Source: Cellulomonas chitinilytica
GTDB lineage: Bacteria > Actinomycetota > Actinomycetes > Actinomycetales > Cellulomonadaceae
Length of the DNA stretch: 64,000 bases
Assembly (NCBI RefSeq): GCF_016862675.1
Contig: NZ_BONK01000016.1
Coordinates: 1 to 64,000, forward strand
Reading direction: 5' to 3'
Position 1 is the first letter of the stretch; each line of letters opens with the position of its first letter. Shown one piece after another: positions 1-64,000 of this stretch. The notes beneath the pieces are model-generated. The model saw nothing but the letters and a program-made list of their open reading frames with translations. It did no database searches and was not told where the DNA came from. Position numbers and translations under genes: made by a program.

Positions 1-44
1 CGCTCCAGGCCTTTCGGCCTTTCTTCGAGGCTTTGTCGTTCTCA

Positions 45-261
45 ATCCTAGCGGACCTTTTCAGTGCTTCCGTCCGGCTCTTTCGAGCGGCGGTTGCGAG
101 CTGAGGCCCGGTCCCGAACCGTATCAGGGCGCACGGAGCGTCTCGATCGAAGTTCGGGGGCGGCCACCCTCGGGACCAGCCACCGGGTTCGTTCCCTGGT
201 GTCTGTTCCTCCCTGCCGGGCGACATCGAGAACATTACGCGTGGCTCGGCGCAGGTGGCAA
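45..261 (-). promoter_or_regulatory. Possible rRNA operon promoter region
   Basis: No gene is seen in the first 387 bases. Read on the minus strand there is a good -35/-10 pair: TTGCCA (256-261) and TAATGT (232-237) with an 18-bp spacer. A second -10-like hexamer, TAGGAT, lies at 45-50. A small hairpin (arms 7-11 and 16-20, loop TTTC) follows. Several promoters in series pointing off the left edge, behind tyrS, would suit an rRNA operon. The arg-tyrS-rrn order is my recollection of related genomes, so the rRNA assignment is inference. Confidence 0.35.
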
Positions 262-319
262 ATCGTGGTGCGGTGACCCCGATCACCAGACCCGTGAACG
301 GCCCTGACCTGCACAGACA

Positions 320-350
320 CGGCCGGCCACCCGCACGGGGTGGCCGGCCG
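320..350 (-). terminator. tyrS terminator hairpin
   Basis: Perfect 13-bp stem (320-332 with 338-350) around a 5-nt loop, 38 nt past the tyrS stop. There is no strong U tract, as is usual in high-GC actinobacteria. It separates tyrS from the promoter-like region beyond. Confidence 0.7.
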
Positions 351-387
351 TATCGACATACCGGGACGGGTCGGACGGGACCGGGCG

Positions 388-1650
388 TCAGGCCTGGGCG
401 TCGACGACGGCGAGGGTGCGCTTGCCGCGGCGCAGGACCGCCCAACGTCCGTGGAGCAGGTCGTCCGCCGTCAGGACGGCGTCCTCGTCGGGCACACGCA
501 CGTTGTTCACCGAGGCACCCCCCTCGCTGATGGCGCGCCGGGCGGCTGCCTTGCTCGTGACGATGCCGGTCGCCGCCAGCAGGTCGACGATCGGCACACC
601 CGCGCCGCCGGCGGCGGACGGGAGCTCCGCCACCGCTGCCGCGAGCGTCGAGGCGTCGAGGTCTCCCAGCGAACCGCGACCGAACAGGGCCTGGCTCGCG
701 GCGACCACCTTGTCCGCGGCGTCGGTCCCGTGGACCAGCGCCGTCACGTCGTACGCCAGGGTCCGCTGCGCCTCGCGGGCCGCCGGGCGATCCGCGACCG
801 CCGTCGCCAGGTCCTCGATCTCGTCGCGCGTGCGGAACGTGAAGACCTTGAGGTAGCCCACCACGTCGGCGTCGTCGGCGTTGAGCCAGAACTGGAAGAA
901 CGCGTACGGGCTCGTCAGCTCCGGGTCGAGCCACACCGTGCCGGACTCCGTCTTGCCGAACTTGGTGCCGTCCGCCTTGGTGATGAGCGGCGTGGTGAGG
1001 GCGTGGACCGCGGTGCCCTCGACCTTGCGGACGAGCTCGACGCCGGACAGCAGATTCCCCCACTGGTCCGACCCGCCCGTCTGCATCGAGACGCCGTGGC
1101 GGCGGTGCAGCTCGAGGAAGTCCATGCCCTGGAGGATCTGGTAGCTGAACTCGGTGAAGCTGATGCCCTGCTCGCTGTTCAGCCGGCGGGCGACGGTGTC
1201 CTTCGCGAGCATCGTGCCGAGCCGGTAGTGCTTGCCGACGTCGCGCAGGAAGTCGATGGCCGACATCGGTGCCGTCCATTCGAGGTTGTTCACCATCGTC
1301 GCGGCGTTGTCGCCGGAGAACTCGAGCAGGGGCTCGATCTGGCGGCGGATCCGCTCGACCCACCCGGCGACGACGTCGCGGGAGTTGAGCGTGCGCTCCC
1401 CCGTCATCTTCGGGTCGCCGATCAGGCCCGTCGCGCCGCCGACCAGCGCGTACGGGCGGTGACCCGCGTCCTGGAGACGTCGGACGGTGAGGATCTGCAC
1501 GAGGTTGCCGATGTGCAGGCTCGGCGCCGTCGGGTCGAAGCCGCAGTACAGGGACACCGGGCCCGCGGACAGGGCGGCCCGCAGGGCGTCGGGGTCGGTG
1601 GTCTGCGCGGTCAGGCCGCGCCACTCGAGCTCGTCGAGGATGTGGGTCAC
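388..1650 (-). CDS. tyrS: Tyrosine--tRNA ligase
   Basis: Charges tRNA-Tyr with tyrosine in the cytoplasm. The 420-residue length is normal for bacterial TyrRS. The class I HIGH-type motif is HIGN at residues 46-49, after the tyrosine-pocket stretch YCGFDPTAPS. The KMSKS-type motif is KFGKT at 229-233. The last ~65 residues (SKAAARRAISEGGASVNN) match an S4 RNA-binding domain. It is the last gene of the minus-strand arginine block, 76 nt after the DNA glycosylase gene, and is followed by a 13-bp hairpin. The ATG start fits the family N-terminus. Confidence 0.96.
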   Translation of the reverse strand: MTHILDELEWRGLTAQTTDPDALRAALSAGPVSLYCGFDPTAPSLHIGNLVQILTVRRLQDAGHRPYALVGGATGLIGDPKMTGERTLNSRDVVAGWVERIRRQIEPLLEFSGDNAATMVNNLEWTAPMSAIDFLRDVGKHYRLGTMLAKDTVARRLNSEQGISFTEFSYQILQGMDFLELHRRHGVSMQTGGSDQWGNLLSGVELVRKVEGTAVHALTTPLITKADGTKFGKTESGTVWLDPELTSPYAFFQFWLNADDADVVGYLKVFTFRTRDEIEDLATAVADRPAAREAQRTLAYDVTALVHGTDAADKVVAASQALFGRGSLGDLDASTLAAAVAELPSAAGGAGVPIVDLLAATGIVTSKAAARRAISEGGASVNNVRVPDEDAVLTADDLLHGRWAVLRRGKRTLAVVDAQA

Positions 1651-1726
1651 GAGGTCTCCTGGTCAGGACGAAGGGCCGCGCGGTCGGGCGCGCGAGAGAC
1701 GAGGGGCACCGCCGACGTCGTCGCCC

Positions 1727-2434
1727 TCACGGGGCGTCTACCGACGTCGGCCTCCGATACGCCGGGCGGTACGCGGACACGGTGCGCTCGTCCGTGAGCC
1801 AGTAGCGCCACGGGAAGTGCTGCGGGTCCCCGCCGTGGCCCGCGACGCCGACGCGGGGGCCGGTCGCGTGCGTCGGCTGCATCGCGGCCTGGTCGCGGTG
1901 CAGGACCGTGCCACCGCCTGCCTCGGTCAGGTCGGCGCCGTTCGCGCGCAGGTCCAGCCCGAGGCACACGGCCAGACGAGCCGGCCCGCGGGCCAGCTGG
2001 CGGTGCGAGTCGACGACCCCCACCCGCTCCCGTCGGCGCCACGCGAGCTCCGCACCCTCGACGACCTCGCCCGCGCGCAGCAGGACGGCGGCGGGGCTGC
2101 CCGTCGGCTGCGCGACCACGTTGAGGCAGTGGTGCAGGCCGAGGTGCCGGTAGACGTACAGGCGGCCCGGCTCGGCGAACATCACCGCGTTGCGGGACGT
2201 CCGGCCGCGGAACGCGTGCGAGCCCGGGTCCTCCGGTCCGGCGTAGGCCTCGACCTCCGTGATCCGGACCGTCACGTCGCCCTCGTCGGAGCGGGCGGTG
2301 AGGTGCGCGCCGAGCAGGTCACGCGCGACGGCGTGCACCTCCCGGCTGTACCAGACCCGGGCGGGCACGGTCACGAACGCGCGCGGGTCGGCCGCGTCAG
2401 GCGGACCCGGGTGCGAGGCGGACGACGTGCTCAC
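1727..2434 (-). CDS. 3-methyladenine DNA glycosylase (AAG/MPG family)
   Basis: Base-excision repair enzyme that removes alkylated purines. About 235 residues. It shows the family motifs ITEVEAYAGPEDPGSHA (catalytic Glu in TEVEAY), FRGRTSRNAVMF, GRLYVYRHLGLHHCLNVV and GPARLAVCLGLD. I chose GTG at 2434 because an AGGA-type ribosome site lies just upstream; an in-frame ATG 78 nt earlier would add a low-complexity leader absent from the family. It lies between the P-loop kinase (219-nt gap) and tyrS, a repair gene inside an otherwise biosynthetic run. Possible cotranscription with tyrS is inference. Confidence 0.88.
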   Translation of the reverse strand: MSTSSASHPGPPDAADPRAFVTVPARVWYSREVHAVARDLLGAHLTARSDEGDVTVRITEVEAYAGPEDPGSHAFRGRTSRNAVMFAEPGRLYVYRHLGLHHCLNVVAQPTGSPAAVLLRAGEVVEGAELAWRRRERVGVVDSHRQLARGPARLAVCLGLDLRANGADLTEAGGGTVLHRDQAAMQPTHATGPRVGVAGHGGDPQHFPWRYWLTDERTVSAYRPAYRRPTSVDAP

Positions 2435-2653
2435 CCGACCATCCTGCCGCACGACCGGCCTCGACCCGGGGTCGGTCCTGTCCGCGGACCGCATCCGGCC
2501 CCTGCCGGTCACGCCGCACCCGGCGTACGCACCCGTCCGCGACCGACCGCTCGGGGAACATCGACCCGCCGGTGATCGTCTGCGGCGGCCCGCCGCCCGG
2601 GCCTTCGGCCGCGAGAGAGGCGAGCCGCGTGCTGGTGCGGCACGCGAGGCGGC

Positions 2654-3250
2654 TCACGGCAACGGCGTGCCGAAGGCGTCGAGGCGCACGTCGGCGCGCT
2701 CGCGCGTGCGCTCCCGGTCGAAGTGGGCGGCCTCGTCGACCATCCACCGCTCCCACTGCGGGCGGGCGTCGGCGCCGTCGCGCGCCAGGCCGCGTTCGAG
2801 GCGCAACGGCTCCGGCGCCTCGACCCACACACGCAGAACCGCGATCGCGTCGGCGGCCCGCGGAGCCGAGCCGCATCCTTCGAGCACGAGCAGACCGGGG
2901 ACCGGGACGTCGACCCAGTCGTCGAACCGTGAGGCCAGCCAGTCGTACCGCTGGAAGCGGCCGGGCAGGCCACGGCGCAACGGCTCCAGGACCTGGGCGG
3001 CGAGCCGCGGCCACAGCGAGCCGTCGAGACCCGACCACCCCTCGTACAGGTCGTCGAGGTGCACGACCTCGGCCGCGAGGCCGCGCGCCCCGGCCGAGGC
3101 GGCGACGGCCGCCGCGGTCGTCGTCTTGCCCGACCCGGCCGGGCCGTCGACGCAGACCACGCGGACCCGGCCCAGGCGCGGCGGCCCGGCCAGGGCGCGG
3201 GTGACGAGGTCGTCCGCGACCGGCAGGGCCGCCGTGCCGGAGTCCACCAC
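2654..3250 (-). CDS. P-loop nucleoside kinase-like protein (uridine kinase family)
   Basis: About 198 residues with a clear Walker A, GPAGSGKTT, near residue 40, and a VVHLDDLYEGW segment resembling the substrate and Mg-binding part of uridine/phosphoribulokinase-type kinases. LLVLEGCGS is a possible Walker B strand. The substrate cannot be read from sequence. The start is one of two adjacent GTG codons (3250 or 3247), 6-9 nt past the argH stop, with no clear ribosome site, so coupling to argH is likely. The 219 nt downstream hold no gene I can support. Confidence 0.72.
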   Translation of the reverse strand: MVDSGTAALPVADDLVTRALAGPPRLGRVRVVCVDGPAGSGKTTTAAAVAASAGARGLAAEVVHLDDLYEGWSGLDGSLWPRLAAQVLEPLRRGLPGRFQRYDWLASRFDDWVDVPVPGLLVLEGCGSAPRAADAIAVLRVWVEAPEPLRLERGLARDGADARPQWERWMVDEAAHFDRERTRERADVRLDAFGTPLP

Positions 3251-3255
3251 GGGCG

Positions 3256-5944
<2,689 letters not shown>

Positions 5945-5973
5945 GGGGAACTCTTCCTTCGTGGTGGGGGTGT

Positions 5974-6540
5974 TCAGTCGGTGGGCCGGCTCTGGCCGGC
6001 TCTCGGCTCGGGACGGGGGTCGGTGGCGAGGGCGAGGAACCGCGCCGCGAGCGCGGCGCCTGCGGCGCTGGGGCCGTCCTCGCTCTCCCGGGCGATCACC
6101 AGCACGGTGTCGTCGCCCGCGATGGTCCCCAGGACGGCGGGCAGCACCGAGTGGTCGATCGCCGACGCGAGGAACTGCGCCGCGCCGGGCGGCGTGCGCA
6201 GGACGACGAGGTTGCCGGACGCCTCGGCGGTGACGAGGAGCTCGCCGCACAACCGCGCGAGGCGGGCGGCCAGCATCTCCTGGTCGGGTCCGGCGACGGG
6301 TGCCCGGGCACCGCCCTCGGCGGGGACGGCGTACGCGAGGGCGCCCGTGGGTGTGCGGATCTTCTCGGCACGCAGCTCGACGAGGTCGCGCGACAGCGTC
6401 GCCTGCGTGACCTGGACGCCCTCGGCCGCCAGCAGCTCGGCGAGCTGCTGCTGCGAGTGGACCTGGCCGCGCGTGAGCAGCGCCGTGACGAGGGCCTGCC
6501 GCGCCGCCTTCGTCGCCGGGACGGGGCTCGTCACGCTCAT
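5974..6540 (-). CDS. argR: Arginine repressor
   Basis: Transcriptional regulator of arginine synthesis, active as an arginine-bound hexamer in the known family. 188 residues. The N-terminal winged-helix DNA-binding domain includes [19 protein letters not shown] followed by TLSRDL. The C-terminal oligomerisation/arginine-binding domain shows [14 protein letters not shown]. The C-terminal ~25 residues ([15 protein letters not shown]) are an unconserved tail. Its ATG overlaps the argF stop (ATGA). It lies inside the operon it most likely controls, and a candidate ARG box overlaps the argC start. Confidence 0.95.
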
Positions 6541-7475
6541 GACCGCTCCAGCAGGAACGACAGGAGCGCCTTCTGCGCGTGCAGACGGAACTCGGCCTCG
6601 TCCCACGCGACCGACTGCGGGCCGTCGAGGACCTCGGCGGTGATCTCCTTGCCGCGGTAGGCCGGCAGGCAGTGCAGCACGAGCGCGTCCGGAGCGGCGA
6701 GCGCCAGGGCGGCCGAGTCCAGGCGGAACGGCACGAAGGGCGTCTCGCGCTCCCCCGCCTCGTCCTCCTGGCCCATGCTCACCCACGTGTCGGTCGCCAC
6801 GGCGTCCACGCCCGCGACGGCCTCCTCGATGGTGTGCACCACCTGGACGGAGCCGCCGGTGCGCTCGGCGAGCGCCGCCGCGTCGGCCACCACCTGCGGG
6901 TCCGGCAGGTAGGCCGGCGGCGTGCCGATGCGGACGTGCAGGCCCGCGTTCGCGCCGCCCAGCAGGTACGAGTGGGCCATGTTGTTGGCGCCGTCGCCGA
7001 CGTACGCGAGCGTCTTGCCGGCGAGCCTGCCGACACCGCCGCGGTGCTGCGCGATCGTCGCGAGGTCCGCGAGGATCTGGCACGGGTGGAACTGGTCGGT
7101 GAGCGCGTTCACGACCGGCACGCGGGACGCCGCCGCCATCTCCTCCAGGCGCGACTGCGCGTGCGTGCGCCAGACGATCGCCGAGACCTGGCGGTCCAGC
7201 ACCCGGGTCGTGTCCGTGATCGACTCCCGCTTGCCGATGCCCGCGAGCTTGCCGTCGACCACCAGCGGGAACCCGCCCAGCTCCGCGATGCCCACGGTGA
7301 AGGACACCTGCGTGCGCAGCGTCGGCTTGTCGAAGATGACCGCCACCGCGCGGGGGCCGACCAGCGGCGAGCGGATGAAGCGGTCGTCGCGGAACGCCAG
7401 CGCGAGCTCGAGCACCGTGCGGAGCTCGGCCGGGGACAGGTCGTCGTCGCGCAGGAAGTGCCGGGTCGCCGTCAC
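6537..7475 (-). CDS. argF: Ornithine carbamoyltransferase
   Basis: Makes citrulline from ornithine and carbamoyl phosphate. 312 residues. The ornithine-side SMG motif is present in [10 protein letters not shown], and the catalytic HCLP is present in [22 protein letters not shown] is the carbamoyl-phosphate His/Gln block. One oddity: the usual S-T-R-T carbamoyl-phosphate loop reads T-L-R-T here ([12 protein letters not shown]). The GTG start overlaps the argD stop (GTGA). Given the operon context, ornithine rather than acetylornithine is the expected substrate. Confidence 0.93.
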
Positions 7476-8773
7476 GGCTGCACCCCCAGGTCGTGCGGCA
7501 GTGCCGCCAGGAAGTCGACGAACGTGCCCGCCTGCTCGTCGGTGAGGACGAACGGCGGGGCGAGCCGCAGGGCGGTCGGCGTGCACGGGTTGACGATGAA
7601 CCCGGCCTCCAGCGCACGCTGCGCGACCTGGCCCGCCACCGGCGACGACAGCTCGACGGCGATGAGGAAGCCCTCCCCGCGGACCTCCGCGACCAGGGGG
7701 CTCGCGCCGGACAGCCGCTCGCGCAGCCGCGCGCCCAGGTCGGTGACGTGCCCCAGCAGACCGTCCCGCTCGATCACCGCGATCGTCGCGAGGCCCGCCG
7801 CCGACGCCACGGGGTTGCCCCCGAACGTCGAGCCGTGCTGGCCCCGGCCCAGGAGCGACGCGACGGGCTCGCCGAGCGCGATGAGCGCACCGACCGGGAA
7901 GCCGCCGCCGAGCCCCTTCGCGACCGTCACGACGTCCGGTGTGATGCCGCCGCCGACCTGCGGGAGGTGGTGGGCGAACCAGGCGCCCGTGCGCCCCATG
8001 CCCGTCTGCACCTCGTCGAGCACCAGCAGCGCACCGCTGTCCGCGGTGAGCCTGCGAGCCAGCGCGAGGTAGCCCGGCGGCAGGGGCCGGACGCCGGCCT
8101 CGCCCTGGATCGGCTCGACGAACAGCGCCGCGACCTGCTGCCCCGCGCCGTCCGCGAACGCCGCCTCGAGGGCGTCCGTGTCGCCGAAGGGAAGGAACTC
8201 GACGCCGCCGGGCAGCGGCTCGAACGGCTCGCGGTACGCGGCCTTCGACGTCAGCGCCAGGGCACCCATCGACCGGCCGTGGAACGACCCCTCGAGCGCG
8301 AGGATCCGCGGCCGGTCCTGACCACCGTTGCGGCGGGCCAGCTTGAACGCCGCCTCGTTGGCCTCCGTGCCCGAGTTCGTGAGGAACACGCGCGAGCCGG
8401 CGGGGGCGCCGACGAGGCCGAGGAGCCGCTCCGCGAACGCGATCTGCGTCGGGCTCCCGAAGAAGTTCGAGACGTGCCCCAACGTGCCGAGCTGGGCGCT
8501 GATCGCCGCCGTCAGCGTCGGGTGCGCGTGACCCAGCGAGTTCACGGCGATGCCGCCGAGCAGGTCGAGGTACCGCTTCCCGTCGGCGTCCCACACGTAG
8601 GGGCCCTCGCCCCGCACCAGGACGCGCTGCGGGGCGCCGAACGTGTCCATGAGCGCGTGGGTGTACCGGTCGGTCCACTCGGCGACGGAACCCTCCGTCG
8701 GGGGCACGGGCAGTGCGGCGTCGGGGGCGCTCGGGGCCCGGTGCCGGGCTCCTGCCGTCACATCGGCGGTCAT
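7472..8773 (-). CDS. argD: Acetylornithine aminotransferase
   Basis: PLP enzyme that converts N-acetylglutamate semialdehyde to N-acetylornithine. 433 residues. Class III aminotransferase features: [16 protein letters not shown] (PLP phosphate site), [25 protein letters not shown], and [15 protein letters not shown] with the Schiff-base Lys. The first ~30 residues ([20 protein letters not shown]) precede the conserved fold and look unconserved. The ATG overlaps the argB stop (ATGA), and the gene's own stop overlaps the argF GTG. Confidence 0.95.
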
Positions 8774-9756
8774 GCGGTCACCTCGGGGCTGGGGGTGGCG
8801 TGCGGGACGACCGGCACGGGGGACGTGAAGGGGGCGTCGGCGGGCTCCTCGTCGGGCAGCACCATCGTGCCGATGCCGTCCGACGTGAAGACCTCGACGA
8901 GGATCGAGTGCGGGGCACGGCCGTCGATCACGTGCGCGCGGCCGACACCGCCCTCGACGGCGCGCCAGCAGGCCTCCATCTTCGGGCGCATCCCGGCGTC
9001 CAGGCCGGGCAGCAGCTCCGCGAGCGCGCTCGCGCGCAGGCGGCGCACGAGGGACGTCTTGTCGGGCCAGCTCGTGTAGAGGCCCTCGACGTCCGTCAGG
9101 ACGATGAGCTTGCGCGCGCCGAGCGCCACCGCGAGCGCCGCGGCCGCGGTGTCCGCGTTGACGTTGAGCACCTGGGTGGGGTCGTCGATGTCGGGGGCGA
9201 CGGTCGACACCACCGGGATGCGACCCGCGTCGAGCAGGTCGAGGACCGCGCCCGGGTTGACCTTGACGACGTCGCCGACCAGGCCGATGTCCACCGGCTG
9301 CCCGTCGACGAACGCCTCCCGGCGCCGCGCCTGGAACAGACCGCCGTCCTCGCCCGACAGCCCGACCGCGTGCGGGCCGTGCGCGTTGAGCAGGCCGACG
9401 AGCTCGCGCGACACCTGGCCGGTGAGCACCATGCGGACCACGTCCATGGCCTCGGGCGTCGTCACGCGCAGGCCGCCGCGGAACTCCGACTCGATGCCGA
9501 GCCGGTCGAGCATCGCGTTGATCTGCGGTCCCCCGCCGTGCACCACGACCGGCTTGAGGCCGACCTGCCGCAGAAACACCATGTCCTCGGCGAACGCCCG
9601 CTTCAGGTCCTCGTCGATCATCGCGTTGCCGCCGTACTTCACGACGACGAGCGCGCCCGCGAACTTCTGCAGCCACGGCAGGGCCTCGACCAGCACGTGC
9701 GCCTTCTGGTCCGCGCGCAGGTCCGTCCGGGTGTCGAAGACGAAGTCGTCGCTCAC
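8770..9756 (-). CDS. argB: Acetylglutamate kinase
   Basis: Phosphorylates N-acetylglutamate, the usual point of arginine feedback. 328 residues. Amino-acid kinase family motifs: [19 protein letters not shown], and [18 protein letters not shown] near the ATP site, with VLTDVEGLY. The N-terminal extension before the first strand (about 30 residues) is of the kind seen in arginine-sensitive hexameric enzymes. The C-terminal ~25 residues are an Ala/Pro-rich tail. The GTG start overlaps the argJ stop (GTGA). Confidence 0.96.
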
Positions 9757-10958
9757 GTGGAGTACTCGCTGTTCTCGGTGACGTAGGCGTGCGTGAGGTC
9801 GTTCGTCCACACGGTGACGACCTCGCCGCCCGCCTTGAGGTCGACCAGCACCTGCACGAGCCGCTCGGAGGCGAGGTCCACCTCGGAGCGCGGGGTGTGG
9901 GCCGCGCCGTCCTTGCAGACCAGGACGCCGTTGATGGACACGTCGAGCGTCGCCGGGTCGAACGCCGCGACCGACTCCGGGACGGTCCCGACCTGGGCGA
10001 GGACGCGACCCCAGTTCGGGTCGTTGCCGTAGACGGCGGCCTTGAACAGGTTCGAGCGGGTGACCGCCCGGGCGACCGCCAGCGCGGCGTCCTCCGTCTC
10101 GGCACCCATGACGGTGACCGCGATGTCGTGCGTCGCGCCCTCGGCGTCGGCGATGAGCTGGCGGGCGAGGTCGCCGCAGACGGCGGTGAGGCCAGCCGTG
10201 AAGCCCTCGGGGTCCGGCGTCGCGCCGCTCGCGCCGGAGACCAGGAGCACGACCGTGTCCGACGTGGACATGCAGCCGTCGGAGTCGATGCGGTCGAACG
10301 TCTGCCGGGTGGCGGTGCGCAGCGCCCGCTCGGCCGTCTCGGCGTCGATCACGGCGTCCGTCGTCAGGACGCAGAGCATCGTCGCGAGCGCCGGGGCGAG
10401 CATGCCGGCGCCCTTGGCCATGCCGCCGACCGTCCAGGTGCCGAAGTCGCCGTCGATCGTCACGTGGGACGTCTTCGGCACGGTGTCCGTCGTCATGATC
10501 GCGACGGCGGCCGCCGGCCCGCCGTCGTCGCTGAGCGCGGCGGACGCCAGGTCGACGCCGTCGAGCAGCAGCTGGCGCGGGAGCCGCTCGCCGATGATGC
10601 CCGTGGACGCCACGACGACGTCCCCCGCGGAGACGCCGAGCGCGTGCCCGACCCGCTCGGCCGTGGCGTGCGAGTCCTGGAACCCCTCGGGGCCGGCGAA
10701 CACGTTCGCGCCGCCGGAGTTGAGCACGACGGCGCGGACCACGTGGTCCTGCACGACCTGGCGCGACCAGAGCACGGGCGCCCCGACGACGCGGTTCGTG
10801 GTGAACACGGCCGTGCCGACGTCGAGCGGCCCTTCGTTCACGACGAGGGCGAGGTCCGGCCGGCCGGACGGCTTGAGGCCGGCGGTCACCCCGGCCGCGA
10901 GGAAGCCGCGCGGTGCGGTGACCCCGGGCGACGGGAGCTCTTCGGTCTGGTCGATCAC
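9753..10958 (-). CDS. argJ: Glutamate N-acetyltransferase / ornithine acetyltransferase
   Basis: Recycles the acetyl group from N-acetylornithine to glutamate. 401 residues. The precursor is expected to self-cleave before a Thr: the region reads [15 protein letters not shown], with the Ala-Thr scissile bond inside ALATML. No separate argA or argE lies nearby, consistent with the cyclic pathway. The GTG at 10958 has a GAGGAG ribosome site. A 94-nt gap from argC contains no gene. The in-frame extension upstream of 10958 is not part of the protein. Confidence 0.95.
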
Positions 10959-11052
10959 GGCGTCTCCTCGGTCGTGGTGGACGGACGGGCACCAGCATGC
11001 TGGCCGCCGTCGCGTCGGGCGCGGTGGAGCGTCAGGGGCGCCTGCCCGGCGT

Positions 11053-12117
11053 TCACGGCGCGACCCCGTCGAGCGGGAGGCCGAGCGTCTCGGGCAGGCC
11101 GAGGGCCACGTTGAGCGACTGCAGGGCGCCGCCCGCGGTGCCCTTGACGAGGTTGTCGATCGCCGTGACGGTGACGACCCGACCGGCGCGGGCGTCGACC
11201 GCGACCTGGACGAGGGCGGTGTTGGCGCCAAGCGTCGACGCGGTCGTCGGCCACTGGCCCTCGGGCAGCAGGTGCACGAACGGCTCGTCCGCGTACGTGT
11301 GCTCCCAGGCGGCCCGCACGGCGGCGGGATCCGCCCCGTCGACCAGCCGGGCGGTGGCCGTCGCGAGGATGCCGCGGGCCATCGGGACGAGCGTCGGCGT
11401 GAACGACAGCGTCACGTCGGCCGCGCCCGCCGCGCGCAGGTTCTGGGCGATCTCCGGGATGTGCCGGTGGCTGCCGCCGACCGCGTACGGCTGGGCCGCG
11501 CCGAGGCCCTCCGCGGCGAGCAGGTGCGTCTTGAGGGAGCGTCCCGCCCCCGAGTAGCCGTTGGCGAGGACGGCCACGACGTCGACGGCGTCGATCAGCC
11601 CGGCGGCGACGCCGGGCTGCAGGCCGAGGGTCACGGCGGTGACGTTGCAGCCGGGGACCGCGATCCGGGTGGCGCCCGTGAGGTGCTGCCGCTGGCCGGA
11701 GGCGACGGTCTCGCCGGCCGTGAGCAGCTCAGGCAGGCCGTAGGGCCACGTGCCCGCGTGCGGGGTCCCGTAGAACTCCTTCCACGCGACGGGGTCGACG
11801 AGCCGGTGGTCGGCGCCGAGGTCGACCACGACCGCCGTGTCGCCCCGTGCGGCCAGCTCGGCCGCGACCGCACCGCTCGCGCCGTGGGGCAGGGCGAGGA
11901 CCACGACGTCGTGCCCGGCGAGGGCGTCGACGTCGGTCCTGTCGAGGACGCGGTCCGCCAGGGAGCGCAGGTGCGGGGCGTGCTCGCCGAGCCGGGTGCC
12001 CGCGTTCGAGTGGGCGGTGAGGGCGCCGATCCGCGCCTCGGGGTGGGCGAGCAGGAGGCGGAGCATCTCCCCGCCGGCGTAGCCGGACGCGCCAGCGACC
12101 GCGACCGTGAACGTCAT
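11053..12117 (-). CDS. argC: N-acetyl-gamma-glutamyl-phosphate reductase
   Basis: NADPH-dependent reduction to the semialdehyde; first gene of the arg operon. About 354 residues. NADP-binding [17 protein letters not shown] is at the N-terminus, the catalytic Cys lies in [12 protein letters not shown], and [11 protein letters not shown] is a conserved His block. ATG codons lie at 12129, 12123 and 12117. I chose 12117 because it places the dinucleotide fold as in homologues. No ribosome site is visible, so the transcript may be nearly leaderless. A candidate ARG box lies just upstream. Confidence 0.95.
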
Positions 12118-12118
12118 G

Positions 12119-12150
12119 TGCATGACCATACACGGCGATGCAGAAAGATA
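12119..12150 (-). promoter_or_regulatory. Candidate argC promoter and ArgR operator
   Basis: On the plus strand TGCATGACCATACA (12119-12132) resembles an ARG box (TGCAT-N4-ATxCA type), and a second TGCA half-site lies at 12138-12142. On the minus strand a -10-like TATCTT lies at 12145-12150, about 28 nt before the argC ATG. The operator would therefore overlap the transcription start, and also the 5' end of the divergent oxidoreductase gene. No good -35 is visible. Confidence 0.4.
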
Positions 12151-12167
12151 CGACGCGCATTCCCGGG

Positions 12168-13184
12168 ATGACGACGGGCGCGTCGGTCGTTGCGTTCGAC
12201 GTGCGCGCCATCATCGCCACCGCCGCGGGCGGTCCCGAGGTCCTGCAGGCCACCGACGTCCCCGACCCCCGGCCCGGGCCGGGCGAGGTCCTCGTCCGCG
12301 TCGCGGCGGCCGGGGTCAACTTCATCGACACCTACAAGCGCTCCGGCATCTACGCGATGCCGTTCCCGCACGTCGTGGGAGCCGAGGGCGGCGGCGAGGT
12401 CGTCGCGGTCGGCGCCGACGTCACGACCCTCGCGGTCGGCGACCGGGTCGCCTGGGCGTCCGCACCCGGCTCCTACGCCGAGCTCGTCGTCGTGCGGGAG
12501 GACGCCGCGCTCGTCGTCCCCGCCGACGTCAGCGACGAGGTGGCCGCGGCGCTCCCGCTGCAGGGCCTCACCGCGCACTACCTCGTCGCGTCCACGTTCC
12601 CCGTCGCCGCCGGTCAGGACGTGCTCCTGCACGCCGCCGCCGGGGGCGTCGGGCTCCTGCTCACCCAGCTCGCCGCCCAGCGCGGTGCGCGCGTCATCGC
12701 GACCGTCGGGACCGACGAGAAGGAACGCATCGCGCGCGCCGCGGGCGCGGCGGAGATCATCCGGTACCGCGAGCTCGACGACCTCACCACCGAGCTGCCG
12801 GCCCGGGTCCGCGACCTGACCGCCGGGCGCGGCGTCGACGTCGCCTACGACTCCGTGGGCAAGGACACGTTCGACGCGTCGCTGGCCTCGGTCGCCCGAC
12901 GAGGGATGCTGGTGCTCTTCGGGGCCTCGTCCGGTCCCGTCCCCCCGGTCGACCCGCAGCGGCTCAACGCCGCCGGGTCGGTGTTCCTCACCCGCCCGAC
13001 GCTCGGCGACTACATCGCGACGCGCGACGAGCTCACCTGGCGCTCGACCGAGCTGTTCGACGCGGTCCGTGCCGGCACGCTCGACGTGCGCGTCGGCGCC
13101 ACGTACCCGCTGGCCGACGCGGCCGACGCCCACCGCGCCCTCGAAGGGCGTGCCACCACCGGAAAGGTCCTGCTGCTCCCGTGA
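12168..13184 (+). CDS. Quinone oxidoreductase-like zinc-free MDR protein
   Basis: Medium-chain dehydrogenase/reductase of the zeta-crystallin (NADPH:quinone reductase) type. Motifs: [28 protein letters not shown] and the NADPH-binding [14 protein letters not shown]. The structural-zinc cysteines of alcohol dehydrogenases are absent. The start is uncertain: ATG 12138, ATG 12168 and GTG 12201 are in frame and none has a clear ribosome site. GTG 12201 gives the classic family N-terminus ([14 protein letters not shown]). It is divergent from argC and heads a three-gene coupled unit. Confidence 0.88.
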
Positions 13185-13954
13185 CCTCTGTGCTCCCCCT
13201 GACCACGGCCCTCGCCCCGACCCGCACGCTGCAGGTCGAGGTGTGGTCCGACATCGCCTGCCCCTGGTGCTACATCGGCAAGCGCCGCTTCGCCGCCGCG
13301 CTCGACGCGTTCCCGCACCGCCGGCACGTCGAGGTGACCTGGCGTTCCTACGAGCTGTCCCCGCACACCCCCGCCGGGCCGGGACGGCCCGAGATCGACG
13401 CGCTCGTCGAGCACAAGGGCATCCCCCGGGACCAGGTGCGGCAGATGTTCGCGCACGTCGCGACCGTCGCCGCCGGCGAAGGCCTCGTGTTCGACTTCGA
13501 CCGCGCGCTCGCCGCGAACACGTTCGACGGGCACCGGCTCCTGCACGTCGCACGTGAGGTCGGAGGCGCCGACCTGGTCGAGGCACTGATCGAGAAGGTG
13601 TTCGACGCGCACTTCTCGCAGGGCGCCGACCTCGGCGACCACGAGACGCTCGTGCGGCTCGCGCGCGAGGCCGGGTTCGCGCAGGCGGGCCTCGACGACG
13701 ACGACGTCCGGACGGTGCTCGACGGCGACCGCGCCGCCGACGACGTGCGGCGCGACGAGGCCGAGGCCCGGGCCCTCGGCGTCAACGGCGTGCCGTTCTT
13801 CGTCGTCGACCGCCGGGTCGCCGTGTCCGGCGCGCAGCCCGCCGAGGTGTTCACGCAGCTCCTCGAAGCCGGATGGCGCGAGGCGAACCCGCTCGCCGTG
13901 CTCGCGGGCGACCCCGACGCCGAGGCGTGCACCGACGACAGCTGCGCGGTGTGA
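13181..13954 (+). CDS. DsbA family oxidoreductase (FrnE-like)
   Basis: 257 residues. The thioredoxin-fold active site CPWC sits near residue 24 in VWSDIACPWCYIGKRR, as in FrnE/2-hydroxychromene-isomerase-like DsbA proteins. The conserved cis-Pro region is GVNGVPFFVVD. There is no signal peptide, so it acts in the cytosol. A C-terminal CTDDSC adds a second CxxxxC pair. The GTG start overlaps the upstream stop (GTGA), and the gene's own stop overlaps the next GTG in the same way. The partner is unknown; linkage to a quinone reductase suggests redox or oxidative-stress work (inference). Confidence 0.88.
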   Translation: MTSVLPLTTALAPTRTLQVEVWSDIACPWCYIGKRRFAAALDAFPHRRHVEVTWRSYELSPHTPAGPGRPEIDALVEHKGIPRDQVRQMFAHVATVAAGEGLVFDFDRALAANTFDGHRLLHVAREVGGADLVEALIEKVFDAHFSQGADLGDHETLVRLAREAGFAQAGLDDDDVRTVLDGDRAADDVRRDEAEARALGVNGVPFFVVDRRVAVSGAQPAEVFTQLLEAGWREANPLAVLAGDPDAEACTDDSCAV

Positions 13955-14451
13955 GCACCCGGCTGCGGTCCGTCACCGTCGCCGACGTGCCGGCCCTCGC
14001 CGCGCTCAACGACGACGCCGTGCCCGCCGTCAACGCGCTCGGCGCGGACGGGCTCGCCGCCCATGTCCCGGCGTGCGACCTCGCGCTGGTCGCCGACGGC
14101 GACGACGGGCCGCTCGGGTTCCTGCTGGCGCTCGCACCGGGCGCCGCGTACGCGTCCGAGAACTACCGGTGGTTCTCCGAGCACGTCCCCGGCTCGCTGT
14201 ACGTCGACCGCGTCGTCGTCGCGCCGCACGCCCACGGACGCGGCATCGGACGGCTCCTGTACGCCGCCGTCGACGAGCGGGCACGCGAGCTCGGGCTGGC
14301 GACCGTGACCTGCGAGGTCAACCTCGACCCGCCGAACCCGGGGTCGCTCGCCTTCCACACGCGGCTGGGCTTCGGCCCGGTCGGCGAGCAGGTCACCAAG
14401 GGCGGCTCCGTGCGCGTCGCGCTGCTGGCGAAGGACGTCTCCCCCGCCTGA
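13951..14451 (+). CDS. GNAT family N-acetyltransferase
   Basis: 166 residues. The acetyl-CoA site is visible as VDRVVVAPHAHGRGIGRLLYAAV (R-G-x-G-R), followed by the C-terminal strand block SLAFHTRLGFGPVGEQ. The substrate is unknown. The GTG start overlaps the preceding stop (GTGA), making it the last gene of the plus-strand trio. It ends 5 nt from the end of the convergent FHA gene. Confidence 0.85.
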   Translation: MSTRLRSVTVADVPALAALNDDAVPAVNALGADGLAAHVPACDLALVADGDDGPLGFLLALAPGAAYASENYRWFSEHVPGSLYVDRVVVAPHAHGRGIGRLLYAAVDERARELGLATVTCEVNLDPPNPGSLAFHTRLGFGPVGEQVTKGGSVRVALLAKDVSPA

Positions 14452-14456
14452 CGGCG

Positions 14457-15233
14457 TCACACCTCGTCGGGCAGCGCCTTGCGGATGACGATCCGGGTCC
14501 ACGCGCCCACGTACAGGCGGTCGCCGTCCTGCAGCTCGCGCCGCTGACCGGGCGGGATCGGCTGCGTCGGGATCGGGTCGCCGACCCGGCTGACGTACGT
14601 GCCGTTCGACGAGTCGAGGTCCTCGACCCACCAGCGCTGGCCGTCCGTGTTCAGCTGGCACTGCCGGCGCGACACGCCCGAGTCCGCCCCGCAGTCGACC
14701 TTCGGGTGGATGTTGCGCGACACCGACGGGCGTCCGACCAGCACGCTGCGCTCACGCAGCGGCACCAGCGCGGGCGGGCCCGGCGACGGGATGGGGTCCT
14801 CCGGCTTCTGCACCGCGTACCAGTCGGGGTCGACCCAGATCTCCGCGACCCACTGGTCCGGGCCCGCCGGGGGCGGGGTGTCGAGCCCGGCGGGCGCGGG
14901 GACCACCGGGGTCGGGGCCGACTGCGCCGGGCCCGGAGACGGCGCGGCGACGGCCGGCGTCGGGGTTGACGACGGTGTGGCGGGCGGTGTGGCGGGCGTG
15001 GCGGGCGGGGGCGCAGGCACCGGGAGCGACCCCGTCGTGAAGTCGTACCCGCAGTTCTCGCAGAACAGCGCGCCCGCGGCGGCGGGAGCCCCGCAGTGCG
15101 CGCACGTGCTCGGTGCCGACGCCGCCGGCGTCGCGACCGGTGCCGGCGCCGCGGCGTCGAGCGGTGCACCGCACACGTCGCAGTAGTCGGTCGCCTGCGA
15201 CGTGTGGCCCTGCGGGCAGACGACCGGGCTCAT
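14457..15233 (-). CDS. FHA domain protein with zinc-ribbon N-terminus
   Basis: 258 residues, cytosolic. Residues 1-62 hold two zinc-ribbon-like units (Cys 6, 18, 21 and Cys 44, 47, 58, 61). A Pro/Ala/Thr linker of about 60 residues follows. A C-terminal FHA domain (about 160-255) has GRPS at 167-170, SRR at 188-190 and DSSNGTYV near 207-214, the phosphothreonine-binding signature. It is the last gene of the PknG cluster, overlapping the VWA stop (ATGA). It lacks the short ET-type N-terminus of GarA, so it is not that PknG substrate; a reader of phosphorylated cluster members is the simplest guess. Confidence 0.85.
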   Translation of the reverse strand: MSPVVCPQGHTSQATDYCDVCGAPLDAAAPAPVATPAASAPSTCAHCGAPAAAGALFCENCGYDFTTGSLPVPAPPPATPATPPATPSSTPTPAVAAPSPGPAQSAPTPVVPAPAGLDTPPPAGPDQWVAEIWVDPDWYAVQKPEDPIPSPGPPALVPLRERSVLVGRPSVSRNIHPKVDCGADSGVSRRQCQLNTDGQRWWVEDLDSSNGTYVSRVGDPIPTQPIPPGQRRELQDGDRLYVGAWTRIVIRKALPDEV

Positions 15234-16507
15234 CGGCGCACCCGCGTGGTCTTCGTCGAGGCGGTGTCCAGCGCCATCTCGTCGAGCTTGGCGGCGTTCC
15301 GCTTGAGCCGGACCGTGCCCTTCTCCTCGTCGTCGATCTCCACCACGCGCCGCAGCCGCGACGTCGCCTCCTCGTTGCCCGTCTCCGCCGCGAGCTGGAC
15401 GGCGCGGCCCAGCTTGACCGTCGCCGTCGCCTCGTCCCCCGCGGCCTTCGCGGCCAGCCCCTCCTGGATGACAGACGCGAGCTCGGCCTGGCCTGTGTAG
15501 TGGGCCACCTCGGGGCTGATGCGCGCCGAGAGCGCGTCGTCGTCCGTCCACCGGGCCTTGACCAGCCCCGACGTGAGGACCTCTCCCCCGACGGCGACCT
15601 GCACGCGCGCCGCGAGCTGCTCCGAGCCGACCGGCTTCGACGCGACCCGGACCGCCACGTGGTAGTCGCGGGACTCGTCGCCCCACGACCCCGTCGCGTA
15701 CGCGCCCGTGAGCGCGTTGACCTCCGTCCGACGCGTCGTGAGGTCCTCGACGGTCGGGGCCACCTGGCGCACGAACAGGACCTGCGCCCCCTGCGGGGCC
15801 CACACGCGCAGCTCGGCCGAGGCCACACCGCGCGCCATCGACGTCTGGACGATCCGGCGGAAGTCCTCGGCGATGTCGGCCGGGTCCGCGATCAGGTCGA
15901 CGGTGCCGAGCAGCGCCGTCGAGATCTCCCGCAGCTCGTCGACCTCCCAGTGCTCGCCGACGCCGCGCGCGTCGCACTGGAAGTGCCCGGTGAGGTCCCG
16001 GACCGCGCGCGACAGCTCGGTGCGCGCCTCCGACTCGTTCTTCCCGTCCGTGAGGAGCACGGCGTGACGCTGCGTCGCCTGCGGGACGGTCGCGAAGATG
16101 ATGTCCGCCAGCCGCAGCCACGTGCTCATCGCCGTGCCGCCCGACGACCGGATGCCCGAGATCGCCTGCTTCGCGTCGGACCGCGCCCGGTCGTCCATCG
16201 GCACCATCGCGACCGCCCAGTTCGGCAGCGGGAACACCCGCTGCGCGACGTGGCTGCCGCCGATCACCGCGAAGAACGTGCCGTCGGGGATCTGGTCGAT
16301 CGCGACCTGGGCGGCGTGCTTCGCGGCGGCGAGGTTCGCGCCCTCCATCGAGCCCGACGTGTCGATGATGACGATCTCCGCGACGCCACCCTGGGCCGCC
16401 CCCGCGGGACCCGCTCCGGCCGCGGTGACCGTGACGATCGCGTGCACGTCCGTGGCACCGTCGGACAGGAACTCGTTCTGGAAGACCTCGGTGCGGAACT
16501 CGGCCAC
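15230..16507 (-). CDS. VWA domain protein
   Basis: 425 residues, GTG start, no signal peptide or membrane segment. The von Willebrand A domain starts near residue 43: the MIDAS motif DTSGS is at 49-53, with a later Thr in GGTAMS and Asp in LLTDGKNES. The second half (about 240-425) is a beta-rich part followed by a helical acidic tail. Such intracellular VWA proteins act as metal-dependent protein-docking scaffolds. It lies between the phosphatase (17-nt gap) and the FHA protein (ATGA overlap). Confidence 0.85.
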   Translation of the reverse strand: MAEFRTEVFQNEFLSDGATDVHAIVTVTAAGAGPAGAAQGGVAEIVIIDTSGSMEGANLAAAKHAAQVAIDQIPDGTFFAVIGGSHVAQRVFPLPNWAVAMVPMDDRARSDAKQAISGIRSSGGTAMSTWLRLADIIFATVPQATQRHAVLLTDGKNESEARTELSRAVRDLTGHFQCDARGVGEHWEVDELREISTALLGTVDLIADPADIAEDFRRIVQTSMARGVASAELRVWAPQGAQVLFVRQVAPTVEDLTTRRTEVNALTGAYATGSWGDESRDYHVAVRVASKPVGSEQLAARVQVAVGGEVLTSGLVKARWTDDDALSARISPEVAHYTGQAELASVIQEGLAAKAAGDEATATVKLGRAVQLAAETGNEEATSRLRRVVEIDDEEKGTVRLKRNAAKLDEMALDTASTKTTRVRR

Positions 16508-16524
16508 GGTGGCTCCTTCGTCGA

Positions 16525-17658
16525 TCAGCGGTCGGTCGGGTCGAGGTCGGGGCGCGAGGCGGGCGGCGGTGCGGCCTCGACGTTTGCGGCGGACCCGGTC
16601 GGCTCCGCCTGGAGGCTATCGCCCGTCGGGCGCGCCAGCGCCACGGTGATGTTGTCGTGGCCGCCCTGGGCGTTCGCCCACGTCACGAGCTCTGCCGCGA
16701 TCGCGTCGGGCGCCGACCCGACCCTCGCCTCGACGTCCCGGACGAGGGCGTCGAGGTCGGCCGCCTCCGAGCAGTAGTTCCACAGGCCGTCCGAGCAGAC
16801 CAGCACCCAGCCGGGACCCTGGGTCCGGGTCGCCGTGGTCTGCGGGACGACGTCGGGGGCGTCCGGCCCGAGCCACCGGGTGATCGCGTGCGCCGTCGGC
16901 GACGACTCCGCCTGGGCGCGCGGCACCCCGCGGGCGATCAGCTCGTTCGCCCCGGAGTCGTCCGCGCTGAGCTGCCGGGGCGTGCCTGCGTCGGGCAGCC
17001 AGTACGTCCGGGAGTCGCCGAGCCAGCCGGTCACGACGAGGGGTCCGTCGACCACGGCGGCGACGAACGTGCACGAGGGCGGCTCGGCCCGTCCCGCCCG
17101 GTCGCCGACCGCACCGCGGATCGCCGCGTCCGCCGCGGCGGCGGCGTCGACGAGGAGGGCCGACCACGCCGCCGGGCGGGCCGCCTCGGTGACGGTCGCG
17201 GGCACCGCCCCGGCCGCCAGGACGTCCCGGGCGGCGCGGGCCGCGGCGAGGCTGGCGAGGTCGGAGTCCGGTGCGCTCGAGACGCCGTCGCACACGACGA
17301 GCGCCGTGAGCGCACCGTCGGCGTGCAGCGCCATCGCGTCCTCGTTCCGGGCGTGCCGCCGCCCGCGGTCGCACACGCCGCCGACGTGCGGGGCCGGGCG
17401 CTCGGACCAGTGGTCACGCTCGCTCACCGCGAGCGCCCCGCACTGCTCGCAGTACCCGTCGGCCGCGACGACCCCGCCGCACGAGCGGCACGGGGCGCCC
17501 GCACCGTCGGCGGCGGAAGGCTCGGGCGACGGCTGGGGCGACGGCTCGGGCGACGGTTCGGCGGGCGCCGCAGGTGCGACGAGCGCGGCACCGCACCCCT
17601 CGCAGAACCGGTCGGAGTCGTGCACCGCGGCACCGCAGGCCGGGCACGCCACGCTCAC
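16525..17658 (-). CDS. PP2C-type Ser/Thr phosphatase with zinc-ribbon N-terminus
   Basis: 377 residues. Two zinc-ribbon-like units (CPAC...CEGC at 5-22 and CRSC...CEQC), separated by a Pro-rich linker of SPEPSPQP type, precede a PPM/PP2C catalytic domain. Metal-binding and catalytic motifs are RHARNEDA, VVCDGVSSAPDSD, GWLGDSRTYW, LVCSDGLWNY and GGHDNITVAL. No membrane segment is seen. I chose GTG 17658, which overlaps the kinase stop (GTGA), over GTG 17670. It is the natural antagonist of the PknG-like kinase just upstream. Confidence 0.93.
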   Translation of the reverse strand: MSVACPACGAAVHDSDRFCEGCGAALVAPAAPAEPSPEPSPQPSPEPSAADGAGAPCRSCGGVVAADGYCEQCGALAVSERDHWSERPAPHVGGVCDRGRRHARNEDAMALHADGALTALVVCDGVSSAPDSDLASLAAARAARDVLAAGAVPATVTEAARPAAWSALLVDAAAAADAAIRGAVGDRAGRAEPPSCTFVAAVVDGPLVVTGWLGDSRTYWLPDAGTPRQLSADDSGANELIARGVPRAQAESSPTAHAITRWLGPDAPDVVPQTTATRTQGPGWVLVCSDGLWNYCSEAADLDALVRDVEARVGSAPDAIAAELVTWANAQGGHDNITVALARPTGDSLQAEPTGSAANVEAAPPPASRPDLDPTDR

Positions 17659-19964
17659 CACGTGGTCCACCGGCGCACCTCGTTCGCGCGGTCGACGAGG
17701 CCGATCCGCTCGTCGGGCGACTCGGTGAGGTCGGCGAGACGACGGAACGCGTCCTCGAGCGCGTCCCGCAGCTCGGGCTCACGTGCGGGCACGCCGTCGA
17801 TCGTCACGGTCGTGGACGGCCCTTGCGTCAGCACCGTGCCGAGCGCCGAACCGAGCACGTCCACCTGCAGCACGGCCCGGTCGCGCGGCGCGATCGTCAC
17901 CGCCTGCACGCTGCGCAGCGCGTCCGCGAGCGCGGCCAGGTCGTCCTTCGACTCGGCCAGGAGCTGCGCACGCAGGACGCGCGCGTCGACGTAGGAGCTG
18001 CGGGTCGGCGTGACCAGGTCGAGCGCCGCGAGGGCGCCGTGCACGTCGCCGCGGGCGCGGCGGATCCGGGCGAGCCCGAACGCGGCGGGCGCGGTGTAGT
18101 TCGCGTCGGAGCGGGCGCACACGACGTACAGCGACTCCGCGATCTCGGGCTCGCCGCTCAGCTCGCACGCCGCGGCGAGGGCCAGCTTCGGGGCCAGCTC
18201 GCCGGGCACCTGCCCGTACACGGCGTTGAACGAGGCGCGGGCCGCGACCGGGTCGCCGGAGGCGAGCTGCGCGAGACCGCCGAGCCACGCCGCACGCCAC
18301 TCCCACGGGTCGTCCGCGAGGATCAGCCCGACCGCGTCCTGCAGCACGTCGGGTCGTGCGGCCTCGATCGCCGCTCCGGCCCGACGCAGGCGCACCTCGA
18401 CGGTGTCCTCGGGCGCGTCCGCCAGCACGGCGAGGCGCTGCACGGGGTCGCTCACGTTGACCCCCGCCAGCCAGCTCGCGGCCGGGTCGTTCGCGTCGAC
18501 GCGCAGCGCGGGCAGCTCGTCCCACGCCAGCGGACGGGTCGCCTGGTCGGACTGCGGCACCTCGAACAGCACGGACGCGGCCGAGTGCAGCGCCGGGCTG
18601 CCGTCGCCGCGGTCGGTCGCGACCACCTCGCGCAGCACGCCGAGGACCTGTGCGCGCAGCTCGTCGACGGTGCCGAACCGGTCCGCCGGGTCGAGCGCGC
18701 ACGCCTTCGCGAGCAGCCGGTAGAAGGAGTCGTACCGCTGGAACACCGGGGTGTCCGCGACGTCGGGCAGCGACGCCGCGTACGTCGTGGTGTTGCCGCG
18801 GAAGTCGAGGACGAGCGTCGCGAGGGTCCGGCCGATCGTGTAGATGTCCGACGCCACCGACGTCCCGACCTCGGGCACCTCGGGCGCCTGGTAGCCGACC
18901 GTGCCGAAGATCGCCGACTCGAGGTCGTCGACCCGCCGCACGCCGCCGAGGTCGATGAGCTTGACGGAGTCGCCCTGCTGGATCATGTTGTCCGGCTTGA
19001 AGTCGCAGAACAGCAGCCCGATGTCGTGCAGGTACGCGAAGGCGGGCAGGATCTCGAGCACGTACGCGAGGGCCTGGTCGACGGGCAGCGGGTCGTTGAC
19101 GCCGCCCGCGGCGTCGCGCCGCTGGCCGAGGATCTGCTTGAGCGACCGGCCCCCGACGAACTCCATGACGGTGTAGCCGGCGCCCTCGTGCATCGCGAAG
19201 TTGTAGATCTCGACGATGAGCGGGTGCTCGACCTCGGCGAGGAACTGCCGCTCGGCGATGGCCGCGGCGTACGCGTCCGGGTCGCCGGAGTTGAGCAGGC
19301 CCTTGAGCACGACCCAGCGGCCGGACACGTTCTGGTCCCGCGCCAGGTAGATCCACCCCAGGCCGCCGTGCGCGAGGCAGCCGACGACCTCGTACTGGCC
19401 GCCGACGAGGTCGCCGGGGGCGAGCCGGGGGGCGAAGTCGAACGCGTTGCCGCACTGCGGGCAGAACCCCTCGGTGCGACCGGGGGCACCGTCGCGCCCG
19501 CGGCCGACCTTCGCCCCGCACGCGGGGCAGAACCGCTTCGCCTCGGGCACGTGCGGGTCGGCCATCACGGAGCCGAGCGGGTCCGGGACGGGGGCGGGCG
19601 GGACCGTCGTCAGGCCCGCGCCGAGCCGGGCGCCGCGCAGCCGTGTCGACGAGGTGCCGACCCGGCGGGTCGTGCTCGACCCGGTCGCGGCGGTGCGGGC
19701 CGACCCGAGCGCCGCGGTCGCGAGCCGGCTCGAGCTGGTGCGGCCGGTGCGCGTCGACTGCTCCGAGCCCGGCTCGGCCGCCGCCGCGCCGCGGTCCGGC
19801 TGCGCCTGCGCGAACCCGGTGCCGAGGAGCGTGGTCGCCGACGCGGGCGCCGACGTGCCCGACGACGGGGCGGTGGGCGCCTGGGGCGACCCGCAGACGT
19901 CGCAGTACCCGTCCTCGTAGGTTCCGGTGCACCCGAGCTCGGTGCAGGAGACGGCGGTCGTCAT
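17655..19964 (-). CDS. pknG: PknG-type Ser/Thr protein kinase
   Basis: 769 residues, close to mycobacterial PknG (about 750). The N-terminus has zinc-ribbon cysteines (CTELGC...CDVC), a Ser/Thr/Arg-rich stretch at 68-115 that could hold autophosphorylation sites, and a rubredoxin-like CPAC...CPQC pair (146-171). The kinase domain spans about 188-450: glycine loop LAHGGLGWIY, Lys in VVLKG (221), catalytic loop CDFKPDN (Asp 321) and DLG (338). The C-terminal half is TPR-like helical repeats. No membrane segment. ATG 19964 overlaps the previous stop. In mycobacteria PknG controls glutamate metabolism with GlnX and GlnH, and both are encoded here. Confidence 0.95.
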   Translation of the reverse strand: MTTAVSCTELGCTGTYEDGYCDVCGSPQAPTAPSSGTSAPASATTLLGTGFAQAQPDRGAAAAEPGSEQSTRTGRTSSSRLATAALGSARTAATGSSTTRRVGTSSTRLRGARLGAGLTTVPPAPVPDPLGSVMADPHVPEAKRFCPACGAKVGRGRDGAPGRTEGFCPQCGNAFDFAPRLAPGDLVGGQYEVVGCLAHGGLGWIYLARDQNVSGRWVVLKGLLNSGDPDAYAAAIAERQFLAEVEHPLIVEIYNFAMHEGAGYTVMEFVGGRSLKQILGQRRDAAGGVNDPLPVDQALAYVLEILPAFAYLHDIGLLFCDFKPDNMIQQGDSVKLIDLGGVRRVDDLESAIFGTVGYQAPEVPEVGTSVASDIYTIGRTLATLVLDFRGNTTTYAASLPDVADTPVFQRYDSFYRLLAKACALDPADRFGTVDELRAQVLGVLREVVATDRGDGSPALHSAASVLFEVPQSDQATRPLAWDELPALRVDANDPAASWLAGVNVSDPVQRLAVLADAPEDTVEVRLRRAGAAIEAARPDVLQDAVGLILADDPWEWRAAWLGGLAQLASGDPVAARASFNAVYGQVPGELAPKLALAAACELSGEPEIAESLYVVCARSDANYTAPAAFGLARIRRARGDVHGALAALDLVTPTRSSYVDARVLRAQLLAESKDDLAALADALRSVQAVTIAPRDRAVLQVDVLGSALGTVLTQGPSTTVTIDGVPAREPELRDALEDAFRRLADLTESPDERIGLVDRANEVRRWTTW

Positions 19965-21088
19965 CGTCGGGTCCCTTCCGGCCCCGGGTGGGGCAGGTCG
20001 CGCGTGAGGTACAGGTACTGCTCGACGAGGTAGCGCGACTGGTCGACGTCGCAGGGAGTCTGCTCGACCGCCGTCCGCGCCTCCTCGTAGCCGGCCCGGA
20101 CGGTCGGCGACGCGCTGCGGCCGTTCACGTCGGCCGCCGCGCGCGCCTGCTCGAGCCGGTAGCGCAGCTCGGCACGCTCGCGCAGCGGTGCGCTGTACGC
20201 GTCGGCGACGGCGTCGAACGCTCGCTGCACCGCGCCGAGCCGGTCCACGTAGGCGTCGAGCTCGGTGCGGGTCTCCGGCGGCGGCCCCAGCCGGGACACG
20301 TCGGGGACGGCGAGCTTCGGCGGCCGGACCACCTCGCGGCGGCACCGGTCGGCCAGGTCGTGCAACGTCGGCTCGCGGGTCTCGAGCGCGTCGAGCGTGG
20401 CCCGGGCCGCTGCGCGGCCGGTGACGAGCGTCCGGCGCTGGGACACCTGCACGATGAGGTCGCGCTCCGCGCGGGCCGTCGCCGCCTCGAGCTCGGCGAG
20501 CGGGCCGCCGACGTCCGCTCCGCGCGCGGCCTGCTCGACGAGCCGACGCTCCCGTTCGCGCAGGGCGGCGACGGCGGCCAGTGGCTCGGCCTCGACGCCG
20601 GCGAGGTCCTCGCACCGCACGAGGGCTGCGCGCAGCTCACGGAGCCGGGCGACGTCGTCGGCGGTGCTCGGGTCGAACGCGAGGCGCACCCGGACCTGGC
20701 CGATCATCGCGTCGCACAGCGTGACGGCCTCGACGAGCGAGACGAGCGCCGAACCGAGACCCGAGTCGAGGCGGCCCCAGACGAGCTGCGACATCTTCTC
20801 GCGGGCCACCGCGTCGGCCCTGCCCGCGTCCCACACCGCCACGAGCTCGTCGGTGCGCGTGCGGATCGCCTGCCACATCGTCAGCGCCAGCACGAGGTCG
20901 GGGGTCAGCGAGTCGCCCGCGCTCGACCCCTGCGCCGCCGTGTCGAGGCGGTCGAGCTCCGCCCTGCGGTCCGTCAGCCACCGCTCGAGGCCCGCCAGGT
21001 ACGCGGCGAGCTCCTGGGTGGGGGCGGCCTCGCCGAGCCGGCCCGGGGCCGACGGTGCCGCCACGCGGCCCGACATGGTGCCGGTCAC
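19961..21088 (-). CDS. Coiled-coil protein of unknown function in pknG cluster
   Basis: 375 residues, almost entirely helical and rich in Ala, Glu, Arg and Leu with heptad-like stretches (for example around LAELEAATARAERDLIVQV). No signal peptide, membrane segment or catalytic motif is visible. The C-terminus has VEQYLYLTRDLPHPG. The GTG start overlaps the glnH stop (GTGA) and its stop overlaps the pknG ATG (ATGA), so it is strictly coupled to both. It could bridge the membrane sensor and the kinase, but that is only position-based inference. Confidence 0.75.
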   Translation of the reverse strand: MTGTMSGRVAAPSAPGRLGEAAPTQELAAYLAGLERWLTDRRAELDRLDTAAQGSSAGDSLTPDLVLALTMWQAIRTRTDELVAVWDAGRADAVAREKMSQLVWGRLDSGLGSALVSLVEAVTLCDAMIGQVRVRLAFDPSTADDVARLRELRAALVRCEDLAGVEAEPLAAVAALRERERRLVEQAARGADVGGPLAELEAATARAERDLIVQVSQRRTLVTGRAAARATLDALETREPTLHDLADRCRREVVRPPKLAVPDVSRLGPPPETRTELDAYVDRLGAVQRAFDAVADAYSAPLRERAELRYRLEQARAAADVNGRSASPTVRAGYEEARTAVEQTPCDVDQSRYLVEQYLYLTRDLPHPGPEGTRR

Positions 21089-22059
21089 GGCGTCCGGCCG
21101 TACACGGACGTCGGAGGCGCCGGTGCGGGCCCGAGCGCGCCGAGCCACCTGTCGTAGAGCGCCGTCCACGTCCCGTCGGTCTTGGCCTGGTCGAGCACCG
21201 CGTTCACGAACCGCACCATGTCGACGTTCGCCGCGGGCACACCGATGCCGTAGGGCTCGGCGCTGAACGCGTCGCCGACGACCTTCGCGTACGGGTCCTG
21301 CGCGACGAAGCCCGCCAGGACCGTGTCGTCGCCCGTGATGGCGTCCACCTTGCCCTGCTGGAAGAGCGCGAGGCAGCCCGTGTGGGTGTCCGCGGCGACC
21401 GCGGTGATGTCGGGGTGCTGCGAGAGCCGGTCGAGCGTCGTCGTGCCCTTCGGGGCGCACACGCGCTGGCCGGCGAGGTCGTCGATGCCTGTCGCGGTGG
21501 AGTCGCGCGTGACGAGCACCTTCTGGCCGGAGCGCAGGTACTCCGCGGAGAAGGCGATCTGCTGCCACCGGTCGCAGTTCATCGTGAACGTGCGTGCGAC
21601 GAGGTCGACCTGGCCGCCCGTGAGCACGTCGAGGCGCTGGCCGGACGTGATGACCCGGAACTGGAGCCGGTCCGGGTCGCCGAACAGCGCGCGGGAGATC
21701 TCGTGCAGCACGTCGATGTCGAAGCCCTCGATCTGGCCCGTGAGCGGGTTCCGCGAGCCCATCAGCAGCGTGTCGGCCGAGACGCCGACCACGAGCGAGC
21801 CGCGATCCTGGATCGCCGCCATGGTGCTGCCGGGCGTGACCGACGTCCCCGCGTCCGGTGCGTAGGACGTCGTCGCGTCGTCGCACTGCGCGGCGGGCGG
21901 GGCGGCCGTCGGCGACGGGGTCTCGCTCGCCGTCGGCGTCGGCGACGGGGCGGTGTCCGTGGGGTCGCAGCCGGCCAGGAGGGCCAGCCCGACGACGGCG
22001 GCCAGGACCGCCGCCGTCCGGCGCGCTCGTCCCGGGTGGCGGGTGCGGGTCGTGGTCAC
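21085..22059 (-). CDS. glnH: GlnH-like substrate-binding lipoprotein
   Basis: 324 residues. Signal sequence with the lipobox LLAGC near residue 31, then a Pro/Thr/Ser linker, then a family 3 extracellular solute-binding fold: GSLVVGVSADTLLMG, GFDIDVLHEISRALFG, VDLVARTFTMNCDRW and PYGIGVPAANVDMVRF. It is expected to sit on the outer face of the membrane. Mycobacterial GlnH binds Asp, Glu and Asn and signals through GlnX to PknG. No ABC permease or ATPase is encoded nearby, supporting a sensor rather than a transport role. Confidence 0.92.
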   Translation of the reverse strand: MTTTRTRHPGRARRTAAVLAAVVGLALLAGCDPTDTAPSPTPTASETPSPTAAPPAAQCDDATTSYAPDAGTSVTPGSTMAAIQDRGSLVVGVSADTLLMGSRNPLTGQIEGFDIDVLHEISRALFGDPDRLQFRVITSGQRLDVLTGGQVDLVARTFTMNCDRWQQIAFSAEYLRSGQKVLVTRDSTATGIDDLAGQRVCAPKGTTTLDRLSQHPDITAVAADTHTGCLALFQQGKVDAITGDDTVLAGFVAQDPYAKVVGDAFSAEPYGIGVPAANVDMVRFVNAVLDQAKTDGTWTALYDRWLGALGPAPAPPTSVYGRTP

Positions 22060-23381
22060 CGGTACTCCTCCAGTCGCCTGCCGATACCGCGCCACCCGAG
22101 GACCGCCGCGGCGACGCCCGCGAGGAGCGCGAGCCAGCCGAGCAGCACCACCGCGCCACCCGCGTCGCCCAACGCGTCCTGGGTGGCCGTGACGTCCTCG
22201 TCGACCGAGGACGTGGCCGCGGCCGTCAGCGCGTCGAACGCGATCCGCGGCTCGCCCTGCGGGTCGACGGCGAGCGCCACCGCGCCGTCCCAGTCCCCGG
22301 CGTCGTCCAGGGCCCTGATCTGCGCGTGCGCGCCGACCCACGTCGCGAGCTGCTGGCCGAGGTCGCCGGCGGGCGCGGGCGCGCCGTCGAGCACCTGCGC
22401 CGCCTGGTCCGTCTCGGCGACGAACGTCTCCTCGAACGCCTGCCCGGATCCGCGCTTGATGAGGGTGAACGACTCCATCGACTTCGCGTCCGTCGCGAGC
22501 GACAGCGCCTGCGAGACGGCCACCGCCCGGGCGTAGGGGCCGTCGCGGACGTCGTCCGCCCGGACGCCGGCGCGGCCGAGGACGACGGCGCCGCCGACCG
22601 TGGCGACGACCAGCACGACGGTCGCGACGACCAGGCCGGCGTTGAGCCGCCGGTGCGTCCGCCGGGCCAGCCACACCTGCACGACGACGAGCACGACGAG
22701 GGCCAGCACGCACAGCGCGAGCACCCACAGCACCTGCGACACCGCCGCGAACGACCCGTCGACGCGGTGCTCGTTGTCCGCCACGAGGCCGTCCAGCGCG
22801 GGCAGCACCTCGGACCGCAGCACCGACGACGCCTGGTCGAGGTAGGCCGCGCCGACCGGGAACCCCTGCCGGTTGTTGGCCCGCGCCTGCTCGACGAGGC
22901 CGGTGTACGTCGTCAGCCCCGCGGTGGCCGTGCCGAGGAGGTCGGCGTCGGAGGAGTTCGAGCCGGCGAGGCCGGCCAGCCCCTGCGACGCCTCGGCGAT
23001 CGCGGTGCTGTAGCGGACGCGCTGCTCGACCGGCTCGAGACCGCCCACGAGGAACGCGTTGGTCGCGGCGGCGTCCGCCGTGACGAGGTCGTTGCGCACC
23101 TCGCGGACCCCGATGAGCTGCGCCGTGTCGGCCCGGGCGGCGTCGAGCGCCGCGGCCTGCGCCAGGCCCGCGGCGAGACCCGCGGCCCCCGCGACCAGGG
23201 CCGCGACGACGACGAGGACGCCCGCGACGCGCAGCTTCCCGGGCGTCCGGCGCAGCGCGGCCCGCAGGCCGTGCGACGCCGGCGCCGGGTCTCCTGGCGC
23301 GGCGGCCGCCGCGACCGCCGGCGTGACCGGCGCGGGACCCGTGCGGCCCGTCGCGCTGCCGGGTGAGACGAGCGTCGTCAC
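22056..23381 (-). CDS. glnX: GlnX-like membrane sensor protein
   Basis: 441 residues. Hydrophobic segments near 52-74, 218-240 and 247-270 and at the C-terminus (about 410-431) predict four membrane helices, with two helical domains of about 145 residues outside the membrane. This matches mycobacterial GlnX, which passes the GlnH signal to PknG. The N-terminal 50 residues are cytosolic and disordered-looking. The GTG start overlaps the AAA gene stop and its stop overlaps glnH (both GTGA). Identification rests on topology and the glnH-pknG neighbourhood. Confidence 0.85.
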   Translation of the reverse strand: MTTLVSPGSATGRTGPAPVTPAVAAAAAPGDPAPASHGLRAALRRTPGKLRVAGVLVVVAALVAGAAGLAAGLAQAAALDAARADTAQLIGVREVRNDLVTADAAATNAFLVGGLEPVEQRVRYSTAIAEASQGLAGLAGSNSSDADLLGTATAGLTTYTGLVEQARANNRQGFPVGAAYLDQASSVLRSEVLPALDGLVADNEHRVDGSFAAVSQVLWVLALCVLALVVLVVVQVWLARRTHRRLNAGLVVATVVLVVATVGGAVVLGRAGVRADDVRDGPYARAVAVSQALSLATDAKSMESFTLIKRGSGQAFEETFVAETDQAAQVLDGAPAPAGDLGQQLATWVGAHAQIRALDDAGDWDGAVALAVDPQGEPRIAFDALTAAATSSVDEDVTATQDALGDAGGAVVLLGWLALLAGVAAAVLGWRGIGRRLEEYR

Positions 23382-24829
23382 GCGGACTCCTCGAGGTGGT
23401 CGGGGGCGGCCGGGTCGTCGGCCGCCGGGTCGTCGTCCGCAGCGGCGTCGTCCGCCGAGGCGACGAGGTCGTCGGGCAGCAGCACGCGCAGCTGCTCGAG
23501 GCTGGGCTCGTCGACGTCGCGCAGCCGCCACGCGTGCCGGGTGATGGCCTGGTCGAGCACGTTGCGGGCGTACCGGCCGTTGCCGAAGCCCTCGTCGCGG
23601 ACCTCGGCGGACGCGAGCCGCTCGAACTGCGCGAGGCACTCGGGCGACGGCGTGAAGTCCGCCTTGCGCGCGGTGCGGTCGAAGATCTCCCGGAGCTCGG
23701 CGTCCGTGTAGTCGTCGAACTCGAGCGTCGTCGCGAACCGGCTCTCCAGGCCCGGGTTGACGGCGAGGAACCGCGCCATCGGCCCGGGGTACCCCGCGAC
23801 GACGACCACCAGGTCGTCGCGGTGGTCCTCCATGTCCTTGACGAGCGTGGTCACGGCCTCCTCGCCGTACTGGTCCTCCGCCAGCCCGTACGCCTCGTCG
23901 ACGAACAGGACCCCTCCGACGGCCGACGCGACGACGGCCGACGTCTTCTCGGCGGTCTGCCCGAGGTACCCCGCGACGAGCTCCGAGCGGTCCACCTCGA
24001 CGAGGTGCCCCTTGCTCAGCAGCCCGAGCGCGCGGTACAGCCCCGCGACGAGGCGCGCGACCGTCGTCTTGCCCGTGCCGGGGTTCCCGAGGAACACGAG
24101 GTGCCGGGTGATCGTCGGCGTCGCGAGCCCCGCGTCCTGGCGGAGCTTGGCGACGCGCAGCAGCTGCGCCTGCCGCCGGACCTCGTGCTTGACGCGCTCG
24201 AGGCCGACGAGCGCGTCGAGCTCCGCGAGCAGCTCGTCGAGCGTGGGCGCGGGTGCCTCGGTCCCGGTGGTGGCCGCTGCGGTCGCCGGCTCCGCGGTCG
24301 CGAGCTCACCCGGGCCTGCGGTCCGGCCCGCCGGCAGCCCGGCGGTCGTGGCCGCGCCGTCCGGGGACCACCGGTCGCCGTGCTCGGGTCCCGGCACGGT
24401 GGACGGTCGCGGCGGCCCGGCCTGCAGCACGGCGTCGCGCTGCACCGCCGCGGTCGCCGACGCGCGCGCGATGACGTCGATCGACGCCGGACCCAGGTCG
24501 CAGGCGGCGGCGACCACCCGGACCAGCGCCGCCGCGTAGCCGCCGGCGTGCGCCGACCCGTCAGCGACGAGCGCCGCGAGGGACGCGGTCGGCGTCGACC
24601 GCCACCGGCGCGCGACGGCGGCCTGCTCGAAGAACCGGTCGAGCGCGGGTCCGGGCACCCCGACCGCCGCGCTCCACGCCGCCGGCGCACCCGGCACCGC
24701 CTCCGCGACCGCCGCGGCGAGGGCGGCCCCCTCGTCGCGGGCCGCCGCGGGATCGAGGCCCGCCGCCGTCGCGGCCTCCTGGACCGCGTCGAGCGCCGCG
24801 CGCAGCTCGTCGACCGGGCCCACGCTCAC
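23378..24829 (-). CDS. CbbX/SpoVK-like AAA+ ATPase
   Basis: 483 residues. A helical N-terminal ~190 residues and a Pro/Ala linker precede one AAA+ module: GNPGTGKTT (Walker A, from 248), VLFVDEAYGLAE (Walker B), VVVAGYPGPMARFL (sensor 1 region), and GFGNGRYARNVLDQAI (sensor 2 arginines). This layout is that of CbbX/SpoVK-type remodelling ATPases, not of proteases. The acidic C-terminus is Asp/Ala-rich. GTG 24829 overlaps the preceding stop. The substrate is unknown; a partner in the cluster is likely. Confidence 0.88.
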   Translation of the reverse strand: MSVGPVDELRAALDAVQEAATAAGLDPAAARDEGAALAAAVAEAVPGAPAAWSAAVGVPGPALDRFFEQAAVARRWRSTPTASLAALVADGSAHAGGYAAALVRVVAAACDLGPASIDVIARASATAAVQRDAVLQAGPPRPSTVPGPEHGDRWSPDGAATTAGLPAGRTAGPGELATAEPATAAATTGTEAPAPTLDELLAELDALVGLERVKHEVRRQAQLLRVAKLRQDAGLATPTITRHLVFLGNPGTGKTTVARLVAGLYRALGLLSKGHLVEVDRSELVAGYLGQTAEKTSAVVASAVGGVLFVDEAYGLAEDQYGEEAVTTLVKDMEDHRDDLVVVVAGYPGPMARFLAVNPGLESRFATTLEFDDYTDAELREIFDRTARKADFTPSPECLAQFERLASAEVRDEGFGNGRYARNVLDQAITRHAWRLRDVDEPSLEQLRVLLPDDLVASADDAAADDDPAADDPAAPDHLEESA

Positions 24830-25365
24830 AGCGCCTCCCCCGTGACCGCGCCCGGACCGACCTCCGGTGCGATCGCCAACGCCGACCCGCCGAACTTCTC
24901 GGCGAGGAACTGCCCGTGCGCGACGAGCGCCTGCGCGTCCTCCCGTGACACCGCGTCGGAGATCTTGTCGAGGGTCACACCGAGCAGGTCGAGCTGGTCG
25001 CACAGGACCATGAGCGACGTCTTTCCGTGCGACACGACGCGCCGGTCCGCGAACTCCCGCGGCAGCCGCAGGTACCCGCCCACAGCCTCCGGCAGGTAGC
25101 TGGTCGCGGTCGCGACGACGGTGTGCGCCTGCCGCGAGCCCACGCCGAACCGGTCGAGGCGCGGCGCCATCTCCTCGATGGTGCGCGCGATGCCGTGCAC
25201 GCGGGCCACCACCGCCGCGGGCACGCGACCGGCGACCTGCTGCTCCACGGTCCGCACCGACGCGAGGATCTCCGCGGACGTCGGCGGGGCGGGCCGCGCG
25301 GTCGTGAGCTCGGCCGGACGCGGCCGGCCCCGCAGGCGGTCCACGACGTCCCCGAACCAGCTCAT
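24826..25365 (-). CDS. Protein of unknown function in TelA-PknG cluster
   Basis: 179 residues, ATG start. No signal peptide or membrane helix. The N-terminal 30 residues are basic and Pro-rich; the rest looks helical (for example ILASVRTVEQQVAG and LMVLCDQLDLLGVTLDKI). No motif I can name. It starts 15 nt after the telA stop and ends inside the AAA gene start (GTGA), so it is coupled to the ATPase and may be its adaptor. That role is inferred from position only. Confidence 0.72.
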   Translation of the reverse strand: MSWFGDVVDRLRGRPRPAELTTARPAPPTSAEILASVRTVEQQVAGRVPAAVVARVHGIARTIEEMAPRLDRFGVGSRQAHTVVATATSYLPEAVGGYLRLPREFADRRVVSHGKTSLMVLCDQLDLLGVTLDKISDAVSREDAQALVAHGQFLAEKFGGSALAIAPEVGPGAVTGEAL

Positions 25366-25380
25366 CTGGATCCCGACCCG

Positions 25381-26610
25381 TCAGCTGCCGCCGAGGTCGA
25401 GCGAGCTCGACGACGACAGCCCCTCGCGCAGAGGGGTGTCCGTGCGCGAGACGCGGTCGAGGTAGGCCTGCGCCTTCTCCGTCTCGGTCTGCAGGACGCC
25501 GACGGTCTGCGCCATCGAGTCGAGGGCCTTGACCTTGAACTCGTCGATGGACTCCATGGTCGCGTAGATGTCGGCGAAGGCCTGCTGCAGCTGGGGCAGA
25601 CCGAGCGTCGACGACGCCGCCTGCTGCTGGATGCTCGCCGACTGGTCCTTGAGCATCTTGGACGTCGACGCGATCATGCCCGAGGTCGTCGTGTTGAGGG
25701 CCGTGATCTGGTCGAGCACGAGCTTCTGGTTGTTGAGCGCCTGCGCGACGAGCACGGCGGTGCGCAGCGCGGAGACCGTGGTGGTCGTCGCGCGGTCGAC
25801 GCCCTTGATGAGCTCGATGTTGTTCTTCAGGATGATGTCGACCGCGAGGTACCCCTGGATCGACACGACGAGCTGCGTGAGCAGGTCCTGGTGCTTCTGG
25901 CGGACGTAGAACAGGACGTCCTTGCGCAGCGAGTCGGCCCGGGTCGGGTCGGACACCTCGATCTCGGCGATCTTCGCGGACAGCTGCGTGTCGAGGTGCT
26001 CCGCGACGTACACGTACTGGTTCAGGCGGCCCATGGTCTCCCACAGGCGCTGCTTCTCGAGGTTGAGCGCCGCGTTGTCCTTGCGCAGCTCGTCCTGCCC
26101 GTCGTACAGCGCCCGCACGATGGCGTCGAGCTGCGCCTGCGCGCTCTCGTACCGGCGGAAGTAGTCGGTGAGCTGCTGGCCGAACGGGATGAACCCGAGG
26201 AGCTTGCGGCCGACGCTCGCCTCGGCGGGATCGAGCTCCTCGACCGTGCGGCGCAGGTCGAGCAGGGACCGGCTCACCTGCGACGTCCCGGACACGCCGC
26301 CCTCACGCAGCTCGCGCACGGGGACCTGCAGGAGCCGGTTCGACGAGTCCGCGGCGGTGCGGATGTCAGCCTCGCCCATGAGGCGGACGTCGTCGGCCTT
26401 CGCGGCGAGCTCGGGCGAGCCGGGCTGGACGGCGAGCAGGCCGTCGACGTACGCCGAGACCTTGGCGTTCAGACCGGGCAGCGCCGCCTCGTCGATCCGC
26501 GGGGCCATCGCCGGGGCCTGCGTCGCGGCGACCGGCTGCGCCGGTGCGGGCGGCTCCAGCGCGAACGCCGACTGCGCCGCCGGGGGTGTCAGTGGGGTCG
26601 CGTCGGTCAT
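25381..26610 (-). CDS. telA: TelA family protein (toxic anion resistance)
   Basis: 409 residues, cytosolic, mostly alpha-helical. The core matches the TelA/YceG-like family: LLGFIPFGQQLTDYFRRYESAQ, GQDELRKDNAALNLEKQRLWE and GVDRATTTTVSALRTAVLVAQAL. Family members are linked to tellurite resistance and to envelope stress, but their biochemistry is not settled. It has a strong GGAGG ribosome site and heads the whole minus-strand cluster, so the promoter must lie in 26611-26893. Its position with VWA, PP2C and kinase genes suggests signalling rather than plain metal resistance (inference). Confidence 0.88.
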   Translation of the reverse strand: MTDATPLTPPAAQSAFALEPPAPAQPVAATQAPAMAPRIDEAALPGLNAKVSAYVDGLLAVQPGSPELAAKADDVRLMGEADIRTAADSSNRLLQVPVRELREGGVSGTSQVSRSLLDLRRTVEELDPAEASVGRKLLGFIPFGQQLTDYFRRYESAQAQLDAIVRALYDGQDELRKDNAALNLEKQRLWETMGRLNQYVYVAEHLDTQLSAKIAEIEVSDPTRADSLRKDVLFYVRQKHQDLLTQLVVSIQGYLAVDIILKNNIELIKGVDRATTTTVSALRTAVLVAQALNNQKLVLDQITALNTTTSGMIASTSKMLKDQSASIQQQAASSTLGLPQLQQAFADIYATMESIDEFKVKALDSMAQTVGVLQTETEKAQAYLDRVSRTDTPLREGLSSSSSLDLGGS

Positions 26611-26681
26611 GTGTTCCTCCACGTCAGCGGTCGTCGAGCACTGTGCCCCGCCGCTGCGTCGCGCCGTGCGGCGCCGTCGGA

Positions 26682-26701
26682 CGATGGTCACGCGATGGTC
26701 A
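26682..26701. repeat. 11-bp-spaced direct repeat upstream of telA
   Basis: CGATGGTCA occurs at 26682-26690 and again at 26693-26701, one helical turn apart, about 75-90 bp upstream of the telA start. The 283-nt space between the divergent telA and tryptophan synthase genes holds nothing else I can name, apart from a weak -10-like TAGCCT (plus strand) at 26793-26798. Confidence 0.4.
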
Positions 26702-26893
26702 AGCGCTTGCCTGCGGACGCTAGCACGGTGACGTGACGCCCAGGGGGTGGATTCAGCCGGCCGAGCACCGCGTTCGTGCAGAGCGCAACGGATAGCCTGC
26801 GGCTGCGGACCGCTCGACGGCGTCGGTCCCGACCGTCGAACGGTGCGTCCCCTGACCGGCGCACGCCTGCGGCGTGCTCACCTGGAGGCACCG

Positions 26894-28204
26894 ATGACGA
26901 CTTCCCCCGACGACGTCCGTCTGACCCCGCGCACCGAGCCCCTGGGCCTCGCGGTCCCGTCGGCCGTGCCCACCCACTGGTACAACCTCGCCGCGGACCT
27001 GCCGACGCCCGTGCCGCCCGCCCTGCACCCGGGCACGCAGCAGCCGCTCACGCCCGACGACCTCGCCCCGCTCTTCCCGATGGCGCTCATCGGCCAGGAG
27101 GTCTCGACCGAGCGGTACGTCGAGATCCCGCAGACCGTCCGGGAGATCTACGCGCTGTGGCGGCCGTCGCCCCTCGTGCGGGCGCGGCGGCTGGAGCGGG
27201 CGCTCGGCACCCCGGCGCGCATCTACTACAAGTACGAGGGCGTGAGCCCGGCCGGGTCGCACAAGCCGAACACGGCCGTCGCGCAGGCCTACTACAACGC
27301 CGTCGAGGGGATCACGAAGCTCACCACGGAGACCGGCGCCGGCCAGTGGGGCGCGTCGCTGTCGATGGCGTGCTCGCTGCTCGGCCTGGAGTGCGAGGTG
27401 TGGCAGGTGCGGGCGTCCTACGACTCCAAGCCGTACCGGCGGATGCAGATGGAGACGTACGGCGCGGTGTGCCACCCGTCGCCGTCGGACCTCACGCAGG
27501 CTGGTCGCGCGATGCTCGAGGCCGACCCGCACACCACCGGGTCGCTCGGCATGGCGATCAGCGAGGCGGTGGAGGCCGCGGCGACCGACCCGGCGGCGCA
27601 CTACGCGCTCGGCAGCGTGCTCAACCACGTGCTCCTGCACCAGACGGTCATCGGCCAGGAGGCCCTCGCGCAGCTCGACGAGATCGACGAGCGGGCCGAC
27701 GTCGTGTTCGGCTGCGCGGGCGGCGGCTCGAACCTCGGCGGGCTGGCGTTCCCGTTCCTCGGCCGCAACCTGCGCGAGGGCACGAGCACCCGCGTCGTGG
27801 CGTGCGAGCCGGCGGCGTGCCCGTCGCTCACGCAGGGCGAGTACCGCTACGACTTCGGGGACGTCGCCGGCCTGACCCCGCTGCTCAAGATGCACACCCT
27901 GGGCAAGGACTTCGTACCGCCACCTATCCACGCGGGCGGCCTGAGGTACCACGGGATGGCGCCGATGGTGTCGCACGCGAAGGAGCTGGGGCTGCTCGAT
28001 GCGATCGCCGTCGACCAGGAGACCGCGTTCGCGGCGGGGGTCGAGTTCGCGCGGGCCGAGGGGATCATCCCGGCGCCGGAGTCGACGCACGCGGTCGCGG
28101 GAGCCATCGCGCACGCGCGCGCGGCGACCGAGCCGCAGACGATCGTCATCGGGCTGTCCGGCAACGGGGTGCTCGACCTGCCCGCGTACCACGACTTCCT
28201 CTGA
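26894..28204 (+). CDS. TrpB2-type tryptophan synthase beta-like protein
   Basis: 436 residues. PLP lysine at 124 in [13 protein letters not shown], the glycine phosphate-binding loop [11 protein letters not shown], and [16 protein letters not shown]. The longer N-terminus and the GSHKPN context mark it as the TrpB2 (type 2) subgroup rather than the TrpB that partners TrpA. TrpB2 proteins make tryptophan from indole and serine or phosphoserine, often alone. There is no trpA nearby. The ATG at 26894 has a GGAGG ribosome site. It ends 15 nt from the end of a convergent methyltransferase gene. Confidence 0.93.
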
Positions 28205-28219
28205 CAGCGCCCGTCGGGG

Positions 28220-29035
28220 TCAGGCCCGGCGGCCCCGGACCAGCAGGTGCGCGCTCGCTCCGAGCAGGCTGGGCTCGCGCTCGACCCGGCGGATCGCGTC
28301 GAGCACCCGCTCACGCGTGCCGGGGTCATCCAGCAGCTCCTCGATCCCTCGCTGGAACGAGCCCGGCCCTTCGACCGCGACCGGGCCGTCGAGCTCCAGC
28401 CCCGCCTCCTCGACCTCGTGGGCGAGCTCGTCGGCCCGGTGGAAGTACGCGGTCGCGAACCAGCCCGGTACCCGGTCGGCGTTGACGTGCTCGCCGGTCT
28501 CGACGCCACGACGGACCACCTCGGCGAACCGCGGGTCCCGCAGGAACCCGCTCGCGAACCCGTCGATCGTCGACCCGAACCGGCTGATCGCCGCGGCCAC
28601 GACCACCCCGCCCGGACGCAGGACCCTGCGGGCCTCCGCCCACGCCCGCAACCGGTCCGGCCGGGACGGCAGGTGGTAGAGCGGCCCGAGCAGCAGGACG
28701 GCGTCCACCGAGCCGTCGTCGAACGCGAGCGCGCGGGCGTCACCCTCGGTCACGGACGCGAGCGGACGGCGGGCGGCCGCTGACGCCGCGCGCGCCTGCT
28801 CCACGTGCAGCGGCACCGGGTCGACGAGGTGCACGGTGTAGCCCTCGTCGGCCAGCGGCAGCGCGTACCGGCCCGCCGCACCACCGACGTCGAGCACGAC
28901 CGCGGGTGCGGGGGGCAGCCAGCGGTGGAGCAGCTCGGTGGTGCGCAGCGCCTCGAGGCGGCCGTGACCGGCGCCGAGACGCGCCTGCTCGTCGCCGATG
29001 GCGTAGTAGGCCTGGACGTCGGGCGGGATCTCCAT
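28220..29035 (-). CDS. Class I SAM-dependent methyltransferase
   Basis: 271 residues. The SAM-binding motif I is VLDVGGAAGRYALPLA near residue 47, followed by an acidic strand end (VHLVDP) and the motif IV-like DAVLLLGPLYHL. The substrate is unknown; the sequence type resembles small-molecule methyltransferases of the UbiE/YcgJ group. ATG 29035 has a GAGGG ribosome site, so I prefer it to the ATG 48 nt upstream. It stands between convergent trpB2 and the large nuclease gene and is probably a single-gene unit. Confidence 0.85.
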   Translation of the reverse strand: MEIPPDVQAYYAIGDEQARLGAGHGRLEALRTTELLHRWLPPAPAVVLDVGGAAGRYALPLADEGYTVHLVDPVPLHVEQARAASAAARRPLASVTEGDARALAFDDGSVDAVLLLGPLYHLPSRPDRLRAWAEARRVLRPGGVVVAAAISRFGSTIDGFASGFLRDPRFAEVVRRGVETGEHVNADRVPGWFATAYFHRADELAHEVEEAGLELDGPVAVEGPGSFQRGIEELLDDPGTRERVLDAIRRVEREPSLLGASAHLLVRGRRA

Positions 29036-29093
29036 CTCGGCACCCTCGCGGGCGCGGCGGCCGTTGTCCACCGAGTTCGGCACGGACGCCCGA

Positions 29094-29122
29094 GGGCCCG
29101 CGTCCGTCGTGGACGCGGGCCC
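29094..29122 (-). terminator. Terminator after nuclease gene
   Basis: Perfect 12-bp stem (29094-29105 with 29111-29122) and 5-nt loop, 12 nt past the nuclease stop and upstream of the methyltransferase start. Confidence 0.75.
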
Positions 29123-29134
29123 CCGTGCGCGCGG

Positions 29135-32100
29135 TCAGCGGGTGCTGACCGGCCTGCTCGTGCTCGGCGACACGTTCGCCGGGTCGTCCGGCACGAACGT
29201 GGCCGTGTACGTGTGGCGGCCGGACGGCACGGTGCCGATGGCGATCCCGAGCACCACGTCGAGCGACTTCACGACGGTGCCGCCCTCACGGATCTCGACC
29301 TTCCCGGACGGGAACCTCCCGTTGTCGGTCGAGACGGTCGCGACGGCGAAGGACGGGACGAACAGGAAGCCGGGGGTCACCGTCAGGCTCGTCCTGGTGG
29401 TGACCTTGTCCACCACGACCGTCACCGCCTCGGACTGCGAGCCGGTGACCGTGTCGTCCCCGGCGAACCGTGCGACGACCTCGTAGGTGCCCGCGGGCGT
29501 CGAGGCGGGCAGGGTCAGCGTGGCCTTGCCCTTGCTCAGCGTCGCCGTCCCCAGGACCGTATCGCCGGCCACGAACTCGACGGGACCGGAGACCGGCACC
29601 GTCGACGTGACCGTCGCCTTGAGCTTGACCTTCGACGTCCCGTACACCTGGCGCGCGGGCGCCGCGGTGAGGGTCGTGGTCGACGCCGGGAGCGCCTCCT
29701 CGACCGTGAGCGGCAGCGTCACCGTGGTGCCGCTGGGCGCCGCGACGAGCGTGAGGGTGTGCGCTCCCCCGCCGGTGCCCGACGGGACCGTGACGGACAC
29801 GCTCGCGTTCCCGCCGGTCACGGGCGCCGAGCCGATCGACGTGCCGTCGAGCCGCACGTCGAGACTCGTGTTCTGCGGTGACCCGAGGCTCGTGAGGTCG
29901 AGCTTCGTCACCGGGAACGCGAGGGTGTCGCCGGCCGTGACGGACGCCGGCAGCACCGGCACGCCGACGGCCTGGCGGGCGAAGTCCGGCGCGAGGTCCG
30001 GGTGCGCCTGCAGGTACGCGATCCAGCCGTCGCGGTCGACGAGCCCGGAGTCGCGGGCGTCCGTGCCCTCGGTGAAGACCCGGAAGTTGTCGCCGCCCGT
30101 GACGAGGAACGAGAACGTGCCGATGCGGTAGCTCGCCGCCGGGTCGAGCGGCACGCCGTCGACCGTGATGGACGTGATGTGCGACCCCATCGGCGCCGCG
30201 GCGTCGTAGGTGTACGTCACGTTGTCGGACAGCCCGAGCTGCAGGTACGGCCGCGTCGGGATGGTGCCGTCCGGGTTCGTCTGCCACTGCTGCTCGAGCA
30301 TCGTCTTGACCTGGGCGCCCGTGAGCGAGGTCGTCCAGAGGTTGTTGACGAACGGGAGCACCGAGTTCGCCTCGGCCGTGGTCACGACGCCGTCGGGCGC
30401 GTACAGCAGCTCGGCCCGCAGGCCGCCCGGGTTGACGACGCCGATCTGCGCGCCGCCGAGGTTGTCGGGTGCCAGGGTGTCCCGCAGCGCGTTCGCCACG
30501 AGGTCGCCGAGCGTCGACTCGCTCGCCCGGTCGTCCCGGCCGGACGTCGGCGTCGGGCCAGGCCCGACGTAGCCGTCCGCTGTGTACGTGCCGCCGGAGA
30601 ACGCGGTGGTGATGTCGTCGGTGACCGACCCGACGGGGACCGAGCCGACCTCGTTGGCGTACGCGAGGGCGGCGTCGGTGATCCGCTTCACCTCGGCGAC
30701 CCGCGGGTACGTCGCCGCGAGCTGCGCGGCGAAGTCCGCCTCGCTCGTGCCGGCCGGCGGGACGAGCCGCGGGACGTTCGTCTGGGTGTGGGCGAGGACC
30801 TCGTCGGTGCTCGGGTCGTACGTGAGCACGATCTTGCCGATGTTGTCGCCGTACGAGCCCGTCTGCAGGATCGGACGCGTCTTGCCCGGCTGCCCCGGGA
30901 CCGGAGCCTCCCACGCGTACTGCTTGTGGGTGTGCCCGGTGAAGATCGCGTCCACGGCAGGCGAGGTGTCGTTGACGATCTCCGCGAACGCGCCGCCCGC
31001 GGCGACCTCCTCCTCCAGCGTCGCCCCGTCCGGCGTGCCCTCCGACGCGCCCTCGTGGAAAGACGCGACGAGCACGTCGGCCTCGCCGTTGGACGGGTCG
31101 CCGTCGGTCAGCTCGCCCGCGACGCGGTTGACCGCCTCGACGGGGTCGCCGAACGACAGCTCGGTGATGCCGCCGGGGCTGACCAGCGACGGCGTCTCCT
31201 CGGTGACCGCCCCGATGATGCCGACGGTCACGCCGTCCATGTCGATGAGGGCGTACTCCGGGAGCGCCGGGGTGGTGGTCCCCGCCTCGTAGACGTTCGC
31301 CCCGAGGTAGTCCCACGTGGCGTTCGTCCCGCCCGCGATGATGCGGTCACGGAGGTCGGCGAAGCCCTTGTCGAACTCGTGGTTGCCGACCGCCGACGCG
31401 TTGAGCTCGAGCGCGTTGAGCACGTCGATCGTCGGCTGGTCCTGCTGCACCGCGGACGCGAACAGCGACGCGCTCACGTTGTCACCGGCCGACACGAACG
31501 CGACGGGGTCCCCGGCGGCGATCGCTGCTGCCTTCTCCTTCTCGACGGTGCCCGCGAACTTCACGGTGTTGGCGTCGATGCGGCCGTGGAAGTCGTTGAT
31601 GTCGAGCAGCGTGAGGTTCACGGGCACCGCGGCGCCCTTCACGAGGCCGACGACCACCGGGTCGTGGTCCGAGGACCGGTACGGGTCCGCCGCGTAGAAC
31701 AGCGTGCCGTGGTAGTTGTACCGGCTGTACTCGAGCGCGATCGACTCCTCGGCGTTGATCTCCCAGATGTCCGCACCCGTCGCCCGCGCGAGCGCCGGGC
31801 CGTTGAGCAGCACGTGGTCGAGTGACCCGGACAGGCCGCCGAACGAGTAGGAGTACTGGCCCGGCGCGAGGTCCGACCCGGCGTCCGTGTACCCGGCGTC
31901 GTAGAGCAGCCGCAGCGGGTCCTCCTGGGTGTAGGAGTTGAAGTCGCCGACGAGCGCGACCGACTCGACCCCGCCCTGGATGGCCGGGACCCAGTCCCGC
32001 AGCGCGGTGGCCTGCCGGACCCGGGACTCGTTCGACGCGCCCTGGCCGTCGCCGCTGTCGACGTCGCCCGGCCACGGGCCGGCCGATCCCTTCGACTTGA

Positions 32101-34108
32101 AGTGGTTGACCACGACGAGGAACGGCTCTCCCCCGCCGGCCGGCGTGAACGCCTGGGCGATCGGCTCGCGGGCGTTGCCGAACGCCTCGTCGTCGGCGCT
32201 GAGCGAGCCGAGGGCGTGCGACGGCCCCGTCCGGGTCACCGCGGCGGTCCGGTAGATGATCGCGTTGTTGATGACGTCCATCTGCGCGACCGGCGGCAGG
32301 TCGGCCGTCGCGGACGGGACGAACGCCCAGGTTCCCGGCCCGGCGTCCGCGTTGAGCGCGTCGACGAGCGTGCCGACCGCCTCGTCGGCCACCCCGTCCA
32401 CCACCAGTGAGTTCTCGATCTCGAGCAGGCCGACCACGTCGGCGTCGAGCCCGTTGATCGCCGCGACGATCTTGTCCTGCTGGCGCTGCAGGTCGGCCGG
32501 GTCCCACGCCCCGCGCGGGTTGCAGCCGCTGTTCACCGTCACCGGGTCACCGGTGCGGTCGTTAAACGACGTGCAGCCGGGGGTCCCCGCGCCGAGCGTC
32601 GTGAAGTAGTTGAGGACGTTGAACGACGCGACCTTGAGGTCTCCGCCGATCGCCGCCGCGTCGGGTGCGGTGGTGCGGTCGTTCGCGAACGCCACCGGCG
32701 CGGGCAGGCCCGCGACAACCTGCGCGGTCGGGTTCAGCTTCCACACGTTGTTCCGGAAGTCCACGACGAGCGGGGCGCTGAACGTCACGGCCTCGCCCAC
32801 CCGCACCGGGTTCGCGAGCGACACGTACGGCGGCGTCTGGCTCTGGTTGGCCGCGGACAGGAAGTTGGTGGACGCGCCGTCGTCGAGGACGACACCGCGT
32901 GCCGCGTCGTCGGCGGCCGCAGCGGCGGCCTCGGCCGAGCCGGGCGCGCCGACCTCGGTGGGCTGCAGCAGCGGCGTGGTCCCCGCCGCCAGCCCGACCT
33001 CGCCGTACTGGTTGGTGCTGAACGTGTTGGACACGGTGAAGTCGCCGGTCGGCGTGAACAGCATCGACTCGAGCGCCTCACGTGCCGCGTCGGTCGTCGG
33101 CCACCCGCCCGCGACCGGCGTCACGGCCGGCACCGGGTCGTGCAGCGGCTCGAGGCCGCCGGCCGCGACGGTCAGCTCCGTGAGCCCGTTGAACTCGCTG
33201 ACGGCACCCGTGACCTTCACGCTGTCGCCGATCCGGACCTGGTCGACGGTCGCGGACGAGAAGACGAAGATCGCGTCCGACGCACCCGGCGTCGGGTCGC
33301 TCGCCCCTCCGGTGCCCGGCGTCTGGATGACGTACCCGCTGAGCCCACCCGTCGGGTAGGCCGCGGTGACCACGCCGCTCGTCACGACCTGCGTCCCGAC
33401 CAGCGGCGACGCGGCGCCCGTGCCCTGGATCTCGGCGATGGTGTGCTCGGTCGGCGTGCCCGGCCCGCCGGGGCCCGTGCCGGACGCCGTCGGCGTGGGT
33501 GCACCCGCGGTGAAGTCCGCCGCGTTGTCCGCGGTGTTCGCGTGCGTCGCCGAGCGCGACACCGAGGTCGCGTTGGTCGTGGCCGGTGCCGCGCCCGTGC
33601 CGGCGAAGTCGGTCGCGCTGCCCCAGCCGACGAGGTCGACCACGGCCGGCAGGAGCGCGCAGCCGGACGAGCAGGCGAGCGACGCGGTGTCGCTGGTGAG
33701 CGCGACCTTCCCGCCGGCCCCGCCCATCGGGATGGTGCCCTCGACGTCCACCGGGACGTCCGGTGCCGCCGTGTTGGAGCCGAACGCCTCGCCGACGACC
33801 AGGAAGTCGCCGGGCTCGAGGGTCCCGCCGGTCAGGACGGTCTTCTGCCACGAGGACCCCGACGTGGACGCGTACTGGACCGCCCACCCGCTGAGGGCGA
33901 CGGGCGCGGTCCCCGGGTTGTAGAGCTCGACGAAGTCGCGGTCGAACGGGGCGCCCGAGTTGCCGCCCCCGCCGTACACCTCGTTGATGACGAGCGGCGC
34001 GCCCGCGACGACGGTGGCCTGCGCGCCACCCGCCCCCACGATGGTGCCGACCAGTGCCAGGCCGAGGGCCGCGATGCCCCCGGCCGCCGACTTCACTCCT
34101 GCGTGCAC
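29135..34108 (-). CDS. Secreted nuclease / 5'-nucleotidase (ExeM/NucH-UshA fusion)
   Basis: 1657 residues. A signal peptide (cut near AQA) is followed by a lamin-tail domain (VINEVYGGGGNSGAPFDRDF) and an OB-like region (VGTQVVTSGVV). Next comes an endonuclease/exonuclease/phosphatase domain with KVASFNVLNYF, LLEIEN, NHFKSKG, VGDFNSYTQED and SSDHDPVVV. A metallophosphatase follows (DINDFHGR, GNHEFDKG, FTGHTHKQY), then the 5'-nucleotidase C-terminal domain (GVVNPGGLRAELLY, TGGDNFRVF) and two or three Ig-like repeats. It should degrade extracellular DNA and release phosphate from nucleotides. There is no LPXTG anchor. The GTG at 34108 has an AAGGAGA site. Its own terminator and a PHO-like box suggest an independent, phosphate-controlled gene. 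Confidence 0.93.
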   Translation of the reverse strand: MHAGVKSAAGGIAALGLALVGTIVGAGGAQATVVAGAPLVINEVYGGGGNSGAPFDRDFVELYNPGTAPVALSGWAVQYASTSGSSWQKTVLTGGTLEPGDFLVVGEAFGSNTAAPDVPVDVEGTIPMGGAGGKVALTSDTASLACSSGCALLPAVVDLVGWGSATDFAGTGAAPATTNATSVSRSATHANTADNAADFTAGAPTPTASGTGPGGPGTPTEHTIAEIQGTGAASPLVGTQVVTSGVVTAAYPTGGLSGYVIQTPGTGGASDPTPGASDAIFVFSSATVDQVRIGDSVKVTGAVSEFNGLTELTVAAGGLEPLHDPVPAVTPVAGGWPTTDAAREALESMLFTPTGDFTVSNTFSTNQYGEVGLAAGTTPLLQPTEVGAPGSAEAAAAAADDAARGVVLDDGASTNFLSAANQSQTPPYVSLANPVRVGEAVTFSAPLVVDFRNNVWKLNPTAQVVAGLPAPVAFANDRTTAPDAAAIGGDLKVASFNVLNYFTTLGAGTPGCTSFNDRTGDPVTVNSGCNPRGAWDPADLQRQQDKIVAAINGLDADVVGLLEIENSLVVDGVADEAVGTLVDALNADAGPGTWAFVPSATADLPPVAQMDVINNAIIYRTAAVTRTGPSHALGSLSADDEAFGNAREPIAQAFTPAGGGEPFLVVVNHFKSKGSAGPWPGDVDSGDGQGASNESRVRQATALRDWVPAIQGGVESVALVGDFNSYTQEDPLRLLYDAGYTDAGSDLAPGQYSYSFGGLSGSLDHVLLNGPALARATGADIWEINAEESIALEYSRYNYHGTLFYAADPYRSSDHDPVVVGLVKGAAVPVNLTLLDINDFHGRIDANTVKFAGTVEKEKAAAIAAGDPVAFVSAGDNVSASLFASAVQQDQPTIDVLNALELNASAVGNHEFDKGFADLRDRIIAGGTNATWDYLGANVYEAGTTTPALPEYALIDMDGVTVGIIGAVTEETPSLVSPGGITELSFGDPVEAVNRVAGELTDGDPSNGEADVLVASFHEGASEGTPDGATLEEEVAAGGAFAEIVNDTSPAVDAIFTGHTHKQYAWEAPVPGQPGKTRPILQTGSYGDNIGKIVLTYDPSTDEVLAHTQTNVPRLVPPAGTSEADFAAQLAATYPRVAEVKRITDAALAYANEVGSVPVGSVTDDITTAFSGGTYTADGYVGPGPTPTSGRDDRASESTLGDLVANALRDTLAPDNLGGAQIGVVNPGGLRAELLYAPDGVVTTAEANSVLPFVNNLWTTSLTGAQVKTMLEQQWQTNPDGTIPTRPYLQLGLSDNVTYTYDAAAPMGSHITSITVDGVPLDPAASYRIGTFSFLVTGGDNFRVFTEGTDARDSGLVDRDGWIAYLQAHPDLAPDFARQAVGVPVLPASVTAGDTLAFPVTKLDLTSLGSPQNTSLDVRLDGTSIGSAPVTGGNASVSVTVPSGTGGGAHTLTLVAAPSGTTVTLPLTVEEALPASTTTLTAAPARQVYGTSKVKLKATVTSTVPVSGPVEFVAGDTVLGTATLSKGKATLTLPASTPAGTYEVVARFAGDDTVTGSQSEAVTVVVDKVTTRTSLTVTPGFLFVPSFAVATVSTDNGRFPSGKVEIREGGTVVKSLDVVLGIAIGTVPSGRHTYTATFVPDDPANVSPSTSRPVSTR

Positions 34109-34200
34109 GTCGAGCTCTCCTTCGTCGGGGGCGCCACACAGCCGCCCCACAGGGCGGCCGTCGTTCACTCTCACGGGTTGCCCGATATGCCGCAACTACT

Positions 34201-34222
34201 CATCGGTAACCGTTTGGTGAAC
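34201..34222 (-). promoter_or_regulatory. Candidate PHO box upstream of nuclease
   Basis: On the minus strand two 11-nt units stand in tandem: GTTCACCAAAC then GGTTACCGATG, like the GTTCACC-type direct repeats bound by PhoP in Streptomyces. It lies 93 nt upstream of the nuclease GTG. Seventeen nt after GTTACC there is a TAT-containing hexamer (TATCGG) that could be a weak -10. Confidence 0.45.
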
Positions 34223-34255
34223 TCGTCCCAGGACTGCACGACAACCGGACACGAC

Positions 34256-34289
34256 ACGACCCCGCGGCCGGTGCGGCGCGCGGGGTCGT
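34256..34289 (-). terminator. pheST terminator
   Basis: 11-bp perfect stem (34256-34266 with 34279-34289), 12-nt loop, 17 nt past the pheT stop. Confidence 0.7.
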
Positions 34290-34306
34290 GACGGTCGCGA
34301 CGCAGG

Positions 34307-36870
34307 TCAGGCGCGCAGCGTGGCTCCGAACCGCTCGTGCGTCGCGGCGACGACGGCGTCCCGGACGGCTGCCTGCTCCTGAGCCGTCAGGGTCCGGTCG
34401 GCGGCCCGCAGCCGCAGCGCGAACGCGAGCGACCGGGTCCCGGCCGGCACCTGGTCGCCGACGTACACGTCGAACAGCCGGACGTCCTCGACGACGTCAC
34501 CCGCCGGGCTCGACGACGCACCGTCGCGGACGGCCGCGAGCACGTCCGCCGCCGGCACCTCGGCGGGGACGACGAGGGCGACGTCCTCCTTGGCGACCGG
34601 GAACGGCGACACCGGGTGCGCCTGGACCGGGTCGTGCGGTGCGTGCGCCAGCAGCACGTCGAGGTCGAGCTCGAACGCGACCGCCCGCGCGGGCAGGTGG
34701 TGGGCGGCGACGACCTTCGGGTGCAGCTCGCCCGCATGCCCGACGAGCGTCCCGTCGGCCGTCGTCAGGCGCGCGCACCGCCCCGGGTGCCACGGCGCGT
34801 GGTCGGCGTCCGCCGACACGACCAGCGGCACGCCCACGATCTGCGCGACCTTCTCGGCGGCCGCGATCGCGTCCGTGTAGTCGGCCTTGCGACCCGGTCC
34901 CCACCACCCCGACGGGAACACGTTCCCCGCGAGCACGCCCGCGACCCGACGCGGCTGCGGCGGGACCGCCGCCTCGATGGCGGCGAGGTCCTCGTCCGAG
35001 GGCCGCACACCACCGGGCAGCCGGGGCGCGACGGGCGCGCCGGCCAGCGGCCGGGTGACGAGCCCGATCTCGAACACGGCGACGTCGACGACCCCGCGCG
35101 AGACGTTGCGCCGCGCGGTGTCGAGCAGCGTGACCAGCAGGTTCGTCCGCAGGTACGGCTGCGCGTCGGAGAGCGGGTTGACCAGACGCACCGCCCGCCG
35201 CCGCGCGTCGTCCGCGGGCAGCCCGAGGGCGTCGAGCTGCTCGGTCGAGACGAACGGGTAGCTCAGCACCTCGACGAGGCCCGCCTCCGCCAGCGCGCGG
35301 GCCACGGAGCGCCGGGTCCGCTGACCGTGGGTCAGGCCACGGCCGACCGGCGCGTCGGGCACGATGCTCGGGATCGCGTCGTAGCCGCGCAGCCGCGCGA
35401 CCTCCTCGACGAGGTCCACGCCCACGACCAGGTCGGGACGCCACGTCGGCGGCAGGACCTGGACGGTGCCGTCGACGACGTCGCCGACCGCGCACCCGAT
35501 CTCCGTGACGGTCTCGACGACCTCGTCGGCCGTGTACGGGACACCGACCAGCCGGGCCGGCAGGGTCACGTCCAGCGTGATCGGGGCCGGTGCCGTGGTG
35601 GCGTTCACGTCCGTCAGCCCGTCGTCGGCGACGCCGCCGCCGTGCTCGGTCAGGAGCGCCACCGCCCGCGCGACCGCCACGCGCGGCAGCTGCGGGTCGA
35701 CGCCCCGCTCGAACCGCTTGGCGGCCTCGCTCGGCAGCTTGTGCCGGCGCGCGGTGCGGGCGACCGTGATCGGGTCGAAGTGGGCGGCCTCGATCAGCAG
35801 GTCCGTCGTGCCCGGGCCGACCTCGCTGTCCCCGCCGCCCATGACCGCGGCGAGGCCGATGACCCGCGACGCACGCACGCCGCCGGGGCTGTCGGTGATG
35901 AGCAGGTCCTCGGGGTCGAGCGCCCGGTCGACGTCGTCGAGCGTGCGCATCCGCTCCCCCGGCGCCGCCCGCCGCACGACGATCGGCTCGGCGACCTTGT
36001 CCAGGTCGTAGGCGTGCAGCGGCTGCCCGAGGTCGAGCATGACGTAGTTCGTCACGTCGACAGCGAGCCCGATGGGCCGCATGCCGGCCTGGGTGAGCCG
36101 GCGCTGCATCCACTGCGGCGACGGGTCGTTCGCGCGCACGCCCCGCACCACCTGCGCGACGAACCGGTCCGCACCGGGCACGCCGTCGACGGGCGCGGCG
36201 TCGTCGATCTCGACCGCGAAGCCGCCGGACACGGGCGCGCGCTGCGCGTCGGACGCCAGACCGCGGTCCGTGAACCATGCACCGGTCGAGTGCGAGTACT
36301 CGCGGGCGACGCCACGCATCGAGAAGCAGTACCCGCGGTCGGGCGTCACGTTGATCTCGAGCACCTCGTCGCCGAGCCCGAGCAGCTCACGCGCGTCCGT
36401 GCCGACCTCCGCGTCGATGCCCAGGGTCGACAGCACGATGATCCCGGCGTGGTCCTCGCCGAGCCCGAGCTCGCGCGCCGAGCAGATCATGCCGTCGGAC
36501 ACGTGCCCGTACGTCTTGCGGGACGCGATCGCGAACGGTCCCGGCAGCACGGCCCCGGGCAGCGCGACGACCACGCGGTCACCGACGACGAAGTTGTGCG
36601 CGCCGCACACGATGCCCCTCGGGGTGCCGCCGGGCTCGTTGTGCTCCGGGCCGACGTCGACGCGGCACCAGTTGATCGTCTTGCCGTTCTTCTGCTCCTC
36701 GGGCGTCAGCTCGACGACCTCGCCGACCACGAGCGGACCGGTGACGGCGGCGGCGTGGATCGCCTCCTCCTCGAGCCCGACGCGGACCAGGTCCGCGGCC
36801 AGCTGCTCGGCGGTGAGGCCGGCGGGCAGCTCGACGTGCTCGGCGAGCCACGTCAGGGGGATGCGGGGCA

Positions 36871-36871
<1 letters not shown>
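34307..36871 (-). CDS. pheT: Phenylalanine--tRNA ligase beta subunit
   Basis: 854 residues, standard length. N-terminal B1 segment, then a tRNA-binding (EMAP-like) domain with VVGEVVELTPEEQ and GIVCGAHNF, then B3/B4 (editing), B5 (AARLVGVPYTADEV region), a catalytic-like domain, and the C-terminal ferredoxin-fold anticodon-binding domain (SPFPVAKEDVALVV). Forms the alpha2-beta2 enzyme with PheS. The start is ATG overlapping the pheS stop by 1 nt (TGATG), so the subunits are coupled. A terminator hairpin follows. Confidence 0.97.
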
Positions 36872-38074
<1,203 letters not shown>

Positions 38075-38190
38075 CTGCTCACGTGCGCGTCAGCGCGGCC
38101 CGGGAACGGGCCGCGGAAATCGACGGGGGCACGGCGTCATGCCGGTCATCCTGCCACGCACGCCGTGACGTCGACGACCGCTTTGGCGGC

Positions 38191-38841
38191 TCAGCGTCCG
38201 AGCGGGAGCCGCTCGACCTCGGTGTACAGCGGGCCGCCGCCGCGCCCCGCTCCGGGCCGCGACTCGACGAGCACGACCTCCTGCACGAGCCAGGTCGGAC
38301 CCTCGTACACGGCCAGCGCGCGGGCGACGCCCGTCGCGACGTCGTCGTCGTCCGCCGGCGCACCCGGACGCCCGGCCATCTCCGGCCCGCCCCGTCCCGG
38401 CCGCGAGGACCGTCGTCGCGGCGGGCGGCTCCCCGGACGGATCCGCCCGACCGTGAGGTGCGCCCGGTCCCGAGGACGCAGGTCCTCGTGCGCCCCCGCC
38501 GCGGCGCCCGCGTCGACGCAGGCCGCCGTCAGCGCCCGCTGCGCGTCGACGTCGCCCGAGACGCCGACCCACATGGTGCGGTGCGAGAACACCCCGGCAC
38601 CCCGCAGGGCCAGCGGGTACGGGTCGATCTCCTGCGCCGCCGACGCCAGGTCGGCCGTCAGGGCAGGGACCGCACCGTCGGGGACGTCCCCGTAGAACGC
38701 CGCCGTGAGGTGCCAGGTCTCGCGCGCCGACCAGCGGATCGCCGTCGACGACCCTGCCGGGCCGCCGCGGACCGACGCGAGGGCGAGGTCGAGGTGGTCG
38801 AGCACGTCGTCCGGCGGCCACACGGCCGCGAACAGCCTCAT
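38191..38841 (-). CDS. thpR: 2H phosphoesterase, RNA 2',3'-cyclic phosphodiesterase (ThpR/LigT family)
   Basis: 216 residues. Two HxT motifs define the 2H superfamily: HLT in ETWHLTAAFYG near residue 45 and HLT in RDRAHLTVGRIR near 130. The N-terminus RLFAAVWPPDDVLDHL is typical of ThpR. An Arg/Gly/Pro-rich insert (PGSRPPRRRSSRPGRGGPE) after the second motif looks lineage-specific. The ATG overlaps the rRNA methyltransferase stop (ATGA), so it is coupled to an RNA-modification gene. Confidence 0.86.
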   Translation of the reverse strand: MRLFAAVWPPDDVLDHLDLALASVRGGPAGSSTAIRWSARETWHLTAAFYGDVPDGAVPALTADLASAAQEIDPYPLALRGAGVFSHRTMWVGVSGDVDAQRALTAACVDAGAAAGAHEDLRPRDRAHLTVGRIRPGSRPPRRRSSRPGRGGPEMAGRPGAPADDDDVATGVARALAVYEGPTWLVQEVVLVESRPGAGRGGGPLYTEVERLPLGR

Positions 38842-39674
38842 GGCCGCGCCGGGCGCTGCGCGCGCGAGCTCGCGTACAGGCAGACCGTCGCCGCGGTCGC
38901 CAGGTTGAGCGACTCGGCGCGCCCCCGGATCGGCACCCGGACGACGGCGTCGGCGAGCGCCCGGTCCTCGTCGCGCAGCCCCCACGCCTCGTTGCCGAAC
39001 ACCCACGCCGTGGGTGCCGCGAGGTCGGGGACACCCGCCGGTGCAGCACCCGCGACGTCCAGCAGGTCGTCGAGGTCGTGCTCGCCCGTGCCGTCGGCGG
39101 CGAGGATGCTCAGCCCGGCGGACCGCAGCCGGTCGACGGCGCCGGCCAGGTCCAGGCCCGTCACCACGGGCAGGTGGAACAGCGACCCGGCCGTCGACCG
39201 GACCACCTTGGGGTTGTGCACGTCGACGCTCTCGCTGGTCAGCAGTGCGGCATCCGCACCCGCCGCGTCGGACGCCCGCACGACCGTGCCGGCGTTGCCG
39301 GGGTCACGGACGTGCGCGAGCACCGCCAGCAGCCGGGGCGCCGCACCGAGCACGTCGTCGAGCGATGACTCCAGGAGGTCCGCCACGGCGACGACCTCCT
39401 GCGCGTCGGCGCTCATCGCGTCCAGCACCTCGGCGGAGCCGGTGTGCACCCGGATGCCGCGGTCCTGCGCGCCCCGCACGATCTCGGGGTACCGCTGCGC
39501 CGACTGCTCGGTGACGTACACGTCGTGCACGCGCACACCGCCGACCGCGACGGCCTCGCGGACGGCCTGCGGTCCCTCGACCACGAACCGGCCTGCACGC
39601 AGACGCGCCGAACGCCCGGCCAGCGCCCTGACTGCCTTCACCCGCTCGGCGCGGGGGTTGGTCAGCTCGGGCAT
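38838..39674 (-). CDS. SpoU/TrmH family 23S rRNA 2'-O-methyltransferase
   Basis: 278 residues. The N-terminal substrate-binding part (RLRAGRFVVEGPQAVREAV) and the SPOUT catalytic domain show motif 1 VRDPGNAGTVVRASDAAG, motif 2 WVFGNEAWGL and motif 3 ESLNLATAATVCLY. It probably methylates a ribose in 23S rRNA, as TsnR-like neighbours of rplT do. ATG 39674. It follows rplT by 47 nt containing a small hairpin. The long open frame reaching 40295 is not coding upstream of 39674. Confidence 0.9.
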   Translation of the reverse strand: MPELTNPRAERVKAVRALAGRSARLRAGRFVVEGPQAVREAVAVGGVRVHDVYVTEQSAQRYPEIVRGAQDRGIRVHTGSAEVLDAMSADAQEVVAVADLLESSLDDVLGAAPRLLAVLAHVRDPGNAGTVVRASDAAGADAALLTSESVDVHNPKVVRSTAGSLFHLPVVTGLDLAGAVDRLRSAGLSILAADGTGEHDLDDLLDVAGAAPAGVPDLAAPTAWVFGNEAWGLRDEDRALADAVVRVPIRGRAESLNLATAATVCLYASSRAQRPARP

Positions 39675-39705
39675 CGGCCGGGCGTCCGGGATGCGGCTCG
39701 GTTCA

Positions 39706-39720
39706 GCTCCCGAAGGGAGC
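39706..39720 (-). terminator. Small hairpin after rplT
   Basis: Stem GCTCCC/GGGAGC with a 3-nt loop, immediately past the rplT stop. It is short and has no U tract. It may act as a partial terminator or a processing site between the ribosomal-protein genes and the methyltransferase gene. Confidence 0.4.
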
Positions 39721-39721
39721 G

Positions 39722-40105
39722 TCACGCAGCCGACGGCGCGTTGACGTCGGCGGGCAGCGCGTCCTTGGCGGCCTGGACGAGGACGTTGAACGCCGGGGCG
39801 TCGTTCACGGCCAGGTCGGCGAGGACACGACGGTCCACCTCGATGCCCGCGAGCTTGAGGCCCTGGATGAGGCGGTTGTACGTCAGGCCCTGCTCGCGCG
39901 AGGCTGCGTTGATCCGCTGGATCCACAGCTTGCGGAAGTCGCTCTTGCGCGCCTTGCGGTCGCGGTACGAGTAGACGAGGGAGTGGGTGACCTGCTCCTT
40001 CGCCTTCCGGTACAGGCGCGAGCGCTGCCCGCGGTAACCGCTCGCGCGCTCCAGGGTCGAACGACGCTTCTTCTGGGCGTTGACCGCCCGCTTCACGCGT
40101 GCCAC
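39722..40105 (-). CDS. rplT: 50S ribosomal protein L20
   Basis: 127 residues, normal length. The basic N-terminal extension ([14 protein letters not shown]) threads into 23S r[27 protein letters not shown] and the family C-terminus are clear. GTG start at 40105, 65 nt after rpmI. The Ala/Pro-rich last residues (DVNAPSAA) are extra. It belongs to the infC-rpmI-rplT operon. Confidence 0.98.
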
Positions 40106-40170
40106 GTGATGCTCCTTGCTGGTCTAGGGCTCGCAGTGCGACGCCGGGGACGCGGGGGCGTCCCGACGGG

Positions 40171-40365
40171 TCACTTGCCGAGCAGCTTCTTGATCTTCGG
40201 GGTGTCAGCGGCGGAGACGACGACGTCGCCGGCGATGCGGCGCGTGCGACGGCTCGACTTGTGCTCGAGAAGGTGGCGGCCGTTGGCCTGCTCACGCATG
40301 ACCTTCCCGGTGCCGGTCACCCGGAAGCGCTTCTTGGCACCGGAGTGCGTCTTGTTCTTCGGCAT
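40171..40365 (-). CDS. rpmI: 50S ribosomal protein L35
   Basis: 64 residues. [20 protein letters not shown] at the N-terminus and the KKLLGK end are diagnostic. ATG with an AAGGAG ribosome site. It sits between infC (91-nt gap) and rplT. Confidence 0.98.
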
Positions 40366-40456
40366 GGCTGCCGTGTCTCCTTGTCGTTCTCATCGCACGG
40401 GTTCGTGCGACTCGTGTCGTGCGGCCCGGCTGGCGGCCGGACCGTTCGTCGTGCGG

Positions 40457-41512
<1,056 letters not shown>

Positions 41513-41784
41513 TGTTGCTCCTCGGGTTCGTCGTGACCGACCGCCAGGAACGAGGAAGGCCCCCGTCCTGAGCACAGGAGGAGGCCTCGATAGCCCGCGC
41601 GGCCAAACCCGGCCGACGGCCGCGCTTGCGCCACCGGAACGGCGACGAGGCCGTCCGGTGCGGACTGTGACCCGGTCCCTGTTGTCGGCGTGAGCCGTGC
41701 GGTCGAGACCCAGGTGGGAGAAGCTCCACTTGTGCGCCTGAGTCGCACTCGCGTACGTCCCAGGTCAGTCGACCGCCCACTCTA
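41513..41784 (-). promoter_or_regulatory. infC promoter and structured leader
   Basis: On the minus strand a -10-like TAGAGT lies at 41779-41784, about 265 nt before the infC start, giving a long leader. A strong but imperfect hairpin with AGGCC/GGCCT base and CCTG/CAGG inner stem lies at 41557-41587, 45 nt before the start codon. The 426 nt between infC and the divergent fur gene hold no coding sequence I can support. Confidence 0.45.
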
Positions 41785-41885
41785 CCAGAACAGGGGCACG
41801 GTTCCGGACGGGTCGATCGGAGCCGCGGGACGCCCGACGGCACGCGCGTGCGCGCCGGCCGATCGCCTGCTGGCCAGCAGCAGAG

Positions 41886-41920
41886 TTGAACTGTTCGGTT
41901 ATTTGAATGATTCCAGTTCA
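41886..41920. promoter_or_regulatory. Candidate Fur operator and promoter of fur-catalase unit
   Basis: An AT-richer patch in very GC-rich DNA. TGAACTG (41887-41893) and CAGTTCA (41914-41920) form an inverted repeat, and the 9-mer palindrome GAATGATTC lies at 41905-41913. A -35-like TTGAAC is at 41886-41891. It lies 19 nt before the fur start, fitting autoregulation by the repressor. Confidence 0.45.
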
Positions 41921-41938
41921 TGTGGTGGGGTGGTACCC

Positions 41939-42358
41939 ATGGACGACGTCGAGGTGCTGCGGACGCACGGCCTGCGGGTCACCGGACCCCGGGTGGCGGT
42001 GCTCGAGGCGCTGCACGAGCACCCGCACGCCGACGCCGAGACGGTCCTGCGAGCCGCGCGCGACAGGCTCCCCGCCGTCTCGGTCCAGGCGGTCTACGAC
42101 GTCCTGCACGCCCTCACCGACGCCGGGCTCGTGCGACGCATCGAGCCCGCCGGCCACCCCGCGCGCTACGAGCGCCGCATCGGGGACAACCACCACCACG
42201 TCGTCTGCCGCTCGTGCGGCGCCGTCGGCGACATCGACTGCACCGTCGGCCACTCCCCCTGCCTGACCCCCAGCTCGACCGAGGGGTTCAGCATCGAGGT
42301 CGCCGAGGTGACCTTCTGGGGCCTGTGTCCCGCGTGCAGGTCGACCACCGCCGGCTGA
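41939..42358 (+). CDS. Fur family transcriptional repressor
   Basis: 139 residues. Winged-helix N-terminus with [22 protein letters not shown] and [18 protein letters not shown] (recognition helix), then the dimer domain with the metal-binding [11 protein letters not shown] and the zinc pair CPAC at the C-terminus. FurA- or CatR-like proteins next to catalase genes repress them until peroxide or metal loss. ATG 41939 has only a weak GGTGGGG ribosome site. Catalase follows 98 nt downstream on the same strand. Confidence 0.94.
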
Positions 42359-42456
42359 CGCACCCCTCCCCGCACGCCGTGGTCGTCGACCACGCGTCCC
42401 CTCACCGACCCCTCGGCCCGCCGAGACCCACCACACACCACGAAGGACGCACACCC

Positions 42457-43908
42457 ATGCCTCACGTGCCCGCCACCACCACGACCAGCGGCGCCCCGGT
42501 CGCCTCGGACGGCCACGCGCTGTCCGTCGGCGCCGACGGCCCGATCGTCCTGCACGACCACTACCTCGTGGAGAAGCTCGCGCAGTTCAACCGTGAGCGC
42601 GTGCCCGAGCGCGTCGTGCACGCCAAGGGCGGCGGCGCGTTCGGCACGTTCAGGGTGACCGGCGACGTGACGGCGTACACCCGGGCCGCCCTGTTCCAGC
42701 CCGCGGTCGAGACCGAGCTGCTCGCCCGGTTCTCGTCCGTCGCCGGCGAGGCCGGCTCGCCCGACACGTGGCGCGACCCGCGCGGCTTCGCGGTGAAGTT
42801 CTACACGTCGGAGGGCAACTACGACCTCGTCGGGAACAACACCCCGGTCTTCTTCATCCGGGACGGCATCAAGTTCCCCGACTTCATCCACTCCCAGAAG
42901 CGGCTGCCCGGCTCGCACCTGCGGGACAACGACATGCAGTGGGCCTTCTGGACGCTGTCGCCCGAGTCCGCGCACCAGGTCACGTGGCTCATGGGCGACC
43001 GCGGGCTGCCGGCGTCGTGGCGGCACATGGACGGGTTCGGCTCGCACACCTACCAGTGGATCAACGCCGCCGGCGAGCGCTTCTGGGTCAAGTACCACTT
43101 CACGACGCAGCAGGGCATCAAGAACCTCACCGCCGACGAGGCCGCCGCGCTGGCCGGCTCGGACGGCGACCTGCACATCCGCGACCTCCACGAGCACATC
43201 GAGGCCGGCGACCACCCGCGCTGGACGCTCTCCGTCCAGGTCATGCCGTACGCCGACGCGGCGGGCTACCGGTTCAACCCGTTCGACCTCACGAAGGTGT
43301 GGCCGCACGCCGACTACCCGCTCGTCGAGGTCGGCGTGATGGAGCTGAACCGGAACCCGGAGAACTACTTCGCGCAGATCGAGCAGGCGACGTTCGCGCC
43401 GAGCAGCTTCGTGCCCGGCATCGCGGCCAGCCCCGACAAGATGCTGCTCGCGCGGATCTTCGCCTACGCCGACGCGCACCGGTACCGGGTGGGCACCAAC
43501 CACGCCCAGCTCCCGGTGAACGCCCCGAAGGCGCCGACGCACTCGTACGCGCAGGACGGGGCCGCGCGGTACACGTTCTCGGCGGCCGACGTCCCCGTGT
43601 ACGCCCCGAACTCCCGCGGCGGCGCGCACGCCGACCCGCTGCGCGCGGCCGAGTCGGCCGGCTGGGAGTCGGACGGTGCGCTCGTGCGCGCCGCCGCGTC
43701 CCTGCACAGCGAGGACGACGACTTCGGCCAGGCCGGGACGCTGTACCGCGAGGTGTTCGACGACGAGGCGCGCGCCCGGTTCCTCGAGACGATCACCGGC
43801 CACGTGGGGGCCGTCCGCTCCGACGACATTCGCGAGCGTGCGATCGCGTACTGGACGCACGTCGACGCCGACCTGGGCGCGAAGCTGCGGGCGAACCTCG
43901 GCGCCTGA
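42457..43908 (+). CDS. katA: Heme catalase
   Basis: Monofunctional catalase, 483 residues (small-subunit type). Catalytic His 55 in [12 protein letters not shown], Asn in NNTPVFF (127-128), proximal heme ligand Tyr 337 in [14 protein letters not shown]. Destroys hydrogen peroxide in the cytoplasm; no signal peptide. ATG 42457 has a GAAGGA ribosome site. Downstream of a Fur-family repressor and followed by a 15-bp terminator, it forms a two-gene unit. Confidence 0.96.
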
Positions 43909-43932
43909 CCATCTCCGGACGAGCACGACCCC

Positions 43933-43967
43933 GTGCGGCCCCGCGTCCACCCGACGCGGGGCCGCAC
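43933..43967 (+). terminator. Catalase terminator
   Basis: Perfect 15-bp stem (43933-43947 with 43953-43967), 5-nt loop, 24 nt past the catalase stop. Confidence 0.8.
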
Positions 43968-44032
43968 CGTCGTCCGCAAGCAGACCTGGCACGCGGCCGG
44001 GCAGACCGGACGGCGATGAGAGGATCGACACC

Positions 44033-44392
44033 ATGACCAGCTCCCCCGACCCCACCGCCGAGGCGACCCGAGACATCGCGGACGTCGCCGCGGTCGAGGT
44101 CATCACGACCGCCGCCGTCCACCTCATGAGCGCGGCCGCCGTGAAGTGCGGCCTCGCCGAGGACGGCCCGGACGGCAAGGGCGCCGACTACCTGGACCTC
44201 GACGAGGCGCGCAAGCTCATCACGGCGCTCGCCGCACTCGTGACCGCGGCGGCGCCCGACATCGGCAACCAGCACGCGCGGTCGCTGCGCGACGGGCTCC
44301 GCTCGCTGCAGCTCGCCTTCCGCGAGGCCTCCCCGTTCCCGGACGCCCCCGGCGAGGGCCCCGGCGAGAAGTTCACGGGCTCGGTGGTCTGA
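44033..44392 (+). CDS. DUF1844 family protein
   Basis: 119 residues. Matches a small actinobacterial family of unknown function found near infC/rplT: VITTAAVHLMSAAAVKCGLAE, YLDLDEARKLITALAALV and the DIGNQHARSLRDGLRSLQLAFREAS end. Helical and soluble, with an acidic linker in the middle. ATG 44033 has a GAGAGGA ribosome site. Its last 20 nt overlap the 3' end of the convergent transporter gene. Confidence 0.88.
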   Translation: MTSSPDPTAEATRDIADVAAVEVITTAAVHLMSAAAVKCGLAEDGPDGKGADYLDLDEARKLITALAALVTAAAPDIGNQHARSLRDGLRSLQLAFREASPFPDAPGEGPGEKFTGSVV

Positions 44393-45791
44393 CCCCTGCC
44401 GACGGCCGACGACCGACCCGGCGGACCCGCCGCCGGACCGTGTGGCCGAGCCGCTCGGACGAGCGCCGCGGCTGCGGGACCTCGGCGAGACGGCCGGGCT
44501 CGGCGCGCTCGTCGTCGCCGGCGCCCGACGCCGTCCCTGCCGAGACCTCGCGTTCGGCCGGGGTACCGAGGGCCTCCGGGGCCGGGGCGTCCGCCGCCAC
44601 CGGGACTCCCGCCGCCGAGTGCCGCGTGAGCGCCAGCACCACGAGCCCCGCCACGGCGATGCCACCGCCGACGCACGCGGCCGTGAGGAACCCGGCCCCC
44701 GGCGACGACCGGTCGATGACGAACCCGCACAGCGGGGCGCCGAGCGCGTTCCCGACGGTCCCCATGGTGCCGCTCCACCCCATGACCTCGCCGCGGCGCT
44801 GCTCCGGCACGAGCCGGACGAGGGTCGCGTTGATCGACGACAGCGCGGGGGCGCAGGGCAGGCCGGCGACGAACACCGCGACGGCCAGCCGGTACGGACC
44901 GGGCGCGAACGCGGCGGGGACGGTCGCGAGCGCGAGGAGCGCCACGAGCACGAGCGGCGACGGCGACCGGTGACGGGCGCCGTGGACGAGGCCGCCCACG
45001 ACGGAGCCGCCGGCCCACAGGGCGATCATCCAGCCGACGTCGCCCGCCCGGCCCGCGTCGTTGAGCGACGCGACGAGCGCGACGTCCGTGCCGACCAGGA
45101 CGAACGCCGCGGCGACGGCCGCGAGCAGCACGACGACGAGCGCGGGCCCGAGCAGACGGCGTGCGGTGCCGTCCGGCGCACCGTCGGTCTCGAGCGGTGC
45201 GACCGGTGCCGCCGACCGGGTCGGCGGGTTCGCCCACCACAGCAGCACCCCGGCGGCGACCGTCGCGACGCCGACCACGGTGAGCGCGGCCACCGTCGAG
45301 ACCTGCGTCGCGAGCACGACCCCGATCACGGGCGACAGCATGAACGTCAGCTCGACCGCCACCGAGTCGAGCGCGAAGGCGGCACGCTGCTGCGCCAGCG
45401 GCACGAGCACGGACAACGACTGCCGGGTCACCGAGAAGACGGGGACGAGGAACAGCCCGGCCACGAACGCCGCCCCGATGAGCAGCTCGTACGACAGCCG
45501 AGGCGCGCACACCCACACCGCGGACTCGACGAGCACCGACGGGGCGATCGCCCGACGCAGGCCGAACCGGTCGACGAGCCGCCCGCGCCACGGCGCGCCG
45601 AGCGCCATGCCGACCGTCGCCGCGCCGGCGACGACCCCGGCCTGCGCGTACCCGCGGTCGAGGGAGGTCACGACGTGCAGCGTCAGGACCACGCCCACCA
45701 TGGCGGCGGGGATGCGGGCGACGAAGGACACCACGAACAGCCGTGCGACGCCGGGAAGGCGCAGAAGAGCGGCGTAGGGCGTCCGGGGCAT
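44373..45791 (-). CDS. MFS transporter
   Basis: 472 residues with about twelve hydrophobic segments in two sets of six, separated by a soluble loop (PLETDGAPDGTARR). The loop between helices 2 and 3, GAPWRGRLVDRFGLRRA, matches the MFS signature. Substrate unknown; drug or metabolite efflux is typical. The C-terminal ~85 residues are a hydrophilic Arg/Ala/Pro-rich tail that runs past the 3' end of the convergent DUF1844 gene. I chose the ATG at 45791, seven codons inside the longest frame. Confidence 0.88.
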   Translation of the reverse strand: MPRTPYAALLRLPGVARLFVVSFVARIPAAMVGVVLTLHVVTSLDRGYAQAGVVAGAATVGMALGAPWRGRLVDRFGLRRAIAPSVLVESAVWVCAPRLSYELLIGAAFVAGLFLVPVFSVTRQSLSVLVPLAQQRAAFALDSVAVELTFMLSPVIGVVLATQVSTVAALTVVGVATVAAGVLLWWANPPTRSAAPVAPLETDGAPDGTARRLLGPALVVVLLAAVAAAFVLVGTDVALVASLNDAGRAGDVGWMIALWAGGSVVGGLVHGARHRSPSPLVLVALLALATVPAAFAPGPYRLAVAVFVAGLPCAPALSSINATLVRLVPEQRRGEVMGWSGTMGTVGNALGAPLCGFVIDRSSPGAGFLTAACVGGGIAVAGLVVLALTRHSAAGVPVAADAPAPEALGTPAEREVSAGTASGAGDDERAEPGRLAEVPQPRRSSERLGHTVRRRVRRVGRRPSAGVRPPSP

Positions 45792-45895
45792 GCCGACGAT
45801 TGTCTCCCGCAACCGTGCGTGCTCCCGAACGCAATAGCGGGTGACGAACGGTGGGACGCCTCACAGGGACCCCCGTCGCCCACAGCCCGAGTCCC

Positions 45896-45901
45896 TATCC
45901 T
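45896..45901 (+). promoter_or_regulatory. -10 element of a leaderless-type promoter
   Basis: TATCCT ends six nt before the ATG at 45908, placing the transcription start at or beside the start codon. No ribosome site precedes that ATG. Confidence 0.5.
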
Positions 45902-45907
45902 GGGCGG

Positions 45908-46639
45908 ATGCCGTCCGACGACCCCGTGCCGGGCTGGAGCCCTCCGCCGACCTCACCGCCGCCCCCGCCGGCGAGCGGCCCCGTCCCACCGCCGAGCCTG
46001 CCTCCGGGCCTCCCCGTCCCACCGGGCGGACCGGTCGACCAGGTCGTGATCCCGGGTGCGACGGCGGACCCGCTGGTGCGCGCAGGTACGCCGGGCGGCG
46101 CCGCCGTGGGACCGGCCCCGGCCGCCCGGCCCCGCCGCACGGTCGTCCTGCTCACGGTCGCGCTGGTGCTCGCGGTCGCCCTCGGCGCCGCGCTCGTCGG
46201 CCGGATGCTCGTCACGACGCACGCGTGGCAGCGGTCCAGCGCCGGGTGGGAGGCGCTCGCCCGGACGCACGGTGCCGACCTGGCGACGGCGCAGGGCGAG
46301 CTCGCGGACGCGCAGGCGCAGCTCACCGACGCGCAGACCCAGCTCGCCACCGCCCAGGCGCGGATCACCGAGCTCGCAGACGAGAAGGCCCAGCTCGGCG
46401 ACACGAGCGCGGCGCAGTCGCAGCTCGCCGACTACCAGGCGCGCGTGTCGCAGGCGGCCGGCAACGTCGCCACCGCCCTCGCGCAGTGCATCACGGGGCA
46501 GCAGAAGCTCATCGGCTACCTCGAGGAGTCGGACCGGTACGACCCGGCCGACCTCGCCCGGTTCAAGCAGGACGTCACGACCGTCTGCGGGGCGGCGACC
46601 GACGCGAACGCGGCGCTCCAGCGCGAGCTCTCGCAGTGA
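45908..46639 (+). CDS. Single-pass membrane protein with coiled coil
   Basis: 243 residues. A Pro-rich cytosolic N-terminus of about 77 residues, one membrane helix (VVLLTVALVLAVALGAALVG), then an extracytoplasmic coiled coil made of repeated ADAQAQL/TDAQTQL/ATAQARI heptads, and a C-terminal part with two Cys (AQCITG, TTVCGAA) that could pair. No enzyme motif. The start codon sits 6 nt after a TATCCT hexamer, so the mRNA may be leaderless. It is coupled to the following protease gene (GTGA overlap). Confidence 0.8.
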   Translation: MPSDDPVPGWSPPPTSPPPPPASGPVPPPSLPPGLPVPPGGPVDQVVIPGATADPLVRAGTPGGAAVGPAPAARPRRTVVLLTVALVLAVALGAALVGRMLVTTHAWQRSSAGWEALARTHGADLATAQGELADAQAQLTDAQTQLATAQARITELADEKAQLGDTSAAQSQLADYQARVSQAAGNVATALAQCITGQQKLIGYLEESDRYDPADLARFKQDVTTVCGAATDANAALQRELSQ

Positions 46640-47367
46640 GGTCGCCCCTCGCACGGGGGGTGGCGACGGCGGCGCTCCTGGTCGCTCTCGCCGGGTGCTC
46701 CGCGCTGCCGGAGCTGCCGGCGCCGGTCCCGACGAGCGTCGTCCCGACCGACGCGCCCGTGCCCGCGCCGACGTCGTCCGGCAACCTCTCGCCGGACGGG
46801 TTCGACGCCGCGCAGCGGATGGCCGTGCGGATCCGGAACATCGGCTGCGGCTCGGTGTCCACCGGCTCGGGCTTCGCGATCGACGACCACACCCTCGTCA
46901 CGAACCGTCACGTCGTCGCGGACTCCGCGACCCTCCAGCTCAGCACGTACGACGGCCGGGACGTCGCCGCGACGGCCGCCAGCACCGCCGGGCTCGCCGA
47001 CCTGGCAATCGTCCGGACGGCGGACGCGCTGCCGTACGCGCCGGAGCTCTCGGGCACCGACCCGGTCGTCGGCGACGCGGTGACGGTGGTCGGTTACCCG
47101 CTCGGGCACGCGCTGACCGTGACCACCGGGCAGGTGCTCGCCTCGACGACGGACCCGCTCAACGAGAACCTCGGCGCGGTGTTCCTCACCGACGCGACCG
47201 TCGAGTTCGGCAGCTCCGGCTCGGCCGTCCTCGACGCCGACGGGCGGGTCGTCGGTGTCGTGTATGCGAAGGACGAGCAGAACCGGAGTTTCGTCGTGCC
47301 GGTGAGCACGCTGCGGGCCATGCTGGACGACGACTCGGCGTTCACCCCTGCGCCCACCTGCAGCTGA
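46636..47367 (+). CDS. Trypsin-like serine protease lipoprotein
   Basis: 243 residues. Signal sequence with the lipobox ALAGC (Cys about 21), a Pro/Thr linker, then a trypsin-like domain of DegP/S1C type: His in VTNRHVVAD, Asp in GLADLAIVRT, Ser in EFGSSGSAVLD. There is no PDZ domain. It should act outside the membrane, tethered by lipid. The GTG start overlaps the upstream stop. A disulfide is possible between the Cys in NIGCGSV and the C-terminal Cys. Confidence 0.9.
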   Translation: MRSPLARGVATAALLVALAGCSALPELPAPVPTSVVPTDAPVPAPTSSGNLSPDGFDAAQRMAVRIRNIGCGSVSTGSGFAIDDHTLVTNRHVVADSATLQLSTYDGRDVAATAASTAGLADLAIVRTADALPYAPELSGTDPVVGDAVTVVGYPLGHALTVTTGQVLASTTDPLNENLGAVFLTDATVEFGSSGSAVLDADGRVVGVVYAKDEQNRSFVVPVSTLRAMLDDDSAFTPAPTCS

Positions 47368-47380
47368 CCCGGAGGTTCCC

Positions 47381-47905
47381 ATGGCCGATGTCCCACGCTT
47401 CGACCCCGCCACCCTCACCGGTGCCGTGAACGACACCGTCACCGTCCGCCGCGTGTTCGGCGACGCGTACGAACGCGGCGGGGTGACCGTCATCCCCGTC
47501 GCACGCCTGTGGGCCGCGACCGGTCTGGGCCTGGGCGACGGCGAGGGCGGTGTCCCCTTCGGCGCCCTCGGGTCCCGCCTGCAGAGCCGCCTGGCCGCCG
47601 GGTCCGACGCGGAGGCGCCACCGCTCGACGACTCCGGGCCGCAGCAGGGCTACGGCGGCGGTCACGGCGGGGGCGGCGGGTACGGCGCCTACGTCAAGGC
47701 CGTCGGCGTCTACGTGATCGACGACGCGGGCGTGCACTGGAAGCCGTCGATCGACGTGAACCGGGTGATCCTCGGCGGCCAGGCCGTCGCGGCCACCGCC
47801 GTCAGCGCGTTCGCCGCCGCGCTCGCCGTGAAGGCGCTCGCCGGTGCGGCCTCGTCGGCCGCGAGCGCGATCGCGAACGCCGTGTCGCGCTGGGCCTCGT
47901 CCTGA
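47381..47905 (+). CDS. GerW/YtfJ family protein
   Basis: 174 residues. The N-terminal half matches the sporulation protein YtfJ/GerW family (VRRVFGDAYERGGVTVIPVARL), then a Gly-rich YGGGHGGGGGYG loop, the YVIDDAGVHWKPSIDVNRV strand block, and a C-terminal Ala-rich hydrophobic segment. GerW homologues occur in many non-sporulating actinobacteria with unknown role. ATG with a GGAGG site, 13 nt after the protease gene, so all three genes form one operon closed by a hairpin. Confidence 0.85.
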   Translation: MADVPRFDPATLTGAVNDTVTVRRVFGDAYERGGVTVIPVARLWAATGLGLGDGEGGVPFGALGSRLQSRLAAGSDAEAPPLDDSGPQQGYGGGHGGGGGYGAYVKAVGVYVIDDAGVHWKPSIDVNRVILGGQAVAATAVSAFAAALAVKALAGAASSAASAIANAVSRWASS

Positions 47906-47920
47906 CGCCTGAGCACGACG

Positions 47921-47960
47921 CGCGGAGCGGCGCGGGATCTCGTCCTGGCGCCGCTCCGCG
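47921..47960. terminator. Bidirectional terminator between convergent genes
   Basis: Perfect 13-bp stem (47921-47933 with 47948-47960) and 14-nt loop, between the GerW gene (plus) and the SseB-like gene (minus). Confidence 0.7.
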
Positions 47961-48008
47961 TCCGCGCGGGACCTGACGACGCACGGCGCGGGCCCGCCGA
48001 GGAGACGG

Positions 48009-48740
48009 TCAGCCGGCCGCGCGCAGCCGGAGCTCCACCGAGTCCACCCGTGCCGCGACCGTCTCGTCGGCGGCGAGCGCCGCGTTGACCTGCGCCAGGA
48101 CCGCGTCGAGCGCCGCCTGGTCCAGACCCGGGACGAGGCCGACGACCACCGCGACCTCGGCATGCCGCCCGGGGACGCTCGAGGCGTCGACCACGCCGGC
48201 GATGCCGGCGAGGGCACCACGGACCGCGCGGTCGACGTCCTGGTCCACACGTCCGTCGACGACGGCCGGCGCCCACGGCACCTGCTGCGCGAGCGCCCAG
48301 ACGGCCGGTCGCGGCACGAGCGCGGTGACGGGCCCGCCCGGGTCGACGACCACGACGTCCCACCCCTCGCTCACCACGGACAGCGCCGCGCGCGCGACGT
48401 CCGACGGCACCGGCCGCGCATCCGTCCGCCACGCCCCCATTGCCGCCACCGAGGTGAAGACGGGCAGCGCCGTCCGGCCGTCGGGGGTCCGCAGCGCGAC
48501 GATGCCGGCCGAGGCCTCCTTGTCGACGGTGTGCTCGTGCCCGTCGTGCACGACGACGTCGGAGGCCTCGAGCTCGGCGAGCACCGGCACGAGCACGCGC
48601 GTCCCGGCGAGCGCCTCGACCACCGCCCCCAGCGATCCCGCGCCTGCCCCGTATGCGGTCAGCGCCGCCGCGACCGCCGGGTCGGCGGTGCCGTCGTCCC
48701 CCGCGAACGGGGACGACGGCGGCAGCTCACGACCGGCCAC
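48009..48740 (-). CDS. SseB family protein
   Basis: 243 residues. Two tandem halves: an SseB N-terminal domain (about 20-135; LVPVLAE, VALRTPDGRTALPVFTSVAAM) and a C-terminal half with VAVVVGLVPGLDQAALDAVL. The function of the family is unknown. GTG start, 12 nt after hisA, so it is cotranscribed with hisH and hisA; this pairing is common in actinobacteria. The expected hisF does not follow; the strand ends at a bidirectional terminator. Confidence 0.85.
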   Translation of the reverse strand: MAGRELPPSSPFAGDDGTADPAVAAALTAYGAGAGSLGAVVEALAGTRVLVPVLAELEASDVVVHDGHEHTVDKEASAGIVALRTPDGRTALPVFTSVAAMGAWRTDARPVPSDVARAALSVVSEGWDVVVVDPGGPVTALVPRPAVWALAQQVPWAPAVVDGRVDQDVDRAVRGALAGIAGVVDASSVPGRHAEVAVVVGLVPGLDQAALDAVLAQVNAALAADETVAARVDSVELRLRAAG

Positions 48741-48752
48741 GACGCCGCGGCC

Positions 48753-49493
48753 TCAGGGGCGGCCGGCGACGTCGAGCGCCTCCGGCAGCGTGAACGCGCC
48801 CGCGTACAGCGCCTTGCCGACGATCGTCCCCTCCACGCCGACGGGGACGAGCGTGCGCAGGACCCGCAGGTCGTCGAGGCTCGAGATGCCGCCCGACGCG
48901 ACGACGGGCGCGTCCGTGCGGCTGCACACCTCGCGCAGCAGCTCGACGTTCGGGCCGCGCAGCGTGCCGTCCTTGGTCACGTCCGTGACGACGTAGCGGG
49001 AGCAGCCGGCGGCGTCGAGGCGGGCCAGCACCTCCCAGAGGTCGCCGCCCTCCTTCGTCCAGCCGCGAGCCGCGAGCGTGGTGCCGCGCACGTCGAGCCC
49101 CACCGCGATCTGGTCGCCGTGGCTCGCGATCACCCGCGCCGTCCACTCGGGGTCCTCGAGCGCGGCCGTGCCGAGGTTCACGCGCGTCGCGCCCGTGGCG
49201 AGCGCTCGCTCCAGGGACGCGTCGTCCCGGATGCCGCCCGACAGCTCGACCTTGACGCCCCGCCCCGACAGCTCGGCGGCGACGTCCGCGAGCAGCGGCG
49301 CGTTGGAGCCACGGCCGAACGCGGCGTCGAGGTCGACGAGGTGGATCCACTCGGCGCCGCCCTCGGCCCAGTCGAGCGCGGCGGCCAGCGGGTCGCCGTA
49401 GCCCGTCTCGGAGCCGGCCTCCCCCTGGACGAGACGGACGGCCTGGCCGTCGGCCACGTCGACGGCAGGCAGGAGCTCGAGGCGGTCGGTCAT
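48753..49493 (-). CDS. priA: Phosphoribosyl isomerase A (HisA/PriA)
   Basis: 246 residues, (beta/alpha)8 barrel. N-terminal catalytic Asp in [10 protein letters not shown] and the second Asp in [11 protein letters not shown]; phosphate loops ELSGGIRD and [11 protein letters not shown]. In actinobacteria lacking trpF this enzyme serves both histidine (HisA) and tryptophan (TrpF) synthesis; whether trpF is absent cannot be told from this window. ATG 49493, 47 nt after hisH. Confidence 0.95.
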
Positions 49494-49540
49494 GACGGTG
49501 TTCTCCGTGGGGTGTGTGGTGGGGCAGGTCGGCGGGCAGG

Positions 49541-50191
49541 TCAGCGGAGCTGGTCGACCCAGTGGGACAGCAGCTGCGCGCCGGCGTCGCCGGACTTCTC
49601 GGGGTGGAACTGCGTCGCGGCGAGCGGGCCGTTCTCGACGGCGGCGACGAACCGGTCGCCGTGCTCCGCCCACGTGACCAGCGGCGTGGTGAACGGGGGC
49701 GCACCCGCGCCGTCGTCGGTCAGCGGGAACGAGCGGGCCGCGTACGAGTGCACGAAGTAGAACCGCTCGTCCTCGAGGCCCTTGAACAGCGTGGACCCGG
49801 GGGCCGCGTCGATCGTCGCCCAGCCCATGTGCGGGACGACGTCGGCCTCGAGCCGGTCGACGACACCGGGCCACTCCCCCAGCCCGTCGGTGCGCTCGCC
49901 GTGCTCGACCCCCTCGGCGAACATCACCTGCATGCCGACGCAGATGCCGAGCACGGGCCGCCCGCCGGCGAGCCGGCGGTCGACCACCTGGTCGCCGCCC
50001 ACCTCGCGCAGGCCCGCCATGACGGCGGCGAAGGCGCCGACGCCCGGCACGACGAGACCGTCGGCCTCGACCGCCGCGTGCTTGTCGGCCGTGAGCTCCA
50101 CCTCGGCGCCGACGCGTTCGAGGGCGCGTACCGCCGAACGGACGTTGCCGAATCCGTAGTCGAGGACGACGACGTGGGGCTGGGTGGGCAC
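49541..50191 (-). CDS. hisH: Imidazole glycerol phosphate synthase glutaminase subunit
   Basis: 216 residues. Class I glutamine amidotransferase triad: Cys in [11 protein letters not shown], His and Glu in [16 protein letters not shown] forms the oxyanion strand. Supplies ammonia to HisF, which is not in the window. The GTG start lies six nt after a TAGCCT hexamer and has no ribosome site, suggesting a leaderless mRNA beginning a separate hisH-priA-sseB unit. Confidence 0.96.
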
Positions 50192-50197
50192 CGGCCC

Positions 50198-50203
50198 AGG
50201 CTA
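50198..50203 (-). promoter_or_regulatory. hisH leaderless -10 element
   Basis: TAGCCT on the minus strand, six nt before the hisH GTG; the strong terminator at 50243-50281 shields hisH from upstream transcription. Confidence 0.5.
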
Positions 50204-50242
50204 CCCGGGGCACCGGGTGCGGCCGCGGGGGCGTCCACGCAC

Positions 50243-50281
50243 GGCGACGGGCCCGGCACGCGTGGTGCCGGGCCCGTCGCC
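50243..50281 (-). terminator. Terminator after GH12 gene
   Basis: Perfect 17-bp stem (50243-50259 with 50265-50281), loop GCGTG, 9 nt past the GH12 stop. The longest perfect stem I found in the window. Confidence 0.85.
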
Positions 50282-50289
50282 GGTCGGGA

Positions 50290-51468
50290 TCAGGACGTGG
50301 TGCAGCTCAGGTTGCTGATCGCACCGCCGCCGTTGGCGACGAAGCCGAACGACGTCGACGCCCCGCCGCTCAGCAGCCCGTTGTACGCGGCGTTCCGCAC
50401 CGTGATCGACGAGCCGCTCGTGGTGAGCACGCCGTTCCAGAGGTTCTGGATGGTGGTGCCGTTCGCGAGGGTGCCCGTCACGGTCCAGCCGCTCGTCATC
50501 GACGAGCCGGTGTTCTTCACGACGACCGTGCCCTGGAAGCCGGTCGACCAGGTGCTGTCGACCTTGAGCGTGGCGCTGCACCCGGACGAGGGCGGCGGCG
50601 TGAGCGTCGGGGTCGGGGTGGGCGTCGGGGTCGGCGTGGGCGTCGGGGTCGGGGTGGGAGTCGGGGTCGGCGTCGACCCGTCCGTCGTGACCGAGAAGTT
50701 GGTCACTGCGAGGCCGGCGCCGCCGATCCACGGCTCGAAGCCCGCCTGGACGCTCGTGAGGTACCAGCTCGTCGAGCCGTAGCCGCGGCTCACCACGTCG
50801 TTCCAGAACGCGCTCACCGGGAAGCTGATCGAGCTCGTGGGCGTCTGCCGCACGTACGAGATGACGTTCCAGCCGGACGAGCCGTACCAGACGTCCCACG
50901 TGGCACCCGCGACGTTCGCCGTGCCGACCTTCGAGCCGATCGGCTGGATCGACCCGGCGTGGTTGAGCCACACCATGAGCTCGGCGCCGTCGTTCTGCTG
51001 CGTCGTCGTCGTGGGCCGCGACTTGTTGAACCAGATGTCGTAGGCCGCGTCGTACGTGCCGCTGCTCGGGAAGGTCATGCTCACGCTCGTGCTCAGGGTG
51101 CTGAAGCGCGGGTCGCTCGTCTGCAGGCCGTTCGGGCTCAGGATGTTGTTGCTCGTCGTGCACTGGCTGTAGTGGCACCCGTAGTAGACCGCCGGGTACG
51201 ACTTCGGGGCGCCGTTGGTGGCCGTCTGCCCGTCGGCCTGGGTGACCGTGAAGCCGGTCGACGAGACGTCGATGCACTGGGTGGAGCTGGTGCCCCAGCG
51301 GTTGTTCATCACGATGTAGCGGCCGCCCTGGATGGACGCGTTGCCGTACTGCTCGCAGATCACGGGTGCCGCGCTGGCGACCTGCGCGCCGGACAGGCCG
51401 AGCAGGCCCAGGACGGCGGTCAGCAGCGCGGTCAGCACGACCGTGCGGGTGCGGGTTCGGTGAATCAT
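50290..51468 (-). CDS. Secreted GH12 endoglucanase/xyloglucanase with CBM2
   Basis: 392 residues. Signal peptide (cut near VASAA, about 34), a GH12 beta-jelly roll (about 35-262) with nucleophile Glu 163 in AELMVWLNH and acid/base Glu 245 in FEPWIGG, a Pro-Thr repeat linker (265-293), and a C-terminal cellulose-binding CBM2 ([29 protein letters not shown], terminal Cys). Cleaves internal beta-1,4-glucan bonds, possibly xyloglucan. ATG 51468 has an AAGGAG ribosome site. It follows the GH5 gene by 93 nt that contain a strong hairpin. Confidence 0.93.
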
Positions 51469-51512
51469 GGCACTCCTTCGGAGCGGTCGACGACGTGGGA
51501 GGACGGGAAGGT

Positions 51513-51550
51513 CCGTCGGGCGGCGGGCCGTGACGCCCGCCGCCCGACGG
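51513..51550 (-). terminator. Hairpin between GH5 and GH12 genes
   Basis: Perfect 16-bp stem (51513-51528 with 51535-51550), 11 nt past the GH5 stop. Only 44 nt remain to the GH12 start, with no obvious promoter, so it may be a leaky terminator or a mRNA-stabilising structure. Confidence 0.7.
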
Positions 51551-51561
51551 GCGGCCTCAGC

Positions 51562-53238
51562 TCAGGAGCACGCGACCCCGTTGAGCTTGACGTTGCTCGG
51601 GGCAGGGCTCGACGGGCCGTTCGCGACGAGCCCGATGCTCGCCACCGACCCGGCGGCCAGCGAGCTGTTCCAGGTCGGCGCCGTCACCGTCACGGTCGTG
51701 CCGCTCTGGCTGAACGTGCCGTTCCACCCGCTGCCGACCGTCACGCCGGAGGGCACCGTGAACGTGATGGTCCACGGGTTGAGGGCCGACGACGAGCCGT
51801 TCTTCGCGGTGATCGCCGCCTGGAACCCGCCCGCCCACGTGTTGGTCAGCGTGACCGTCGACGTGCACGCGCCCGGGTTCTGCGTGGGCGTGGGCGTCGG
51901 GGTCGGGGTCGGCGTGGGGGTGGTCGGCGTCGGCGTGGTCGGCGTCGGCGTCGGGGTGGTGGGGGTCGGCGTCGGGGTCGTGCCCCGGCGGACCGGCGGC
52001 ACGAGCGCGGACTGCAGGATCGACTGCTTGGCGGTCTGCACCGTCACCCAGTCGTCCTTGACGATGCCGCCCGTGTCGCCCGAGTCCGGGTTCCACGACC
52101 AGTACGTGAACGAGATGCCGTTCGTCTTCATGTAGTCGACGAGCGTCGTGAGCCACTTCGTGTCACGCGGGTCGGCCAGCGTGCTGCCGAACTCGCCGAC
52201 GAGCACCGGCGCGACGTTCTGCTTGACGAGGTAGCCCCAGTAGTGGTCCCACGTCGCCGGCAGGTTGGCCGGGAAGTCCGGGTGCTTCGTGGTGTCGAAC
52301 CACTCCTGGTGGTCGTACACGGAGATGCCGTAGTCGTGCGCGGAGTACACGAGCTTGTTGCTCGCGCTGAGCCGGACCGGGTACGTGCCGGCGTTCGCGA
52401 GGTTCCCGCCCCACCAGCTGCAGTTCGCCGGGTCGTCCGGGATGTCGTCCCACTGGTTCGCGACGCCGCCGGACAGGCAGGACACGCCCTCGACGATGAC
52501 GAGCCAGTTCGGGTTCGCGGCCAGGACGGCGTTGCCGATGCGCTCGGCGGCGAGCCGCCAGTCGCGGGCGGTGTCGCCGCAGCCCCAGCAGGAGCCCGTG
52601 GAGTTCGGCTCGGTGCCCTCGGCGTGCGGCTCGTTGAACAGGTCTGCGCCGATGACCGTCGGGTTGCCCGCGTAGCGCGCCGCGAGGAGCTTCCAGTCGG
52701 CGATCTCGCTGGCCTCCGACACGGTCGGGGTGTACCAGAGCGCCGTCTGGCCGGCCGCCGTGGGGCGGTGCCGGTCGAGGATGACGCGCATGCCGAGCTC
52801 ACCCGCGTAGTCGACGACCTTGTCGAGGATCTCGAGCGGCGACAGCCCGACGAGGTCGGGATTCGTGTACGAGTTCACGCTCGTCGCCTGCGCGCCGGAC
52901 TTGAGCGCGTCGCCCGCGAACGGGACCCGCAGCGTGTTGTAGCCGAGCTGGGCCATGTGGTCCATCTGCGACTTCCACGTGACGCTCGCCCACAGGCCGT
53001 GGAACGTCTTGTTGTCGGTCTCCATGCCGAACCAGTTGATGCCGGTGAGGCGGACCGTGGCACCCGTGGAGTCAACGATCTGGCTCCCCTTCGTGCTGAG
53101 GTAGCCGGTGCCGGTGCCGCTGGCGTTCGCGGCGGTCGCGGTGGACCCGGAGAGGGCGACCAGCGCGGTCGCCGCGACGGCGAGGGCAGCCGCCGAGCTG
53201 ACCAGACGGGCGACGATGCCGCGTCTCGTGCGTGTCAT
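51562..53238 (-). CDS. Secreted GH5 endoglucanase with CBM2
   Basis: 558 residues. Tat-like N-terminus (MTRTRRG) and hydrophobic signal segment, cut near ATAA (about 37). The GH5 barrel spans about 45-415: acid/base Glu 203 in LFNEPH, nucleophile Glu 349 in VGEFGS, with RVPFAGD and HDYG as other active-site strands. A Thr-Pro linker (about 420-455) and a C-terminal CBM2 follow. Cellulose hydrolysis outside the cell. ATG 53238 has a GGAG site. A CebR/CelR-type operator lies 20-34 nt upstream. Confidence 0.94.
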   Translation of the reverse strand: MTRTRRGIVARLVSSAAALAVAATALVALSGSTATAANASGTGTGYLSTKGSQIVDSTGATVRLTGINWFGMETDNKTFHGLWASVTWKSQMDHMAQLGYNTLRVPFAGDALKSGAQATSVNSYTNPDLVGLSPLEILDKVVDYAGELGMRVILDRHRPTAAGQTALWYTPTVSEASEIADWKLLAARYAGNPTVIGADLFNEPHAEGTEPNSTGSCWGCGDTARDWRLAAERIGNAVLAANPNWLVIVEGVSCLSGGVANQWDDIPDDPANCSWWGGNLANAGTYPVRLSASNKLVYSAHDYGISVYDHQEWFDTTKHPDFPANLPATWDHYWGYLVKQNVAPVLVGEFGSTLADPRDTKWLTTLVDYMKTNGISFTYWSWNPDSGDTGGIVKDDWVTVQTAKQSILQSALVPPVRRGTTPTPTPTTPTPTPTTPTPTTPTPTPTPTPTPTQNPGACTSTVTLTNTWAGGFQAAITAKNGSSSALNPWTITFTVPSGVTVGSGWNGTFSQSGTTVTVTAPTWNSSLAAGSVASIGLVANGPSSPAPSNVKLNGVACS

Positions 53239-53258
53239 GAACGCTCCTGTGAGGGAGA

Positions 53259-53272
53259 TGGGAGCGCTTCCG
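53259..53272. promoter_or_regulatory. Candidate CebR/CelR operator
   Basis: TGGGAGCGCTTCCG matches the cellulose-regulator operator TGGGAGCGCTCCCA known from Thermobifida and Streptomyces at 12 of 14 positions. It lies 21 nt upstream of the GH5 start. A LacI-type repressor would release it on cellobiose. The remaining 212 nt to the next gene are somewhat less GC-rich around 53340-53395; I see no certain promoter there. Confidence 0.65.
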
Positions 53273-53484
53273 CCTCTCCTGCGAGGCGGGCCGACCAGCA
53301 CGGTGCGCGGCGGGGCGGAAGGCTTGTGGGCAGCGTTCATGCAAGCAGCACTCGAACCGTTCCGACAGGAACTGGAACGTTTAGGCACGTCGAATGGCCC
53401 GACCCCGGGCCTGGTCAGGGCGGCGGGACGACGACGACCCGCGCGGTCACCGGTCGCGCGGTTCGGGTGCGGGTGAGGGGCCGG

Positions 53485-53973
53485 TCAGGACGTCGGACGG
53501 CGGCGGGCGCCTTCCGCGAGCATCCTCGTCGCCCGCCACCGGGACAGCCCCACGCTCGTCACGACGTCGTCGAGCGTCGTGGGGTCCACCGAGTCGAGCA
53601 GGAGCTCCTCGAGCACCGGCGGGGCGTCCGACAGCACCAGACCGGCGGGGAGCTTGTCGCCACGCACCCCGGCGGTCCACCGGGTCGCGGTGATCTGCCC
53701 CTCGCGCCGCTCCAGGAGGACGACCGGCACCGAGCGGAGCAGCTTCGAGATGGCCGCCGCGCCGTCAGGTGCGGCCGCCGGGTCGCGCAGGACCGCGATC
53801 GCGCCGACCGGGGACGGCACCACGTCGACGTCGACCTTCGCGAGCGCGCAGGCCGCCGCGAGCGGCGCCGGCACCCCCACCTGGGTCAGGACGAGCGCGA
53901 CGGACGGCGTCTCGGCGGTCCCGTCGAGCAGGCTCGACAGGTCGTCGGGCACGACGACGTCGTCGTCGCTCAC
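53485..53973 (-). CDS. Protein of unknown function downstream of hisB
   Basis: 162 residues, soluble, GTG start overlapping the hisB stop (GTGA). It alternates strand and helix ([44 protein letters not shown]) and ends with a helix-turn-helix-like [14 protein letters not shown]. No motif I can name. Its tight coupling to hisB implies coexpression with histidine genes. It could be a regulator or an unrelated passenger. Confidence 0.72.
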
Positions 53974-54581
53974 AGGGCGCCCTTCGTGGACGGGATGCCG
54001 TCGACGCGCGGGTCGAGCGCCACCGCGAACCGCAGCGCGCGGGCCAACGCCTTGAACTGCGCCTCGACGATGTGGTGCGGGTCGCGGCCCGCGAGGACGC
54101 GGACGTGGATGCTGAACGCGGCGTGGTGCGCGATCGACTCGAGCACGTGCCGCGTGAGCGAGCCCGTGAAGTGGCCGCCGATCAGGTGGTACTCCTGCCC
54201 GGGCGGCTCGCCGGTGTGCACCAAGTACGGGCGGCCCGACACGTCGACGACCGCCTGCGCGAGGGCCTCGTCGAGCGGGACCGTCGCGTCGCCGAAGCGC
54301 GAGATGCCGCGCTTGTCGCCGAGCGCCTGCCGCAGGGCCTCGCCGAGCGTGATCGCGACGTCCTCGACCGTGTGGTGGGCGTCGATGTGGGTGTCGCCGG
54401 TCGCCTTGACCGTGAGGTCGATGAGCGAGTGCTTGCCCAGCGCCGTGAGCATGTGGTCGTAGAACGGCACGGTCGTCGAGATGTCGGTGCGGCCCGTGCC
54501 GTCGAGGTCGACCTCGACCAGCACGCTCGACTCGCTCGTGGCGCGCTCGATCCGCGCCGTCCTGCCCTGCGCTGGGCTCAC
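53970..54581 (-). CDS. hisB: Imidazoleglycerol-phosphate dehydratase
   Basis: 203 residues, monofunctional form. Two metal-binding HHxxE-type motifs: [11 protein letters not shown] and [31 protein letters not shown] is the conserved N-terminal block. GTG start with a GAGGAGA ribosome site, 58 nt after hisC. Its stop overlaps the next small gene. Confidence 0.97.
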
Positions 54582-54639
54582 AGTCTCTCCTCGTCCATAC
54601 CTCTGCTGCGCTCCGCTCCGCGTCGTCCCGGGTGGACGC

Positions 54640-55755
54640 TCAGAGCCCTGCCACGTCGACCAGGGCGTCCTTGAACGCCGCCGTCTCCTGGGGGGTGCCG
54701 ACCGACACCCGCAACCATCCGTCCGGACCCGACTCCCGGATCAGCACGCCACGGTCGAGCAGACCCTGCCAGATCGCGTGCCGGTCGTCGAACACCCCGA
54801 ACAGCACGAAGTTCGCGTCGGAGTCCGCGACCTGCAGGCCACGCTCGCGCAACCAGACGACGAGCGCGTCCCGCTCGTCGCGCAGCGAGCCGACCTGCGC
54901 CATCAGCGTGGGCGCGTGCCGCAGCGCCGCGCGCGCGACCGCCTGCGTCACGGCCGACAGGTGGTACGGCAGCCGGACCACCCGCAGCGCGTCGACGAGG
55001 GCCGGCGACGCCGCGAGGTAGCCGACGCGCGCACCCGCCAGGCCGAACGCCTTGGACATGGTGCGGCTCACGGCGAGGTGAGGGTGGTCCGCGAGCAGCT
55101 CGAGCGCCGACGGGGTGCCCCGCCGGCGGAACTCCCCGTACGCCTCGTCCACCACGACGACGCACCCGCCCGGGACCTGCGCGGCCGCCTCGAGGACGGC
55201 GAGGACGGTCGACGTCGGCAGCGCGGTCCCCGTCGGGTTGTTGGGGCTCGCGAGCAGCACGACCGACGGCGCGAGCTCCGCGATCGTGTCCCGGGCCACC
55301 TGCGGGTCGAGGCTGAAGTCCGCCTCCCGCCGGCCCGTCACCCAGCCGGTGTGCGTGTCCCGCGCGTACTCCGGGTACATCGAGTACGTCGGCGCGAACG
55401 AGACGGCCGTGCGCCCCGGTCCCCCGAACGCCTGCAGGACGTGCAGCATGATCTCGTTCGAGCCGTTCGCCGCCCACAGCTGCTCGGCGGCCAGCGGCAC
55501 GCCCGACTCGACGGCCAGGTAGGCAGCGAGGTCCGCGCGCAGGTCGAGGAAGTCCCGGTCGGGATACCGGTTCAGGCCGCCCGCCGCCGCCGCGACGGAC
55601 TCCGCGATGTCCGCCACCACCTCGGCCGAGGGCGCGTACGGGTTCTCGTTGACGTTGAGCGCGTACGGGACGTCGAGCTGCGGGGCGCCGTAGGGCTCGA
55701 CGCCGGCGAGCTCGGGACGCAGCGGCAGCGTGGGGCGCGCGAGGTCGTGGGGCAC
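54640..55755 (-). CDS. hisC: Histidinol-phosphate aminotransferase
   Basis: 371 residues, PLP fold type [11 protein letters not shown] at the N-terminus, [19 protein letters not shown], and the Schiff-base Lys in [21 protein letters not shown] start six nt after the hexamer TAGAAT, with no ribosome site, so the mRNA is probably leaderless and hisC heads its own unit. In related genomes hisC directly follows hisD; here 5.8 kb with the ole and adh genes separates them. Confidence 0.96.
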
Positions 55756-55761
55756 GCACCG

Positions 55762-55767
55762 ATTCTA
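55762..55767 (-). promoter_or_regulatory. hisC leaderless -10 element
   Basis: TAGAAT (five of six to TATAAT) on the minus strand, six nt before the hisC GTG. No convincing -35. Confidence 0.55.
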
Positions 55768-55905
55768 AGGACGGCTCGGCGACGGGCGTCGGGGCGTCCG
55801 GGATCGGGACGATCGTCCCCTCCCGGGCGTGCCGGGGTCGGCCTACTGTCGAGAGCGGGACGGCCGCTCGACCGCCCCGCTGTGCGCACCGTCGAGGAGG
55901 ACGAG

Positions 55906-56937
55906 ATGAGCACCATGAAGGCGGCCGTCGTGCGGTCGTTCGACGCCGAGCTGGACGTCACCGACATCGAGATCCCGACACCCGGCCCGCTCGAGGCCCT
56001 CGTCGAGGTCCGCTACTCGGGCGTCTGCCACACGGACCTGCACGCGGCGCGCGGCGACTGGCCGGTGAAGCCGACCCCGCCGTTCGTGCCCGGCCACGAG
56101 GGTGCCGGCACGGTCGTCGCCGTCGGCGACCAGGTGACCCGCGTCAAGGTCGGCGACCGGGTGGGCAACGCGTGGCTGTGGTCGGCGTGCGGCGAGTGCG
56201 AGTACTGCGAGACCGGCTGGGAGACGCTGTGCCCGCAGCAGAAGAACGGCGGGTACGCGGTGGACGGCTCGTTCGGGCAGTTCATGCTGGTCGACTCCCG
56301 CTACTGCCCGGTCATCCCGGACGGGGTCGACCTCGCAGCGGCCGCGCCGATCCTGTGCGCGGGCGTCACCGTCTACAAGGGCCTCAAGGTCACGGACACC
56401 CAGCCCGGCGAGTGGGTGCTCGTCTCCGGCATCGGCGGCCTCGGGCACCTCGCCGTCCAGTACGCGGTCGCGATGGGCCGGCGGGTCGCCGCGATCGACG
56501 TCGACGAGTCGAAGCTGGCCCTCGCCCGCAAGCACGGCGCCGAGGTCGCGGTGAACGCCGCGACCGAGGCGGACCCGGCGGGCCGCCTGCAGGAGCTCAC
56601 GGGCGGCGGCGTGCACGGCGCGCTCGTCACGGCGGTCAACGCGCACGCGTTCCCGCAGGCCGTCGGCGCGCTGCGGCGCGGCGGCACGGTGTCGCTCGTC
56701 GGCCTGCCGCCCGACCAGTTCCCGCTGGACATCTTCACGACGGTCCTGTTCGGGCTCACGGTGCGCGGGTCGATCGTCGGCACCCGCAAGGACATGGCCG
56801 AAGCCATCGACTTCTTCGCACGGGGAAAGGTCAGCCCGACCTACGCCGTGCGGCCGATGAGCGACATCAACGCGATCTTCGCCGAGATGGAGGCGGGGCA
56901 CATCGACGGGCGCATCGTCATGGACATGACCGCCTGA
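55906..56937 (+). CDS. Zinc-dependent alcohol dehydrogenase
   Basis: 343 residues. Catalytic zinc ligands in GVCHTDLHAARGDW and GHEGAG, the structural-zinc cysteines in CGECEYCETGWETLC, and the NAD-binding GIGGLGHLAVQYA. Closest in type to bacterial AdhP/AdhT ethanol-active enzymes. A -10-like TACTGT lies at 55844-55849 and GGAGG precedes ATG 55906. It is divergent from hisC and convergent with oleD (18-nt gap). It could reduce aldehydes, but a link to the ole pathway is only positional. Confidence 0.94.
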   Translation: MSTMKAAVVRSFDAELDVTDIEIPTPGPLEALVEVRYSGVCHTDLHAARGDWPVKPTPPFVPGHEGAGTVVAVGDQVTRVKVGDRVGNAWLWSACGECEYCETGWETLCPQQKNGGYAVDGSFGQFMLVDSRYCPVIPDGVDLAAAAPILCAGVTVYKGLKVTDTQPGEWVLVSGIGGLGHLAVQYAVAMGRRVAAIDVDESKLALARKHGAEVAVNAATEADPAGRLQELTGGGVHGALVTAVNAHAFPQAVGALRRGGTVSLVGLPPDQFPLDIFTTVLFGLTVRGSIVGTRKDMAEAIDFFARGKVSPTYAVRPMSDINAIFAEMEAGHIDGRIVMDMTA

Positions 56938-56955
56938 CCCGACCCGGGTCGTCGC

Positions 56956-57933
56956 TCACGACGCGGCGGCGAGCCGGGCGAAGCCCTCGTCCAGCGACAC
57001 CCGCGGGGACCATCGCAGCGCCTCGCGGGTGCGCCGCTGGTCGAACCAGTGCGCCGTCGAGAGCTGTTCGGCGACGAACCGGGTGAGCGGCGGCTCGCCC
57101 GCGAGCGGGAACCGGGCCCACACGGCGTCGAGGCCGGCCCCGAGCGCCCTGGCGAGGCCGCCCGGCACGTGGACGCGTGGCGCCGGGGCCCCGGACGCCA
57201 CGCAGATGGCGCGCAGCAGCTCCAGGACGGGGCGCGGCTCCCCGTTCGTCACCACGTACGCCTGACCGCACGCGGCGTCCGGTGCGGTCAGCGCCGCCAC
57301 GAGCGCGTCGGCGGCGTTGTCCACGTAGGTCGTGTCGATCAGCGGTGCGCCCGACCCCAGGACCGGCAACCGCCCGGCCCGGGCACGGGCGACGACCCGC
57401 CCGATCAGCTGGGTGTCCCCCGGTCCCCAGACCAGGTGCGGCCGGACGACGACGACGCGCATCGCCGCGGTGTCCGTCTCGAGCGCCAGCAGCTCGCCGG
57501 CCGCCTTCGTCCGGGCGTACGGCCCCCGGGCGAGCGCCGGTTCGGCAGCAGTCGCCGGGGCGCCGACCAGCGACCCGCCGACGTGCGCGACGGACGGCGA
57601 CGAGACGTGCACGAACCGGCCGGCACCGGCCGCGCGGGCGGCGGCGAGCAGGTGCCGCGTGCCCTCGACGTTGACCCGCCGGAACTCGTCCTCGGGGCCG
57701 GTGATGTCGACCCTCGCCGCGAGGTGGACGACCGCGTCGCAGCCGGCGACGGCACGGGCGGTCGCGACGGGGTCGGTCACGCTGCCGAGGACGTCGCGCG
57801 CGCCGTCGACCCGGGCCGGGCGACGCTGGAACGTGCGGACCTGCGCGCCGCCGGCGACGAGAGCGCGGGCGACGGCGCCGCCGAGCATCCCGCTCGCGCC
57901 GGTGACGAGCACCGTCGAGCCGTCGACGGTCAC
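56956..57933 (-). CDS. oleD: OleD-type NAD(P)-dependent beta-keto acid reductase
   Basis: 325 residues, extended short-chain dehydrogenase. Cofactor motif TGASGMLGGA (11-20), Ser in VHVSSPSV (about 111), YxxxK in GPYARTKAAGE (Tyr 139, Lys 143). In the known ole pathway OleD reduces the 2-alkyl-3-keto acid made by OleA to the hydroxy acid. The GTG start overlaps the oleBC stop (GTGA). Resemblance to 3-beta-HSD-like SDRs is expected; the assignment leans on the oleA-oleBC neighbours. Confidence 0.88.
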   Translation of the reverse strand: MTVDGSTVLVTGASGMLGGAVARALVAGGAQVRTFQRRPARVDGARDVLGSVTDPVATARAVAGCDAVVHLAARVDITGPEDEFRRVNVEGTRHLLAAARAAGAGRFVHVSSPSVAHVGGSLVGAPATAAEPALARGPYARTKAAGELLALETDTAAMRVVVVRPHLVWGPGDTQLIGRVVARARAGRLPVLGSGAPLIDTTYVDNAADALVAALTAPDAACGQAYVVTNGEPRPVLELLRAICVASGAPAPRVHVPGGLARALGAGLDAVWARFPLAGEPPLTRFVAEQLSTAHWFDQRRTREALRWSPRVSLDEGFARLAAAS

Positions 57934-60524
57934 AGCCTGGCCCGTCGACCGGCGAGGACCGCGTCGGCCCAGACCGCCACCGCGGCCCGGTCGATCTTCG
58001 AGTTGTGCCGCACGTCCGTCGGGAGCCGGGATGCGACCAGGACGGCGGCGACCCGGCGGGGCGCGACCGCGGCCCGGACCGCGGCGGCGAGCTCGTCGTC
58101 GGCCACGACGCCGCGGACCCGAGCCTCGGGCTCGACCACGACCACGAGCTGCTGCGTGCCGCGCGGGCCGACGCCGACGGCCGCCGAGCGGGCGACCCCG
58201 CGGACCTCGTCGACCTGCCGCTCGACACCGACGGGAGTCACGACGCCCTCCGCGGTGACGACGACGTGCTCGAGCCGCCCGCCGACCCACAGCCTCCCGT
58301 GCGCGTCGAGGTGCCCGACGTCGCCGGTGCGGTGCCGGCCCGGGTCGCGCGACGACGCCTGCTCGGTGAGCCACAGCCGGTCGTAGCGGACCTTGCGGTG
58401 CGGGCCGGCGACGAGGACCTCCCCGACGACCCCCGGCTCCGTGGTGGGCGCACCCGTGGCGCGCCCGTCCGCGTCGAGAGGGCTGACCCGCACGTCCGCG
58501 CCGGCCACGGGATGCCCGACGCACACCCCGTCGCCGGGACCCGCGGCCCGGATCCCGGCGAGGTCGACGTCGGTGACCGGCAGCATCTCGGTCATGCCGT
58601 ACGGCGTGTGCAGCTCGGCGTTCGGGAGCAGCGCCGCCGCCTGCGCGAGGAGCCTCTCGGGCACGGGGGCGCCCGCCGACAGGAACGTCGTGACCTCGCC
58701 CAGCGCCGCACGGCCGTCCACGGGCAGGTCGTCCTGCGTGGCGAGGACACCGGCGAGCGCGGCCGGCGACGCGAACACCACCCGGCCGTCGATCGCGCGC
58801 ACGGCGTCCGCGAGCGCCCGGGCCGTCAGGGTGCGCGGTGCCGTGACGTCCATGTCCGGGCTCGCGGTCGTGGCGCCGAGCGCCGGACCGAGGAGCGCGA
58901 ACGGCGCGAAGGCCGCCACGAACGGGCTGCCCGGCCCGACGCCGTACGCGCGGCCGACCGCGTCGCGCATGGCGCTCAGGCCCCGCTGCGAGTAGACCGC
59001 CCCCTTCGCCGGGCCCGTCGAGCCCGACGTGAACAGCACCGCGGCGTCGTCGTCGGGCCCAGGCACCGGCAGGTCGGCCGCCGCCACCCGCCCGAGGTCG
59101 GCGACCTCAGGAAGCGTCGCGACGACACCGAGGGCGCGACGCGCGCTCCGGTGCAGCGGGCCCGCCGCGACGAGCGTCGACGACCACCCGAGCACCCGCG
59201 CCGCGACCAGCGCCCGCTCCACCCCGACGACGGCGGCGGGCCGTGCCGAGCGGACCGCCCTGCTCAGACCGCGCACTCCCAGCCCCGCGTCGGCGACGAC
59301 GACGACCGCGCCGAGCCGCACGCACGCGTACAGCACGGCCGTGAGGTCCCCGCCCGGCGGCACGAGCACCGCGACACGGTCACCGGGCCGCACCCCCAGC
59401 GTGGCCAGGCCGCGCGCGAGCTCGTCGACCCGGGTGGCGAGGAGCGACCACGGGATCGTCCGGGTCCCGGAGCCGCGGAGCTCGACGAGCGCAGGTCCGC
59501 CGTCGTCCTGCCGGTCCGCGAGCGCCGCACCGAGCGGGACCCAGGGCTCGCCGGTCGCTGCGGCTCGTCCCTCCGGGCGGTCGGCCGGGTCACCCGGCAC
59601 CCGCACGTCCAGCCACCGCAGCACGCCCCCGCCGAGATCCTCGTCCTCCCCGACGAGGTGCCCGGCGCGCGGCGACCGGTGCACGTCCGCGTGCGGGAGC
59701 CGCGCGGCGAGGTCGTCGAGGAAACGGTCCGAGAACACCGGGTCGCGGGCGCCCCACAGCAGCAGCGCCGGCACGTCGAGCGTGGTCACGGCGGTGGCGA
59801 CCCGGTCGAGCGCCGGCCGGCTCGGATGGTCCGCGGTCGCCGGGATGTCCGCGACGAAGTCGCCGATCGCCTGCCGGCGGCCGGACGTGCGGTACGGCGA
59901 CCGGAACGCGGCCCGCACCTCCGGCGTGAGCGGAGGGTGGGCCAGCGCGAGCGTCGTGTCGAGGAACGCGGTCGTGGTCACGGTCGACGCCGTCCGGACG
60001 CCGGGCACCATCGCCGGTCGCAGCACCGCCGGCGCGCGGTCACCCGGGGGCAGGTGGACGGCCGTGTTGAGCAGCACGACCCCGGCCAGGACGTCGCGGT
60101 GCTCGACCGCCCAGCCGAGGCTCACGACGCCGCCCCAGTCGTGCCCGGCCGTGACGACAGGACCGGCCAGGCCGAGCTCCTTCGTCAGCGCGCCGAGCTC
60201 CGCGACGCGGTCCTCGAGGCGCCGGGCACGCCCGTCCCGCTCGGAGAACCCCATGCCGAGCTGGTCCACGGCCACGACACGCCACGGCCGGTCGGCCCGC
60301 CCGCCGGCGGCCACCAGCCGGCGCCACAGGTACGACCACGTCGGGTTGCCGTGCACGCACAGGATCGTCCCCACGGGCTCGCCCGGGAGGGCGTCATGGT
60401 TGTCGAGCACGTGCCACGTGCCCGACCCCGGCACGTCGACGAGGCGCGACCACGCCGGGTCGAGGCCCGGCAGCCCACCCGGCGGCAACGACGCCGGCAG
60501 GCGCAGGCCGACGGGCGACCTCAC
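57930..60524 (-). CDS. oleBC: OleBC fusion: beta-lactone decarboxylase and beta-lactone synthetase
   Basis: 864 residues joining two pathway enzymes. Residues 1-305 are an alpha/beta-hydrolase of the haloalkane-dehalogenase type (OleB): oxyanion region VHGNPTW, nucleophile Asp 129 in GHDWGG, Asp 261 in GARDPVF, His 289 in AGHLVGE. Residues about 320-864 are an acyl-adenylate-forming domain (OleC): FTSGSTGPAKG (498-508), TPYGMTEML and the GDVGHLDAHGRLWVGGR end. OleC closes the hydroxy acid to a beta-lactone; OleB expels CO2 to give the olefin. The fusion is known from actinobacteria. GTG start overlaps the oleA stop (GTGA). Confidence 0.93.
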   Translation of the reverse strand: MRSPVGLRLPASLPPGGLPGLDPAWSRLVDVPGSGTWHVLDNHDALPGEPVGTILCVHGNPTWSYLWRRLVAAGGRADRPWRVVAVDQLGMGFSERDGRARRLEDRVAELGALTKELGLAGPVVTAGHDWGGVVSLGWAVEHRDVLAGVVLLNTAVHLPPGDRAPAVLRPAMVPGVRTASTVTTTAFLDTTLALAHPPLTPEVRAAFRSPYRTSGRRQAIGDFVADIPATADHPSRPALDRVATAVTTLDVPALLLWGARDPVFSDRFLDDLAARLPHADVHRSPRAGHLVGEDEDLGGGVLRWLDVRVPGDPADRPEGRAAATGEPWVPLGAALADRQDDGGPALVELRGSGTRTIPWSLLATRVDELARGLATLGVRPGDRVAVLVPPGGDLTAVLYACVRLGAVVVVADAGLGVRGLSRAVRSARPAAVVGVERALVAARVLGWSSTLVAAGPLHRSARRALGVVATLPEVADLGRVAAADLPVPGPDDDAAVLFTSGSTGPAKGAVYSQRGLSAMRDAVGRAYGVGPGSPFVAAFAPFALLGPALGATTASPDMDVTAPRTLTARALADAVRAIDGRVVFASPAALAGVLATQDDLPVDGRAALGEVTTFLSAGAPVPERLLAQAAALLPNAELHTPYGMTEMLPVTDVDLAGIRAAGPGDGVCVGHPVAGADVRVSPLDADGRATGAPTTEPGVVGEVLVAGPHRKVRYDRLWLTEQASSRDPGRHRTGDVGHLDAHGRLWVGGRLEHVVVTAEGVVTPVGVERQVDEVRGVARSAAVGVGPRGTQQLVVVVEPEARVRGVVADDELAAAVRAAVAPRRVAAVLVASRLPTDVRHNSKIDRAAVAVWADAVLAGRRARL

Positions 60525-61543
60525 CAGACGATCTCCGTCATCGCGGTGTTCAGGCCCGAGCCGACTCCCATGCAGAGCACCCGGTCCCCCGACGACAGGC
60601 TCCCCTGCTGGGAGACGAGCGTCATCGGCAGCGACGCCGGCCCGACGTTGCCCCAGCGCGGGAACGTCGTCGGGACCTTCGCCGGGTCGAGGCCGAGCGC
60701 CCGCACCAGGGAGTGCGTGTGGACGGTCGACACCTGGTGCGTGACGAACCTGTCGACGTCCGCCCAGCCGCGCTGCGGTGCCGCCTCGTTCCAGGCGTCC
60801 ACCACGAGCTCCAGGCCGCCGTCGAGGAGGCCCTTCGGGTCGGTGCTCATCCCGTCGACGCCGCCGACGCACAGGTCGTGGTGCTGGGTCGCCGCGCGGG
60901 AGACGCCCCCGACCAGGCGGTGGCCCCCGGGATGCGCCGAGGCCCGACCGAGGACCGCCGCCGCGGCACCGGCGCCGAGGGTGAGGGTCGCGAACTCGCG
61001 CAGGAAGTCCGCCCGGGTGCTCGCCGGGTCGGACAGCCGCCGGATCGTCGCCTCCTGCGTGGGCTGCGGGTCCTCGCCGTCGACCACGACGGCGTAGTCC
61101 ACCTGCCCGGCGTCGATCAGCTGCGCGGCGAGGGTCATCCCGTTCACGAACCCGAGGCAGGCGTTCGTCAGGTCGAAGTTCTGGGCGCGCGACGGCAGGC
61201 CCAGGCCGTCGTGGATGCGCGACGCGACCGACGGCTCCAGGTGGGTGCGTGTCACCGACGTGTTCACGAGCAGGCCGACGGCGTCGGCGTCGATGCCCGC
61301 CTCCGCGAGCGCCTTCGCGCCGACGGCCACGGCGGCGTCGTCGAACGTGGTGCCGGAGTCCCACCACCGGCGCTCGTGCACACCCGCGACCCGGCCGAGC
61401 AGACCTCGCGGGAGGCGCAGCCGTCGCAGCGTGGGCCGCAGCTGCTCGTCGAACGTCGACGACGAGACCGGGACCGTCGCCTCGATCGCCGTCACCGCGA
61501 GCAGGGCCACGTCGTGGTGCTCGAACGTCGCGTTCCCGTTCAC
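60521..61543 (-). CDS. oleA: OleA head-to-head acyl-CoA condensing enzyme
   Basis: 340 residues, thiolase superfamily. Catalytic Cys 129 in LTNACLGF; Glu 103 in HLEPSV, His 269 in VTHQVSTVH and Asn 299 in RWGNVGPAS correspond in order and spacing to Glu117, Cys143, His285 and Asn315 of Xanthomonas OleA. The Glu distinguishes OleA from FabH. It joins two fatty acyl-CoA chains to a beta-keto acid. I chose GTG 61543 with a GGAGGG site over an ATG 63 nt earlier. It lies 131 nt after hisD, so its own promoter is likely in that gap. Confidence 0.93.
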   Translation of the reverse strand: MNGNATFEHHDVALLAVTAIEATVPVSSSTFDEQLRPTLRRLRLPRGLLGRVAGVHERRWWDSGTTFDDAAVAVGAKALAEAGIDADAVGLLVNTSVTRTHLEPSVASRIHDGLGLPSRAQNFDLTNACLGFVNGMTLAAQLIDAGQVDYAVVVDGEDPQPTQEATIRRLSDPASTRADFLREFATLTLGAGAAAAVLGRASAHPGGHRLVGGVSRAATQHHDLCVGGVDGMSTDPKGLLDGGLELVVDAWNEAAPQRGWADVDRFVTHQVSTVHTHSLVRALGLDPAKVPTTFPRWGNVGPASLPMTLVSQQGSLSSGDRVLCMGVGSGLNTAMTEIVW

Positions 61544-61674
61544 CTGGGCGCCCTCCGGAGTGCGGACAGTCCGGGCGCGCGCGTTCGTCGTCCCGTCATC
61601 GTCCATGTAACCAGGAGCGCGGCGGGACGGCCCGGTCAGGGGGTGTCCGCCACGTCACAGCCGAGCGGCTCCCG

Positions 61675-62997
61675 TCAGAGCCGTGCCTGGACCGCCTCGC
61701 CGTGCGCGGGCAGACCCTCGGCGTCCGCGAGCGCGACGATGCGGTCCGCGACCGCCCGCAGCGCGTCCGCGTCGTACTCGACGACCTGCACCGCCCGCAG
61801 GAACGAGTGCACGCCCAGCCCGCTCGCGAAGTGCGCGCACCCACCCGTCGGGAGGACGTGGTTCGAGCCCGCCATGTAGTCGCCGAGCGACACCGGCGAG
61901 AACGCCCCGACGAAGATCGCCCCCGCGCTCGTCACACGCTCGGCGACCGCGGCGGCGTCCACGGTCTGCACCTCGAGGTGCTCCGCGCCGTAGGCGTTGA
62001 CGACCTCGAGCCCGGCCTCCAGGTCGTCGACCAGCACGATCGCCGACTGCGGCCCACCGAGCGCCGTCGTGACGCGCTCACGGTGCCGGGTCGCGCCCAC
62101 CAGGTCGACCAGCTTGGACTCCACGGCGCCGGCGAGCTCCACGGACGGCGTGACGAGCACGGCCGCGGCGAGCGGGTCGTGCTCCGCCTGCGAGACGAGG
62201 TCGGCCGCGACGTGCACGGCGTCCGCGGTGCCGTCCGCGAGCACCGCGATCTCCGTCGGGCCCGCCTCCGCGTCGATCCCGACGACGCCGCGCACCAGCC
62301 GCTTCGCGGCGGCGACGTACACGTTGCCCGGGCCCGTCACCACGTCGACCGGCTCGCAGAGCGTCTCGCCGTCCACCTCGTCGGTGCCCGCCGCACCGAA
62401 CGCGAGCATCGCGACGGCCTGCGCTCCCCCGACGGCGTACACCTCGTCGACCCCGAGCAGCGCGCACGTGGCGAGCACGACCGGGTCGGGCAGCCCGCCC
62501 TCGTCCTTCTGCGGCGGCGACGCGACGACCAGCGAACCGACACCCGCCGCCTGGGCCGCCACCACGTTCATGATCACCGACGACGGGTACACCGCGAGAC
62601 CGCCCGGCACGTACAGCCCGACCCGGCGCACCGGGATCCAGCGCTGCCGGACCTGGGCGCCCGGGGCGACGTCCACGGTGAAGTCGGCAGGCACCTGCGC
62701 GGCGTGCACACGGCGCACCCGGCTGATGGTCTCCTCGAGCGCGGCCCGCACCCGGGGGTCGAGCGCGCCGACGGCCGCCTGCACCACGTCCGGTGGCACC
62801 CGCAGGTGCACGGGACGCACGCCGTCGAACCGTTCCGCGAGGTCCCGCAGCTCCGCCGCACCCCGCTCGCGGACGGCTGCGAGGATCGGCGCGACGACCT
62901 CCGCGGCGTGCTCCACGTCGACCTCCGCGCGCGGCAGCACCTCGAGAAGGTCACGACGGGACAGGGAGCGACCGCGCAGGTCGATGCGGGTGATCAC
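61675..62997 (-). CDS. hisD: Histidinol dehydrogenase
   Basis: 440 residues. Oxidises histidinol to histidine in two NAD steps. Family blocks: [57 protein letters not shown] and the zinc/catalytic end [18 protein letters not shown] start seven nt after a TAGACT hexamer without a ribosome site, so probably leaderless. It is separated from hisC by the ole and adh genes. Confidence 0.97.
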
Positions 62998-63004
62998 CTT
63001 CGCG

Positions 63005-63010
63005 AGTCTA
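63005..63010 (-). promoter_or_regulatory. hisD leaderless -10 element
   Basis: TAGACT on the minus strand, seven nt before the hisD GTG. Confidence 0.5.
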
Positions 63011-63084
63011 GGCGCGACGGCACGCGGCGGCCGGTGTGACCACGGTGCGGGCAGCGGCTCGTGAGGGTCGGGCAGACTGCTCCC

Positions 63085-63303
63085 ATGACGCAGGTGCCCA
63101 TCGCGGACGACTCCATCCGGCTCGGCCAGTTCCTCAAGCTCGCCGACCTCGCCGAGTCGGGCGCGCAGGCCCGCGAGCTCCTCGAGGACGGAGCCGTCAC
63201 CGTGAACGGCGAGCCCGAGGCCCGCCGGGGGCGCCAGCTCGTCCGGGGGGACGTCGTCGAGGTGGACCTGCCCGGCGGGCGCGAGCGCGCCAGCGTCGGC
63301 TGA
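63085..63303 (+). CDS. S4 domain RNA-binding protein
   Basis: 72 residues, one S4 fold: [20 protein letters not shown] followed by [21 protein letters not shown] and [10 protein letters not shown]. Resembles YbcJ/YaaA-type stand-alone S4 proteins that bind rRNA; the exact target is unknown. ATG 63085 is preceded by CAGACT six nt upstream, a possible leaderless -10, and lacks a ribosome site. Divergent from hisD. Confidence 0.88.
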
Positions 63304-63327
63304 CGCCGGTCCGTCGGGCCTGTCGTC

Positions 63328-63345
63328 ACGCCTGCCGTCAGGCGT
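63328..63345. terminator. Hairpin between convergent genes
   Basis: 7-bp stem ACGCCTG/CAGGCGT with a 4-nt loop, between the S4 protein gene and the SRPBCC gene. Confidence 0.45.
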
Positions 63346-63349
63346 CCCG

Positions 63350-63847
63350 TCACGCCTCCCGGTACGCCGGCAGGGCGGCCTCGAAGGCCTCCTGCCACGA
63401 GCGGGCCGGGCGACCCGCGACGGCGTCGTCGAGCAGGTCGAGGCTGGCGTGCCAGCCGCCGCCGTACCCGCGCGCGGCGGAGAGCGTCAGACCGCTGTGC
63501 ACCAGGACCAGGACCACGCCGTCCCCGTCCGGCCGGAGCGTCGCCCGCACGCACGTCTCGGCCTCGCCCGGGAACGCCCACGACACGGCGAACCCGTGCG
63601 GCGGGTCGCACGCGACCACCTCGCCCGTGGCGTTCTGGTCGGCGCCCGGCAGGTCGTCGCCCATGCGCAGCTCGAAGCGACCTCCGGTGCGCAGGTCGCC
63701 GTGCAGCGCGCCCAGCCACCGGCCGACCCGGTCGCGCTCGGTCAGCGCCGACCAGAGGTCGTCGACGGACGTCGGGTACCACCGCTCGAACCGGACCGTC
63801 GTCCCCTCGGCGTCCGTGGCCAGCGTCCCGTGCGGGTCGGTCGTCAT
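63350..63847 (-). CDS. SRPBCC (AHSA1-like) domain protein
   Basis: 165 residues. Helix-grip fold features: [29 protein letters not shown] at the N-terminus, [25 protein letters not shown] and the C-terminal helix with [14 protein letters not shown]. Such proteins bind hydrophobic ligands and in actinobacteria often pair with an ArsR regulator, as here. ATG 63847 has an AGGACGG ribosome site and overlaps the stop of the upstream gene (ATGA). Confidence 0.87.
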
Positions 63848-64000
63848 CGTTGCCGTCCTGTCTCGCCGGTGGCGCCGCTGACGCCGAGGCGGCGCTCTCG
63901 CACGCCGCGGGACACCTCGGTGTCGAGCGCGTCGAGCCGAGAGGCCCAGAAGCGGCGGACGCCCCGCACCCACTCCTCGATGTCGTCGAGCGGCTCGGGG
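63844..64000 (-). CDS. ArsR-like regulator, 3' fragment cut by window edge
   Basis: Only the last 52 codons are in the window (frame starts at 63999). The visible C-terminus PEPLDDIEEWVRGVRRFWASRL then DALDTEVSRGV resembles the end of ArsR-family regulators that precede SRPBCC genes; the DNA-binding part lies outside. Its stop overlaps the SRPBCC ATG (ATGA). The identification rests on this short tail and the pairing. Confidence 0.6.
   Translation of the reverse strand, partial: PEPLDDIEEWVRGVRRFWASRLDALDTEVSRGVRERRLGVSGATGETGRQR

Follow-up and report, generated by a model that had tools for sequence, protein, structure and literature searches.

What does the protein kinase PknG control when its receptor genes are embedded in a much larger operon? 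In Mycobacterium tuberculosis, M. smegmatis and Corynebacterium glutamicum, the published unit is the three-gene glnX-glnH-pknG. In Cellulomonas chitinilytica, within the stretch of 64,000 nucleotides analysed here (the window), ten genes form one compact operon on the minus strand (14457-26610), in the order TelA, unk2, AAA+, GlnX, GlnH, CC, PknG, PP2C, VWA and FHA. These genes had been proposed in a sequence-only reading, and their place and order are borne out by the open reading frames and by Pfam and NCBIfam families. The features are as follows:

25381..26610, minus strand: 409-aa protein of the TelA family, encoded at the head of the operon (PF05816, 300 bits)
25393..25401, minus strand: LDL within the SLDLG tail at the TelA C-terminus (tail motif L[DEN][LIF])
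24826..25365, minus strand: unk2, helical protein of 179 aa, family-less (no Pfam/NCBIfam family), probable TelA partner
23378..24829, minus strand: AAA+ ATPase, SpoVK/EccA/CbbX clade, carrying an N-terminal region of its own (PF00004 and AAA_lid_6)
22056..23381, minus strand: GlnX, membrane signal transducer (NF058618, 321 bits, cut-off 250)
21085..22059, minus strand: GlnH, solute-binding lipoprotein (SBP_bac_3, PF00497; lipobox LLAGC in the sequence)
19961..21088, minus strand: CC, long-helix protein of 375 aa, family-less (no Pfam/NCBIfam family)
17655..19964, minus strand: PknG with rubredoxin, kinase and TPR domains plus an additional zinc ribbon and a Thr/Arg-rich tail at the N-terminus (PF16919, PF00069, PF16918)
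19617..19757, minus strand: Thr/Ser/Arg-rich N-terminal tail of PknG, about residues 70-116, listed across homologues
16525..17658, minus strand: PP2C phosphatase with N-terminal zinc ribbons (PF13672, DZR); alternative start 17670
15230..16507, minus strand: VWA protein with a VWA_3_C domain (PF13768, PF18571)
15248..15259, minus strand: C-terminal STKT of the VWA protein, residues 417-420, candidate phosphorylation/FHA-docking site (STKT[TS]R[VI])
14457..15233, minus strand: FHA protein with two zinc ribbons, a long linker and a C-terminal FHA domain (PF00498, DZR)

Seven of the nine junctions are 4-bp overlaps (five GTGA, two ATGA), in agreement with the claim of such overlaps at almost all junctions; this count uses the GTG starts at 21088 (CC) and 17658 (PP2C), which were preferred over the longer reading. 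The two gapped junctions are TelA-unk2 (15 bp) and PP2C-VWA (17 bp). The operon is flanked on one side by a divergent PALP-family gene and on the other by a convergent GNAT gene whose end lies only 5 bp away. No sigma-70-like promoter was found for the operon, a negative result that says little because the GC content is 74%.

The neighbourhood check on PknG homologues that had been suggested for this locus was run, and the ten genes are kept together well beyond the genus. All ten were present, with order and strand unchanged, in 79 fetched loci, a count in which some species appear twice (the sample sets overlap in some species, and what the order sample and the named scan have in common is still counted for both). 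None of the fetched loci carried all ten genes in any other order. The 79 comprise 26/41 loci of the order sample (picked from strong matches, namely GlnX at E<1e-50 plus some PknG_TPR matches above cut-off), 49/80 named loci (the best 80 of 583 relatives, so weighted to close ones, with TelA in part of them cut off by the end of the fetched stretch), 4/20 of the class sample (VWA relatives chosen for spread over families) and 0/19 of the phylum sample, and they include Cellulomonas, Promicromonospora, Agreia, Kineosporia, Kribbella and Nocardioides. Synteny across so many genera rules out a genus-confined cluster or a chance run of genes, and supports the view that the ten genes are one unit conserved well outside the genus. 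The ten-gene unit was not found in the literature searched, in keeping with the suggestion that the system is undescribed.

The unit also has internal structure. Among 297 genomes of the order, where profile searches scored the first few candidates per genome and absences are therefore soft, 30 had both CC and a strong unk2 match, one had unk2 alone, two had CC alone and 264 had neither; by this co-occurrence the pair is gained or lost as a block. Of the 32 genomes with CC, 30 also had a strong GlnX. Other actinobacteria have a form of the cluster with PP2C, VWA and FHA and without TelA, unk2 and AAA+. These three are all missing from many clusters outside the window's order and are therefore not needed for the core. 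VWA-FHA pairs that appeared to live without PknG in Rathayibacter, Oerskovia rustica and Enemella proved to have PknG in all five genomes (L187, L192, L194, L171 and L224), about 15 kb (L192) and 10 kb (L224) from the VWA gene if the numbered contig is the named contig. Stand-alone GlnX paralogues were likewise set aside as a clue, as none of their eight loci held any other gene of the ten.

On the receptor side, GlnX exceeds the cut-off of NF058618 and falls below that of the narrower equivalog model NF041460 (132 of 780 bits), and GlnH matches M. tuberculosis GlnH (6h2t, E=1.7e-71). Compared with the Asp/Glu pocket residues listed in PMC6069109, the window's GlnH keeps Arg147, Thr162, Arg169 and Asp250 and has Thr for Ser164, Arg for Lys161 and His for Trp232; over 47 sequences, the positions of Thr162 and Trp232 vary. 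The ligand in the window's clade may be an amino acid; His at the Trp232 position and the eight clusters in which GlnH was not recognisable weigh against this. The genes glnX, glnH and pknG are not consecutive here, with CC lying between glnH and pknG. CC lacked any match in Pfam or NCBIfam at E<=0.01, and an attempt to identify it by fold was abandoned when its AlphaFold2 model (mean pLDDT 90) gave no PDB match at E<=0.001; remote homologues, at 35-42 bits, occur at loci L115-L119 and L125.

The kinase is of the PknG type throughout. Its rubredoxin (PknG_rubred), kinase (Pkinase) and TPR (PknG_TPR, 175 bits) domains were all found, residues 113-768 match 2pzi (E=1.9e-138), and the motif D[FL]KP[DE]N is present in 79/79 ten-gene loci. 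Its Thr/Ser/Arg-rich N-terminal tail, for which two patterns were found in 64/79 and 68/79 loci, is a possible autophosphorylation and FHA-docking segment. Across the same 79 loci, the PP2C motifs are well kept (VCDGVS in 70, GDSR in 78, SDGLWNY in 78 and GGxDN in 75), as are those of the FHA domain (GRxS in 79, VSR[RK][QH] in 73 and SxNGT in 78), so that the FHA protein retains its phospho-threonine-binding residues. The first zinc ribbon of the FHA protein is found in 78/79 of these loci and the second in 76/79. Similar ribbons are common to three of the proteins (PknG 77/79, PP2C 72/79, FHA 78/79), which adds to the original description. The full writer/eraser/reader set named in that description stands insofar as the kinase, phosphatase and FHA signatures are all kept; it does, however, have an analogue in the TerY-P triads described in PMC11090510.

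A candidate substrate encoded within the operon is new here. The C-terminal tail of the VWA protein, STKT[TS]R[VI], is present in 79/79 ten-gene loci, 5-9 residues before the C-terminus and with basic residues after the STKT, and STKTxR is present in 80/80 named loci (the best 80 of 583 relatives). When only VWAs above 300 bits are counted, the looser tail ST[KR]Tx[RK] is found in 126/131 VWAs with FHA at the locus versus 2/7 without, one of the seven (L207) being counted as FHA-less only since its contig is short (4.5 kb). Thinning at 75% identity leaves 38/43 versus 1/6 (Fisher 7e-4, phylogeny ignored). There are exceptions, with five loci having VWA and FHA and lacking the strict tail, and L080 and L092 having FHA without VWA. 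Relatives of the VWA protein are found in 65/296 genomes of the class at E<=1e-40, and a literature search for the tail peptide found nothing. The STKT tail is a likely operon-encoded PknG substrate, though a basic C-terminal tail could instead bind nucleic acid or lipid or serve as a degron.

The remaining three genes, together with CC, may form the output of the system. TelA, the only match of its family in its own genome, belongs to a group in which L[DEN][LIF] occurs within the last 25 residues of 77/79 ten-gene TelAs; the narrower L[DEN][LI] is found in 74/85 TelAs at loci with a PknG-type match versus 0/12 TelAs away from any cluster. The LDL end was considered as a possible peptide code for the whole cluster; it is strong in TelA but found in only 31/106 FHA proteins and 6/88 unk2 proteins. 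For unk2, neither Pfam nor NCBIfam gave a family at E<=0.01, and the protein could not be placed in a named family, as 16 members gave chance-level Pfam matches only; its AlphaFold2 model (mean pLDDT 81) had no PDB fold match at E<=0.001. Weak unk2 homologues outside the cluster have a TelA gene at the same locus in 12/15 fetched loci, and unk2 is probably a partner of TelA. The AAA+ protein retains Walker A (78), Walker B (78), an aromatic pore loop (77) and NPGLxSRF (79) in the 79 ten-gene loci. The label "CbbX-like" first given to it holds only loosely: the CbbX model matches (217 of 459 bits), but so do SpoVK (252 of 423) and EccA (232 of 467), all far below their equivalog cut-offs. It shares Walker A/B, the aromatic pore loop and AAA_lid_6 with those ATPases, but has an N-terminal region without a family match, and the ten genes include none for RuBisCO or ESX. 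Synteny suggests that the ATPase may work on TelA, and TelA, AAA+ and VWA may form a remodelling machine, as the sequence-only reading proposed.

The best explanation of the operon, to which we give an even chance of being right, is a Ser/Thr phosphorylation switch that is gated by amino acids and has a target of its own. Outside the cell GlnH would bind an amino acid, and GlnX would relay the signal across the membrane to the PknG TPR domain, as has been proposed for the three-gene pathway, with CC serving as a helical linker from receptor to kinase. PknG would then phosphorylate two segments, its own Thr/Arg-rich N-terminal tail and the STKT at the end of VWA, in the latter most likely at the second Thr, where Val/Ile stands at +3. 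These phospho-threonines would be bound by the zinc-ribbon FHA protein, which would gather VWA, PknG and PP2C, while PP2C would erase the phosphorylation and reset the switch. The loaded VWA-FHA complex may control the AAA+ ATPase, which in turn would act on an assembly of TelA and unk2 on the inner side of the membrane.

A rival account is that the operon serves the known PknG pathway to GarA and 2-oxoglutarate metabolism, with PP2C, VWA and FHA as accessories and TelA-unk2-AAA+ as a co-transcribed stress module that is mechanistically unlinked. GlnX, GlnH and PknG are genuine family members, with the same PknG domains (rubredoxin, kinase, TPR) in one operon, and the receptor-to-TPR signalling proposed for that pathway may apply here. 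In the published view pknG, glnX, glnH and odhI co-occur (PMC8546545), and the window's own genome has a GarA relative with a Thr motif (DTTM; 159 bits against a cut-off of 200 bits in the OdhI equivalog model). As the T-T motif near the N-terminus is kept in nine GarA relatives inspected, PknG may still act on GarA. However, a GarA/OdhI relative is present in 24/24 family genomes (the window's own and 23 others) and a strong GlnX in only 7/24 (its own and 6), which means that the cluster is not accounted for by GarA alone. Nor would mere hitch-hiking predict a ten-gene order fixed across many genera. The operon also departs from the three-gene unit in the CC gene, in the presence of PP2C, VWA, FHA, TelA, unk2 and AAA+, in the additional zinc ribbon and the Thr/Arg tail that PknG carries, in His at the GlnH Trp232 position (relative to the pocket list in PMC6069109) and in encoding its own candidate substrate. 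This account is possible, but on balance unlikely.

Another reading is that of a Ter-like stress or phage-resistance system in which a TerY-P-like triad, TelA and a SpoVK-type AAA+ have acquired an amino-acid receptor. In TerY-P triads a VWA protein and a PP2C are combined with a kinase that carries a fused zinc ribbon, and some CoCoNuT operons encode a SpoVK-family AAA+ between VWA genes (both from PMC11090510); TelA and a vWA protein have been proposed as sub-membrane components (PMC7824862). The operon shares with Ter/TelA chemical-stress operons a protein of the TelA family and a small helical partner for it. The operon nonetheless has a PknG-type kinase with N-terminal ribbon and rubredoxin and a C-terminal TPR, rather than the C-terminal ribbon of the triad, along with receptor genes, an FHA reader and a conserved VWA tail. 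Its TelA ends in an LDL tail that none of the 12 other TelAs examined has, and is linked to a kinase cascade; a Pfam scan of the ten proteins matched no TerB, TerC or TerD. PADLOC matched just the kinase, AAA+ and PP2C, each to models of other systems, and anti-phage defence was rejected on this basis; the synteny of the operon over many genera also argues against a Ter-like system, which we regard as improbable. It has further to be asked whether the STKT tail is a phosphosite at all, as it could be a constitutive docking peptide or degron, for instance for the AAA+ ATPase. It lies close to the C-terminus with basic residues behind it, and the cluster TelAs also carry a conserved LDL end, so that the tails of both proteins may serve the ATPase. 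But STKTVRV is retained in clusters with no AAA+ match at the locus (L115-L119 and L125), and the tail tracks with FHA, making this very unlikely.

Literature searched treats PknG through GarA/OdhI. A broader proposal, put forward tentatively and more likely wrong than right, is that the VWA STKT tail and the FHA reader, not GarA, are the principal dedicated PknG target in many actinobacteria. GlnX, GlnH, CC, PknG, PP2C, VWA and FHA would be the widespread core, of which the mycobacterial three-gene operon would be a reduced, GarA-leaning form, and in Micrococcales, Kineosporia and Propionibacteriales the same switch would drive an AAA+/TelA/unk2 machine, through which amino acids outside the cell would bring about the remodelling of a sub-membrane assembly. 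With the VWA tail, the idea can be tested on a single short peptide. If PknG sits with its own phosphatase, reader and invariant candidate phosphosite in many actinobacteria, then a part of PknG biology has been missed, and, if the proposal is true, TelA and a CbbX/SpoVK-like ATPase would be tied to a defined receptor.

The window holds ten minus-strand genes running from TelA to FHA, just as the sequence-only reading had stated:

14457-26610, minus strand, ten-gene operon, TelA to FHA, with a divergent PALP-family gene on one side and, on the other, a convergent GNAT gene

The genome is 4.9 Mb in size and the window has a GC content of 74%. Adjacent genes overlap by 4 bp at seven junctions, while the remaining two are gaps of 15 and 17 bp, in keeping with the earlier description of almost all junctions as overlapping. 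The VWA protein is 82% identical to that of Cellulomonas humilata (among the best 80 of 583 relatives, the named VWA scan). The second and sixth proteins, unk2 and CC, are both almost all helix in predicted structure; neither matched a Pfam or NCBIfam family at E<=0.01, nor did their structures match a PDB fold at E<=0.001. Elsewhere in the window, 29135-34195 encodes a 1686-aa protein with lamin-tail, endonuclease/exonuclease/phosphatase, metallophosphatase and 5'-nucleotidase domains, and 50290-53484 contains GH12 and GH5 cellulases side by side, each with a CBM2.

A neighbourhood search for linkage of PknG to TelA, AAA+ and VWA genes, as had been suggested, recovered all ten genes in one fixed order at 79 loci (some species being common to several sets). 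The concern that they might not be kept together outside the genus was not borne out, as these loci come from many genera, including Cellulomonas, Cellulosimicrobium, Promicromonospora, Agreia, Kineosporia, Kribbella, Nocardioides and Terrabacter (named VWA scan). The complete set, on a single strand and in a single order, was found at 26 of the 41 loci in the order sample, 49 of the 80 from the named VWA scan, 4 of the 20 in the class sample (L259-L262, whose genomes fall outside the window's order but within its class) and none of the 19 in the phylum sample; no alternative order of all ten genes occurred among the fetched loci. Of 297 genomes sampled from the order, 33 have a strong GlnX (E<1e-50), 32 a CC and 31 a strong unk2 (E<1e-60). 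CC and unk2 were found together in 30, the three exceptions (G305, G329, G451) being fragmented assemblies of 73-89% completeness. Strong GlnX without CC was seen in three genomes (G404, G437, G571), which carry reduced forms consisting of GlnX, GlnH and PknG with PP2C, FHA or both. The distribution of the operon is patchy: among six other sampled genomes of the genus, it is present in one and the other five are without any GlnX match.

The VWA protein ends in a conserved sequence, DEMxLDTxSTKTxR[VI]. STKT[TS]R[VI] lies 5-9 residues before the C-terminus in 79/79 ten-gene loci, STKTxR is found in 80/80 named loci, and the tail reads STKTVRV at L115-L119 and L125. Among 138 VWA homologues scoring >300 bits, ST[KR]Tx[RK] occurs in 126/131 whose locus includes an FHA gene versus 2/7 whose locus does not; thinned at 75% identity, these figures become 38/43 versus 1/6 (Fisher test, which ignores descent). 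The strict tail is missing from five FHA-positive loci (L263, L266, L267, L268, L271), whose C-termini vary from related sequences (STKTVPAPR, SVRTARM) to no such tail at all, and two further loci (L080, L092) have FHA and no VWA. FHA domains read the +3 position relative to the threonine, and the second threonine of STKT has valine or isoleucine there. The VWA tail is a concrete, testable candidate site for phosphorylation and FHA docking.

The proteins of the ten-gene loci also retain the signatures of their families. FHA keeps GRxS (79/79), VSR[RK][QH] (73/79) and SxNGT (78/79); VWA keeps DxSGSM and GGTA (76/79 each); and PknG keeps the kinase motifs VVLKG (76/79), D[FL]KP[DE]N (79/79) and [IV]DLG (61/79). 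Similar zinc ribbons are common to PknG (77/79), PP2C (72/79) and FHA (78/79). In AAA+, Walker motifs, an aromatic pore loop and NPGLxSRF are kept in 77-79 of 79, as would be expected of a threading ATPase. PknG also has a Thr/Ser/Arg-rich segment N-terminal to its rubredoxin domain, within the region that, according to PMC8546545, is autophosphorylated in mycobacterial and corynebacterial PknG and recruits the FHA substrate.

In the best explanation, GlnH would signal through GlnX to activate PknG, steps taken over from the published pathway (PMC6069109 and PMC9769921). Judging from the anatomy of the operon, the VWA tail would then be phosphorylated, read by FHA and reset by PP2C, with AAA+, TelA, unk2 and CC as output. 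The GlnH pocket in the window keeps the equivalents of M. tuberculosis Arg147, Thr162, Arg169 and Asp250, with Lys161 changed to Arg and Trp232 to His (of 47 GlnH sequences, 26 have His at this last position, 7 have Trp and 14 another residue), and the ligand is uncertain.

Weak unk2 homologues outside the PknG cluster were examined at 15 loci (L142-L153, L155, L156 and L161), with two or three copies at some, and 12 of these loci also have a TelA gene (the exceptions being L144, L150 and L155); thus unk2 looks like a TelA partner, and the unk2-like proteins at TelA loci may constitute an unnamed TelA partner family. An LDL-type C-terminal tail was found in 77/79 ten-gene TelAs (a narrower pattern in 74/85, partial and variant clusters included) and in none of 12 TelAs encoded outside clusters; Propionibacteriaceae-like TelAs have a different C-terminal end. 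The TelA-unk2-AAA+ block was found in the taxonomic order to which the window belongs, as well as in Kribbella, Nocardioides and members of the Propionibacteriaceae; one Pseudonocardiales MAG (L214) has it with an AAA+ that scores weakly at 46 bits.

Shorter forms also occur. Seven phylum-sample loci have GlnX-GlnH-PknG alone, the kind described from mycobacteria. This short form is not universal in its family and genus, because G830, which shares both with three-gene Mycobacteriaceae-type loci, carries GlnX, GlnH, a weak CC, PknG, PP2C, VWA and FHA (L278); this seven-gene form could be a retained ancestral form, a transfer or a stray contig. In a Streptomyces-like family with 7-10-Mb genomes, L115-L118 and L125 also have PP2C, VWA and FHA, together with a CC that is only remotely related (35-42 bits), and a record titled Streptomyces (L211) has the ten-gene form. 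In a further family (L271-L275) the arrangement is PknG-PP2C-VWA-FHA and then weak GlnX and GlnH, with CC detected in 4/5. At eight loci (L206, L208, L210, L215, L219, L223, L239, L154), GlnX scores weakly (53-186 bits) and GlnH was undetected, while CC, PknG, PP2C, VWA and FHA are kept. The receptor therefore seems exchangeable while the rest of the cluster is constant, and a receptor swap onto a constant kinase-effector core is possible at these eight loci.

Several related arrangements were also observed. Large genomes of the order have stand-alone GlnX-like genes (L098, L100-L106); these loci lack the rest of the ten-gene set and have numerous neighbour genes in common. Large genomes of the Streptomyces-like family (L121-L123) have a second PknG and VWA pair. 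In this VWA an ST[KR]T motif precedes an additional zinc ribbon, and neither FHA nor PP2C gave a match at the locus. Between PP2C and VWA, L224 has an apparent Y-family polymerase and DnaE-like protein (from size and sequence start only).

A relative of GarA/OdhI, the substrate in the published PknG pathway, was found in the window's genome (159 bits) and in 23/23 other family genomes (139-165 bits), all below the equivalog cut-off of 200 bits. Six of these 23 carry a strong GlnX (G348, G404, G519, G551, G561, G571), four of them in the ten-gene form (L066, L067, L069, L074); GarA is thus retained where the operon is absent. A T-T motif near the N-terminus is kept in 9/9 relatives inspected, cluster present or not, so GarA may remain a PknG target in genomes that have both.

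Both the three-gene operon and TerY-P triads are described in the open full-text literature. Among the passages covered in the running text of open papers, none described PknG in one operon with TelA, AAA+, PP2C, VWA and FHA, though the STRING neighbourhoods in Fig. 2B of PMC6069109 (2018) may show neighbours uncommented. As far as these searches reach, the extension is undescribed, and the operon is a real, conserved extension of the known pathway.
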